Source of the DNA: Ectocarpus siliculosus
Taxonomy: Eukaryota > Sar > Phaeophyceae > Ectocarpales > Ectocarpaceae
Reading direction: 5' to 3'
NCBI GenBank assembly: GCA_000310025.1
Contig: FN649751.1
Span: forward strand, 1,694,779-1,758,778
Length of the DNA: 64,000 nt
Below are positions 1 to 64,000 of this stretch, in pieces. Both the position numbers and the translations under genes were made by a program. The notes beneath the pieces were generated by a model. The model saw only the letters and a list, made by a program, of their open reading frames with translations. It ran no database searches and was not told the DNA's origin. Within the stretch, counting starts at the first letter, position 1; every line of letters begins with the position of its first letter.

Positions 1-246
1 GTCCGCGGCCACGAGCGCCGCCGAGGCTCCGTCCAGGCTCGCGAAGGAGCAGAGGATCTCCCCCTTGCGGCGGTGCAGCGTCTCTACGAGGGAGTCGCCC
101 CCGGCCAGCTCGCGGAGGCGCTTCGCGTTCGCCCGCCCGGGGGCGCTGCAGACCACGAACGTGCTGCGGGTGCCCGCCGGCCGAGCGGAGAACCGATCCC
201 ACTCGTGGTCCAGCAAGCGGCCGAAGGCATCCTCGCTGCCGGCGAG
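1..246 (-). CDS. Internal exon of an unknown gene, cut by the window edge
   Basis: Read on the minus strand, this stretch is open from an acceptor (polypyrimidine then AAAAAAACAG, ending at 247) to the left edge with no stop. The peptide is of ordinary composition: it starts LAGSEDAFGRLLDHEWDRF, passes through STFVVCSAPGRANAKRLREL and ends near CSFASLDGASAALVAAD. GC content is higher than in the flanking sequence, as in the other exons here. I do not recognise a domain. A secreted-enzyme propeptide is possible, but I cannot support it. Upstream exons would lie at higher coordinates, perhaps in the 2.4-3.3 kb open region. The exon looks real; its function is unknown. Confidence 0.5.
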
Positions 247-2397
247 CTGTTTTTTTAAGAAGAGGAGGAGAGACGGGATGATAAAAGAAAAGGGGATCAG
301 GGAGTGCAGGGACGCGAAAACCGGTTTGATATATAATAGGTGCGACAAATACACCTCCATTGCTTTTTTTTTTTTTGAAACGGTGGGGTTGGAGGGCGCG
401 AGCCCGAGGCGGTGGTGTGAACGTTGGGGATACAGAGTGAGTAGAACATGGAGCAGGAACGCCTTCGATGACGTAGGGGGTTCCAAGCTCCGGGAAAGGT
501 ACACGACGTTGTATGCTATTTACACACAAGAAGAGATGGAAGAGGAATGTATCGTTGTATTTAGAAAACCTTGTGAAAAGTGTGGACACTGACAACACTT
601 GACGTTTGACCGTACCTTCTACTTTCCAGTACACACTGGCCTAGACACGAAACAACCGTTTCAAAGATAGATTTTCAGCCATGGAACGCGGAGAATTCCA
701 GAACGAAAAGAGTCCCACACCAGTAGCACACTACTATACAGACCCTTGCACCAGATTGATACAGATGGAGCGAGTTTCAACGATGGTTCGGTAACGAATT
801 CTAGACACCAATCAATTAATTCGGAACAACACACGCGCCTACCGTCGAAAACGACGGAAATGGATGTGGGTTTGTGGGGGGGGGGAAAGCGTGGACGCTG
901 CTGTGCTTTGATATGCATGGACCATTCGTGTAAGATATTTGGATCATCACGTGCTGGCGAGTCCATGTGTTGCTCTTGCAGCCCTCTCTGTTTTAAGCTG
1001 CATATGCATCGGAGACTTCCATTTCTAGGGGTCACTCCGGGGTGGGCTCATGAGAGCACACAGACGGCAGTTGCCGTTCAGGGACGCGATGAAGACGCCA
1101 ATACTGTAGGTAAAAGCAGGCAGCAGGACCAGGACAAGCTGCCTGCAGCTGCCAGTTGCGACGATTCCCAAGCTCGACAGCTCACACATGTTGACTCGAA
1201 GAGCAGAGCGAACCAACGAGAGACATAGTCTAACTTCTACTCCGTACAAAATCAATCGTTACAGCAGTCTTGCGATGGTCGACCGTTTTATGTGGGTGGT
1301 TTTGTGTTCCGATGTACAGGCGCGAGCAGCAGGACAACGTAGACAACCTCGATCGTGTGTCCACCTGCAAACCGTGATGCCAAAGGATGCGAGCGATTTC
1401 GTAACCAAGTGCGCACAAAAACATCGCACATGAGTAGTCTGCGGTTTCTCAACATGGTTCGACACATCCCTTTCGACGACCTACAGCAACACCCCCGTGG
1501 TGTGGATAACCCAGCCGGTTTCCTTCCACTCACTCAAAGACTCCAACATATCCCGTTCGACTTTTCTACCGTGGTTGTATCTCGAATGGGTGGTCTTTCT
1601 GTGTTCGTATTCATTTTTCCTAATTACCGCATGTGTACAACCAACCCTATTGAACTGCTGCTGCTGCTGCTGTTGACACGCGAGGAACAAAAATGAGAAC
1701 AGCAGCAAATAAAAAAACGTTCTCATGTCTGGCAGGCCATATGTGTACAGAAGTACAGCAGTGGGTGTACCGATCGTTAGATATACCATCATCCATACAT
1801 AGATAGTGTCGGGCACGGGAAGCTATGTACTAGCTGCATGTCAATCCATGTACAATGCATCCTGCAGGAACATGGCCACCTGACGGTGGCAGGTGGCAGG
1901 CACTTGTGGACCGCACCCGACGGCTGCTTGAACACTTTGAACATGGGCAGAATCTGCACCATTTTGGACGATCGATGTGTGTGCAGGTCCCAAGCTGCTG
2001 CCGACGACCAGACGACCAGAACATGAAGTCTTTCGCAGTCAAAGTTGTCTGCAAGTGATTACTACAATACTGCTTGTACTTCTTCTTTAACGTGACTCTA
2101 CCGTTCCCGTGGGGGGGCGTCAACGCCGTCATGCTCATGGTCACCACGAAAAGACCAACTCGAGCGGAACTCGGCGCAAGACATTCCCCCGGCGTACTCG
2201 CGTTGTCCGTGCGTTTTCGTCAAATGTAAAATTACCATTTTTTTCTGAAAAGTCTCGTAGAGCTCTGCTTCGGTGCACCATCTCTAATTCTAATTTTAAA
2301 GCACGAAAAGCTGAGATAAATCTCGGGGCTGCCCGAGTGCACCAATCAACTAACCGGGTGGGGGTGTGAGGTGCTGGCGAATCCAAGCTCCTTTAAC
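247..2397. other. Non-coding stretch, intron or intergenic
   Basis: No exon-like open frame with matching splice signals was found on either strand. It contains a T-run near 365-376, a G-run near 870-883 and a CTG microsatellite near 1655-1672. Short open frames here have no domain resemblance. Confidence 0.4.
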
Positions 2398-3306
2398 TCA
2401 TCTTTTTCTTCTGTGTCTATCGGCCGCTCCATTAGAACCCACCTGCTCAAAAGCCGCTTCGCATGCTCTGCTCAATTGTCTGCTGCGGGATGTCTCTCGG
2501 AGAACCAACCCTACAACAAGCAGTAAGTCTTGCCAAAAAATCAACGTCCCATCAAGTCCCGCAAATTCTACCACATCACGGCCGGTGGCTGCTGGTGATG
2601 ATGTGGAAGTATGCACTAGGTGAACATAGCAATGTGTCCCCGACAGGCGACACCGGTTTCCTCGCTTGCTACGACGGGGCTTCGGGTAAAACATGCGCAT
2701 TGTCATTGTTGTACCCGGTGTGTCGCAGAGAGTGAGTCCCAACGACCCGCGCACCAAGCACGATTTTTTCTGCAACAAGAAATGGGCAGCATCATCCTCG
2801 ATGGGCGGAGAAACAGATCGCAAAGCTAAGCTCACCTCCATGTGGACACTGCTCGTCAGCATGCTGGTGACTTTCGCGAGGGATATTCTCCCATCCTCGA
2901 GCCCCGCCACATCGCCGGCCCGTTTGTCCCGGCTATCTCCCCGCTCCTGCTCCTGCTGCTGCTGCTGCGTCGCCGCTGCTGCTGCTGCAGTTGGCGGAGA
3001 ACGGGAAAACAGAAAGCCGCACACCGCGAGCTTCCAAAAGCTGCTGCAAAAAACAGTGTCTTGCGACCGGAGGCGCCGCTTGCGACACCTCCCGGCGCTC
3101 TCACCCGCTACCGTCACATTCTTCGGCCCCCTGGCGCGGATGCCATCGCTGTTTGGCATCCTACGGAGCCAAGGGGAAGCGGAGCTGGAGAGGGTGGAGT
3201 GCGGCGGTGCTGTTCGGGAGAGCGGAGAAGCAGCTGCGCGGGGTGTGGCGGGTGTTTTCAAGGGGGGGGGGGCGCAGAAAATATTCGATCGAAGGGGCAG
3301 GGGCAC
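2398..3306 (-). CDS. Hypothetical open region, possibly two exons
   Basis: A 302-codon open frame on the minus strand. It may be one exon, but it contains good splice signals. An acceptor (CTGTTTTTTGCAG) lies near 3048 and a donor (CATGGAG then GTGAGC) near 2842. Together they would bound an exon with Ala and Gln runs (from a CTG/CAG tract at about 2947-2990) followed by an acidic/basic stretch containing GDVAGLEDGRISLAKVTSML. The lower part encodes RDVVEFAGLDGTLIFWQDLL and ends at a stop near 2398. No family is recognised. The plus strand is also open over part of this span, which lowers confidence. It could belong to the same gene as the exon at 1-246. Confidence 0.25.
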   Translation of the reverse strand: MPLPLRSNIFCAPPPLKTPATPRAAASPLSRTAPPHSTLSSSASPWLRRMPNSDGIRARGPKNVTVAGESAGRCRKRRLRSQDTVFCSSFWKLAVCGFLFSRSPPTAAAAAATQQQQQEQERGDSRDKRAGDVAGLEDGRISLAKVTSMLTSSVHMEVSLALRSVSPPIEDDAAHFLLQKKSCLVRGSLGLTLCDTPGTTMTMRMFYPKPRRSKRGNRCRLSGTHCYVHLVHTSTSSPAATGRDVVEFAGLDGTLIFWQDLLLVVGLVLRETSRSRQLSRACEAAFEQVGSNGAADRHRRKR

Positions 3307-3643
3307 GAGGTGGGAGCGTCGTTCAACGTGTCACTCACCTCAAAAAACAATCTCGGATTATTCGCGCGTCTACATGTGCATACTTTCGCTTCTTGTCTTG
3401 AAGACAGGGTCGGGGGGATGGTACACAAGTCGTCTACCGATCCTCGGTGTCTAGTAGTCTATCTAGTAGTTGATGCGAGGCAATGCGTAACATTACTGCT
3501 GTAGCAACAAGATTGGCCCTGTGGGTGATGAGTGTTTCGATTCGGCGCCATCGCAACGAATCCGTTTTTTTTATACCCACGCCCCCATTGCCCCCCACCC
3601 CCGCCACGCGTGTGTTATTACTTGGTGCAGTACATTCACCAAC

Positions 3644-3740
3644 TCCAAATGACTCGTTCTCACATTCGACCTTACACTGGTACACGTTATAGAAGCCGCG
3701 CGCTCCAAATAACTCGTTCTCACATTCGACCTTACACAAG
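3644..3740. repeat. Two-unit direct repeat, about 60 bp period
   Basis: The motif CTCCAAATGACTCGTTCTCA and the following CATTCGACCTTACAC recur about 60 bp later with one difference. No function is apparent. Confidence 0.6.
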
Positions 3741-3862
3741 CACATGCTTAATTGTTGGATCTGTTAACGGCAAGAAGAGGACCGTGTCGTCTAATAGGCA
3801 AAGATAGATCCTACAATAACAACCGGACAACAGGTACTTTCTGACGCTATGAATCCATTGCT

Positions 3863-3934
3863 AATCTGTCTCAGACTCTTTCTATGATAGAGATGGTTTC
3901 GTTGTGTCATATTAAGAAAAAAAAAAAAAAAAAC
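3863..3934 (+). mobile_element. Short poly(A)-tailed element, copy 1
   Basis: A block of about 55 bp beginning AATCTGTCTCAGACTCTTTC and ending GTGTCATATTAAG runs directly into a tract of about 18 A. A near-identical block with its own A tract lies at 19401-19471. The shared body plus 3' A tract suggests retroposition of a small RNA or a very short SINE. No polymerase III boxes were recognised. Confidence 0.5.
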
Positions 3935-4789
3935 ATAGTTTTGCACAAACAATGAGTATTGCCACGACCGACCGTGGTGGGTGGTGGTGGCGATATAACA
4001 TGAGTCGCAGAGAGAGTTTATCGCTATCATCAAGTTTATCATAGGAGTAGTCTAAGGGAACGGGACACCGTCGTGTTGTTACAGGTACCCGTTATTGTAT
4101 TGCTCTGTTGTTTGGTCTTCACAATTAATTTTGGTCTTCACATTCAAAATCGTCGTTCGGGACTCTTTTATCTACTACTCGATCGAGTACCTTCTAATAT
4201 CCGTGCTCTACTGGTTTATCTGACTCGGGCACCTTACGTATATGTCACAGGCAACAACCCAAAAAACGGGCAAACACTTACTTGTAGAAATCAAATGGAA
4301 GATAAAATCGTGTGCTGCGCGTGGAAGACTTCGACCACCGCATTATACTCAAAACGGTGTGCCAATCCTTTGCCTCCACCTACTGCGCCTAACCGGTTTA
4401 TCATCTCTTCAATTTTCAAGACACAACAACAGTTCCTCCCCCGTTCTCCCGCACAAACGGACATTATTACTCGCCTGTGGTGGCAACGACGTTGAGGTAT
4501 TGATTCTCTCGGAAAGATCGACCCACACAACAAATCACCTTACTCATCAAACCAGCACCTACATGTACCTCCACATCCATCTCTATGATGGCCTTCTTCG
4601 CGTCCTTGGCGCCCTTCGTTAATTATTCCCACGGCACTCGTCGCATACACATCAAAGCACCTCTACATTTTACATACCACCCTAAAACACAACACGTGAC
4701 ATTGCATCTTTCTTCACCTCGCGGAGGCCGCGACTGATCCGCTCAGATGACGGCGCCGGGTACAGAGTATTGCCTGCCGTCGCGGACAC

Positions 4790-5560
4790 TCCTTCCGTAC
4801 GGATTCTACCGCCGCCGCTGGTCTGCTCCAATGTAAAACAAACACACAACAACATTGGCAAACACCGTTTTCTTTCCCTTTGTCTCTAGTCCTGAAATTT
4901 GCGCGCCCCCCCGCTCCTCCCCTCCTTCCATAGGGATTCTATCGCCGCCGCTGGTCTGCTCCAAGGTAAAACAAACACACAACAACACTGGCAAACACCG
5001 TCTTCTTCCCCCTTTTGCCTTTAGTCCTGAAACTTGCGCCCCCCCCCGCTCCTCCCCTCCTTTCATACGGATTCTATCGCCGCCGATGGTCTGCTCCAAG
5101 GTCAAACAAAAACACAACACTTGCATCACGTGGGGATCATCAAACAACCAACACAACCAACGTAAAAAGGTTTTTCAGTCTTCGAGTAACGTGCAAGTGG
5201 CGCATTCCCCAACCTATTTTCTTCGCGTATTTCTTAAATGCAACCATAATAATAAGTACTTCGTGACAATTAACTATTCTGGCAAAATTTGTAGCCTGAA
5301 AACATCACTCAACTCCCCCATATCTCTAGTCGTTGTGTTTGTGCCCCGCCCCGCCCCTCCTGCCGAGTCCATCGCCGCTGCTGGTCTGCTCGAAGCTAAA
5401 TACACATACATACGTACCATTGGCAAAAGGGCCTTGCCAAAACACCACGTCACTGCCCCCGTGTCTAGCCCTGCTATAATACTTGTGCCCAGCCCGGCCC
5501 GTGCTCACTGGTACTACTGTATCGCGTGGTTTCACCAAACAAAAACCGCTTTCGCGTAAA
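4790..5560. repeat. Tandem array, ~133 bp units, intron-like boundaries
   Basis: Three clear units start near 4799, 4931 and 5066, and two diverged units lie between about 5290 and 5560. Each unit has a C-rich block ending GCCGCCGCTGGTCTGCTCCA, then AAGGTAAAAC (donor-like), then a pyrimidine-rich stretch ending in TTTAG or TCTAG (acceptor-like). Periods of 132 and 135 bp keep frame, so both strands stay open and translate into repeated peptides such as SGGDRIPMEGGEERGGAQ on the minus strand. A diverged minisatellite is the simplest reading. Duplicated mini-exons are an alternative. Confidence 0.65.
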
Positions 5561-6004
5561 ACAAAAAAAGAACAGAACAATTAGCTACTGTACAAGCACA
5601 ACATGATGAGCTTCCACTGCACGTGCAGACTCTGCAGTACTGCTGAGGAACAACAAACGAAGCTTACTTCCAAGCCCACACGCTGCTCTACTTCTGCTTA
5701 TCCCGCTGCTGGAATGCTACACCACTAGTCTACTCAATATCGTGGTCGATCGTCACTCAAAGGCATTACACCCGCCCGAAAATGTAGAGATGTTGTGGAG
5801 TAGCGGGCTTTTCGTGCTCTCTCCGCTGGCTCTCCCCCTCTCTCTCAACCACACTATAGTACACATATACCCATACTCTACATCAGCCGATGACCTTCCC
5901 CCCCAAAAACCCCAAAGCTCCAATCCAAAATCCCATCCGAAACTCATACAATAGCACTCGGGTGAATAGCACCGCGGCGTTCGGCGACAAATACGCTGTG
6001 CCAA

Positions 6005-9000
6005 TCAGAGGGAAGTCGCTCTACAGGCCTCACAGTTACATTTGAAACCGCGATTGCTCACCGCCGGCCCCAGTCCGACCGTGCCCGGGGCGGGGTACGA
6101 GAGAAAAAGCTCCTGCCCTGCCTCGATGCTCTTGAGGGAGCACACGAACACGCGCTTTTCCTGGGACTGCCCCTGCCCGACCGCCACCTGCGTGAAACGA
6201 AGGGCGCCAAGAAAGACGTTGGGATAGGGTACAAGACGGAGGGAGGGGGGGGTGTCACCAAGCTGCGCCATGTTCATACAAAAGAAAAATATATCACGGT
6301 ATAGATAGAGTATGCATACGTCTATGGAGAAGAAGAGCCTTGTAAAGCACGTCAGTCTTTGGGCGGTGCGAGGGAGTACTTGTAAGAACAACGGGCCATG
6401 TGTCCACCCTCTTCCTTCCTCGAAATTGGGGCGATATGCAGCAGAGAATTCAGGCACCGCAGAAAAACCGACCAACAGCAGTCGACTCCAACAATAGGTA
6501 AAGACACAACTGTTGTCATGTATGGGTGCTCGGCGGGGGCAGTGAGAGGAAGCCCCTTCTCCTCTCTTCACAACAGAAAAAAACAAACGCCCAGTATTCC
6601 TAAGCACGCCTGTACAGAGATACACGAACTGAGCAAAATAGAATTCAAACGCGTTTGCTTGGTGCTCTCAGCACACTCCACGATGTATCTATCACCCACC
6701 ACACCCTGAATGATATCTACAGTAGAAACCGTTGGAAACAGCACGCGCTGCTCACCGTGTGCAGGTACGTGTTCGCCTGGCACGAGTGGTTGAACAGGCG
6801 CGGGGAGCAGCCCTCCGCCAACGGGCCGACCGTCACCGAGTCCAAGTAGCAGTCTCCCGCAAGTTGAACGACACAACCCTGCCGCAGCGACGACACCTGG
6901 GGAGTTCACAAAAAGGAAAGGGTGGCGTTGGCGGGAGCGTGGATAGGGGATGGGGGCTGGCTGACCTATTTGCGTGCCCCAAACGAACTGATTTGACAGC
7001 ACACGATATGTAACACCACACGATCGTACCCGGTCATACCATCCACCAACGCCGTGTCCACCACGTCACCGTTGGGTATAGTCGCTGCTGCTGCTGCTGC
7101 TGTTGCTGTCGACGTAGCACGTGCTTGACAGCAAAGAAAAGCAAGGGCAGGGGACCCTACCTTACCACAGCTTGACTTGAGAGTGTGTGAACACATGTAC
7201 CACGGTTGCTCGTTTTCTATGCACATCGTTTCATACCCACGGAAATTGCCGTCGGGGCATCAGGCGAGGGTGTACGTGTAGCACGCACCATTGCTCCAAA
7301 CAATTGTCGTCAAGGCCATGGACGTGCACAAACACAGGGTAGACTACAGGTGGGCCGATGATACAGAAACTCACAAAACCAAGCGCCCGGGTGCGCAAAA
7401 CACAAAACACGGGTTACGATGAAATATAATTCATGCGCCTGAGAGAAAACTATATTAGCTATGCCCATCTTTGCCCTCCCTTGCTCTCACGTGGAAGTCC
7501 ATCTTGCGGTAGGCCACTACCCGCTGTTGGGCCACCGTCCTCGTGATCCTCTCCCCTGTAAATTCGGCTAATACATCCATTGGCTGAATAATGTCAGCGG
7601 CGAACACGCCGCAACCCTGTCATTATCGACGTTTCCACAAAATTACGAGGGGCGCGGGTGAGGCACGTGTGTAGTATGTATTATCCCCCCTCGCTCTCGC
7701 GAGTTCGCCGCAAAGGGTATTCAGCCAATGGACGTATTGGCCGAATTTACGGGGGAGAAGATCAAAAAGACGGTGGCCCTACACCGGGTAGCGGCCTACC
7801 GCAAGATGAACTTTCACGTGAGAGCAAGGGAGGGCAAGATGGAAGATGGACAAAGCTAGATTTTTTCTCTCAGGTGCATGAATTATATTTAGCACGAAGA
7901 GATGGAAGTGGAACAGCGTGTTTTGCGTACCCAGGCACGTCGTTTTCTGGTGTAGTCTGGCTGAGAAGCTAAATGTACCTTCCAAGTACCGTTAAACTAT
8001 ACTCGGAAGTAGCACGCCTCTTTCCACGGGTCGCAATCTTGTCCGCGGGTTAGGTCGGGACCCGTAAAGAAATGGCAAGGTAACGACCCACCAACATATC
8101 TGCCTCTGACTCGCGCGGTGAAACCCATGGGTCATGCCTTACGAAATATTCCTGCAAAACAAAAAACCCCTCAAATTTCAAGCAGACCGATGAGAGAAAA
8201 GCCGATGAAACCAAGCATCAGAACCCTAACAGCTGCACGTATTAGTGCCAAAAAATGAAACAACCACTCGTACTAATAGTGTAAGCATCAACAGCAAGGA
8301 TCCGAAACAAACACACATGTGCCTACGTCCCCCGGCTTCGAAGGACAGGACCTGCGACAAACTTGCTAACACCCAGCCGTGAGAAGACCTGTCCCTCCTA
8401 CACAGTGCCTTCAGTCTCACCTCCACAGCGGATGCCCCCGTGCGCAGTCGGTTAGGCGATATCTTGCCGAAGAGTTGCTGGAAGGTGAGCTGGCCATTAC
8501 CTGCGGTCTCTCCGTCGAGTCCCGTCGACTGGTACGCCGCCAACAGCAGCTCGCACACAGGCACCACCTGATTGTGAGGGAGGGCATGGTACGGAGTTCA
8601 GGGCTTCAGAAATTTCGAACGTATGTGCTGATTCTGATTCAAGTATACGACGGCAGCTCTCACGGTTTTGGCTCTTGCTCTCCGGCGACCCTTCAACTCA
8701 TTTCTCCCAACACCACGCGCGCTGTAATACATACTCCGTACAAGGCTTTCGGCGGCTTACGCCGCCACGCTGAGAGAAGCGTACCGCAAGACGCATATTT
8801 CTTGGCGTCTGGTAAACGATGGTATGCGGTGGCTGTGAGATTCCCAGCAATTTGTTCCCGCAGTATGCAGATGTGAGAAATGATGTACCATTTTTGTTGA
8901 CAATGTACTTCTCGTTGTAGTCCACGTACGTGAGGGAATCGAAGTCGGACTCGGTAGGTCTTCCAAAGTACAGCATGAGGTCGGATTTGGTCTGTTCGGC

Positions 9001-12000
9001 TTCCGACTTCTGTTCGGCACGTGTAAGAGTTTGATCGACAATGACGTGTTGTTCATCGGGAAGGTGCAAGCGAAGGGACGTGACGGAAGGGTGGCGCTCC
9101 ATGATGTGGAAACCAAGTAATCGCCACGCAGCCTCTGCCGCTGACACGTATCTTGCCGATCGGTAAGCTTCAATTTCGTCACCACCACAAACAATCTTGG
9201 CCTTGATAAAGTCGGCGCCTTTCGTGATGTACTTGTAAATATACTTGACTGTATGGCGTTGGCGGTGCAGACGTCAAAACACATGTGACAGTTGTATTTG
9301 GAAAGGAGCCAAATGTTGTACGGTGCTATCCATTGATTGGTGGCGAATGATTCGATAAATTTGCCGTTCACTCTGTGCGTGTAGGGAAATCTCTCTCCGG
9401 TATCTCTACGACGGTACTCGGCTCTACCGGTCTTGCCCACAGCGGCTACGTCACGCCATGGTTGGGGATAGTTTTTGCCGCACACCTTAACTCCAGGCCG
9501 TTTTCGATCTTCCTTCATGCACGGTGATGTGGGGTTGTGACTGCCACACTGTTTATGTACCATGAGGTTCAGCACTTGATATCTTGATCTACCATTGTTG
9601 AGCTCTGGCGGCGGCACTTCCGCCCAACACCATTCGTCCATTTCTCCCATCTGATCGGGCAAAGGTCCCTCAAAGCGCACTACTAAATGCATATGGGGCA
9701 TGCCGCTCTTCTGGAACTCTACGCAGCTCATCTCAAAGTCAATCGGTCCAAAATCTTGCCACTCCTGAGGTCTTTCATGAGTTCAGCCATTTTAATTTTG
9801 AAGACACGGTCGCATAAGTCTGGCCTGTCGTACGCTGTTTGACCGGGTAACAGATTAGCTTGAATTGCTTCCCAGTTACCATTGCATGTCATGGTGAGCA
9901 TGGCACTAGGGCGTCCCTTACGTGATACAATAGCTAAGGCGTCGGTTGTGTTTGCTTTCATTTTGGCTGGATGCCCGTGAAAGGTTTTCGGGAGCGTTTT
10001 ACCTATCTGAGCTTCCTGGGGGGCGTCCTCTAAAGTTTTGTACGTGGTGGCACGTTTCTGGCCTTCAGCTGAGGACAGGTATTGGAGGCTCTGTTCTTCT
10101 TGACGTGAGTACATGTCGCAGAGGTACTCCTGCGTAACTCTACTAAATAGGTGAAAAGTGGGCTCGGAAAGTACTCTTTGTCGCACGTAGTGAGCGATAG
10201 GAACTTTGTGACCGGATGGTCCGACGGTTTCGCCGGCGACGCGTCTTTCGTCGCGTAGCCACGTTCCCTTTGACCACCCTGATGTGCCAGAGAAAAACAG
10301 CAAGGGATAACCGAGAGGCTCGTAACTGGCAGAGAATATAGGTACAAACCGTGGTCTTCCCGAGTCACCGTTACGGGGGAATGTGTATACTTGTCGGAAA
10401 AGTTGTGCCGTCGTGTCTTCTTGGTATGCATGCTGCGATCTCCGACGTCGTGGGCAGATCACCCAAAATAGGGCCATGTGTCGTCCGATCTACAGGTCCA
10501 AAGCAAATCTGTGCGTCGTGGATCTCATGGTCATTTCTGACGATTTCGTCTACGGCGCTCTGGTAAGTATTAACCCACGAGTTGTGTTGACTGAGAAGGT
10601 TTCGGACGGAGTCGACGATATTAGGATCGATGCCGAGGCTTTCGCCGTGCGCTCTGTGCTCGTCGTCGTAGACATAGAATCTCGCGTTATTTGATGGTTG
10701 ACGTTGTTCTCCTCTGTATAGGTTTTCGGCATCAAATATTCGGCGATATGCCTTGCCACACATCGTGAGCATTGACGGCGGAGACGGCGTTCCTTCCCAA
10801 CACCCTTTCGGACTTGCCCCTAGAGCCGTAAAAGAAAACAGACTATTTAATCGCCGTTGGTGTTGGATTACGTTGGGGTGATTGAACAACTCTCTGGCAG
10901 CGTCTGGTAACGGAGGCAAGTTGGCGACGGAGAATTTACCGTTGCTGCAACAGTTGATAACTTCTTCTTTCCATAGCTTGGCTCCACAATGTTGACAGAC
11001 GATGTTGTTGGGATCAGAGAGGAGCGGATACTGAAATTTGTGCTCTTCGGGGAGCGAAATACTGTTGTTGTCACCAAAGGCGATGACGCCAACCCGTGGA
11101 TTGTTTTGCCTACGACGTTGAACGATGAAACGACGTAGCGCTGTTCTTCTCGTTCTTGCTCTGGGTTGCAGTAGACGATGACGACGCATTGCACTTGATT
11201 GTTGTTGAGTGATGGTCCCTGCGGACGCGGCCAGCCGAATTGCGGCTACTATAGAAGTAGATAAGTGTCCTGAGAAATTAGTGCTATTAATCTCAGCCTC
11301 TATTATATAATAGTTGTTCGTCTACATTCCCGTTGTGAACTTGAAGGGACTGAGATTCAGGTGTCGTTATCTTTGCTTCTGCAGGCGCATGGTTGTTTCT
11401 ACGACGAGTAGTTCGTGTGCTACTATCGGGCTCACTTATCTTATCTTCACGTATACTATTGGATCGTGCACGGATTTGGGCAGTAGAATTGCACTTCTCT
11501 TCGGCAGGCGACATAGCGGGACGACGACAATGCGTGCGTGTTCGGGGAGGTCTTCCACTCGTCGTGTCCGCTGAACTTTCTTGTGCAGGTGCAGGTGCAT
11601 GAGTACTACGCGTGCGCGATCGTGTCCGCGGCCGGCTATGAACAGATTTTGATTGCGTAGAGGTCGAACTTGTTTCTAGTGAAGATATTTTTTGACGGCG
11701 GCAAATAGCTTTGGGTGTTCGTGTGTGATATATGCGCTCGAAAAAAACGATATTTGAACGGAGACTATATTTGTGTTCCGAGACGAAGAGGCAGACAGAA
11801 TGCTGGGCGTGCAGAAATGAGGTGCTGCAGACAGACGGAGAGCGCAGAGAACGAACCGAGAGCAGACAGAGTGCTGGTGCTGGTCTGCAGAGGGAATGAG
11901 GCAGACGGAGAGCGAAGAGAAACCCGAGAGCAGACAGAGTGCTCCACACGTGATCGAGAAAAGGCGGAGCGGCGGCGGAGCGGAAACATGCCCAGAAGCG

Positions 12001-15000
12001 GAAAGACAGAATGAACTCTAAATCCAAGTGAAAAATGGTGGGAGAAATGCTGGTCTGTCAGGGCTCGAGAAAACCGATCTTTGAACGGAGAGCGACCCGC
12101 TGGAAATGCGAAATACTCGAAAGTTACGCCGAACACAAATGATAGAACTGTTATGCGTATGATACAACAACTCCTGTCTTGTATTCTATATCAACCGCTT
12201 GAGCTAGGGAATGGATACATACCATTAGCTGACAACAGAACCCTTACCGGCTTGGAGGTCTGAAGATCTCTGGCCGGCGTGGCGTTCACAGGCATCCTGG
12301 TTCGACGGGCACACGAGGGGGGGGGGGGGGGGGTCCCGTAGGGGATTATCAATCAGGCCGCACGACGAGGGAACTCGTGAACGCGTGTTGTAACGTACTT
12401 ACTTCGTATTGGCTACGGAGGACTAACGCATGCCTCACGCGGAAACACTCTTGTGAGCATTCGGGGGACCCCGATGAGACAACCGGGCGAACTAGGCCTC
12501 GGCTTCTTTTTTGCCGCCAAAGAGTGACGTATGTTCCGGCCACAGTTGGTCTGACGGTCGAGGCGCTCACCCTCACACACCTGTGCACTCGCTCGACTCG
12601 CCAAACCGGACACTTTCCTGCCCCTCCCCTCCACTCAAGCACACGTACTATTCTTACAAGGGAGAACGACGCACATACGTGAGAGTCAATCCCAAGCTGT
12701 GGCACCGCACACCGTACGCACTGCCAAACCACGCGGCAAAGTTGCATGCACCCAACACGCCACCCGTAACGTACCAGTCCCCTGCGTTGGCACTCGTAGC
12801 GCCCTCGCACGGCCGCCGCATCATCTCCGCTTGCGCCCTACCCGCCGCCGCCCTGCCCGCCGCTTCCGCCTCGTTGTTGAGACGCGTCTGCAACACCGCC
12901 GGATTATTCTTTTCCAACGCCCTGTACTTGGACAGAACCTCCTTGTCCCCATGCAGTGCCCATGCTTTGATGATATCAAAGAGCGGGTGGGACGTGCTAA
13001 TCACGTCTTCCAAGAAGAGGGGCGCCCCATCTCCCCTCGCCCTTACCGTTGCCACCACCGTCCAATCCGGATTTTGCTGCTCGTTGGGAGGCCGTGTGGT
13101 CGCGCCCGTTCCCGAGGTCATCGATACAAACCAAATAACAAAAAAACAAAAGAGACAGCGCGGGAAAAGCAACGGAAGAGATGACACGATTTGTCAGCAG
13201 CAGAACGGCTGTCTGTTCCTTATCGCTACCGAACACCAAAGCAAGCAACTTTCGTTTCATCTTCTTGAGGAGAAGAAGCTTGCTTGGGAGGAGGCTCAAA
13301 TTTTGTTCGTGTTGGCCCTTGGCGTGCCCATCAGAGCGACCGTTCGTCTTCCACTTCCTGTGCTGATGTGCTTGGGCGAGCGAGCGAACGAGAGAGAAAA
13401 TTCACCGGCTGTGTCATTTCCAGCTTTCGCTCTTGCTACTATAATACAGTACTGGTGTACAAGAATGCTTTGTTCAACATTTTGGCTCGTGTGCGGTCAA
13501 TAAGGGAGGGACGATGCGCCTTGTTGATGACCCTCGTGCTCGAGTTACGTGTTTGGTATCACCGCACGTCCATCCCCTCGTGTACCGACACGGGAGAGGT
13601 CAATTTCGCGTACAACGGAAGCCTGAGTTGACAGACTTTGCTCGTGAAGGTTGCTCTGTTGTTATGGGTTTCATGCGAGATCCACAAAGACAAAAGGACC
13701 ACCGGTTTTCACTCGATGGGGGATGTATGCACTCTTTCACACACGCAAAGACTGCTGTCTACCTAGGCTGTACCTGGTAAACCAGACTCGTCCGCCCCAT
13801 CTTGGTGCAATGTGAACAGAACCACGCGTCCACCCGCGCTCGGAAAGTCGCCGCGAGCTGGCTGTCTGTTCCAGCCGGAAGACAACGCCGGTGGAACGCT
13901 CTGGGGCACCCATCGCAGCTGATCAGGTCTTCGGGTCTTCCGTAGACACGGGCAACTGACAAGGTCGTGCCACCCACCAGGATGCCCTTGTTGCCGCAGA
14001 TGCTGCACGGGGAAGAGCAACACGTCAGGAATTAGTCAGAGAGAAATTTTGTTGTTTTGTTGCTTGCTTTCCTTTGAACCCTTGCTGGCCTAGACTTGAA
14101 ACGCACACCAATCTAACAAAGCACGGTCGGGTGGGCGTGAGACCAACCAAAACCGGGATGGGGGGGCAACACGCCGAGCGGCAAGCCGGGAGTATCGCCA
14201 TGACGAAACACGGCATCGATCGACAACTCTAGGTTCACACATCCGAGCGACGAGGCCACCCGTGAGCGGAGAACCATGTCAGAACAAGGATAACACATGC
14301 CCAGCTGGTCGAGCAGCGTTCGATCCGCCCAGACAACAAGGCCATCGAAAAACAGCATCGTCAACACCGCCTACAACAACGCCGCCGCTCCCCCGTTCTT
14401 GCCGCCTCTCCTCATCATCTCACCTGCAGTGGCAGTCGTGCCTACCGCGCCAGGTCTCTGTCTGGTGGCACTCTCCACAGGCCGCTCCGCCCGCCGCACT
14501 ACCGCCACCACCGGAAGCGCCACGACCTTTACCTTCCTCGTCCGCAGCGGGAGCAGCGCCGGCCGGAGCGGAAGAGCCAACGACTGGCACACCGCCCGTC
14601 CGGCTACTATCCTGGGCCTTGGCCCGTGGCGGGGGCTGAGTCTCCCCTTCCTCTCTCCCTTCAGCTCGCTGCGGCGGGCCCGCCATCGCGGTGGTCGCAC
14701 TGCCAGCGGGAGCAGTAGTAGTAGAACCACCAGCAGCCGAGGATGCCTCAGGTGCTGAAACCCGTTCCATGGCCGGTTCGGCACCGGTGGCTGCCGCCTG
14801 GTGGAAGCAGCCAGAGAGGGAGAGAGAACAGGTCAGATCAAAGCAGCGCGGAACCTCTCCACACACAGTGTAAGTGGTAACACCTCGGAACACACCAAAA
14901 GTTGAACAATACAATATTACAACCCTGCTGCTGCCACCAGGGCGAAGTTTCATTGTCAACAGCACATAATATCCTTCAATACATTAACAAAAGACACCAG

Positions 15001-15844
15001 CATCAGGCGCTGCCGTCGCAGAATCCAGAAGTTCAGTTCCGATGGCTTTTCTAGCCCGGGGGGGGGGAGGTGCCAAAAGGGAAGGTGTCAAAAGAGTATT
15101 ATTGAGTCCACAACTCAGGCCACTGTTGAATTCAGCCCGGAAAATAGCAAATCACCACGCCCACAGCTTTGGTATCGATCTTACCTCCCCCCGTTGTCCG
15201 AGCCTCTGCCTCTTCCTCCTCCCACTCGTGGGGGCAGCCACTGCCCGCAATGCGTTGGCGGCTGCCGGGCCATCGATTGGCCTATTGTTGTGGGAAAAGT
15301 CAGGGAACATGTGTGAAAGGAAAACTACGCGGGGTGGCCGTCGCCTCGTGCTGCTCATCGCGAAGAAAAAGTTCATCTGCGAACATCTAGTAGGTCTGTG
15401 GTTTCGGGCAATCGAAATGCACGCCGTTATCTAACAAGAGACCATGTTCCTATGCATACAAGGATTAACTTTCTTGTCAGTAGTGTAGTTCTCTCTTGGT
15501 CTCCTTTACTTTCGAAATACCATACCTCATGGTGTGTTCCTGTGATCACACGTAAGTTCATACTGTAAAGCCGTTTGTTGGCTGTCAAGAGTTGCAAGCG
15601 GAGGTTTTGTACAGAGGTGGAGACGGTTTCTGACGTGAAGACAAACATCAGAATCAAAAGAGATAGAACCGGTGAGCACCGTGTAGAGGGTTTTCACGGA
15701 GGTTTCGAAAGCCACAAACCATGAGCGATGCACGACTCACCCCCAGAAACCCCGGGACACTTGTCCGGTCCCGCTGTTCCCCCAATGTGAGTGGAAGCTC
15801 GGCACCGGCGAAGGGGCCGGGCCGGGAGGGCGACAGTTCTCCCC
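6005..15844 (-). CDS. PHD finger-SET domain protein, probable histone lysine methyltransferase
   Basis: Nine exons on the minus strand, in transcript order: 15741-15844, 15185-15281, 14424-14797, 13774-14002, about 12650-13076 (3' limit unsure), 8421-8567, 7491-7616, 6756-6896 and 6005-6187 (stop TGA). Phases agree at every checked junction. The third exon is an Ala/Gly/Pro-rich linker ending in CHC. It splices into the PHD finger: CSICGNKG, then LISCDGCPRAFHRRCLP, then WFCSHC. The last three exons form the SET domain: GCGVFAADIIQP (GxG motif), EFTGERI, RLFNHSCQANTY (cofactor-binding NHSC), AGQELFLSY (catalytic Tyr) and post-SET FKCNCEACR. The family transfers methyl groups from S-adenosylmethionine to lysine, usually on histones in the nucleus, and PHD fingers read histone tails. 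The first two exons are supported by phase only. The 5' end was not found. A Helitron sits in the intron before 8567. Confidence 0.8.
7385..7935. repeat. Inverted duplication of a SET exon
   Basis: The left arm (about 7385-7610) includes the minus-strand SET exon 7491-7616. The right arm (about 7703-7935) carries the same sequence in opposite orientation at roughly 85% identity by eye, separated by about 95 bp. The right arm keeps an open frame on the plus strand (GIQPMDVLAEFTGEKI, AAYRKMNFH) and the CAC-GTGAGA donor-like end. Similarity continues past the exon into TTCTCTCAG and a stretch with GTGTTTTGCGTACCC. No further plus-strand SET exons were found nearby. Confidence 0.75.
8690..12330 (-). 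mobile_element. Decayed Helitron, Rep-type N-terminal part only
   Basis: Minus-strand open pieces give a recognisable Helitron-like N domain. The piece 10371-11189 has a cysteine cluster (IVCQHCGAKLWKEE). The piece 9728-10477 has GRPSAMLTMTCNGNW and WEAIQANLLPGQ. The piece 8757-9731 has the Rep HxH motif in GMPHMHLVVRFEG. Near 9240-9060, KYIYKYITKGADF and AAEAAWRLLGF are the usual linker. The frame changes at least twice, near 10430 and 9260, so the copy is dead. The Pif1 helicase half that should follow below 8.7 kb is absent. An Arg/Ser/Thr-rich open stretch at about 11293-11700 may be its N-terminal extension. Ends were estimated from similarity with the short copy at 24935-25300. It lies within an intron of the PHD-SET gene. 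Confidence 0.75.
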
Positions 15845-16120
15845 CTGGCATTGCCGAACTTCGGTATTGTCAACCGCGCTGTGCAGGCAGGGTGGACGGG
15901 GGCGGGGGTGGGGTGGGGCGAGGGTCACAGCTTGTTTGCAACAACGACCGTGAGCGCAAAGTACATTTTCTAACAATGGGTGAACACGGTTCTTCAACAC
16001 GGACACAAAGAAATCACAACGACAGGATGTCTTATGCTTCCAAACCCAAAGTAGATGGAGGAAACAACACAAACTTACTGAAAAGAGATGAATTTCCAGA
16101 AGCTCCAACTACTCATCGGT

Positions 16121-17450
16121 TTGCGTACACCATCCATAGCCAACGCCTGTTTATGAGGAGCAGAAATGCTGGTGTTCTGGAGTTGTCACACTCCGAACTT
16201 CCACTTCACTGACACAAAGTTAGGAGTTTGCTATGGATGCAGAGAAGCTCTACAACCGACCCAGCTGATACAACAATGCAATGATTAGGCCACATTTGTC
16301 TCACGAGACGATTGCGGCAACCAGATCATCGCAAAGTCCAACACATCATGGGTAACTGCCGACGATTCACAACCGATATCGATAATATGTACAATACTAC
16401 AGTTGGGACGCGATGTCAGCAGTTTGGTTGCAATGCCGGGCTTCCCGTGCATGGCATCACGCTAAACTAACAGACCATGTGTGAAGAACGTAGAAACAAC
16501 GTATGTAGCTCAAGAACCTTGACACGCGGGGTACGGTGTACATTTGAAAAACACCCCACCCCACTACACACTAAAACTAAAACACGACTCTCTTGTTTGC
16601 GTACACCATCCATAGCCAACGCCTGTTTATGAGGAGCAGAAATGCTGGTGTTCTGGAGTTGTCACACTCCGAACTTCCACTTCACTGACACAAAGTTAGG
16701 AGTTTGCTATGGATGCAGAGAAGCTCTACAACCGACCCAGCTGATACAACAATGCAATGATTAGGCCACATTTGTCTCATGAGACGATTGCGGCAACCAG
16801 ATCAACGCAAAGTACAACACAGCATGGGTAACTGCCGACGATTCACAACCGATATCGATAATATGTACAATACTACAGTTGGGACGCGATGTCGGCAGTT
16901 TGGTTGCAATGTTGCAATGGCGAGGCTTCCCCTAAATGGCATCACGCTAAACTAACAGACCATGTGTGAAGGACGTAGAAACAACACATGTAGCTCAAGA
17001 ACCTTGCCAAGCGGGGTACGGTGTACATTTGAAAAACACCCCACCCCACTACACACTAAAACTAAAACACGACTCTCTTGTTTGCGTACACCATCCATAG
17101 CCAACGCCTGTTTATGAGGAGCAGAAATGCTGGTGTTCTGGAGTTGTCACACTCCGAACTTCCACTTCACTGACACAAAGTTAGGAGTTTGCTATGGATG
17201 CAGAGAAGCTCTACAACCGACCCAGCTGATACAACAATGCAATGATTAGGCCACATTTGTCTCATGAGACGATTGCGGCAACCAGATCATCGCAAAGTAC
17301 AACACATCATGGGTAACTGCCGACGATTCACAACCGATATCGATAATATGTACAATACTACAGTTGGGACGCGATGTCGGCAGTTTGGTTGCAATGGCGA
17401 GCTTCCCCTAAATGGCATCACGCTAAACAAACAGACCATGTATGTGTGAA
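16121..17450. repeat. Tandem array, three units of about 480 bp
   Basis: The sequence TTGCGTACACCATCCATAGC restarts at 16121, 16597 and 17082 (periods 476 and 485). Units are nearly identical, differing by a few substitutions and small indels. The third ends near 17450 after AACAGACCATGTATGTG. Only a short open frame occurs. It lies just upstream of the known 5' part of the PHD-SET gene. Confidence 0.9.
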
Positions 17451-17899
17451 GGGACATTGAAACAGCAAAACAACTTAACCGCAACACAGAGACACAAGCG
17501 CTTCGACAAGGGCAATACACTTACACCTTGGTGAGTCGCCTAGACTATTAATAGCACTGCCACGCACAACACCACCAGAGACAAGACACGATGGTTGGAC
17601 TACAGGGTCCGAGTTAATGAAACGCTCGCATACCCAATGTTGGTCGGAAGGGTCAAGACACTAGACTACTCAGCGAGGCACAGAGAGCGTATTTTGGTCT
17701 TGAAGAGAATCAACCATGCTATAGACTCGACAAGAAAGCACCACCCCACTCTTCACACACCCAAACACGGACCTATCGTTTGAGAGCTCTGATTGCAGAA
17801 ATGCCAGCGAGCTCAAGGAGTGGCGAACTACGGAAACGTACGAAGAACAGCTTGTAAAAGCGCAAGTTACTCTTCTGAGTCTTTCCCTCAAATATTCGC

Positions 17900-18003
17900 C
17901 CCAGAAAAATAATCAATGGGTGGGTGGTGGCCGAGAGAGAGAGGGGAGGGACTCTCTCACACCGAGACCGGTCCACAATCCACTCATTGATTATTTTTCT
18001 GGG
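17900..18003. repeat. Perfect 19-bp inverted repeat around a 66-bp core
   Basis: CCCAGAAAAATAATCAATG at 17900-17918 is the exact reverse complement of 17985-18003. The core is GAGA-rich. It may be a very short MITE or a hairpin. No target-site duplication is obvious. Confidence 0.7.
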
Positions 18004-18061
18004 ATGTTGCATGCCGCTCTGCGTCAGTCAACTTGTCAACCAGCTGTGTTCGTCATCATTT

Positions 18062-18450
18062 GTTTGGAGCTGGAGGGCTCGTGTTTTGGTATCCTTTGGT
18101 TGGACCAGAAAGTGATTTCCACGGAAAGAATGGCCCACGGAAGGGGCCCATTTCCCGTCAGGGTCGGGTACATTTACCGAAAATCAGGTTACAATTGGCA
18201 AGAGAATATTAGCCGCGGCACGGTATATCCCACGCTTTCTTGTGACACGGCAGGTTAATAGTGGTCGTCGACCAATCAGAAGGATGGTTTCACACTGAGT
18301 AAAAGTGCGTGTCCGGCTGAGTCCCTTTTCGGCCAGGGTATACCTCAATGTGTTGTTTACCGTTCCCCCAAATATTCGCGACGTGGGGCATTTTACACGA
18401 CTCCCATATTTTGGAGACCGGGTACGTGGGGCAGCACACAAAATACCAGA
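18062..18450 (+). repeat. Dispersed repeat, copy A
   Basis: Contains CCTTTGGTTGGACCAGAAAG, a CGACCAATCAGAAGG block, and a GTCCCTTTTCGGCCAGGGTA block partly repeated near 18540-18600. It matches the reverse complement of about 26150-26540, diverged. No coding capacity was recognised. Confidence 0.6.
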
Positions 18451-19129
18451 GGTCATGAATTACCACAACGATATCTAAAGTGTAAGCACCTCCAGTCTGA
18501 GCGACCAGAAGAGAAACTTGCGCTTTGAACAAGCATATGCTGAGTCGCTTTTCGACCAGGGTACAGTATACCCTGACGTGTCGTTTACCCTCCGAGAAAC
18601 GTTGCCCACCGACAATAATGCTGCCCATGCTGCAACCATGGCCAATACCGTACATAAACCAGCGATGGTGCCTTGCGTTGGGCAACATTTTTTTATGTAG
18701 TGCCAATCGTACCAAAACAGTACACAGCACGACACGACACAACTCAAACAAAAAAATAAAAAAAACGTAAAAAAGATTCCCTTTATGTGCGGTAGGAGGG
18801 GGTGTTTATGTCAGTAAATAGTGCCCTCGCCTGGATGCCCTTGCTGCCCCGGAAGCCTCGGCAGCGGGGGGGCTCGACATGCTGGAGGGCGGTGCTGTCA
18901 AGAGTGGGACCAAAGAATCAAGAAACGGGATCACCGGGTCAGTAGATCATGCACCGTAACATGCTAACACCAGGTGGAGTCAGGATCATCGCCCGTGCAA
19001 GCGAGGCGGAAAACACACGCCACTTCATCAACAAAGAAGGTGTGCGCTGGATGTACACGGAGACAAGTAGAGAATTGACAAAAGAAAGCTGGTCACTTAC
19101 ATCATATTTGATCTAAAAAAACTCTCGAC

Positions 19130-19600
19130 GAGAAAAATCTCCCGAAGAGACAAAAGCTTCCGAAGAGACACAAAGCTCCAGAAGAGGCACAAAGCTCCCG
19201 AAGAGACACAAAGCTCCCGAAGAGGCACAAAGATCCCGAAGAGACACAAAGCTCCCGAAGAGACACAAAGCTCCCGAAGAGACACAAAAGCTCTCGGAGA
19301 GACAATCGCTCTCGAAGAGACACAAAGCTTCCGAAGAGACACAACGCTCCCGAAGAGACACAAAGCTCCCCAAGAGACACAAAGCTCCCCAAGAGACACA
19401 AAATCTGTCTCAGACTCTTTTCTATGATGGAGATGGTTTCGTGGTGTCATATTAAGAAAAAAAAAAAAAAAGCTCTCAGAGAGACATCGCTCTCGAAGAG
19501 ACACAAAGCTTTCGAAGAGACACAAAAGCTCTCGAAGAGAAAAAAGCTCTCTAACAGACGAGAAAAATCTCTCTAAAAGACGAGAAATAGCTCTCTGATA
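19130..19600. repeat. 18-bp minisatellite, interrupted
   Basis: About twenty variants of CCGAAGAGACACAAAGCT run from about 19130 to 19400, and a degenerate continuation runs from about 19472 to 19600. Because 18 bp is six codons, the minus strand stays open and translates to repeats of LFGSFVSLREL type. I regard this as a by-product of the repeat, not a gene. Confidence 0.85.
19401..19471 (+). mobile_element. Short poly(A)-tailed element, copy 2, inside minisatellite
   Basis: AAATCTGTCTCAGACTCTTT, then ATGATGGAGATGGTTTCGTG, then a run of about 15 A. It matches the block at 3863-3934 with a few differences. It splits the 18-bp minisatellite, so it arrived after the array had formed. Confidence 0.6.
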
Positions 19601-19710
19601 GACGAGACGGTTCCAACACCGCCGTTTTCGGCTCCGCCCCTCTCTTTGCTGTGCGTAATCGAGCTTTGAAAATGGCCCAGGGAGGTTATGTAACGCACGG
19701 AAAATCTCTT
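19600..19710 (+). repeat. Dispersed repeat with CGTAATCGAGCTTTGAAAAT, partial copy
   Basis: Shares the order CGAGACGGTTCCAACACCGCC, CGTAATCGAGCTTTGAAAAT and GGGAGGTTATGTAACGCACG with blocks at 22684-22910 and 33575-33725. It is diverged. No open frame is shared. Confidence 0.5.
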
Positions 19711-20553
19711 GCGTAACGTACTTCCAAATATCGACGTCTGTCTGGCCTGTACTTCGGGTGACTGAGGCCCGTGGGGGCAAGGACCGGCTGGGGTGTGGGT
19801 CGAGAAAGGGAGAGGGGGCGAGCGAAGTCGGCTGGGAGTGGAAATTGTTGTAGCTGTGTGAGGCAACCACGCACACTATGGTAATCAGGGTTCGACTGGC
19901 AACCGACTTAGGAATAAAACAAACAACATTCGGCACCACCAACGGAACTCACCTCGTGCACAACACGGCGCCCGTCATATCCAAAAGGCGTGGTCTTATC
20001 TCACATGTGTCGTTCGATGCAGCCAGTAGCTCCGTCGACAAACACGAACGTCGTAGATACGACGCGCGACTGTATCATTCAACTCACATCTTTTCGGCAG
20101 ACCAAGCAGACCCAGCAGACCCAGCGGACGGAAGACGCGTGGACTGTGCCTCTCGTGCAGGCAGTCCTTGGTCGCTGGTGTCGCCGCCGGCGGTCTGCTT
20201 AGAAGGCAGCGCTCGCTGGTGCTGGTCTGTGCGCGCAAATTGGCAAGGAGAGAGGAAGAGGGAGGGGGAAGAAAACTTGTGTGAGCCGTGGGGAAGGGCA
20301 AGCGCCTCGGGGGAGACAGGGGAGATAGGGGAGATGGCGGAGATGGCGGAGACAGCAGAGACATGGAAGACTTACTAAAGTTGTAATAATTTCTAAAACA
20401 AATCACGCACCCCCCCCCGCGCGCGCTCGGTACTGTAAGCACACAGACGACTACTTGTACAGCAGAATGGAATCCGTACGGTATCTTGCAAATGCAACAC
20501 GGCTATGATGTAGCAGCGCAGACGCTAACAACATGCAAAAAGAATAGACTTAC

Positions 20554-20882
20554 CTTCGTTCATGCCTGCCGAGCTGGCTCTCTCTTCTCTCTGCTCTGTG
20601 TACAGCGAAACAACTTTAACCATCCTCCTCGCTGGAGATGGCTCTCGAGTTTGAGAGGATATGCCACAGACGGATGCCCAGCCCATGGCTCGCGCCAAAG
20701 CAACACCCTCAACAGAACCAGCGGGGTGACGGCCGATGCGTGGTGGTGGTAGCGTGAGATACAAATCGGCTCCGTCGCTCTCTGCGTGTTTGCACAGCAC
20801 GGGGGCAACACACGGCCTCTTGAGCCGTTGCTCTATGCAACGCAAAAATATCCTCAGCTGTTGCATGAACACAGCAGGCACA
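20554..20882 (-). CDS. Unassigned internal exon, unknown protein
   Basis: On the minus strand an acceptor (TACGTCAG, ending at 883) precedes an open exon that ends at a strong donor (GAACGAAG then GTAAGTC) at 20554. Entry is phase 2 and exit is phase 1. The peptide has normal composition: VPAVFMQQLRIFLRCIEQRL, then CVAPVLCKHAESDGADLYL, then GSVEGVALARAMGWASVCG, ending SSAGMNE. I recognise no domain. It could be an upstream exon of the PHD-SET gene on the same strand, 4.7 kb away, or belong to another gene. A second acceptor near 20856 would shorten it. Confidence 0.45.
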
Positions 20883-21140
20883 CTGACGTATTTGCAGAAT
20901 TCTGAGTTCATGTTTCGCACACCTCGCCCATGCCACAGAAATATGTGGTAATGAGCAGGGAGCCACATCTCATCATGCTTCCAAGATCACACACATTCTG
21001 CTACAAGATAGCTTGGCAGTCATAGCGTGAGCTTGGCATGACATGCTACAGACACAGCCGCAGCCAAGACTGCACCCGTCTTGCAACTCTCTGCCGCATC
21101 CATGAAAAGAAGAAGGAAACAAGCAAAAGTGCACATGCCG

Positions 21141-21169
21141 CGAAGAGAGAGAGAGAGAGAGAGAGAGAG
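21141..21169. repeat. GA microsatellite
   Basis: About 29 bp of alternating GA in otherwise non-coding sequence. The span 20.9-22.7 kb holds no exon I can support. A TGTG-rich patch lies near 21540-21690 and a G-rich patch near 22318-22340. Confidence 0.8.
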
Positions 21170-22683
21170 GAGGGAAGGCAATTGAATAAGGCAGTTTGAT
21201 GTTTGGGCCCAGTCACCCACGCTGCCTCGCAGTTTACTGCTGTTGTGAATTAAATTTATCAACGCAAGAGCCAGGCGCCCACCACTCATGGTCTCGGCAC
21301 TGCCAGGGGAAACAAAAGCAAAGCGACCTGCCGGAGACTATCTGCAGGTAGCTGCGTACAGGCATGTTATGCCCACATGGGCACCGCCGTCTATGCTGTA
21401 CACATGAACGTCTGCATATCGGTTTTGTCTCAAGGTCTGCTGTGTTCAAAAAATGTTGATGTTTTGCTGCAGTCTGGGATTCTCCGGAGATTGCGCCCTC
21501 TCTCGTCTGCCGCCACCAGGCAGGGCGGATGGGGGTGGCCGGTGTGTGTGCGCATGCACTCTTGTGTGTGTGGTAGATATGGTAGCGAGGAGACCAAGAA
21601 CCAACCCGATGGCTGGACCGTTGGGGGATCCCCAGCAAATGATCCGGGTATTTGTCGGTTGGGTTCTCCCGTGTGTGTGTGTGTACCCAGCAATAATGCA
21701 GTAATACAGTTGTGGTGGCGTGCTGGATAACCCGGCCACTTGGCTACCGACTCTTGTGTGTCCCGTCTCTCAAATCAATCTCATGGGAGCAACAAGCCAG
21801 ACACGGTGTTAGCTCAGCCCACACTTTCTTGTCCTAAAGCAGGGAGATGGAAGGAAAAAACCCGAGTCTCAAAAGACGAAAGAGTTGACAGGACTTGTCG
21901 AAAAGTCAAAACAAAAACTTGAAAACGCGCGCCGATTATTGGGCATCAAATCTACTTCCGCTGGGTGCTGCTGCTGTGCTGCTGTCCGCGGTGTGTTTCG
22001 CCACAACCATCCAGGAACAACCAATGCCCATCACGCCTCGTTTCCTGAAACCGTTTGCTCTGTTGTCTGGCCTGCCTGCTTACCTTTCGAATCATTTCCG
22101 CCGTGGATGTGTGGGTCATGGGGGAAGTGAGTTACCCGACCATTTGGCCAGTTTAGGCACGAAGGCGGCCTAAAACAATTGAGGAAAAATAAATCCTGCT
22201 AGTCTCCGATCGGGAACGCGATCGTGACAGAACCAGCGTTAAAACTGTTCTTATAATGTCGTTGTTACACAGCTGCAGCACCTCGGGGACTAAAGATTTC
22301 CCAGGCGGACCTCCCTCGAGGGGGAGGGGGGGGAGGGGGGAGCATGAAGGGAGTCACGGGCCAGTGTCGGGGCAATCGAGCCTCAATGCGAAGGAGTTTG
22401 GCGCTTGCCGCCTTTGGTTTTCGAATCGTGAAAAACACACCCATCTTTCTCCGTCAAACCAACCACACGGCCTGTAACCCTCGTGTAGTCCGGAGCATAG
22501 ATGAAGCTCGCAAGACGGGAGAAAGACGTAAGCAAGCGCAACCGCGGGCGGCATGGCGATCCATAAACTGCAGTAGTACGCGAACGAAAGCACTGATTTG
22601 GAACTTCTCTGAACATGATGCGTTTGAAAATTTGAAAATAAATTCAAAAATGTTCAAGTCAAGAGAGCCCACAGCACCCGGGT

Positions 22684-22910
22684 AGCAAGTACCGTAGGTT
22701 GCATAAGATATCACACCCCCTGGCCCGATTTTCAAAGCTCGATTACTCGGCAGGAAAGGCAGTGACGGCGCCGAAAATGGCGGCGTTGGAACCGTCTCGT
22801 CGAGAGCTTTCCGACAACGTCTCCTTTGATTTCAGCATCCTCTTCGTCGTGGAGTAAGGAAGCTTTGAAAATCGCTCCAGGCGGTGTGGTATCTTTACGG
22901 TGGGTGCGGC
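22684..22910. repeat. Dispersed repeat, two copies in opposite orientation
   Basis: The right part (about 22765-22910) carries CCGAAAATGGCGGCGTTGGA, TCGTCGAGAGCTTTCCGACA and GTGGAGTAAGGAAGCTTTGA, like 33575-33725. The left part (22684-22755) is the reverse complement of the AATCGAGCTTTGAAAATCGG end. The head-to-head arrangement forms an imperfect palindrome of MITE type. Confidence 0.55.
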
Positions 22911-23399
22911 TGGGCCGGGTTAAGGTTTCGCGATTCTAGCCAACCGTCTTCGGATGTTACCATGGGTCGATGTCTTAACTATTCACACAATTCTCTCTTC
23001 CGTGAGGCGCTCGTGACTTTCTATGCAGACTGCTACACAGCAGTGCATACTAAGTAAGTATATCAGAGACTACAGAAGAAATCAGCGGGCTGCGGTACAC
23101 ATGACACGTGAGATTTGTGCAAGACGCGTTAGACCCGGGTGTCAAGCAAAAGGCTCCACAATTTCTCCCAGCTACCATACAGCAGCTTCCGGGAAAACAG
23201 AGAGAGAACAAGAATGCAAGGAATTCTCCATCGTGACAAAACGAATTTAGAGCGTCCGCGCTGATCCAACAAAACTCACTCCAAGTTACATTTTCTCTCG
23301 GAGTTGACAACAAGACTATCCGGACAGCGGTGTAGGCGTAGCGTAGTGCACCTAGCGACAAAGAGACACCACCCGCCGGATGAATACCCACTGCCTGTT

Positions 23400-24416
23400 G
23401 CCCCGGTTCCAAACCCGCGTCCATCCACAGCGCCGTGTGCGTGCGCGCGCTCGCCATGACCTCGTACTTGGGACCGACCAGCAGTACCCTGCCCACCGCG
23501 GCCGAGTGCCGCCTGAGAGAGAATCTTGTGGCAAGTTTTCCGTCTCCAGTTGGCCAGGCGTACAGCAGTAGACGATGCCACTGTCTTCGGAGTCGGACAG
23601 GACGTACTCCGCGTTCGGGGTGAAGCACGCGCCAAGCTCCGAGTGCAGGTCGTTCTGGTGTCCGGTGAACACCTGGATCTATCTGCAGTTGTAGGGCCGT
23701 AGCAAGCGGGGCGCACGGCCAGCCAGTGCGGGTGCGAACAGCGTGGTCGTAAGTAAGGGTCGCGGCGAGGGGCAAGCATAAAAGAAAGTTGCGGTACAGT
23801 TATTGCCATAGGATTATTCCATGAAAAATCCTTGTTGCCGCGATAAGGTTCCTGTTGCTCTGGTGCAGGCTGTGTCTTCGACATCGTTAACGTTTTCACA
23901 GGCCCGAAGAGATACGCCGGTTCTGAGGTCTCACCGCACTACTAGCGTGAAAAAAACAGGGTAAGGCCAAGGCTAAGCCGTACCTTGCGTGTGGTGCGGC
24001 GTGGCAGTGTCGTACCTGATGAACGATACACCCAGCTCTTCAACGTCCGTCAGGCGAAGGTTGTGTGGCAGCTAAACCCTTAGGAGCAAAACTACGGAGC
24101 CTGGGTGTCGTAAAGAAGCAGGAAGTCATTGAATCGCACGTCCAACCAAAGATCGACAACAACGAAAGAGTTGGCCGTCGTAACCATTTACCGCGGCCCC
24201 GGACTAGAAATATTTAGTGCGCTCTTGAAGGGGACGGACATGAAGGGTAAACAGCAACTACGGGCGTAGGAAAATGGACGTAAATGTAGACAAAACGAAG
24301 AAAGACCAGCGACGACGGCCCATATCGCTACCGTGTCACCCCAATGTACTCAGTTTGATCGCACACCTTCATATACTCCACGGTGAACGTGTAGAGCGGG
24401 TCCTTCTCGTACAGTC
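23400..24416 (-). pseudogene. WD40-repeat remnant resembling WDR82/Swd2
   Basis: On the minus strand, after an acceptor-like GATCCAG near 23672, the peptide reads VFTGHQNDLHSELGACFTPN, then EYVLSDSEDSGIVY, which is a WD40 blade. About one frame shift later (near 23560-23572) it continues WPTGDGKLATRFSLRRHSAA and GPKYEVMASARTHTALWM, the next blade. The order matches the C-terminal blades of WDR82/Swd2 proteins, which are subunits of the COMPASS histone methyltransferase and of transcription-termination complexes. A short upstream exon (24367-24416, LYEKDPLYTFTVEYMK then donor GTGTGC) may be an earlier blade. The shift in frame argues for a pseudogene, unless it is a sequencing error. Family assignment is from memory and moderate. 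Confidence 0.4.
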
Positions 24417-24934
24417 GTGTCCGCCGTCACAAACTTCGATGTGAAACAAGACGCGAAATATCACAACAAGAAAAAAACACGAACGTACACGGTGAGCGTT
24501 TGGTCATTTTGCGTAGGTTTGACCACGGTCTGTAAAAAATATCCCTACAACAAGCAGACCGCATATCGCACGCACAGGCAATAGCCGGGGTAGATAAACG
24601 ACTTACTTCGTATAATATAGCACAGGGGTCCATCGTCTCCTGCAACTGTAAAAATCGATAGACAGACAAGATAGATCGGTTATGTTCCAAGTGATAGAGC
24701 AGCATTAACGATAGCACGGCAAACAAAAATCGATCACATGCAATATCCGTTGCGCGACACTCAACGGCATGTGCTCCGCCGAAAAAACAGGCATACCGCC
24801 ACCACAGATGCACCAGCAACAACAACAACAGGAGGCTCGAAGTTGTTTTTAATCCCTGCAAGGCCGGCGACCAAGCCATGCGAGGTAAAAGACAAGGGGG
24901 AAGAATCAACCACGACCCGTCACCAGATCTGCCC

Positions 24935-25300
24935 CGACTCGCGCGGTTGACCTTCACGGTGAAACCCACGGGTCGTACCTGACGAGTTCCTGAAAAACAA
25001 ATTCAAGGCAGCAGCTGCTGCTCGGCAGTCTATATGTTCATTTGAGCAGCCATTCTATTCATTTCTCCAACACCGCCCGAGCTACACATTACACAGGCAG
25101 CAAATCTTGGTGGGTGCGTGCGTATTCCAGACCAGCCGCTTGAGATATAAAATGGAGACACCGTCTGCTGACAACAGAAACCTTACCGGCCGGCCGGCGG
25201 ACGAATAGGGAAGGAAGTCTTCGCCCAGAACGGCCGAGTGTAGGCAGGGCCACCACCGGCCTGGTTCGGCGGGCGCACAGGAGGGGGGGGGGGGTGTACT
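24935..25300. mobile_element. Internally deleted Helitron derivative
   Basis: The block near 25035-25085 (TCATTTCTCCAACACCGCCC) resembles the low-coordinate end of the Helitron at about 8691-8735. The block 25121-25300 (CCGCTTGAG, GCTGACAACAGAAACCTTAC, CCTGGTTCGGCGGGCGCACA, then a G run) resembles its high-coordinate end at 12200-12330. The Rep region is missing between them. Upstream, 24935-25010 also resembles 8105-8180 (CGCGCGGT, GTGAAACCCACGGGTC). It is a likely non-autonomous copy. Confidence 0.5.
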
Positions 25301-25759
25301 CATAGTCGTGCATGCCGTAGTCGTTTGACCATTGACCTCGCATCCCTACAAAGCCGGGACGGAGCACGCCGGGTTCTCACCGGACCAGGCTCTCACATCA
25401 CCAAGCGCGAAGCGCCGTGAGGTATTTGGCGAGTCGCATGAAGGGTGAGCTGCATCCTGCTAAGGGTGTTCGGCATCTTGTGCTTACTTCCTTGCGTACG
25501 GATGACAGCTACGTATGACTTAATTTATTTTCTGGTGCTTTTACTTCCAGAGACAGTTGTAAGCACTGTGTAACTGCCTCGAGGAAGCTTGACCATTTTA
25601 ACACAACGTGGTGCGATCATCCCCCGTTGCGCGGAGTGAGGTTTCTCCACCCCGCACAACATGATCTACTCGACCACCATTATGGTTACCGCCAAAAAAA
25701 AAAACCGAGGTAAAAAAAAAAAAACCGGTAACCTGGTTGTCGAGTTCACGAAGTGAATT

Positions 25760-25900
25760 GGCTTGTTTTACAACGTCGTTGCCAAGCGACGAAAACCCAA
25801 ACCCCGATGGCAAACACCGGGGGGGGCGGCTTGTTTTACAACGTCGTTGCCAAGCGACGAAAACCCAACCCCGATGGCAAACACCGAGGGGGGGGGGGGG
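25760..25900. repeat. Two-unit 68-bp direct repeat ending in G runs
   Basis: GGCTTGTTTTACAACGTCGT begins at 25760 and again at 25828. Each unit ends CGATGGCAAACACCG followed by a poly-G tract. Confidence 0.8.
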
Positions 25901-26149
25901 GCGTTTGGGAAATGTCAGTAAGGCCGCGCGGCGAGGAGATAGCGAGGACAATATACGCCATCATCTACAAGGGTGCGTCCGCTGAGAAGCCTGCTCCTTC
26001 CTACTCGACACAGCAGCGTTTAAAAAGAAGTTGTTTTACTCCCAACAGGGCGTCAGGTTCGTTCAACCTCATCGGGCAGGAGGGGGGTGATGAGGGTGAA
26101 GGCTATCAGTACTCCCCACACACAACGTTCCGGTAAAAAAACGCGTGAG

Positions 26150-26540
26150 TATTCGTAACGCACGAGAGAAGGAAATCGAAAAGATTCCCACAAAATGCCA
26201 GTCGTGTTAAATGCCCCACGGTCGTGTATATTTAGGGAAGCGCAAGCGACACATTAACAGGGTATGCATGCCCTGGTCGAAAAGCGACGCAGCCGCGTTC
26301 ACACTTTGATCAGCGTGACATGAGCCTAGCTGATTGGTCGACGCCCACTAGAAACCTGCCGTATTAAATCCCGGGGTAATGTTGGCCGCGGCTACTTGCC
26401 CCTGCAATTGTACCCCGATTTTTCGGCATGTCCCCGGCCCCGACGGGAAATGGTTCTCTTCGATCGCATTTTTCTCTGCAGAAATCCCTTTCTGCTCCAA
26501 CCAAAGGACACCAAATCACGAACCTTCCATCTCCTTACGG
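26150..26540 (-). repeat. Dispersed repeat, copy B (inverse of 18062-18450)
   Basis: The reverse complement contains GGTGTCCTTTGGTTGGAGCA, matching CCTTTGGTTGGACCAG at 18.1 kb. The block GCATGCCCTGGTCGAAAAGC matches the GGCCAGGGTA segment, and the CTGATTGGTCGACGCC segment matches GTCGTCGACCAATCAG. It is diverged; no gene was recognised. Confidence 0.6.
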
Positions 26541-26625
26541 AACATGCACGGGAAATTCTACTGTTGCGCAGAAGTAGTGGCGTGCAGACACCGCTAAACG
26601 GACCCTGGGGGTAAAAAAACAATCA

Positions 26626-26814
26626 CAGTGGGGGTCCCGGTTTAGCGACCGCCTGTTTAGTGACATGCCCGGTTCAACGACCACAAAATCACGTGGCACC
26701 GCCGCACCTGGTAGTGAAACTGCTACCAGCATAATTTTCTAGTTCCGTTTAGCGACCTGCCCTATATAGCGTCGTGACATTACTGTAGGGGTCGCTCAAC
26801 GGGAGGGGGCACTG
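26626..26814. mobile_element. MITE of pogo/Tc1-mariner type, 189 bp
   Basis: It starts CAGTGGGGGTCCCGGTTTAG and ends CTCAACGGGAGGGGGCACTG followed by TA. The reverse complement of the end (CAGTGCCCCCTCCCGTTGAG) pairs with the start over about 25 bp with mismatches. The internal sequence repeats TTTAGCGACC-type words. The CAGTG ends and an adjacent TA on the right fit the superfamily; the left TA is not preserved. It is non-coding. Confidence 0.6.
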
Positions 26815-26829
26815 TAGGTGTTAAAATAG

Positions 26830-29460
26830 CACGGACGGTACACGGCAGTGCCATTTACTATTTATTGCTGCTGTTCGGATGGAGATGCCACAAGAAGACC
26901 AAGATGTTTTCAACACAACCGCTGCTTGTGCACCACGGCGGTCAAGCTCTTACTCTTGGCGCGTGCATAACGTGGTTGAAAGTCGCCAGATTCGATTCCC
27001 CCTACCCTGATTCTACCCTAGGCCTTGGCCCTATCCCAAAAGAGCTCAAGCCGTGCGCGCGATATGTAGTGAAGTGAAAGAGATCATGCTCTTTTTTTGC
27101 TGGTTTGCGGTATACCGCCCTTCTAAGCTCAACCGCCGTCTGGAGGCATCAGCTACTCTCAAGTTGAAGAATTTCGATGCCGCTTCCGGCGGAACTTTGA
27201 AAACTCCACACGCAGCCTCACGAGCCACAGCCACGCGTTTTTGATGGATGGCAACATTTGTATCAAATTATCTTGTCAGATACTATGATGTTTGCTAGCG
27301 CTACACGAAAACGATGACGGGATAAGGCAGCGGGCGGTCCCTTGACCCCCACCTGATCGTGGTGAGTGCCGTGGATCACCCCGCAACCGAACTCTTTTGG
27401 TGTGTTGGTATGTACAGTTATGCTGTGGCAACCTTCCACGGCGTTGGTAGGAGTCACCCTCCTTTTCAGACCGCGCGCAATTCAAGCAAAGGAAAATACA
27501 TGGTTGCTAAATGCCCTGGAGTGTGCACAGATACGAGAGAGGTACACAAGTCTTGAATCAACCTCATGGTTGCTGGGGAGAGAGGAAGCCTCGACAGCGG
27601 CGTGCACCACATTTGTCACCACATTCCCTGTATTCTACACCAGAAAAAGCGGTTGTTGCCAATCAGACATGTAGGTATGCTATGCATAAAAAAAGGCCAG
27701 TATGTATGTTGCATGATACTGCTGTAGAGCCCCTCAGAAGAACATCAGATCAATACAACACAACGTCGCGCGTTTCTATGGACTACACACCCGAGGGAGA
27801 GACGGAAACTTGCGAAACCGGCCTTGCGAGTTCGTCGTAAGGTGGTGTTGTTGTACCAGTATGATAATACGCACAACACACGGATGGTGCACACCAGGAG
27901 CAACATCAGCCTATTGTAGTCTGGAGAGCATTCCTACGAACGTGTGGATCTTGTGACGGGTTACTCTACAGAAAGATACGCTGTCCTGTAGCTGCATTCA
28001 ATCTTCTTTCGAAGCCCTCCTTCGCAAGGCCGCAGCGCGAAACATCTGCATGTACAGTACCATGCGAGGCCGAGGGTGGGTTGCAACAACGGCGGTCCTG
28101 CCTTCTCGACCAGATATATAGAAGTATCAGACTATCAGCGTATCTACATCTGGTAGACATGTGGTACATGTTGCAGCATAGACGGGCATCAGGCATAGCG
28201 AACATGTTGCCACCCGCGGCGGAGGAAAATGTGATGAACGGATCAGAAATGCGCTGGCACTCACTTGCCGCTGCCTCGCTGCCTCACGGGGTGGATCCTC
28301 GCTGATTACATCCAGGTCACAACACTTTCACCCTAAAAACGCCTGCCCCATCAGCCATGGCCACCTCCAGGAGGTCGAAGACTCCCGTCATCTCGTCCGT
28401 TGCCCCTGCCGACTCTCTTCAAGACAAGAGAGAGAGCCGGTGTCGTGGATGGTGGCGACCTTCCTTCCCCCGTCATCCTCGAGCCAACACAAAAATGAAC
28501 GTGGCTTCTTCGCCTGAAGGATATTATACCCTGGTGATAGTCAGGCTGTGAGTGGCTATTGACGACTGTAGACTTGGTCAAGGGGGGAGAAGCAGCAGGC
28601 CCCGACAGGCAGGTAGCCGCTCAGGTCACATGATTTGACATAATCGGGGGGGGGGACGCGAATCGCTCTCCGCCGTATGTTCAACCATCATCGCGGAGCC
28701 CCCAACCACACGACGACGGGGGGACGCGAATCGTTGCTAGCACCGCCCCCCTAAATCGCACTGAATTGTGCCGCATATTTGGTTGCGTTGCCATGTTGCC
28801 ATGCATTGGCAGTGTGAGTGGTGGAGTTGTTGGGTAGCAAGAGCAGGGAGCAGGGAGCAAAGAGAGGACATACGCTGCGTTCAGGCTAAGGTGGGTGCCT
28901 TCTTTATTGACCTGCATACGGAATAAATGACATATCCGGCGGGAGAAATGTAGCTACCGAAGGTAGGGACCTTGCCGGGAGAAAAACAACCTGCAGCTTG
29001 CCAGCTGCACCGGACCTGCTTCGAGGCAGTACCGCAGTACACACGTTTCCCTTGAAGTAGTCGTGTGAAACGCGGGAGTAGGACACGGCTTGTGTTGAGA
29101 CACTGTTCATTGCTTTCACCTTGGGTACTACCAGCTTCGCTCCTCAACAATCCAATATATCGACGCATGTAAGATAACTGGTCGGGCGTGTGGCATCTTG
29201 TGCAATGTGTCAGCAGTAATAACTTGACCAGTGCTCCAGTGATCCCATACTATCAGTGCTGTTGGACAACCCTGCAGAGGAAACGGAGAAATAAGAAACG
29301 AGCCTCGCCCTTAATAGGGTTCTCAGTGAATCAAGTGGCCGAGTAGACCGAAGAACGCTGCATGTACTGCTGTAGGCAGAAGCTGTGGAGCTTGAAAAAA
29401 ATTCATAGCCTGGTTTGGTGTGTTGTTGGTGTAATGGTTTTGGAGTACGACATATTGTAG
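26830..29460. other. Accessory region without a supported gene
   Basis: Several open frames of 60-110 codons occur on both strands, but none has flanking splice signals that agree in phase or a recognisable domain. A run of ordinary-looking codons near 28357-28551 (plus) is the best candidate and remains unsupported. Confidence 0.3.
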
Positions 29461-29464
29461 TGGC

Positions 29465-29765
29465 ATCGTAACTCGCTTCGCTCGCAGACACTTCACGGGG
29501 TTTCGGGCGCGGTGCAGTGTGCGGTCACAGTGCCGTGTGACTCGCTTCGCTCGAAGACACTTAACGGAGTTTCGAGCGTCGTGCAGTGCGCGGTCACAGT
29601 GCCATGTGACTCACTTCGCTCGAAGGCACTTCACGGAGTTTCGGGCGCGGTGCAGTGTGCGGTCACAGTGCCGTGTGACTCGCTTCGCTCGAAGGCACTT
29701 CACGGGGATTCGAGCGTCGTGCAGTGTGCGTCACAGGAGTGCCGTGTTGCTCGCATGTACTCAAA
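29465..29765. repeat. 69-bp tandem repeat, four to five units
   Basis: CTCGCTTCGCTCGAAG recurs at 29472, 29541, 29610 (one change) and 29679, with GTGCAGTGTGCGGTCACAGT between. 69 bp is 23 codons, so several frames stay open. The last unit is degenerate. Confidence 0.85.
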
Positions 29766-29900
29766 GGCAGTTCATGCGCAGCAGCGTCATGTTCCCCCTC
29801 TCGAGTTCCTTATGTGCTTCGTCACACACCGGTGTGCCTCTCTTCTCTTCGTTCGTAGCCACTTGGCTATATTGCACAAGAGGATTAATAGTTCGACCGC

Positions 29901-30583
29901 TCAGCAAGTGCATACTCCCCCTCGACACGCGTTGCCCCACCCAAACCGTTGTACAGAACTCCAGGCCACACACCCGCCCACCCGTCTGGGGCTGGCTTCG
30001 TATGACCGTCTTTCGTCCCACAGTGTAGTGTACGCAACTCCCCTACCCCGTACAGTGGCCGGTGCCTTTTGTCGCATGTCGGCTAGAGCGTTGATGGCAT
30101 CGATGGGCGGTTGGAACGCCTCCTTGAGGAACTCTCTTACTAACTCTTTATCCTGCAAGACATAGTCTGGTAACACGAGGAACAGGCCGTCTAGAGTTTT
30201 CCCCCTGGACACGGCGGTGTACCCCTGACCCTGGGCGAAGAACCCTCTAGAAGGAATCCACACGGCCACCCTTCGAACCCTACCCCTTGCACTCTGTGTA
30301 CGGTCATGCAAGCAGCGACCATGAAAGGCCACTGCTTAACGATGTACGCGCCGCTGACCGCTACCCCCCTGCAGTAGGGCACCCATACGCTTTTGTCGTC
30401 GAAGGGCTGTATTTTGACAGTGCTCTCCCTCCTTTTGCCGGTCGTAAGCTCAACCTCGACCCACGCCGGGCGTTTATGGTCTACGGCCTGCTCGTTGATC
30501 TCTGTCTCCAACGAAGCCGCGGTGTCTTCCCAGCGTCTCAAGTGGGCGACGGAGGTAGCGCGACCGCCGGTGACGTGGTTCAC
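29901..30583 (-). mobile_element. Helitron Pif1-like helicase C-terminal fragment
   Basis: On the minus strand the first part ends with FMVAACMTVHRVQGVGFEGW, a Pif1-type helicase motif. After one frame change near 30280 it continues FFAQGQGYTAVSRGKTLDGL and FLVLPDYVLQ, the last conserved helicase motif. These are typical of the C-terminal end of Helitron Rep-helicase proteins. It lies on the same strand as the Helitron at 8.7-12.3 kb but 18 kb upstream of it, so it comes from a different copy. Only the end of the helicase is present. Confidence 0.65.
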
Positions 30584-31610
30584 GCAGATGTCAGCGACGA
30601 CATCCTTAAGGCTACCGATGTCGGCGTTCCGATGCTCGTATTTTGTGGCCTTCAGGACCAGAAGACGGCGTGGAGATGCGCGAGGTGCTGAGTATTTTGA
30701 TAGTTAGATGAGAGCACCCGGTGACAGAACGACACAGTTAAGAAGTAAGGACACAGCAGCAGTGAAGGTCTGCTGTTATAATAGGAGACACACTCACCAA
30801 CAGCAGTATACCTCATCCCAATGATCGGATTGGGAGACACACCAACACACACAGCAGGCAGTATAGTCTACAGATGATACATGCATTTATTTGGAACAGT
30901 CGAGACAGTCAGCCAGCAACCAGCGGGTTGTACACAGACACGACACACAGACTGCTGGGGCTTGCACTGCTGCAAGGAAGGTTTGCACACAGACATGACA
31001 CAGACTATGCTGTAAGGTTTGCACGTAGGCACCCACACATATTGTACTGCTGTATTATGGGCATGCGATCGACAGGGGTTTGAAAATTTAAATTTTTAAA
31101 ATTTGCGTATGCGTACCTGTCCTCTTTCCACGTTCAATCCGTTCAGAAGAGAATGATAGCCACAGCAGTTGCCATCTCCTCTGCACGGGGCGGTCCTCAG
31201 TAGCTCCCGAGGTATGACGAGGTTGCTCGAACAGATTAAGTGCTGAAGCTCTCGATGCTGTCCTTGCAATGTCCCTCGGTCCAGGATAAGGGCAAGGCGC
31301 TCCTGCAGGCTAAGTGCTCGGGGATTGTGTGTTCGTAACGGTAATCACTCAACACATCATCAACGAGGAAGGCCTCTGAGTTTATGGTTGGCAGCGGCAT
31401 AGAGCTCACGGCAAGAAGAGTCGAAAGCAATCTGATGCCAAAGAGTTGCAAGAGGAGCGGCAGCATAGCCGGGCAGCGATACATGAAGTCGGCTCCGCGC
31501 ACGAGCGTCGACGGCAGCAGCGAGCCGGGCAGGAGGAGTATTGCCGTCCGTTTGAATTTGAACCCCCACCCACCCACCCCGTACGCATGAACATTGTGTA
31601 ATCTTAGGGG

Positions 31611-33060
31611 GTATGCAGTTGTCCCGTGCCCCAGCAGCAGTTTGAGAGTCAGCGTGGTGAATTCGAGCACGAGACAGAGAGACAGCAGTAGAGCAGAGAG
31701 TACGAGCCAAGAGAGACGTGCAGCAACTGCTGTGATAACGATTCAGTATGTTATGCGTGCGCGCATGATGTGTGGTTGTATCAGTTGATGCACACGCTAG
31801 GAGGAGAGGGTTGTACATCGACGCTGCTCTACTGCGGTTCGTAACCGAGAAGAAGCACAGCAGTAGAGAGCAACTACGAACGTAATACAGTGGTTGCTGC
31901 GCAGGCAACCCCGTGGTACTGTGCTGTATAGCTCATGGCATAGCAACCGTCTGCGTTGGTTACAGTAGCAGACATGCAGCCCAGCAGCAACAGATGGGTT
32001 GCCTGCTGTGCTTCTATGCATGTGCTGTGCCTGCTGTGTGGTGTGAAGTAGTTTGGCGTTTTGGTTTTCCGGGGACGCGCCTCCCGCAGCCCAGGGCACA
32101 AAGAAGTGAGAGGCTAAACGAGATATATGTCCGGAGGTGTCGCGACCCCCCCCCCCCCCTGGTTTAAGAATTTGTAGATACAGGGTATGCAGGTGTTCCG
32201 TGCCCCAGCAGGAACTTGCCAGCAAATTTCAGCAGTCGAGAGAGGCTGGGTGGGTTCGAGCACGAGACAGAGAGACAGCAGTAGAGCAGAGAGTACGAGC
32301 CAAGAGAGACGTGCAGCACCTGCTGTGATGACGATTTAGTATGTTATTCGTGCGCGCATGATGTGTGGTTGTACCTGTTGATGCACACGCTTGGAGAAGA
32401 GGGTTGTACATCGACGCTGTGCTCTACTGCGGTTCGTAACCGAGAAGAAGCACAGCGGCAAGTAGAGAGCTGCTACGAACGTAATACAGTGGTTGATGCG
32501 CAGGCAACCCCGTGGTACTGCGCTGTATAGCTCATGGCATAGCAACCGTCTGCGTTGGTTACAGTAGCAGACATGCAGCCCAGCAGCAACAGACGGGTTG
32601 CCTGCTGTGCTTCTATATGCAAGTGCTGTGCCTGCTGTGTGGTGTGAAGTAGTTTGGCGTTTTGGTTTTCCGGGGACGCGCCTCCCGCAGCCCAGGGCAC
32701 AAAGAAGTGAGCGAGATATATGTCCGGAGGTGTCGCGACCCCCCCCCCCTCCCTGGTTTAAGAATTTATTTGTAGATACAGGGTATGCAGGTGTTCCGTG
32801 CCCCAGCAGGAACTTGCCAGCAATTTTCAGCAGTCGAGAGAGGCTGGCTGGGTGGGTTCGAGCACAAAGAGAGACAGAGAGAGATACGTGCAGCAACTAC
32901 CTGGTAGTGTGATGACGATGCCTTCTGTAACGTGTGCGCCTATGTTGTGTGGTTGTACCTGTTGATGCCCATGGGTGGAGGAGAGGGTAGATCGACGCTG
33001 CTCTGCGGTTCCTAACGGAAGCACACAGCTCTGTAAGATACAAACGTGTGCACCAGCAGC
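31611..33060. repeat. Tandem array, about 2.5 units of 574-598 bp
   Basis: GTATGCAG followed by GTGCCCCAGCAG restarts at 31611, 32185 and 32783. Units include AGACAGAGAGACAGCAGTAG, GCTCATGGCATAGCAACCGT, TTTTCCGGGGACGCGCCTCC and a run of C near their ends. The third unit fades after about 33060. Open frames here are repeated along with the unit and show no domain. Confidence 0.9.
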
Positions 33061-33214
33061 AGCAGTAGTACCTGTGTATGTGTGTGCCTATGATGCGTGG
33101 TTGTACGTGCGAGCCGTTGTACGTTAACTGTACATGCAGTCACACAGCAGTCTACTGTTGTATGCTGTCGTTTGGTTGGTCCACCGCACGTACGTGTAGT
33201 AGTCTGCTAGGTCA

Positions 33215-33365
33215 CAACACGAGTGCCGGGGGGGTTGGACCCCCCCCAGCGTGGTTTGCTGGGTTCACCACACGCGTAGTATGCTTGCTCCACCGCACGC
33301 GTTGTCTGCTGGATCGCAATACGAGTGCCGGGGGGGGGTAAACCCCCCCCGACCCCCCCCCCTCG
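33215..33365. repeat. G-run/C-run hairpin pair
   Basis: ACGAGTGCCGGGGGGG appears at about 33220 and 33320. Each is followed within a few bases by a long C run, so each can fold into a G-C hairpin or form G-quadruplex structures. Confidence 0.6.
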
Positions 33366-33574
33366 AGCCAGCGCGTGGTCTGCTAAGTCATAATATATGT
33401 ACTTTATTTTTAGTAAAACCAATGAACGCAGCAGTTACGCATATATTCTGTTCTATGACGTCCTGTATGCGTGAATGATCGTCATAATGGGAGCATGTGT
33501 CTCAAAAGTGTTGGTAGTCTACACGTTCGTAGTCTAGCCTATGCACGCATGCACCCTCATCCTTCGTCGGTAAA

Positions 33575-33725
33575 AGAAGAGGCGGTGCCCAAAATGGCGG
33601 CGCGGGAAATGTCTCGTCGAGGGCTTTCCGAAAACGTCTCGTTTGATTTTAGTTCCTCGTCATTGTGGAGTAATCGAGCTTTGGAAATCGGTTCAGGGGG
33701 CGTGGTGTCTTATGCAACCCACGGT
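33575..33725 (+). repeat. Dispersed repeat with AAAATGGCGGC, third site
   Basis: GCCCAAAATGGCGGCGCGGG, TCGTCGAGGGCTTTCCGAAA, GTAATCGAGCTTTGGAAATC and GTGTCTTATGCAACCCACGG occur in the same order as at 22765-22910. It lies about 470 bp upstream of the helicase gene. Confidence 0.55.
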
Positions 33726-34197
33726 AAGTTGTGGTACTTTTAGCCTCAATTTCGTACCTCTCGCGTTCGGTACACATGCACACACACCTCTCTTGCTTGC
33801 ACGCATGGACGCGGAATAAATCATTTTGTACAGCCCCCCGCCACTGGCGTGGACACTTGAAAGGATAAGAACGCATGTACATACCACGACCAAGAAGCAA
33901 ACGATCCTCTCGTAATCCGAAATACATCAAATCTGACGCCCAAAGCAAAAAACCAACGTCCCAAAGCACCCGCAGCACAACATACGAATAAGAAAATAAG
34001 ACAGACTATCTTGGTCACTCGGCGCTCGGCAGTATTTCAGCTGACTTCGACAACATAAAGATCAGAGGTCGTGGCGCGCACTGCATCTTGTGCGACTCCG
34101 CTCCCCGGACACTCCTGTTTTGCTTCGATTTTGAGGTCGATACTCCGCACCAATGCCTGCCTTGCCCGAAACGTCCAGGCCCAAAAAAGGTCAAGCC

Positions 34198-37100
34198 ATG
34201 GCGCCAAAAAAGAGCAAAAAAGACAAAAAATCGGGCGAGAGCAGCAGCAGCAGCAGCCGCAAGAAGGACAAGAAACCAAAACCAGGACCGGAAGGTATAG
34301 AGCCCAAGAACAAAGGGAACAAGGCCCCCTCGAGGAAGAATAAAGCGTGGGGCAAGTCTAAGGCTAAGAACAAGGACGGCGACGACGACAACACACGGGG
34401 CGGCGGGCTCAAGCCGGTGCGCCTCAAGCTGGACGAGGAGGGGCGAGACGCGATTCTCGACATCCTGCACAAGCTGCACGTTGCAGGCGCGGAGGACAGT
34501 GCCGAGGACGAAACCGACGGTAGCGATAAAGACAGCGAGGAAGACGACGAAGACGAAGAGGAAGCTGGTGGTAGCGGCGACAGCGAGGAGGGCAGTGAGG
34601 GTGGGTCAGACGCAGATGTTGAGATCGACGACAGGCAAGACCACGGTGACTTCGAATACGATGGAAGCTTCGGAGACATGGCGAACCTCATGTCCGGGTT
34701 GGTCGTAAACGACTCGGCACCCGCAGAATCAGCAGTCTTTATGGAGGCCAGCAAGTCGTCAGCAGGCAACAGCCTTCCGATGCCAGGGGCTACTAAAGAG
34801 CGCCAGCAGCAGCAGGAGCAAGTGAAGAACCCACTCCTCGGGGGTAGCGGCGGGACCAGCAGCGGCAGCGGCAGCGCGAGCAAACGCGCCGCTCGGAGCA
34901 ACGTCACGCGTGAGAAGCTCCTTGCTTCCATGGTCCAGGAAGACCGCAAGACCTCCAAGCAGGCGCCACGGGAGGCCGGTGGGGTGTCATCGGCAGCGAT
35001 CCACGCGGCGTCTACGGTAGGAGGCGGCCCGGTCAGTGGGGCGGTGGCCCGCGGGTATCAACGCCCGGACCCGCCGGGGGCGGGGAAAGGGAACGACAAG
35101 GTTCGCCTGGAGGTGTGCGGCGAGAGCAAGAAGACCGGCGCGCCGGACTTGAACGGAAAGAAGGCGAGGAGTGTGTCGACGCGTGGAGCAGAACTTGCAT
35201 GCCGTTCTTTGTGGTGGCCCTCCGTGCATCTCGGTTGTAGGTGTGGGCGTCTGTTGGCTGTCGCTGTTGTCTACTCCCACGGCTTGAGTGATCTGCTTTT
35301 GTGCGGTTGTTTCGCGGAGCGCGGGTTGTCGTCTGCTCCTTTGGTGCAACACCAGCGCAACATTGCCCCGGCTACCGGTATCGGCGGCTGGGTGGGGCGT
35401 TTGGACGAACCTTGATGCGGGCACAACACAACGGGCGATGCCCCCGAGCTCAGGTTCGATGCCCGCATTGCCAATCTCTCCGCGCAGATTCTAGTTTTCG
35501 ACCGCAAGGAGCCTCTTCTGGGCTTCCTCAACACCTGCCGAGGGAAGCTGCACATCAAGAAGAAGGCCAAGGGCGCGGCGCTTGTTGAGGGCGAGGAGGT
35601 GAGCAGGCCGTGCAATAACAAGACACCCTTAACGCTGCTTGTCTTCAGCTGAATGAATGAGGAGGGTGATCATGCTGATTGATTTCGTATTGCAGCCCGT
35701 CGTTTCTCATCTTGTTGGGGGGTAATTTCATGTCGCTCTAGCGCGTGCTGCCTCAATCACTTGGGATTGGGTGGGCTTGCGCCGGTCCCGGATGGGTCCG
35801 TGGAATTGTCCCGCTGCCGGTGGGAAAGCGGCACCTTAGATTCACCAGTGTTCTTCTTTGCAAACCTTGAAAACGCTGACTGGATGCAAGATTGAGCGCC
35901 CGCCTGTTCTCTCGTTTCAAGAGCACAGCAGTAGTAGTCCCGGTATAATGCCGGTGGATCCAGCCGATTTTCACCGGCATTATAGCGGGCAGCCGGCATT
36001 ATTCAGAATATGAAACAACTTGAATGTCCCATCTGTGCTTGACGATTTCACGTGCGTTGTGCCGGGCGACCGGCATTATACCGGGACCACTGCCGCAGTA
36101 CATTCTTCGCCGGTTACCTCAACCCATCCTGCCTGAGTCTTTTCGGTAAACTCTTGCTCCCCATTCAACACGCCAGGTGGTGGACTGGCTGTCCGATCTC
36201 TCCTGGGTTCCCAACGGCGCGGTCGTCTTGATCTCTTGTACCAGTGGGGCTGGTGGGACAAAAGAGAAGGCTCCGGTGGCGACGGCTGCGGCGTCCTCAG
36301 CCTCTGCGGAAGGCGTCAAGGCCGCCAGCGGTAGCGGTAGCGGTAGCAGCAAACACGACGGCGGCGAGATTTCGGCCGCGCCGCCTGAGGCGGGCGGAGA
36401 GGGGGAACGGCAGACCGAGGAAGACGACGAGGAGGCAGTGGCTCTGGCCGCACTCGGCCGGATCAGGGAGACGTACAGGGCGCGGGCGAGGGAGCGGCAG
36501 TCGGGGGCTGCGGGGCACGCGAGGGGCGGCGACGTCTCCGACAAGGAAGCAGGGAAGCGCATGATGGACAAGAGGCGCGAGGTGGAAAGCACGGCGCAGT
36601 CGAGGCAGGCGAGCTTTTTCTGCGCGTTGTCGTTTTTTTTACTGGGAGTTCAAACGGCATCCTGAAAAGCTCCATCGTACCACACGTGATTGTATTGCAC
36701 CTCCCGATCCCGTTATGCGTGTTTGTGACTGCGGTCGTATCGGCTAAAGAGGTTGAGCAAGCGTTTTTTTGCCTCACTTCTGCGGGTGCCTTCCATCAGA
36801 TGCTTCACTTTGCAGCGCTTGGAATTTCTCTTTGGCAATGCTCGAATGAATGAACGGTGTGTTCTACAACGTCACGCTCGGTACGTGCACTTCCTTCGTT
36901 TCTCTCTCTGTTTTTTTCTTTTGTGTGTTTCGCCCGTCACAGATGATGGCGCAGAGACGGAACCTTCCGGCCTATCTGCAACGAGAGGATATCGTGAAAA
37001 CCATCCGCGACAACCAGGTACGACACTGGATGCCAACATGGGAGGTTGGCCCACCTGCTCAAGTGACACCACCAGCAAAAGGAGCACAAGTAGTATGTTA

Positions 37101-40100
37101 TGCGCGCGCGGCAGAGTCGTTGCAGCACTGCGGCTGGTGTTGGTTCCCTTTCAACTGCTGTTGCTCCCGCTGGTCCTCTTGTATGCGTACGCGCTTGTGG
37201 CTCAGCCTCGTGCGTGTTGGCGTACCGGGCTAGCGGCAGGCAGGGCGTACCCTGCGCCCGTCGCGAGGACCTTTTTGGTCTAACTCTACATTCTTCTCAT
37301 CGATCAATTCCGCTCCCACGCCACCTTCCACGCTTTTTCTGTACATTCTCCTCATTGATCCAATGCACTTTCGCCCTAGCTGCGTTCCACCACCATCCCC
37401 TGGTGTTGTACACGTATCGTGGTGACGTTTAGGTGGTGGTCCTGAGCGGTGAGACCGGGTGCGGAAAGACGACGCAGGTGCCCCAGTTCGTGCTGGACGA
37501 CCTCATCGACCAGGGCGAGGGCGGCAAGTGCAACATCATCTGCACGCAGCCGCGGAGGATCAGCGCCGTCGGAGTCGCCGACAGGGTGGCGTCGGAAAGG
37601 TGAGAGCGGGAGGGGGATCGTGGCCGCTTGTTGATCTGCAGGTAGAGGCTGTCGGCGAGGTCTTTGTGTTTGTTGTACGGAAATGAAATGCTTGTGAGGA
37701 TTGATGTGCCATTTTGCACGCGGGGGGGGCTGGCCCCCGACTCTGGCGACCCTAGCGTCGGCCGTGTCCAGCGAACCGCGCAGTCCTTGGGTCTTTCTTA
37801 AGTTTGGTCTCTCCTGTGGCAAGGGCTGCCCACCGCTCAACCTCTGTGTTGTTTGTCTATCTTACTTCCCGCCATCGTTTACGGAAAACCGGGCCAACAT
37901 GTTCGAGGGCTTTTCCTCTCCCCCCCAAGGAACGATTGGCCATCGGTGATCGGTACTTTGGGAACAATGCTCCGTCCTCTCGAGGCCGCGTGGTCAATGG
38001 TCTAACCGCTAATGCATGCAAAACATAAGAGTATGCCCTCCCCCCCCCCCCCATCCCTGTCGTGCGAAGACCGTGTTCATGTAGTCGCGGAATGTCGGCT
38101 GTACAATAAGGAGAGGGAAGTGTACATTACTGAGCTGGAAAAAATACAAGGGACGTACAGGGAGATGTTTGAGGCATGGAATAGAGAAGAGAGGACGGTA
38201 GCTGTACTGGGGAGTAGCAAGTGGTTTGAAAAGGCGGGAAGGAATATCGTTAGGATGGACAGACTAGGGAAGACATTTTTGAGCCACCTTTGGCAAAGTA
38301 GGAAGGACCGATTGGCCATCGGTGATCGGTCCTGTGGGAACAATTCTCCGTCCTAGGACTCGTGGTCAATGGTCTAACCGCTAAGGCATGCAAAACATAA
38401 GAGTACGCCCGACAACACGGCTACTGTACAACTATGTTTTTGTTAGGTGTGAGAGGGTGGGGGGCACGGTGGGGTACCAGATCCGGCTGGACTCGCGGGT
38501 AGGACCGTCCACTCGGCTGACGTTCTGCACCACCGGCATCCTCCTCCGCCGCTTGACGTCCGACGACACGCTGGCGGGTGTGTCTCACGTCATGGTCGAC
38601 GAGGCGAGTGGGGTGGAGTGCGATGGCTTTTTTAATACGCAAGACGAGGCGGGTCGTTTGTGGCCTCCGAGGTCTTCCAAGAGTCGGGGAAGGTAGACAC
38701 AGGCAGGCAGTTTGTGCCTTCCGCGGCGTACTGTACCCAAGCAGTTCGGTGAAGTATGTGGGCGGGGGGACCATGCATGGAGAACTCCCGGTGTTCCCTT
38801 GCGTCGCAGGTAGCAGCATTTTGTGTCTTCCGTGTCGAGCTCGACGAGCACTTGCTCGAAATGCGTGGGTAGGAGGGTCATGGAGCCCCGGGTGTTATCT
38901 TGCGTTGCGGATTGTGACTGTTGACCTCGTCGTTTGGCTTGCACCTGTGTCGTCCGTCGGGCGGGCGAACTTTCTTGGTTTTTTTGTCTTTGTCTTCAGG
39001 TGCACGAGCGAGACCTACAGACAGACTTCCTCTTGGTGATATTGAGAGATCTTCTGCCCAAGAGACCCGACCTCCGCGTGGTGCTCATGAGTGCTACGCT
39101 TCAGGCAAGGATGGGCAGGCTGGTGTTGTACATCGTCGGCTGTACAGGGTAGTCCCGAGAAGATGTGTTTTCCTGCAACGCGTGAGCTCCAACGTCGGGC
39201 AATTGTCCAATTTCTGTTTTTTTTTCCGTCGATACAGCCACTTTAGCAACAGAGTTGCCGTAATTACCCCCGGTAGGCGCAGGTCTGAAACTTTGGAAGG
39301 TCGCCCTTCGTCTGACCGAGGTCTTGCCCGCGTGAGGGAGCTGTACCGCGTATGAAATGCATTGACTGTACGTTTCGTGACTCTATTCCCCGCGGTCTCG
39401 CACGATATTTTTTTGCCGTCCAACGGTTTACGTCTGTCCGTGCTCTCCTGCTGTGTGTTCTTTGTTCGATCCGGTGACGATGACAGGCTGATCTTTTCAC
39501 TAAGTACTTCCACGACTGTCCGGCAATCACCGTCCCTGGCCGTACCTTCCCGGTCGAGGTGCGAATTGCTTGCATCCGAGAGAGACATGTGCATACGAGG
39601 TGGATGAAACAACAGCAAAAAGACGGGGTGCTGTCAGAGCTTGTTTGCTTGGCAGGGTCTAGAAGCCAAATCCTAGGCGCTTTAGTTCGCTCGCTGTCCG
39701 CGAGGTTAGAAACGTGCCCCACCTCTGCCTCATTTTTCTCCGCATCGTCCCCACCGCCTCACTCCGTTGTCCTCCCGACCGACCAGGTCACTTACATGGA
39801 CGAGGTCAACCGGCTTGTCCGGGGTACGAGGACCCCGGCAATCATGCCCCGAGTTTCCTCCGGCGCGGGAGTAGTTGGCGGCCGGGGTCATGGCCGTGGG
39901 GTCGGCGGCGCGCTGGCGGATCCCAGGGGAAGGGGGCCGGGCGGGAGAGGGCAAGCGACGGCTGCAGCGGCGGCGAAAGGGAAGGGGAGTGAGGCAGACG
40001 ATGGCGAGACTCCGGCGGCGTACGATCCGCTCACGGGAGAACCGTTGGAGTTGGGCGAGGACGACGGCGCGACGTCTGCCGCCGCCGCCGCTTCCGCGAT

Positions 40101-43100
40101 GGTGTCCCCGAAATGCGAGGACAAGGTGGACTATGATGTCATGGTGGACCTGGTGGACCACATCATGAGAACAGAGGGGGACGGGGGCAGCAGGGGAAGC
40201 GAAGGGGGTAGAGGGGGTAGTCAGAATATTTTCAGCAACAGAAATTCGCGTGGCGGCGGCGGCGGCGGCGGCGGCGGAAGGGGGCGTGATGATCGGCAAC
40301 GGGGGGGTGTCGGTGGGTCGGGCAGCAGCGGGGGCTGGTCTCGAGGTGGAGGAGGCCGGGGCAAACAAGGAGCCGGAGGAAACAGCGGCGAAACCGAGCC
40401 CCTGGGGGCTATCTTGATTTTCTTGCCGGGGTTCGCCGAGATCGATCAGCTGGTGAAGGCGCTGCAGAGACACCCAAGGATCGGCCGGGGGGCGCGGGTG
40501 TTCCCCTTGCACTCGTCGCTGCCTTCGAACCAGCAGAAGTCGATCTTCCAGCGCATGCCTGCCGGCGTCCGGAAGATCGTGGTTTCCACCAACATCGCTG
40601 AGACGTCGGTGAGGAGTCCCGACCCAACCCGGGCTGTTGCGACAACGCCTCCTTTTGTGCCATTTCGGTTATGCATCCGTATCGTTGCCAGACACCATGT
40701 TGCACTAGCCTACCACTGCACCACGTTGCGCTGGTCTACCACTGCTGCTGCTGCTGCTGCTGCGTTGCCTGCGTTTAGTTTGATGCGTTGTGAAGCGGAG
40801 GACACTGCTGCGTTTCGCACGTGTCTGGCACACGATATTTCGGTGGTGTGTCGCACGCCAGAACTGCCTGATGTTGCGGGCTTGCCGGGAAGCGTGAACC
40901 AACCGTCGTTTCCCGTGCATGGCCGCTTCATTTTACGGACGCACTACTAATGTCAACACATGCGCTATTTTTCATTTAGTCAACCCTGCTCAGGTTGATG
41001 ACCCCGTAGTCTCGGTTGCGATGAATCCACGTCGCCCCGTCGCTGTGAGCTGAGCCTCATCCAAAGCTGGCGCCGGCGTGCTGCTCTCGCTGCTGCCCTT
41101 TCTTTCCGCGTTTTTTTTTTTGTTTTGTTTCAACCGCGACGGCGACCCATTACGGCAGGTGACGATCGATGACTGCACGCACGTGATTGACGCGGGCCGG
41201 GTGCGAGAGATGCGCTACGACCCCTTGACCCGCATGTCGTGCCTGGTGGAGGTCTGGATATCCAAGGTCGGAGCACGACTAGACCCCTTGAAATACATGC
41301 AATCGTACCGTCGCCGTTATTTTCTTCGAAACCCCGTGGTGCTTGGAGGGGCGAAATGAGAGTAAAACTCCGGTCGCATCCGGCACGACGTTAGATGCAG
41401 CTCGGTCGACACGTCGACTAAATAGTGCTGCGACGCTTAGATACTCAGCACACTGCTCTGTCCGTTCTCGTACGATACGCTTTTTCTAAACTTCCTTTTT
41501 TTGTGTCGTACGGGTGAACGCTGGCAGGCCAGCGGTAGCCAGCGGGCGGGGCGAGCCGGGCGTGTGCGGGCCGGGAAGTGCTGGCGGCTCTACCCCGAGG
41601 CGTTCCACCAAAGCTACATGCCGACGCACACGCTGGCGGAGATGCTGCGGACCCCGCTCGAAGAACTGGTGCTGCAGGTAGGGGTAGCAAATAGTGGTGG
41701 TAGGGGGGGGGGGAGTGCCATGCCGAGTGTGCAGCAATGTGTGATGCCTTTGCGCTGCGTCTCCCTGTTGTGCCCTTGGTGGTCGTTCGTTGTCCTGGGC
41801 AAGGCCAAGGATGGCAGTGAGAGCGCCTGTCGTGGCTACCGCCAACCCTCACACCGGTAGTTCGTAGGGCTGTTCTTTCTAGTCCGATTCGTGCACACAC
41901 CTGTTTTTTTATGATACCGGGGGCCATACAACTACAAACAGCAAGTGGAGTACCTCAAGCTCAGTGATGCGTGGCGGGGTTCTGCCCAGGGTTGACCCCC
42001 CTCCCCGTTTTCACCTGAACGTCCCTGTCACGTGACGCTCTTTGCACGACGCTTCTGTCCGTGCAGGTGCTTCTGCTCGAGCTTGGCTCTCCGGCCGAGT
42101 TCTTGGACAGGGCGGTCGAACCGCCTCCGCCCAAGATGTTGCGCGCGGCGTTGCGCAACCTCGACGACCTTCAGGTGGGGCAGTGTTGCTGTTGGTTGCA
42201 TGGCGTACCGTCATTTCTTGTTCTCTGCCCCTGACGGGGCTGCTGAACCCACTCCGAAGAGTGCACCTTCAAACTCGTCCAGTAACCTAGCGCGTGGGCC
42301 CTCCCCGCTGGCGACGTTGTACCTCACCCTCCGCGTTGGATGCCGCATGTCTTTGATCTATCAGTTGTTCTGAGTCTCTACAACCTCCGTCTTTTTCTAT
42401 CTCTGCTCTCCGCCCCCTCTCGCAGGCCATTATCATCTCCAACAGTACGCCTATCCTCACCCCGCTCGGGTACCACCTGGCCCACCTCCCCATGGATGCG
42501 TGCGTGGGCAAGCTTCTGCTCATTGCGGCAATCCTACAGTGCCTGGACCCAATCCTTACCATTGCGGCTGCGCTGGTAAGTGTGGAACTGAGATTTTGAC
42601 CCGGGTTTCTGTCGTGAGGAATGCGCTGCGTCGTGTTGGTTTTATCCGGGGTTGGGGTTCTCGTGTGTGTGTGCGCGGACCTGAGCCCTCGAGACAACGC
42701 GGGCCGATGTCTCGAACACCCACTACCACGGAATAGAACAGCTGCACGCACGCGTCACGGTGTGTGCTCTGCCAACTTATCGCTCCTCTGCCTCGTTTCG
42801 GCCCGACTAGTGTGTTCCTTCTCTTTTCATGTAAGTTAGCCGCGTTCTCAAAGTTCCTGCCACAAAATTCACGACATACTTTTGGCGTCACTTGGTGTCT
42901 ACGGTACGACTACTCTCGTTAACCAGGCTTTCGTTTCCCGACGGTTGAAGTTTGTTTATTAAGTTCCGATCCGTGAATCCTCCCTCCTGGGGCCATGGCT
43001 GCGACGGGCCAACTCGCCCGCTCGTTGACCGACACGACGTTCCCGGCGAAAAATCGTACGGCAGAGCGACAAGGCACCGTTCCAGCGACCGTTCGGAGAG

Positions 43101-46100
43101 CAGGCTAGGGCGGACAAGGCGCGGCAGGGGTTCGCGCAAGGCAAGAGCGACCACCTCGCCATCGTGGAAGCGTTCGGTGCCTGGAGAAACAAGGTATTTT
43201 GTACCGCCGCTTGTTGGTGCTGGCGTGTTTTGTGGTTTTGTTATCGGTGCGGCAGCAACGCTGCATTTGTTTGTTGAGCGTGGTTCAGATGTGTCGTGCG
43301 TAGTACTTCGTATGTAGCTGTTTTTTCGTTGCTTTTGTTCTACACTGTCGCACGGAACCGCGATGCGTGCAAGATCAGCGTTGTGGTGATTGAATGCCAA
43401 GGGGGCGGGAGGATGACCGCGGTGGGGATCGGCGGCACGGCGCTCAGCGAACAGACGCGGCGGAATCCTACATCAAGGGAGGCTTAAACTGGGAGTCACC
43501 TGCATCCGCCACGCGTATCTACCACTAGCCCATGATCTAGGCCTTCATTCTCGACCGACAGCACGGATTCCCCAGGACACCATTTGCACGCTCCTCCAGC
43601 TGGTAGGTTGCATTAACGGTAGGATAATCTCGGTGTTTGTCCGAGGTCGAGCGGAAAAATAAAATGAAACCGAGGAGGCTACGCCGCTCGCTCGCCACCG
43701 CCAGGCTTGTCCTATAGAGCCAGGTGTAGCTGCTACGCGCACGGCACCGTTCATGCTCCCTTCGAGTCCCCGACCCTGCGCACCTTCCCCTCACGGGCGC
43801 TCTTTTTACGGCAGCGCCGCACGAGCTCCTACGACGAAGTGCGCAGGTGGTGCCGCGAGAAGTTCCTCTCGCAGCCGACCTTGGAGAGGCTGGATAACCT
43901 GCGCGAGCAGTTCCGGCAGCAGCTTGCCGAGGTCGGGTTTGCTTCGTCCGCGGTGCCGAGCAGTCGGGCGGCAGGGCGGGACGCGGCGGCGGCGGCTGCT
44001 GGCGGCCGCGGCAGCGGCAGCGGCCGCTGGAGGCACGGAGGTGAAGGAGAGGTCCCGGTGGCAACGGCATGGGAAGGGGGAGGTGACGGCGGCGGCGGCG
44101 GCGGGAGCGGCCCCGGGCTGCAAGACCCGGACCTGAACTCGGGGAACACGGCGTTGGTTCAGAGCGTCCTCGTCGCCGGTCTGTACCCTCACGTGGCCGC
44201 GTTCGTCCGACCAGACCGGCACAGCAGGACACCACGGCAGGTGAGAGGTAGTGAAACGCGCGCATCTTGACCAAGTTTTTTAATTGTGGTTGGTGTGGTG
44301 TGGTGTACACATGATGCCACAGAGCGAAACGGCGTCGGGGCGGTTGCGTGGGTAGCACTCTCGGAAGCTCAGCAAAAGTGTGAGGTCCACGTTGCGCGCT
44401 GTCGTCTGTCGGGCACGGCGTGGACTAACTAGAGGTATTGTACGGATAGTGAGTCTAGTATGGGGTATACATGTATCTTGTCCTGCTTGAAGCAAGCCTT
44501 GCCGATCAGATCATGTCACCGGTCGACTTCGTCTCGGAAGAAAAACGCCTCGCCTGTCCTGTGTGATGACGTTCATCGATGTCTCCGCAAGCGTAGGCGG
44601 GATGACTGTTCCTCTCTTGACAACTGACGAAAATGCCCACAGTCACACCAACCTACGTTTCACTGCCAGATCAAGAAGGGTCACTTCGTCACCCGCGACG
44701 ACTCGGAGCCGGTTTTCATGCACCCCAGCTCGGTCAACCACGAGCGATTTGCAAGCGCCGCCGAATCAGGACGCCAGGTGCGACGGCGACGTGTTCGTGT
44801 GGGCGGTGGTGGTGATTTGTTGTTTTTGCTATAGTAGAGTTTTTTGTTCACATACACTTCAAGAGTTGCTTCCGACCCTGCTCTGATTGTAGTTTCCGAG
44901 GGGGTTGAGTTGTGCCGAGAGAATAAGTACGATTCGTGCGTGTAGCTTGTGCTCTTGGCGCGAGAACACAACGTTGTCAATCGTTGGGTGTATGCCGTGC
45001 AGGGCGGGCAGATGAATTCGGCCTTCGTCCATATCCGTTCTTGCACATAATAATAGTACATGCATACAGGTCCTTCGACAAGTCGATTGAATGGACAGCA
45101 TAATTTTTTCAGCGTGTAGCTGTTGAAAACTCTTTTTTTAATTTGGGCTCCAGGCCGTTGCCAGAAATTGGAGCACGGTTCTACGTAAAGCGGTCTTTTG
45201 CTGAACACTTGGCGATCACAGCCACTTTCAAGTGCAGGACAGAAAAGTTCCGCAAGCATCCTCTGGCAAGAAAGCAAAACCTACCACTTTTTTTTTTGCT
45301 TGCCTGTCCCGGAATCTTACCTGTGGATGGATTTGTTGTGTGTTTGTAAGAAACATATGAAAGCCTCCGCACTGGGAAATGTATGTTTTACTTACCATGG
45401 TTGTTTACGAACGGCGCTTTATGTCCCGGCGTGCACTTCTCATCGTCGCCATCTACCCTATACCACACGCCTTGCCTCCTTCCTTGCCGCCGCAGGTCTG
45501 GGTAGTGTATCACAGCAAGATGAAGACCAAGCAGGTATACCTTCACGACTCCACGTACGCAACGCCGTTCAGCTTGATGCTTTGGGGCGCACGGGTTCGG
45601 CACGAGCGGCCGCTTGGACACAAGAAGAAGGAGGCTGTCGAGGTGGTCATTGGTGAGACAAACAAGCCTAAGATAGTTGGTGGCCCCACGCCAGAAATAT
45701 TCGTCGTTGTGGGCTAGTGAAGTGTTCACTGCGAGTCTTTTCGACTGTCATTTTGTTTGTGCGTTCTATTTGTTGAGTTGGCTTTTTCTATCACGGGCTT
45801 TGCCTTGAAGTACACTGAGGAGGAGGTACTAAAGTGGGCAGAGGCCATGGCGCTTTTAGGATGAACACAACACGCACTACAACAAAAGAACGACTACGGT
45901 CAAGGTGAAAACTGCCCCCCCCCTCACACGCCTGTTTTGCCGAGACCCTCGTTGCCTCTCGGCTCACGTGCAGGGCTTGTAATTCCGTCAGTGTGCAGTA
46001 ATGTCTCAAAAAAGCACGCGAAGACACTGATGTCTCTTCTCCCTGACACCCCGGCCCCCCTTGTGTTCGTCGTTTGCCTGCGAACACGCACCCTGAAATG

Positions 46101-46315
46101 CATGCGTTATCCTTGCGATGTCAACAGACCGATGGCTGCGGTTCCGGATGACGGAGAACACGGCGGTGGCATTCAAGGCGATGCGGCGGGAGCTGAGCAA
46201 CCTTCTCGTGCGCAAGATCGAGGCGCCTTTCATGCCCACGGGGGAGTTGTCAAACATGCTCGTGTCTTGCCTCGGGCGACTGCTGGACATCGAAGCCAGA
46301 AACCCGTACAACTGA
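34198..46315 (+). CDS. DExH-box RNA helicase, DHX57/DHX29/DHX36 group
   Basis: About 1,460-1,500 residues in 18 exons. Exon 1 runs from ATG 34198 (GCCATGG context; ATG 34153 is in frame but weaker) to about 35112 (donor unsure). The others are 35488-35598, 36177-36608, 36943-37017, 37433-37599, 38447-38603, 39000-39104, 39487-39558, 39787-40608, 41159-41266, 41528-41677, 42067-42174, 42426-42575, 43065-43193, 43815-44240, 44670-44777, 45496-45652 and 46128-46315. From 35488 on, phases agree at every junction. Motifs: [10 protein letters not shown] (I), TQPRRISA (Ia), DEVHERDL (II, split by an intron), MSATLQ (III), [12 protein letters not shown] (IV), STNIAETS (V), QRAGRAGR (VI). HA2 and OB-fold regions follow. 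The family uses ATP to remodel RNA or RNP, including in translation. The N-terminus is Lys-rich then acidic. About 190 Gly/Ala-rich residues sit before motif IV. Three introns appear to start with GC. Confidence 0.92.
35938..36086. mobile_element. MITE with perfect 17-bp terminal inverted repeats
   Basis: TCCCGGTATAATGCCGG at 35938-35954 is the exact reverse complement of 36070-36086. The 149-bp element lies in the second intron of the helicase gene. An inner repeat of CCGGCATTATA near 35973-35999 makes further hairpins. There is no coding capacity. Flanking duplications are not clear. Confidence 0.8.
37937..38410 (+). mobile_element. Non-LTR retrotransposon (LINE) 3' fragment between direct repeats
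   Basis: About 100 bp (GATTGGCCATCGGTGATCGG, then CGTGGTCAATGGTCTAACCG, then GCATGCAAAACATAAGAGTA) occurs at 37937-38036 and again at 38309-38410. Between them an open frame encodes [19 protein letters not shown], similar to the His/Cys motif that closes many LINE reverse-transcriptase proteins (ExxxHxxxxCxxYxxxR). The repeated part would be the LINE 3' tail, present once on its own and once behind the coding end. TGGTCTAACCG also fits a polymerase III A box, so a SINE sharing the tail is possible. It lies in a helicase intron. Confidence 0.5.
40741..40765. repeat. CTG microsatellite in a helicase intron
   Basis: A run of about eight CTG triplets. Similar runs lie near 1655, 2950 and 7083; all are outside the well-supported exons. 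Confidence 0.7.
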
Positions 46316-48875
46316 AAAAGGACGGCACGTCAGTGTGTTGGCGACAAGCACGCGGGGCTAGCACGGGTTTTGATTGCCTTCGACACGCTTGCTTGTTGTG
46401 TGGTGGTCTGCAAAAGGAGTGTCGTTTGACCTCTTGACCGAGTAGGCAGCGTGGCGCGGTTGGTTAACTTAGGAGAGCCCGCGGAGTGGGCCGGAGATGA
46501 TGCTCTGCTGTTGCAGAGGTTGGGAATTGGTCACCTAGCAGAACGCGCCCTTCCCGAGGTCATTTATTCACGCTTGCTTCACGAACAACAATTTCTACGA
46601 CCGCTCTGCATGTTTGGCAAAGAAGAGGACTACGTTGCGAAGACCTCGGCGAAGACTTCCGTCGCTGACAGGCACCTCCCGCCCGGCGCACGACTTCAAG
46701 GCGATCGCCTACGGCTGCGTCGTGCCGTAGATTACGGTCGCGGCTAATTGAAGGGAAAAGTTAGTTGCATACCGTAACGACACACGATAGTACACGCCCC
46801 CGTGACAATATTTATACGCGTAAGTATTATTAGTTTCATCACCCGGGATATTTTATCTGTTGGTTGTGCGCTATCGTCTGTCATGGTGTTACTTCGTCTG
46901 AAAGTACGCTATTTTTGGACTCGTCTCGAGCCGAAAACAAAGCTTCCAAAGTTCCACTCCAGGTGTCACATTCTCTTGTGCGGGTGTGATATCTTACGTC
47001 ATGTTTACGGTGTTGCAGTCGTGCTATCGTTTCTCGCCCTAGAGAAAATGTTGGACACCATATATATGCATAGCAATAATAGATATGACCCCGTAGTCAT
47101 CTGGGGGCGTGGCCTATCGGAACCACTCGACATTGATTCGTGTATGTTCGTCAAAAAAGTAGGTGTCCAATGTGTTTGACCTCTCTCTCAACTTGTAGAA
47201 CTTCGTTTTGGGTTCACTGGCCTGTGACCGCGGACGTCGTTAGTGCTCGGGTGTAAATGTAGTCTACTGCCATGTTCGGTGTGGTTCCTCCTCCCGACAG
47301 AAAAAAAACATTTGTCGCACGCAGTTCGCTGATTGGTCAACACACCTTCGGCGGAATTTCCAACACCCCCAAAAAAACAGGGCACGACCCAAGATCCTTG
47401 GTCGACGGGCAGCGTCATCCACGGTGAAATCGAGGACGACACCTCAGGGAATGTTGGGAACATCGTGTCTTCTGGTGATGATCTTTCCGCAAAATCATCA
47501 TCTTGGATGACTACCAAAGATGGATGGAGCGATGGGTCCGCCGGCCGACCGATGATCTCCGCGTGCATGTGCTCTCTTATGGGGATCGACCGGGTCGAGT
47601 CGATGTAGACTATACACAGGCCGGGCGGAGAATTGAATGTTGTTGATGTTCCTATCTATGCTGCCTCTCGACTCCATGATTGGGGGATAACAGAATAGTA
47701 TACTGCGTGCCTTTCAACCCTGCATCAATCGTCCTCAGGGTCATTATTGAAGGGGATGGAGTGCGCTGCTACCGTTGGCCCCGCGCAGCGGTACTGCTGG
47801 GTGCTTGTCTTTACTCTGCCAACCCTCGTGTTCGTGCGGAGCGCGCGGCGACCCCAACATTTGTTTTGACCCCAACACCTCCTCCTTGTCAAGGTACACT
47901 GCACCTGCCCATGGGGGCAAAATCAAGAACGAATGGAACAGTAGTCTCCGCCATCCGAACAGCAGACAGGCGATTGTTTTGGACACAGCATAAACCTTTT
48001 GTGTGACCACCGGCTGGAGTACGCGGCACGAATGCTGAAGGCACCGATTTGAAGAGTGATGACAAAAAAAACCCGTGGTACACTGTAGTAGACTAGATCA
48101 ATAGTAGTAGTAGCACCATGGCGACAGAGGCACACTGCCAGAAGCACACTGCCAGACAGTCCTCTGGCATATTGATTTTGCAAGGCGCGCGCGGTCCAAC
48201 AATAACCAACCCAACCGTGCGCCCGTGACACGTCGCACGAGAAAAAGAAAGTGTGCCGGTTCGTTCGTTTCGTCGTTTCACCGTGACACAGCTCGAACGC
48301 CTCGGTGAACTCCCCCAAAGCAGGTATATATTAAAAATCCAAGATCTTACGATCTTACGCATAGGATTCACGCACATCTTCGGCTTTCCCGCAAGAGGAA
48401 GGCTGAAAGGTTGCTGAGTCTCTGTTCTAGGTCTACGGGCTAAGAGAATTGGCACGCAGCAGAAGGAAACCGCCCCGGAGGTGTGGCATCGGGAAAGCAA
48501 AAGCGCTGGTCTACCTTGGGAGAAGTTACCGCGCGCAGCCGACGAGGGTACGTCCTCGTTGAATCTTTCCCTCTCGGGAATTGCTGCGCGATCCGATATG
48601 GGTGTCTTGCCTGAACTTCCAGGCATCACTCTACGCTAGCTATATTAGAGGCGTCGATAGGCGAGCTATGCTACAGGCCTCGATAGCCTGAAAGGTCTGT
48701 CGGGTGTTCGCGCCTCCACCCGCGGTGCATGCCGTCCAATTATTTACGATGACAAACAAACTTGATTTTTTTATCCGACCGATCTTTTAGATTTTATCGA
48801 CACAAAAACACGGTTGTACATATAGAATTCACTCGTTTTGATTGTCCCTCTGGATCGACAGGCGTGGTGGGACCC
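46316..48875. other. Intergenic region between the helicase and the PSI-S74 gene
   Basis: Open frames at 46451-46747, 47188-47608 (both strands) and 48093-48629 (minus) have no domain or phased splice partners. The last 200 bp would hold the promoter of the next gene. No TATA box was assigned. Confidence 0.4.
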
Positions 48876-51800
48876 ATGAAAAGGCTACGCCAGGGGCCTT
48901 CGGGTCGTCCGGCTCCACTGATGGCGGCAATGTACTGGTTACTTGCCCTTGCCTGGGCTGGGCAGCTCGCCGCTGGGCAGGTCTGCGAGGATTTCTCAGT
49001 CGACACAGGAGTATACTGGTGAGTCGGCATCAGAGAGGCATACAACAATTTTAACGATGTTTTCGCTTGCAGTCCAGACAATAAACTAACCATATACACC
49101 AGGTACACACAAAAAAAAGGGTACAAATCCATATGTATTGCTGCATCCATGAGAGCTGTGTCGAAAATTGGTTGTAGCATGTCGATTGCTGCTGGTGCAC
49201 CCGAACTACCAAGACCATCCGTATGTGTGCTGGACTCGACGTTTAGGCATTCTACGGCGCATGCCGAGGTGGGAAACTATGTATCTATGGCAAGAGATGT
49301 GACAATACATTCCACCAGGTTTCGACGAGGTCAGGGTGGCAAAAAAATACAGACTGCGGTAGACTATACAGTAGTAGTCTAATCCACATCCATTCAGCCT
49401 GGTCTTGGAGCCAAGACACTACTGGAAGTTCAACCCGCTGAATCTAGCCAAACGAGTTGACAAGGTGCTACTGAATAGAGATATTTGCAATACAGTACTC
49501 GTCTGTGGTGCTCTTCTCTTCTTGTCGTAAATTATAATACCTCCATTATTTCATGTCCCCCGATCTGCAACAATAACAAAAGGACCGACGTCAGTAACTG
49601 CACGAGCTGTGTTGGCGTGGGAGGCTGCGGCTACTGCTTGTCCACCCTTCAGTGCGTCGACGGGACCTCGAGCGGACCTTCGGATGGATCGCCCTGTCCT
49701 ACCTGGATTTCCGAGCCCGACGTTTGCCCTGGTCAGACTTTGCTTCTTGTTTCATTTGTAGACGATGATTCTATTCCATCGCCCCATCTTCCCGAGGCTA
49801 CCTAGCTATAGTTATTGTCCCGTCTTCTTCTATGTCAATCTTCCCCAACCCCAGTGTATCGGTCACAAATTAGAGCTGGGGTCAGAAAGAAATAAATTTC
49901 TCCCTGCTGTGATCAGTGGCTGACGAATAACGACAAACGTGCCGCCACACAATTTGCTGCATTGGGAGTGGGAGCGATCGGCATATATTATCTACGGTTA
50001 GTCGAAAGGGTGACTCTACAATACATTGCATTCGGACGCTGTGCAATCCCACGTCCTTCGTGTTCTCAATGCTCGTGCTTTCTTTTGTTAACCTACGGTA
50101 TCATGCTTGTGGCCGTTCCATCCCATCTTGCTGCACTTTCCCATTGCGTCAACATAGACCGTATCCGTTCTTCCCAGCTAAATGATATACACGCTTCAAT
50201 CCTGTCAAAGCACACGACTTCGTCGTTTTCGTCCAGTCGAAGTCTACTTCCAGTTTCACACAGGCAAACCCGTGAGCCGCCGATCCCCCCCACGAAACAC
50301 CCAGAGAAACGAAGTACTATAGGATAACCAAGAGTTTCACATCGGAAACATGGTAGAAACGCAAAGCGACCCAGGTGTTGGCGGTGTCAGTATTGCGAGT
50401 AGAACCCGTTTATGGTCTCGAAAAGAAGTGTACCTGGTAGTACAAGATGATCGCTAAGCCAACCAATGAACGCGTGAGATATCACTCTCCTCCTTCCTTG
50501 TGCGGCGCTCGGACACGCACTTGCATCGACACACCCACACTCACAATACAGAGACCCCGAGGTGCGGCGAATACCCCGAGTGCACGACCTGCGCCGAGGA
50601 TGAAGACTGCGCGTGGTGTGCCTCCGAAGGCGCCTGCATGACTGTCTCCGAGATCTTCAGCACGGACTGCCGTGGGACTGTGTTCGACCTTCCGTGTCCG
50701 ACATCCTTCGTGGCAGGTATGAATTACCATACAGGCGGCGATTTGTTTCTCGTCTAAACTGTGCAGGGCGGCCCTATCAAGTGGGATAAATCCAAGGCGT
50801 GGTATGATATACGGTTCCTCGTCTTGAGGCGCTCCTAAAGCTCGCACCCATCGGGTTTGTTTGGCCTGTGAGGCCATCGAGAACAGAGAGTGGTCAGAAG
50901 TATAGATACTCTTTACGCGGAAAGTACAACAACACGAAAAACTAGCCCCCAGGTTTGCAGACGAACAGAACCAGAGAGAATCGTGGCATGAAGACCAGTG
51001 CTCGGTCAAGCAAACTCATAAGAAAACAAACTGAGATATCCTCGCGCTCTCACCGTCGGCCCACCACGTGTTTGCGCAGCAAAGGATGAGTTCATCACAA
51101 CATGCACCTGGTAGTGACGTAACACAAAAAACACACCACTTGCAGTCGTCAAAGAAGACCACCTTGTTAAAAATTCAACCGCGAATGGAAGGCTGTTCCC
51201 GCTGAAGCCACCCTCAACACAAACCTCGAAAGGGAAATGAACCAAAACAAGTTGCTCAACGCAGTGTGGTCATCGTGTGTGCCTTTCCTTCGATTTCTCG
51301 AGGCCTTAGAGGGAAGGACACCCACCAGCCTCCCGGTTTTCCACACCCAAAAGGTTAACCAGTGGTACCCGTGTTGTAGAAATGAGAATACACCCCGTTT
51401 TCAACGGTGTGTGCGACGACCAATTTATTCCGGGCATCAGTTTTACTCTTTTCGGGACGTTTTCTGGACGCATCAGCTCTTCGGTCACACAGGAGGAAAA
51501 AAGCACACACGAGTTTTATTCTTTCTTTGTTCTCCACCTTCCTTATGCGGTGCTTGCCTTAACTTTTATCGCGAGAAGGTTTCGGCCGCTTCCTATCCCT
51601 CGTCGACCGTGACCCGAATTCGTTACGTACACAGACGTTGATCGCCTTCATTGTTTGGACATGTTGTGCTAGAAAAGTCTCAGTTCATATTACGGCGTCG
51701 TGACTCGAACCCACGTTCAAACATCATCAACGTTTGCGAGGTTACCAACTGCAGCACGTCAGCCATTGTCGTGTGACCACGCCAACCGTGCGAACAATGA

Positions 51801-54800
51801 AGCCGTGCGAGGGTCTGTCGTGTCTGGCACCCTAGTCGACTAAAAACAGGTATATTTGGCTCACAGCAAGGACCTCTTCGAGAACTTTACGTTGCTCTCT
51901 TGATAATAATGCTAATAAAAGGGGAACGCGATTGTTTTGAAGTTCTAGTGAAGGGCTTAGTGCCGCCAGCGGGAACAGCAAAACCTGTTGGTGTGTGTTC
52001 TATGCGGAGCTAGGTCTCGAGCCAACAAACCCCAATGGAGAGCAAAGGAACAAAGGCAGAGGGATCAACTAACACTCTCGTTGCCATCGCGGGAAGACAG
52101 CATTGTACCCAATCACAGTGAACATAAAAAGCAAAACAGACTGGACTCGCCTGCTTCATTGGGGTGGGAGAATATCGTGTGAGGGTTTATTTCATTTTGT
52201 GGTCATACTCCTACAGCATCTATTTCATGTAGTGCAGCTTCCGAATGTTTAGGGCAATGGATTCTCCATTCCGAGCATATGTTGTTGGCGCTTTGCTTTC
52301 CCGCCTCTGAGTTTGTTTTTCTGTTGGTCTAAAACCTACGTTTCTTCGTGAGTGTTGGGCTTTCTCATGAGTCTTTTTTTTTTCCCCTTCTGCACTTGTA
52401 TCCTGACTTGGGGTGGGCTGCCGGCCACAGAAAATAGTTTCTTTGCCTTGATGAGTACTGTAAGGAAGAAGAGGTAGGTACGATGCTTGTGAACAACGAC
52501 GACGACGACACGCATACCAGAAAAATACAGAAAGAAAAACTACTGACAAACAAACGTCGAAGGGTACAAAAACACACTGTGAAACACAAAAAATAGACTA
52601 AATAGTCTCTAAATACCGAGAAGTCTTCATAGCGACATCACTAATCTTTTGAGGTATTCCTCTCTTCCTACCGCAACTATTAAACGAAATGCGTGTATGT
52701 TACTCGCCAAAGACAACGATTCTATAACTTGCCAATGAGGTTTGACTACTACATACCTCCCATGCCTGGAAAACAAGCATTGAGCCTCTCGGGAACAGTG
52801 AATGGCGAGTCGGATAGAGTGCGTTTCTCCCGAGTAGCTGCCGGGAGCCCAACGTCGAGTTGTCATCGGCGAAACCGACCAACGCCAACAGCCGCTCTGG
52901 GTGTGCTTGTGAGGGCGGATTTGCACGCAATAGTTGGACAAAGTTCGTCCCACCAACGGGACAACGAAAACATCGGCGAAACCAAGCTTGGCGAAACACG
53001 ACAAAAATTACTCACCAAACCGCAAAACCTTACAAAAAAAACGCTTTCGTGGCGCGAGAATCAAATTTGCTCTCGATTGTTGCCCTTTTGTACGTTCCTC
53101 TGCTACGTGTTGCCCTTATCCTAGGTTAAGAAACAGTTTTATTTCGAGTCGGTGTTCTTTGTGTTGGTGGTTTACCAGTCTTCCTCATGGGTATCATTCA
53201 ACCCTCGTTTCTTCGCGAAAGCCTCGTTGGCCAATAACCGTTTTCAGATGTTTGTCGTGGCGCCCGCCAAACTGTCGCCGGTATTCGTACACACGCCTTC
53301 TGCTTCTTAAATTGCCTGGACGGTGTGATTTGATCTAGGCTACCTTGTAGTTTTCTCTGATGTCACCATACACCTGATTTCGGTATAACGAGGTCTGAAA
53401 GTCTGATCGAAGTAACAACGCGTTTAACAATAAACACAAGGTACTCTTTCGTGGGCGTCTTTTCTTACCCCGTCATGAGCAACAAAACCGGAATAATCGC
53501 ATCAAAAACGGGAAAAAAGCAAAGGGAGAAGGTCAAAGCCTACCCAAGCTCTCACGACAACAACCTAGCCAACAATAGCGCAAATTAGTCACACGCGAGT
53601 ACGCGAGAGAAGACCAACTCACCACGTGATTCTACGTGCTATTGGACTCTCAACCCTGCACCATGGGGCCCCTATCCATCCCGACACAAAACATCAGGCC
53701 TTCATCTGCTTCATTTTCCTTGCACACTTCTGTTTCACGGTGTGCCCTGTTTGCACCAGCCAGAAAATATTTCAGCAGTCAGTCGACCTTATGCATTACT
53801 GATGAAAACATTTTTCGAGCGCGCGTTCTGCTTCGACGAATGGTAGACTTGAGTCTTCAACGTTCTCACCTGTGTCAATTTGACTTGTTGGCGTTTCATA
53901 CACTCCACAGCACGTGGTGTTATTACAACATCAGCATTTATAGCCAGGGTAAATAAACTCGCAAGCATGCATTGCGATGGTTGATGGTCGTGGCTATCAA
54001 GATTAGAGTCAAGTGGTGAAAACGCTCGCCCAATAATTGGAATTCGGGAACAGAGTCCAGCGACTGCAGTCTGACATGTTGTTCGATGGGGACATCAACC
54101 TGTACATTGGGCAGCCTTGAATTCAATTCACATCGGCGCCAAAAATGTCAAGGTCGAAAGAGAAATCGAGTCCACTTCGGCGAACTTCTAGTCGCTTACC
54201 CCACACTCCGAACTATTGTAACCGGCTGGTTGAATGTTTCATGCGTCCAGTCTATCCCAATTGTGAGGGTTTAAGGCAACGCACCCAGCAGACTGCCTTG
54301 GTAATATACAAGGGAAGGTAGCGCCAGCTGCTACAACCCCCGGCGGGTGAGAATACCGGGTTGCTTTTCCCGTTCCAAACACTGCATGCAGTGGCGATGC
54401 GCTGCTGCAGCACAACAGTGCAAAAGAGTGAGGAGGTCGTAGTTTAGTTCATCATATCGGTTGCCAAAGCGGCATGTACTTCCACGATGGAGGGCGGCAT
54501 TCAACACAAACTTAAAACTCCCGACTACATATTGTTTCCGGGCCCACAATGCGCTCTTGATGTACATCTTCAAAGCCACGGCAAGATCTGTCTTTTGTAG
54601 TCGACTTTAATTTATAGAACTTTTTTATGAACAAACACCACCCTCAATCCAGCTCCGTGTTTTGATTACTCTTCTCGAGTGTGTGTGTGATAGAGAGTCT
54701 GCAAAAAGTCTGCTCGCGTGTGGGTAGAGTAGTTGGGGAACCACCTAAAACGGCGGTGCACACCAGAGTTTGAAGGATGTGGCCAATTTTCTCGACGAGG

Positions 54801-57800
54801 TGAATCAATCGCAAGACAGGTCTAATGCCTCCGCCTTAATAGCAAGGTCCTTACGGAGAAAAGAATTGTTTTATTGGTGCGCGAGTTGCCCAGCTCGCTG
54901 GACAGGGAGAACGAATGGTACACCTTTCAAGGACAAAATACGCTGCAAATGCCTCGAGTTGCCTGTGTGTATCAATTACGCCATTAGGTTAATGCATACC
55001 ACTTGTTGTCTGACCCCGGCATATTTTGTTAGTGATCACAGCTGCACTCACCCGAGTGTGAAGAAAGAGAAAAAGCAACCCAGTCCTCGAAAATAAGTTT
55101 CCTCAACAGCGGACCGAAGAAATGACCTGGCTCATTCACTCCGGGAACGTGATACACGCCGCCGACGGCCTCCCGGTTAACATCCACAAAGGGCACCTCT
55201 GTGTTTTGGTAGAACCTGGAAATCGTTTTTTGCAACTGCATGAGCCATAGACTATGATGCTGCTCGCGACAAACAAGGTAGTTCGAAGTACAATCGGTCT
55301 TACTCGGAATAGTTTTACCGCAGCGAACACGGGCGATTTCACCATGCAAAACAAACGACTCCCAGTAGTTTGCTGAAATATTGCGGCATAGCCCTGAGAC
55401 ATGGTCCGACCACAAACTCTCCTATGTACTGAGAAATCGGGTGATGTTCGCTCTTCTCGTGCATTGGGTGCGCCCCGATTGGCTCCAAAGGACCCTTTGT
55501 ACATCAGCGTTGCCGATGAGTGACGGGCTCCTCTAACCCGTCGTACCAACTCAAAGGCCTGGGAAACACACCACAATCCTTTTTCCCACGAAAGGCAATA
55601 GTATGGTCGCGTTGCATCATTGTTACCACCGTCATCCTTCAGCTTTCTCATCCTCACATCGTTGAATACGTACTCTTTCTTGGCATTCCCATCAACAGAA
55701 AACCGGCTCGTGGGTAACCTCATCATAGAGGCCGACCCCCAGTTCGGTGGCGGCCAGCTTTCGGCGTCGGGCACGACTGAAAGTGGCGACATTTTTTCCC
55801 TATCTCTGAACGACACCACGTTTCGGGTCCAATCTGGTGGCAACGCGAGTATTCTATCCGCCAACTCGATTAACGCCAACGCCGCCGGAGGAAGCTTGTC
55901 GCTCTCTGCTGGTGACGGGGTCAACCCTATCGGGGGAAGCGGCGGGGGCGTTTCCATCACCGGTGGGGGCGCTGAGGGACTTGAGGCGTTCGGGGGGGAA
56001 GTCGGCGTTGGCGGAGGCATAGAGGTCACCGGGGGCTCTTCCGTGGAAGGCAAAGGTGGAGGCGTGAGCATCAGCGGGGGCACTAGCGAGAGCGGAGAAG
56101 GGGGAGATATCTCTCTCGCCAGCGGGTCGAGCGAGGGCATCGCTTCCGGGCAAGTGGAAGTTGGCTCAGGGGTCGGCCAGGGCACCGCTTCCAGCGGCGG
56201 CGTCTCCGTTTCGTCTGGTGAGTCTCTGTCGAACAGCACTGGGTCGCTCGTCCTTGGAACCGGTGCGGCCACGAACGGCGAGGCGGGCTTCATCAGCATC
56301 ACCGTCGGGGCCACGGGCATCGGTCAAGGTTCCGATGTCTCCGTTACGGCGGGCGAAACGACCGACACAAGCTCCGACGGGGGTAGTGTGCGCATCAACT
56401 CTGGATACGCGTTCAACGGCTCTAGCGGCGGCTTGTACCTACAGACGGCCAACAGCGGCACCGCGGGTTCTAGCGGGGACCTACTTTTGAGAACAGGTGC
56501 CGCGAGCGCCGCGGACTCAGGCTCGATCTCGCTGATCACAAACTCAGCCGTCGGCGGCAAGGGCGGACAGATCAGCCTCGCGGTTGGCAGTGGTGACAGC
56601 GGGGAGGGTGGTTCCGTGTACATCACCGCAGGCAACACCGCCGCGCCTTCGTCTGCCGGAGGAGGCGTGCTGATTACGGCTGGTGCGGGGACGGACACAA
56701 CGTCCTACGCCGGCGGCTTAGGTGGTCCCGTAACAATTACAGGTGGCGAAGCGTTCGGCCAGGGACTTTCTGACGTGGGCGGGATGGTGACTGCTACGGG
56801 TGGCTACGCTGCGGCGAGCACCGGTGGAGCCCTGCTCCTTTCCACGGGTGTCGGCAGGCTTACTTCGAGCGGTGCGGCGACATTGACCACCGCAAACGCC
56901 GGGGCCTTGGGTGTTAGCGGAATGGTGAAGCTTCTCACTGGAACGTCCTCAGCCGGGAACACAGGCGAGATCCTGATCCAATCAGGTGATGCTACGGGCG
57001 GCGGTGGAGGAGACATTCGCATGTCCGTCGGAAGTGGCGATTTGGGAGTGGGAGGGTGGGTGGTCATCGACGCAGGTACGAGCAGCCATCAGACTGGTGG
57101 AGGGGTATCGATTTCCGGTGGCTCGGGAACGACAAGCTCTAGCGGCGATATCCTGATTCGAACGATGAATGCGGGCCCAAAGGGCGTGTCTGGGTCGATC
57201 GTTCTGAGCACGGGACAGGCCACCGACGGAAGTGCCGGAGATATCGAGTTTCAGACAGGATCCTCCACGGATGGAGATGCGGGGGACATTGTCTTCAGCA
57301 TCGGCGGTGCTGACCTGGTCGGCTCCGGTGGCGATATTGAGTTTATGGCGGGAAACACGAGCGCCGTGGACGGTGTTGGCGGAGCTGTATTGCTCGGTGC
57401 GGGCGACGGGACCAACGCAGAAGGCGGTGCTGGCGGCACTGTTTCAATTTCTGGTGGCGGTGCTTCAGGAACGGAAGCCGGCGGCGGCACCGGAGACGGC
57501 GGGGCCATTGTTCTTGCCGGCGGATCCGCTATCGACGGAGCTGGCGGGGCGGTTTCTCTGGTAGGCGGTACGAGCTCAACGGGTACAGGAGGCACAATCG
57601 AGCTTCGTAGCGGCGCAAGTGACGTGTCTGCCAGCGGAGCCGTGTACGTGTCTACCACAAACGCAGTTGGTTCTGCTTCGAGCGGCTCCATCGCCATCTC
57701 CACTGGGACTTCCAGCAGCGGCGACTCTGGCACGGTGCTGCTCGGCTCTGGGGCGGCGGTAGATGGGGCCGGAGGCGCTGTTGGGGTTTTCGTCGGTGCG

Positions 57801-60800
57801 GGTGGCACTGGCGACGGTGGAGATCTTTTCCTGTACGCAGGTGACACTTCGGCTGTCGGAGCGCGAGGAGGCACCGTGTTCGTTACCGCTGGCGAGGGCT
57901 CCAGTGTCGACGAAGGAGACGGGGGTGACGGGGGCCACGTCATTGTGCAGGGTGGAAGCTCGAGAGGAACGTCAGTGCTGGACCGCGGCGGGACCGTAGA
58001 GATTGTGGGCGGCGATTCTGTGGCTGGGCGGGGCGGAGGGATCAGCGTCCAATCTGGCACAAGCGTCGACGGGTCCAGCGGTCCCATTGCTCTCGCGACA
58101 TCTCCATCAGGATCTGACGGTGCAAGCGGTGACGTTTCCGTGTCCACCGGTGAGTCCTCTGCAGCCACATCAGGATCTATCTTTGTCAACACGGGTGCAG
58201 CCACCGCTGGAGCCGGAGGGTCAATTTATTTGTCCGTCGGCGAAGGTGATTACGAGGACGGCGGAAGCGTTCAAATTTCCGCCGGCATGACAAGCGCCGT
58301 CGGCGGAGTGGGTGGGCATGTATCTATCGAAGGCGGGCAAGGATCGAGTCCCCATCAGACTGACGGTGGCGACGGCGGAGAAGTGAGCATTCTAGGTGGC
58401 GCCGCTAAAGGTCAAGCAGGTAGCGACGACGGCGGCCGTGTAACTCTGGACGGTGGCAGGTCCTTCGCCGGTAGCGGTGGTGACGTGTTGATCAAATCTG
58501 GTTTGAGCACGCTGAGATCCAGCGGATCCATCGCGGTGGACACTGGGGACGCTGGCGCACAGGGATCTAGCGGTGATGTGTCTATCCGAACTGGTACCAC
58601 GAGCTACGGCTCGAGCGGCAGCGTTTCCCTTTCGACAGGGGATGCCCAGATTGGAGGTGGAGGAAACATTGCTATCCGCGTGGGCGACGGTGACTCGGGA
58701 GCTGGCGGAGGCATCGAGCTAACGGCGGGCACCACAATCGACAAGGCTTCCGGCGGAAATGTCCTTATCGCGGGCGGGTACAGCAGTCACACCTCGAGCG
58801 GAACGATCATGCTACGCACTATGAACGCAGGGGGTGCTGGAACTAGTGGGGGGCTTCTGCTCTCCACGGGAACCTCCAGCCGCGGCGGGAGTGGGACTGT
58901 TCAACTAGTCACAGGGGCTGCCGAAGACGGGTCTGGTGGCGATATTCTCGCCGCTGTGGGATCTGGACACACCGGAGACGGAGGTGACGTCATCCTGGCA
59001 GCGGGAGAAACAAGCGCGCTGGAAGCGGCAGGTGGCGACGTTCTCATTGTTGCCGGGGAAGGAAGCAGCCGGGACCGTTACAACGGCGGCGACGGTGGAC
59101 GCGTTCAGATTTTCGGCGGGGCGGGTCAAGGAGGCGCCTTGGGAGACGACGGCGGGAACATTGAGCTCTCCGGTGGATTCTCACGCCGAGGCAAGGGCGG
59201 GGAGATTCAAATCCGGACCGGTTACGGAGAGCACAGCTCAAGTGGACCCATGCGCTTATCAACTGCGAATGCCGGCGAATCTGGAACGAGCGGTGGCATG
59301 TTTATTCACACCGGCACATCAAGTCAAGGCAACTCTGGGGCGATCCGCTTTAAAACCGGCGAAGCCGTTCACGGTCGTGGCGGCAACTTCGAGGTAAGCG
59401 TCGGGACCGGCGACTCCGGCGACGGGGGCGACATCATCCTTGTCGCCGGAGATACGCACGGGGACAGCGGTGGTGACGTTTCGATTCGCACTGGACACTC
59501 ATACGGATCGACCAGCGGAGATCTGATTCTGCAAACCGTCAACGCCGGACAGCACGGGAACAGTGGGCGAGCTGTTCTTTCTACCGGTCACAGTCCCGAC
59601 GGCGGTTCGGGTGCGCTTGTTCTTAACACAGGGGACGCTGGTGGTGGTCCTGGTGGCAACATCGAATTATTTGTGGGGACTGGTGCGGAACAAAACGGCG
59701 GGGCTGTGATGTTGCGGGCCGGAGATGCCACGGCAAAAGGAAGGCGTGGGGGTGACATTCTGATGGCGGCGGGGGACGGGCTCAGCACAGCGAAAGGGAA
59801 CAGCCACGGCAGTGGTGGAGATGGCGGGTCCGTTTTTATTGATGCAGGGCGAGCGAGTGGATTGGACGCAAAAAACGATCCGGGTGGGAACATCGAACTC
59901 ACTGCAGGTCCCGCAGCTGCCGCCACCGGTGGCTCCCTCCTCTTGCAGTCGGGTTCTGGCGAAGCGTCATCTAGCGGGCAAATCGTCATCCTCACACCCG
60001 ATTCTGGGCCAACCGGAGTGAGTGGTGACGTCGTGTTGTCCACGGGATCATCAGCCTCCGGTGACGCTGGATCTCTACTTTTGGGCACTGGCGCGGCGGT
60101 GGCGGGGGCTGGGGGAGCCGTGATAGTTGCTGCAGGACCTGGATCGGGCCCCAAAGGAGGTGCCGTGAACATCACTGCAGGCGAGTCCAGCGCTCGGCTA
60201 GGAGTCGGCGGTGCGCTGTCACTAGCAGCTGGTGCCGGCACGAATCGACATGGTGCGGGCGGCGGACGAGGAGGTAGCGTCGATGTCGAAGGCGGTGAAG
60301 CTAGCGGTGGAAAACCGACGGATACAGGAGGAACGGTGAGTTTGTTAGGAGGATCCGCCGCTAAAGGTACTGGAGGGTCTATCGTTATTGCCACCGGCGC
60401 AAGCAAAGACGCGACGAGCGGATCGGTGCGGGTTGTCACCGCAAGCGCAGGCCGCTCTGGCTCCAGTGGGTCCATTGCAGTATCCACCGGGAATTCCACG
60501 CGTGGTGAGTCAGGAGAGCTGACTCTAGCAACCGGGCGCTCGAGTGCAGGCGCGGGAGGCGGCATAGCCCTTGCCGTTGGACCTGGGACTGCAGGAAAGG
60601 GTGGCGACGTGAACATTTCTGCAGGGGCAACTGAGTCTATTTCGGGCCACACAGGAGGCGCAGTTAGGATTCAGTCTGGCCAAAGCTGGCACGGGTCCAG
60701 TGGTGGCGTGGGTGTTCATACCCCAAACGCTGGGAAGAACGGAAAAAGTGGCAACGTCCGTCTATCCACGGGAGGTTCGCTGTCTGGTCCCGCCGGGTCA

Positions 60801-63800
60801 GTCCTTGTTTCAACTGGAAACGCTTCCACCAGCGGTGATATCGTTGCACGGGTTGGTATTGCAGCGGCTTCGGATGGCGGCCAGGTCAGGATCACGGCTG
60901 GTGATACCGAAGGTTCTGCCAAAGCGGGTGGCGCGCTACGACTGCAAGCGGGTCAAGCATCTCATGGAGAGGGAGGGGACGTATCGATATCGGCTGGGAC
61001 AGGAACAGGAGACGAACGACACGGTATTGATGGGGCCGGTGGTTCGGTCAGAATCAACGCCGGGCGAGGCACGGTCGGTCCTGGCGGCGGCGTTGAGATT
61101 TTTGGCGGGTCTTCTGACGATGACCAGTCGCGTGGTCGTCGCAAGGATGGCACTAGCGCAAGTGAAGCGGGCGGAGACGTTACTCTCAAGGCGGGGTCGG
61201 GCAGTGATGGTGCCGGAGGGAAGCTAGTAGTTCGCCCCGGAGCAGGTGGAGTTACCAACGGGACGGTCAACATTCAGGCATCGACAGGAGTGGGACGCAT
61301 CGTCACTTCTGATGACAGCGTCTCTCTATCCAGTGGTATCGACGGCGGGATCTATCTGGCGGTACCCCCGGGTGACATCGCCACGAACAACGTTATTGGA
61401 TTCAGCATTGACAACCCCATGGACGACAATGTCGAGTACGACTTCCGGTTGCAACAATTCGAAGGCGGAGAATCGCGCGTGGTGTCCAGCGTCCCACTCC
61501 AGGTCACGACCATCGAGTACTCGTCTGACGAGCGGATAAAGGAAAGCATCATTGACGTCGATGTCGACGATGTTCTCCAGCGTTTTATGGAAGTGGAGAT
61601 GGTGGAGTACGCCTACACGGAAGAGTGGCGCCAAGCTCGAAACTTGGGAGAAAACGCTCGCGTCCGAGGCGTGATCGCTCAGCAGCTGGCCGAGGTCTTT
61701 CCGGAGCATGTGGAGGTCATACCCGAGTTCGAGCTGCCCGACAAGGACTTTGCAATCAGCGATTTCCTCCAGGTGGACAAGGTTTCGCTTACGCTTGATC
61801 TCATATCGGCCATACAGTCTCAACACAAGCACTATAGCTTTGGACCAAACTCCGGCGACAAGAGTGGCGACATCACAGTCGCCACCGAAGCTGGCGGATC
61901 ATACGCGAATGCTGACCCTACCGGTGCCAGCGGTTCGGTTCTTATCTCTACCGGTACGGCCTCGTTGGGCGACAGTGGATCGATCACCCTGGCCACCGGA
62001 CCAGGAGCAGAAGGGGGCAAGTCTGGAAATGTCAGTATCCAAGTAGGTCGCACCCTTGAATACGGCCCCCAAGTCCAGATGACGGAGTTGGGCGTCCGCG
62101 TTTCCGCCGGGCAGCAGATCGATCCTTTACAGCCCGGACGTGCGGTCGAGATATCTGCAGGGTCAACGGCACCTTCCGATGGAGGACCCTCTGGAGACGG
62201 TGGAGTGCTAATGTTGCTTTCGGGTAATAGTACTGGAGATGGTGGTACGGGGGGAAGCATCGTGGTGAGGCCCGGGAGAGGCGGACTGCTGAATGGTACC
62301 GTTGAGATACAGTCGTCAACGGGAACCCAGCGTATCGTAGCTACGGAAAACGACGTGAATGTGACCAGCGGTATCGACGGCGGGATCTATCTGGCGGTAC
62401 CCGCGGGTGACATCGCCACGAACAACGTTATTGGATTCAGCATTGACAACCCCATGGACGACAATGTCGAGTACGACTTCCGGTTGCAACAATTCGAAGG
62501 CGGAGAATCGCGCGTGGTGTCCAGCGTCCCACTCCAGGTCACGACCATCGAGTACTCGTCTGACGAGCGGATAAAGGAAAGCATCATTGACGTCGATGTC
62601 GACGATGTTCTCCAGCGTTTTATGGAAGTGGAGATGGTGGAGTACGCCTACACGGAAGAGTGGCGCCAAGCTCGAAACTTGGGAGAAAACGCTCGCGTCC
62701 GAGGCGTGATCGCTCAGCAGCTGGCCGAGGTCTTTCCGGAGCATGTGGAGGTCATACCCGAGTTCGAGCTGCCCGACAAGGACTTTGCAATCAGCGATTT
62801 CCTCCAGGTGGACAAGGTTTCGCTTACGCTTGATCTCATATCGGCCATACAGTCTCAACACAAGCACTATAGCTTTGGACCAAACTCCGGCGACAAGAGT
62901 GGCGACATCACAGTCGCCACCGAAGCTGGCGGATCATACGCGAATGCTGACCCTACCGGTGCCAGCGGTTCGGTTCTTATCTCTACCGGTACGGCCTCAT
63001 TGGGCGACAGTGGATCGATCACCCTGGCCACCGGACCGTCGGAGTATGGCGGCGAAGCCGGAAGCATCCACCTTCGTGTCGGAGAGGAGAACACAGGGTC
63101 TACCACGCTCAGTATATCCCCTTTGGACATGCATCTATCAGCTGGCGACCAGACTGAGCCCAACAAAGCAGGAGGAACTATTGAGATATCGGCGGGGAAT
63201 GCTTTACCACCGGGGGGTGGTGACGTGTCAGGCACAGGCGGCTCGCTCATACTCAGAGCGGGGAACAGCACAGGCACGGTAGGGGGCGGCGGATCCATCG
63301 AACTGTTGGCCGGCTCTTCCCAAGGAGGTGACGGGGGTGATATGGTTCTATCCTCTGGGGCTGGGAGCACCTCACTGAGAGGGAGAGACAGTGGTCACGC
63401 CATTTTATCGACGGCCGACGCACAGAATGACAGGGGTTCCAGCGGGGAAGTGCAAATTGAAACTGGTTCCAGTTTTTCTGGGGATACGGGAGCAATTCGC
63501 ATGAGTACTGGAAACGCCACGCTCGGATCAGGCGGGGGGGTGTCCATGGCGGTTGGCAATAGCGCAAGCGGAGCCGGTGGCTCCGTCGATTTTTTCGCTG
63601 GGAACACTACCGCTGATGACGAACCGGGAGGATCAATTATACTGTCGGCGGGATCCGGCACGAGCAGAGAAGGTGGTGGGGGGGGGAATGTTACTCTGAC
63701 CGCCGGTGTAGGATCTGGGGGAATAGGCGGATCTGTGTCAATTCTAAGCGGAGAGGGTGTCGGTGCTACAAGTGGTGCAATTGACATTCGCTCGCTTGAC

Positions 63801-64000
63801 GCTGGTGCTGCCGGTGTTAGCGGATCGCTTGCGCTGCGCTCAGGTTCCTCGGGGTCGGGTAGCTCAGGATCGATTAGCATCGGTTCCGGGCAGGCGGACG
63901 GGGGAAGCGGCGGCGCGGTGGATATTTCAGTTGGCAGCGGCAACAGTGGATCGGGAGGAACGTTATCGCTGCGCGCTGGTGATACCTACTTATTCACGGG
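48876..64000 (+). CDS. Secreted PSI-domain protein with 15-residue beta-repeats and two S74 autoprocessing domains (3' end beyond window)
   Basis: Exon 1 (48876-49018) starts MKRLRQGPSG and has a signal peptide core MYWLLALAWAGQLAAG. Exons 49583-49731 and 50552-50716 each encode a PSI/plexin-like cysteine module (CTSCVGVGGCGYC; CTTCAEDEDCAWC). All phases match, including the jump across a 4,982-bp intron into an exon open from 55699 to the edge. An optional exon at 49398-49464 (YWKFNPLNLAKRVDK) does not fit in phase. The giant exon encodes over a hundred 15-residue units such as SSGDVSIRTGTTSYG. It is interrupted by two peptidase S74 domains with SDERIK at codons 61524 and 62559 and GVIAQQLAEVFPEHVEV downstream. 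S74 domains trimerise phage fibres and MyRF and then cut themselves at the Ser of this motif. I infer a self-cleaving extracellular beta-solenoid fibre. About 2,900 residues lie in the window. Confidence 0.85.
50717..55698. other. Large intron of the PSI-S74 gene
   Basis: It starts GTATGA after codon-phase 1 and ends CCATCAACAG before a phase-1 entry. Open frames inside (51237-51641, 52693-53124, 54331-54579 minus, 54770-55096 plus) show no certain domain. The last has a WCASCPARWTG cysteine/tryptophan stretch that could be a worn transposase zinc finger. Further small exons cannot be excluded, but none is needed for phase. Confidence 0.5.
51691..51775 (-). tRNA. Possible degenerate tRNA-like sequence
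   Basis: On the minus strand GCTGCAGTTGGTAACC resembles a D arm. AAACG-TTGATGA-TGTTT forms a five-pair anticodon stem with a seven-base loop (anticodon would be GAT). GTGGGTTCGAGTCAC resembles a T arm. The acceptor stem does not pair well and the T stem has mismatches, so a pseudo-tRNA or tRNA-derived SINE is more likely than a working gene. Confidence 0.25.
61336..62002 (+). repeat. S74-containing duplicated segment, copy 1
   Basis: 667 bp from GTATCGACGGCGGGATCTAT to GGCCACCGGACC. It is repeated at 62371-63037 with an exact offset of 1,035 bp (345 codons, in frame). By eye only two differences were seen: near 61369 (Pro versus Ala) and near 61949 (silent). Confidence 0.95.
62371..63037 (+). 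repeat. S74-containing duplicated segment, copy 2
   Basis: Copy of 61336-62002. The 368 bp between the copies encodes unrelated 15-residue-type repeats and the sequence GTVEIQSSTGTQRIVATEND, which resembles the short linker GTVNIQASTGVGRIVTSDD before copy 1. Confidence 0.95.

What the first reader, a model, noticed from the sequence alone, without database searches (positions are those of the whole stretch)
48876..64000. Algal secreted protein joining PSI modules, >100 fifteen-residue repeats and phage-fibre-type S74 chaperones
The sequence shows a signal peptide, two cysteine-rich PSI exons and an uninterrupted exon of at least 8.3 kb coding Gly/Ser/Thr units with a 15-residue period and hydrophobic residues spaced as in beta-solenoids. 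Two S74 domains are embedded in it. S74 domains are established in phage tail spikes, where they drive trimerisation and then self-cleave, and in animal MyRF. A very large eukaryotic secreted protein of this build is, to my knowledge, not characterised. A self-assembling extracellular fibre, adhesin or wall protein is a reasonable inference.
Basis: partly seen in the sequence, partly recalled or inferred. Interest (0 to 1): 0.92.

Follow-up and report, generated by a model that had tools for sequence, protein, structure and literature searches.

The report
Giant algal fibre protein with S74
A brown alga carries a gene for an enormous, probably secreted protein built from hundreds of short repeats, with a self-cutting folding domain best known from phage tail fibres placed inside the repeat array; it looks like an undescribed family of fibre-type proteins with relatives elsewhere.

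Summary
One uninterrupted frame of 4416 codons (55602-68849, 4.8 kb past the window) encodes a cysteine-free Gly/Ser/Thr array with a 15-residue period (209 motifs; shuffles mean 15, maximum 25). It holds two Peptidase_S74 modules (E 1.4e-25) that keep the Ser-Lys dyad; their DNA copies are 99.55% identical. Upstream, a signal-peptide-like exon and two Cys-rich exons join it in frame. Exon 3 is a PSI domain above cut-off; exon 2 alone is not. The giant frame has no Met before codon 395, so it needs an upstream exon. Six other proteins, all partial or unnamed, share the build array-S74-array. Across 12 modules the Lys is kept in 12 and the nucleophilic Ser in 9; each protein keeps at least one Ser. 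Best reading: a secreted, self-assembling fibre in which internal S74 modules trimerise and register solenoid rods, some self-cleaving, some only clamping. Nearest solved S74 by sequence: MyRF. Nearest system in function: Bdellovibrio MAT fibres, where the S74 is terminal. Structure prediction never ran. Trimerisation, cleavage, transcript and location are untested. Eight literature searches found no paper on the family.

The parts
48876..49018 (+). exon 1: start codon, basic n-region and hydrophobic stretch (signal-peptide-like), donor CTG|GTGAGT
   Evidence: read from sequence; in-frame chain; best 10-residue hydrophobicity 1.84, against 1.77 for the best of 15 single-exon ATG-to-donor candidates in the right phase in 48500-55690
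49583..49731 (+). exon 2: Cys-rich, PSI-like
   Evidence: in-frame chain; not detected as PSI on its own, but two PSI stretches are counted in the whole spliced model
50552..50716 (+). exon 3: PSI (plexin repeat) domain, donor CAG|GTATGA
   Evidence: 26.4 bits, cut-off 23.1; found once in the genome
50717..55698 (+). proposed intron 3, 4982 bases
   Evidence: the stretch 50800-55500 matches elsewhere in the genome only over an old dispersed repeat at about 51423-51779; acceptor TCTTGGCATTCCCATCAACAG
55699..64000 (+). giant exon (continues to 68849 outside the window; open frame from 55602)
   Evidence: 4416 codons without stop, 0 Cys, first Met at codon 395
55890..61241 (+). array 1: 94 motifs of 15-residue period; larger units of 148 or 92 residues
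61335..61523 (+). conserved stretch of about 63 residues before S74 module 1
   Evidence: alignment with the other eight modules of P0001-P0004
61524..61844 (+). S74 module 1; Ser at 61524 and Lys five residues on (S-D-E-R-I-K)
61932..62276 (+). short array between the S74 modules (5 strict motifs)
62370..62558 (+). conserved stretch before S74 module 2
62559..62879 (+). S74 module 2, same protein sequence as module 1
   Evidence: copies 61330-62002 and 62365-63037 are 99.55% identical over 673 bp
62967..64000 (+). start of array 3 (continues to about 68798 outside the window; 110 motifs in all)

Best explanation
A host gene of a brown alga for a giant secreted structural protein. After signal-peptide removal the chain carries one or two Cys-rich PSI-type modules, then hundreds of 15-residue coils that most likely stack into long beta-solenoid rods. 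Internal S74 modules bring three chains together and fix their register, as S74/ICA domains do in phage fibres, Bdellovibrio fibres and MyRF. Where the Ser-Lys dyad is kept, as in both window modules, the trimeric module can cut the chain just before the Ser. Where the Ser is lost, as in some modules of relatives, it would act only as a permanent trimer clamp. The product would be a rigid extracellular fibre or wall/adhesion protein. SHOWN: domains, period, dyad, reading frame, protein-level constraint among copies, relatives. INFERRED: solenoid fold, trimerisation, cleavage, secretion, location, splicing.
For: S74 in both modules. Dyad spacing S-x4-K as in MyRF S587/K592 (mutation of either stops cleavage) and the equivalent endoNF S911/K916 (PMC8326128 passages); SDxxxK is also the working motif of Bdellovibrio Bd3182 (PMC10769870 passages). 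Strict 15-residue period. Frame of 4416 codons. dN/dS 0.24-0.36 in four close array comparisons and 0.16 in the S74 pair, which has only 3 differences. The array-S74-array layout recurs in six other proteins, though P0008 has a single strict motif before its S74. At least one Ser-bearing module in each of the seven S74 proteins. PSI exon, in-frame chain and no usable Met in the giant frame. Recognised neighbours are host-type: helicase frame upstream, kinase and DEP domains downstream.
Against: No structure, transcript or localisation evidence. The frame breaks at about 68.85 kb and continues in another frame into a 4108-base N gap, so the 3' end is not assembled. Exon 2 alone is not recognised as PSI. 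An internal self-cleaving module would cut the long chain, an odd thing for a single fibre. A 296-residue array stretch matched no solved-structure sequence at E<=10 and no phage record (BLAST's low-complexity filter was on). One old array-unit pair gave dN/dS 0.44 and two gave no value.
Confidence: 0.55

Rival explanations
1. The PSI exons are a separate small secreted protein, and the giant array exon belongs to another gene with an unseen first exon.
For: The proposed intron is 4982 bases; without splicing exon 3 runs into a stop about 14 codons after 50716 (read), so a short protein is possible. Pfam shows no PSI in P0002-P0008, though all look like partial gene models or fragments. The best alternative start in the intron is almost as hydrophobic as exon 1 (1.77 against 1.84).
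Against: The giant frame lacks a Met for 394 codons and has an acceptor at 55699 in the phase of exon 3; among 15 single-exon in-phase candidates none looked more like a signal peptide (multi-exon starts were not scanned).
Confidence: 0.2
2. A viral fibre gene: an endogenous polinton-like or giant-virus element, whose S74 is for virus assembly.
For: [quoted passage not shown] endogenous giant viruses are known in brown algae (abstract of PMC13236599 in the listing).
Against: Proposed introns, PSI and signal-like exon; the S74 is internal; the same paper excepts ochrophytes from the PLV S74 rule; 20 neighbouring frames gave helicase, Helitron, kinase and DEP matches and a few weak ones but no viral capsid or packaging family, though many frames were not scanned; pattern-limited scans of viral contigs gave 0 relatives with one sequence and 3 distant ones with the alignment. 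The S74 may still have come from a virus long ago.
Confidence: 0.08
3. A secreted, single-chain repeat adhesin in which the S74 modules are inherited remnants that neither trimerise nor cut.
For: 3 of 12 modules lost the Ser; the terminal helix is followed by the array again and lacks the coiled-coil-like tail of the two phage proteins read here.
Against: 31 alignment columns are invariant over eight modules; Lys kept in 12 of 12; each S74 protein keeps a Ser-bearing module.
Confidence: 0.2
4. A decaying gene: the array is a pseudogene kept open by repeat homogenisation.
For: Frame change at about 68.85 kb; broken array copies at C461, C23 and C356; frame shifts in C161.
Against: 4416 codons open; dN/dS 0.24-0.36 among close array copies; the frame changes lie in near-identical repeats, where assembly errors are common (inference).
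Confidence: 0.1

Closest known systems
Bdellovibrio mosaic adhesive trimer (MAT) fibres, S74 subgroup (e.g. Bd3182)
   Same: Cellular, signal-peptide-bearing, beta-helical fibre proteins with S74; Bd3182 self-cleaves at S782 in an SDxxxK motif and its full-length model is a trimeric fibre of about 550 A (PMC10769870 passages). The nearest published system in function.
   Different: There the S74 is the terminal domain; here it is internal and repeated, in a far longer 15-residue array, with PSI-type exons, in a eukaryote. No sequence comparison with a MAT protein was run; the bacterial genome scan confirmed no relative.
[quoted passage not shown]
   Same: Best match among solved-structure sequences (7dc3, E 8e-8 with one sequence, 4.5e-12 with the profile); Ser-Lys spacing; S74 inside the chain; the match reaches into the C-terminal helix region.
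   Different: No DNA-binding domain found by Pfam; 15-residue arrays on both sides; signal-peptide-like start; two modules here, one to three in relatives.
Phage tail spikes and fibres with C-terminal S74 (endosialidase endoNF, T5 L-shaped fibre, GA-1 gp12)
   Same: S74 homology (PHROG tail fibre families, best E 4.9e-16); fibrous region before the S74.
   Different: There the S74 is a chaperone that is released (PMC8326128 passages); here it is internal and repeated; a 296-residue array stretch had no phage match.
Polinton-like virus modular fibre proteins with Peptidase_S74
   Same: Very large chains with S74 in protist genomes (PMC12220804 passages).
   Different: Single, often C-terminal S74 with laminin/collagen-type modules in the passages seen; ochrophytes excepted.
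Lagenidium giganteum hypothetical protein N0F65_003511 (P0005)
   Same: Array of the same Gly/Ser/Thr style (33% identity over 55% of the query part; 30 strict motifs).
   Different: No S74 match; the gene model also carries weak importin-like matches, probably a mis-joined model (inference).

Membership tests
Peptidase_S74 / ICA domain (Pfam PF13884) | profile score above the curated cut-off | tested here: met
   89.8 bits against 22, two stretches; 52.6 bits each in the genome search
Peptidase_S74 / ICA domain (Pfam PF13884) | Ser-Lys catalytic dyad with spacing S-x4-K | tested here: met
   both window modules S-D-E-R-I-K; in the whole set Ser kept in 9 of 12 modules, Lys in 12 of 12; the module count does not rest on the Lys motif, as Pfam stretches (2, 3, 3, 1, 1, 1, 1) and a separate core motif give the same 12
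Peptidase_S74 / ICA domain (Pfam PF13884) | homotrimer formation and self-cleavage before the Ser | not testable with these tools
   needs protein; structure prediction answered busy at all 21 attempts
Phage-type or MAT-type S74 fibre | S74 at the C-terminus | tested here: not met
   1990 codons follow module 2 in the same frame; array motifs on both sides in all 7 S74 proteins, one motif only before the S74 of P0008
MyRF transcription factors | DNA-binding domain upstream of the S74 | tested here: not met
   S74 is the only Pfam match at E<=1 in the 2793-residue window part
MyRF transcription factors | transmembrane helix after the S74 | not tested
   no predictor run; the chain returns to the Gly/Ser/Thr array soon after the S74 (read)
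PSI (plexin repeat, PF01437) | profile score above the curated cut-off | tested here: met
   exon 3 alone 26.4 bits against 23.1; 0 of 6 shuffles of the PSI region match PSI
PSI (plexin repeat, PF01437) | second PSI in exon 2 | tested here: inconclusive
   no match for exon 2 alone at E<=1, but two stretches are counted in the whole model
Beta-solenoid fold | stacked coils of constant length | tested here: inconclusive
   15-residue period is clear; no structure could be predicted; no sequence match to a solved structure
Polinton-like virus element | viral capsid, packaging or integrase genes beside it | tested here: inconclusive
   none among 20 neighbouring frames scanned with Pfam, 18 of them in the window; one search lists 95 frames of 130 residues or more

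The most novel reading that the evidence does not exclude
Some stramenopiles, and perhaps other eukaryotes, build an extracellular fibre from a chain of solenoid rods joined by internal S74 clamps. The disposable terminal chaperone of phage fibres has become a permanent, repeated part of the fibre. Ser-bearing modules cut the precursor at set places to make trimeric rods of defined length; Ser-less modules hold rods together. Loss of the Ser module by module sets the fragment pattern of each species.
Probability: 0.3. Interest if true: 0.87.

Novelty: new variant of a known kind. Interest (0 to 1): 0.68.

Why it matters
In eukaryotes the S74 domain is known in print mainly from MyRF/MrfA transcription factors; among cells it has a fibre role in Bdellovibrio. 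A secreted eukaryotic family that uses it inside giant repeat fibres would be a new structural use, with a ready test: one Ser-to-Ala change per module. Protein parts of the brown algal extracellular matrix, zoid surfaces and adhesives are poorly known next to the polysaccharides (recalled), so a giant rod-like secreted protein is a concrete candidate. Ser-bearing and Ser-less modules within one family form a natural experiment on when trimeric self-cleavage is needed.

Tried and rejected
Viral origin of the locus: looked for viral neighbours and viral relatives. The single-sequence scan gave 0 relatives of 8 pattern matches, the alignment scan 3 of 57, at 27-36% identity; the two that I opened (L040, L042; L041 was not opened) carry a terminal S74 and look like phages. 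Rejected as a present-day viral gene. Bacterial genomes: 96 pattern matches, none confirmed. These scans find only what fits the patterns made from the query; that one search found nothing does not show absence, as Bdellovibrio has S74 fibres. Phage records: 11 of 50,697 match the S74 at E<=0.01, best 47 bits; none match the array stretch.

Alternative first exon inside intron 3: 15 in-phase candidates, none convincing, the best nearly as hydrophobic as exon 1. Transposon or nested gene as the cause of the long intron: only an old dispersed repeat found. Origin of the S74 from phage or from a MyRF-type gene: the tree of 15 modules puts MyRF (a printed stretch of 7dc3, with Ala at the Ser position) and two phages together on long branches (support 87) and cannot decide; the five phage loci fetched gave no match to my pattern and were dropped before that tree. 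Grouping of the window modules with module 1 of P0002/P0003 is weak (FastTree 0.92; ultrafast bootstrap 51).

C-terminal domain at the end of the C161 copy: no Pfam (E<=10) or PHROG (E<=1) match, and only weak solved-structure matches (E 1.5 and above). Literature: 8 searches gave no paper on this family; no link to mastigonemes or wall proteins was found. Of five papers I saw passages only (PMC8326128, PMC12220804, PMC12906663, PMC3742443, PMC10769870); of all others only the search listing with the start of the abstract.
Full report
WHAT IS THERE. The window lies in a 7.08-Mb contig (C26) of a 189-Mb genome of 492 contigs. The EsV-1-7 Cys motif, not found in 14 control genomes, gave 880 first-look candidates, of which the 150 scored all passed the cut-off. 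That this motif is expanded in brown algae is recalled knowledge; on it I take the organism to be a brown alga. The giant frame runs from 55602 to 68849 in window numbering, 4416 codons without a stop. It has no cysteine, 24% Gly, 14% Ser, 11% Thr, and its first Met is codon 395; its calculated mass is about 410 kDa.

THE ARRAY. The motif G/S-x-h-x-h-x-[small or other]-G occurs 208 times (non-overlapping) or 209 times (overlapping count), against a mean of 15 and a maximum of 25 in 200 shuffles. Of 208 successive distances, 114 are exactly 15 and 26 are 31 residues. In those 114 units of 15, positions not used to pick them are also set: position 10 is Ser, Gly, Ala or Thr in all, position 13 Gly in 71% and position 15 Gly in 73%. 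Larger units of 148 and 92 residues recur. This fits one short strand and two tight turns per coil of a solenoid (inference). At about 0.48 nm per coil, a value recalled for beta-solenoids, 209 coils would make a rod of about 100 nm. From about 65.85 kb the array becomes a set of near-identical blocks, 95-98% over 618-1792 bp in the seven largest array pairs.

THE S74 MODULES. Pfam finds S74 twice. The two modules with their flanks are copies of 673 bp at 99.55% identity, 1035 bp apart, so the duplication or its homogenisation is recent. Each is preceded by a conserved stretch of about 63 residues. The Ser and Lys match S587/K592 of MyRF, where mutation of either stops cleavage, and S911/K916 of endoNF (passages of PMC8326128); a second paper calls the pair absolutely conserved in its alignment (passages of PMC3742443); a third gives SDxxxK as the S74 catalytic motif (passages of PMC10769870). 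Among solved-structure sequences the best match is MyRF 7dc3 (E 8e-8; with the family profile 4.5e-12), then a phage neck appendage protein, 3gud (0.44; with the profile 0.0059).

RELATIVES. Three searches of a 5.8-billion protein set, each limited to candidates of a length range and sharing words, gave seven proteins. P0002 and P0003 carry three S74 modules each, P0004, P0006, P0007 and P0008 one each. All six have array motifs on both sides of the S74, though P0008 only one before it; P0006-P0008 sit on contigs of 2.1-2.3 kb. P0005, from the oomycete Lagenidium giganteum, has the array but no S74 match. The other six are unnamed, so how wide the family reaches is open. In 12 modules (two here, identical in protein, and ten in relatives) the Lys is kept in 12 and the Ser in 9; P0002 module 3 has Ala, P0003 module 2 Ala and module 3 Asp; each S74 protein keeps at least one Ser. 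My first count used a motif that contains the Lys; Pfam stretches and a separate core motif give the same 12. Modules 1, 2 and 3 of P0002 and P0003 pair off (support 98, 95, 100), so the three-module state is older than their split; the Ser was lost in module 3 of both and in module 2 of P0003 only, which means at least two losses.

THE 5' END. Exon 1 codes a signal-peptide-like start. Exons 2 and 3 are Cys-rich. Exon 3 passes the PSI cut-off alone; exon 2 does not; 0 of 6 shuffles give PSI. The chain is in frame at all three junctions, but 90 of the enumerated site combinations are open, so exact borders are uncertain. The PSI exons and the start of the giant exon each occur once in the genome. 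The intron before the giant exon matches elsewhere only over one old dispersed repeat.

THE 3' END. The frame changes near 68.85 kb and goes on in another frame to an N gap at 69996-74103; no array match is listed after it. A contig of 88 kb, C161, ends in the same kind of array and runs out of it into a C-terminal domain that occurs once in the genome. As the N-terminal part was found only on C26 and the C-terminal part only on C161, they may be two ends of one gene split by assembly (inference); the longer array matches between them are only about 85-88% identical, so a paralogue is not excluded. Broken array copies lie on C461, C356 and C23.

IS IT A LIVING GENE. Of eight comparisons of array or S74 copies, the four close array pairs gave dN/dS 0.24-0.36, the S74 pair 0.16 on only three differences, one old unit pair 0.44, and two old pairs were saturated and gave no value. 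This fits protein-level constraint. No transcript data were available.

CONTEXT. I scanned 20 neighbouring frames with Pfam (18 in the window, 2 downstream); many others were not scanned (95 of 130 residues or more are listed). Matches: a helicase C-terminal domain (39484-40947), Helitron-type pieces (8760-10489), kinase and DEP domains downstream, and a few weak matches; no viral structural family.

MECHANISM. S74/ICA domains trimerise, help the upstream stalk to fold, and then cut before the Ser (passages). In phages and in Bdellovibrio MAT fibres the S74 is terminal and is split off; here 1990 codons of array follow module 2. The likeliest reading is that S74 modules start and register trimer formation at internal points of a very long chain, and that Ser-bearing modules then cut it into rods whose C-terminal piece begins with the S74. 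Ser-less modules would keep the rods joined. The PSI modules, disulphide-rich, would be the anchoring or binding end (inference).

NOVELTY. Domain membership in S74 is clear; membership in the phage- or MAT-type terminal class or in MyRF is not, since a defining feature of each was tested and not met. Eight literature searches found no description of such a protein in algae or oomycetes; the library lacks most subscription papers. The nearest published systems are the Bdellovibrio MAT fibres and the large S74 fibre proteins of polinton-like viruses.

LIMITS. No structure prediction (21 busy answers), no trimer test, no transcript, no localisation, 3' end unassembled, relatives mostly unnamed and partial.

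Noticed in passing
outside the window: G000:C161:78393-88310 (L030, L031): Second large array running off a contig end, with a C-terminal domain of about 110-160 residues, found once in the genome, that matches no Pfam or PHROG family; may be the 3' end of this gene.
   Followed up: partly
G000:C461:14-22 kb, C356:9-12 kb, C23:2152-2155 kb (L032-L035): Array copies broken by stops and frame shifts; the S74 and N-terminal searches listed nothing there; look like decayed relatives.
   Followed up: partly
G000:C185:6294-6404 and 13574-13684, C3:2070734-2070844, C25:2729411-2729545 (L003-L006): Four further S74-like partial matches (27.9-29.6 bits, over the cut-off, 33 of 58 profile positions); three lie in 61-residue frames and score almost alike, perhaps a dispersed element carrying an S74 remnant.
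   Followed up: no
window 8760-10489, minus strand: Helitron-type replication pieces (Helitron_like_N, best E 4.5e-27).
   Followed up: no
window 16119-17441: Tandem repeat of a 485-bp unit, 2.8 copies, 96% matches.
   Followed up: no
window 19135-19607: Short tandem repeats of 19-22 bp.
   Followed up: no
window 51423-51779: Old dispersed repeat inside the proposed intron, 69-88% identical to 40 other places scored in the genome, a lower bound.
   Followed up: no
window 39484-40947, plus strand: Frame of 488 residues with a helicase C-terminal domain, upstream of the gene.
   Followed up: no
downstream, joined coordinates 78245-79009 and 83012-85405 (L008, L009): Two protein kinase frames, the second also with a DEP domain: probably a host gene beside the array gene.
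   Followed up: no
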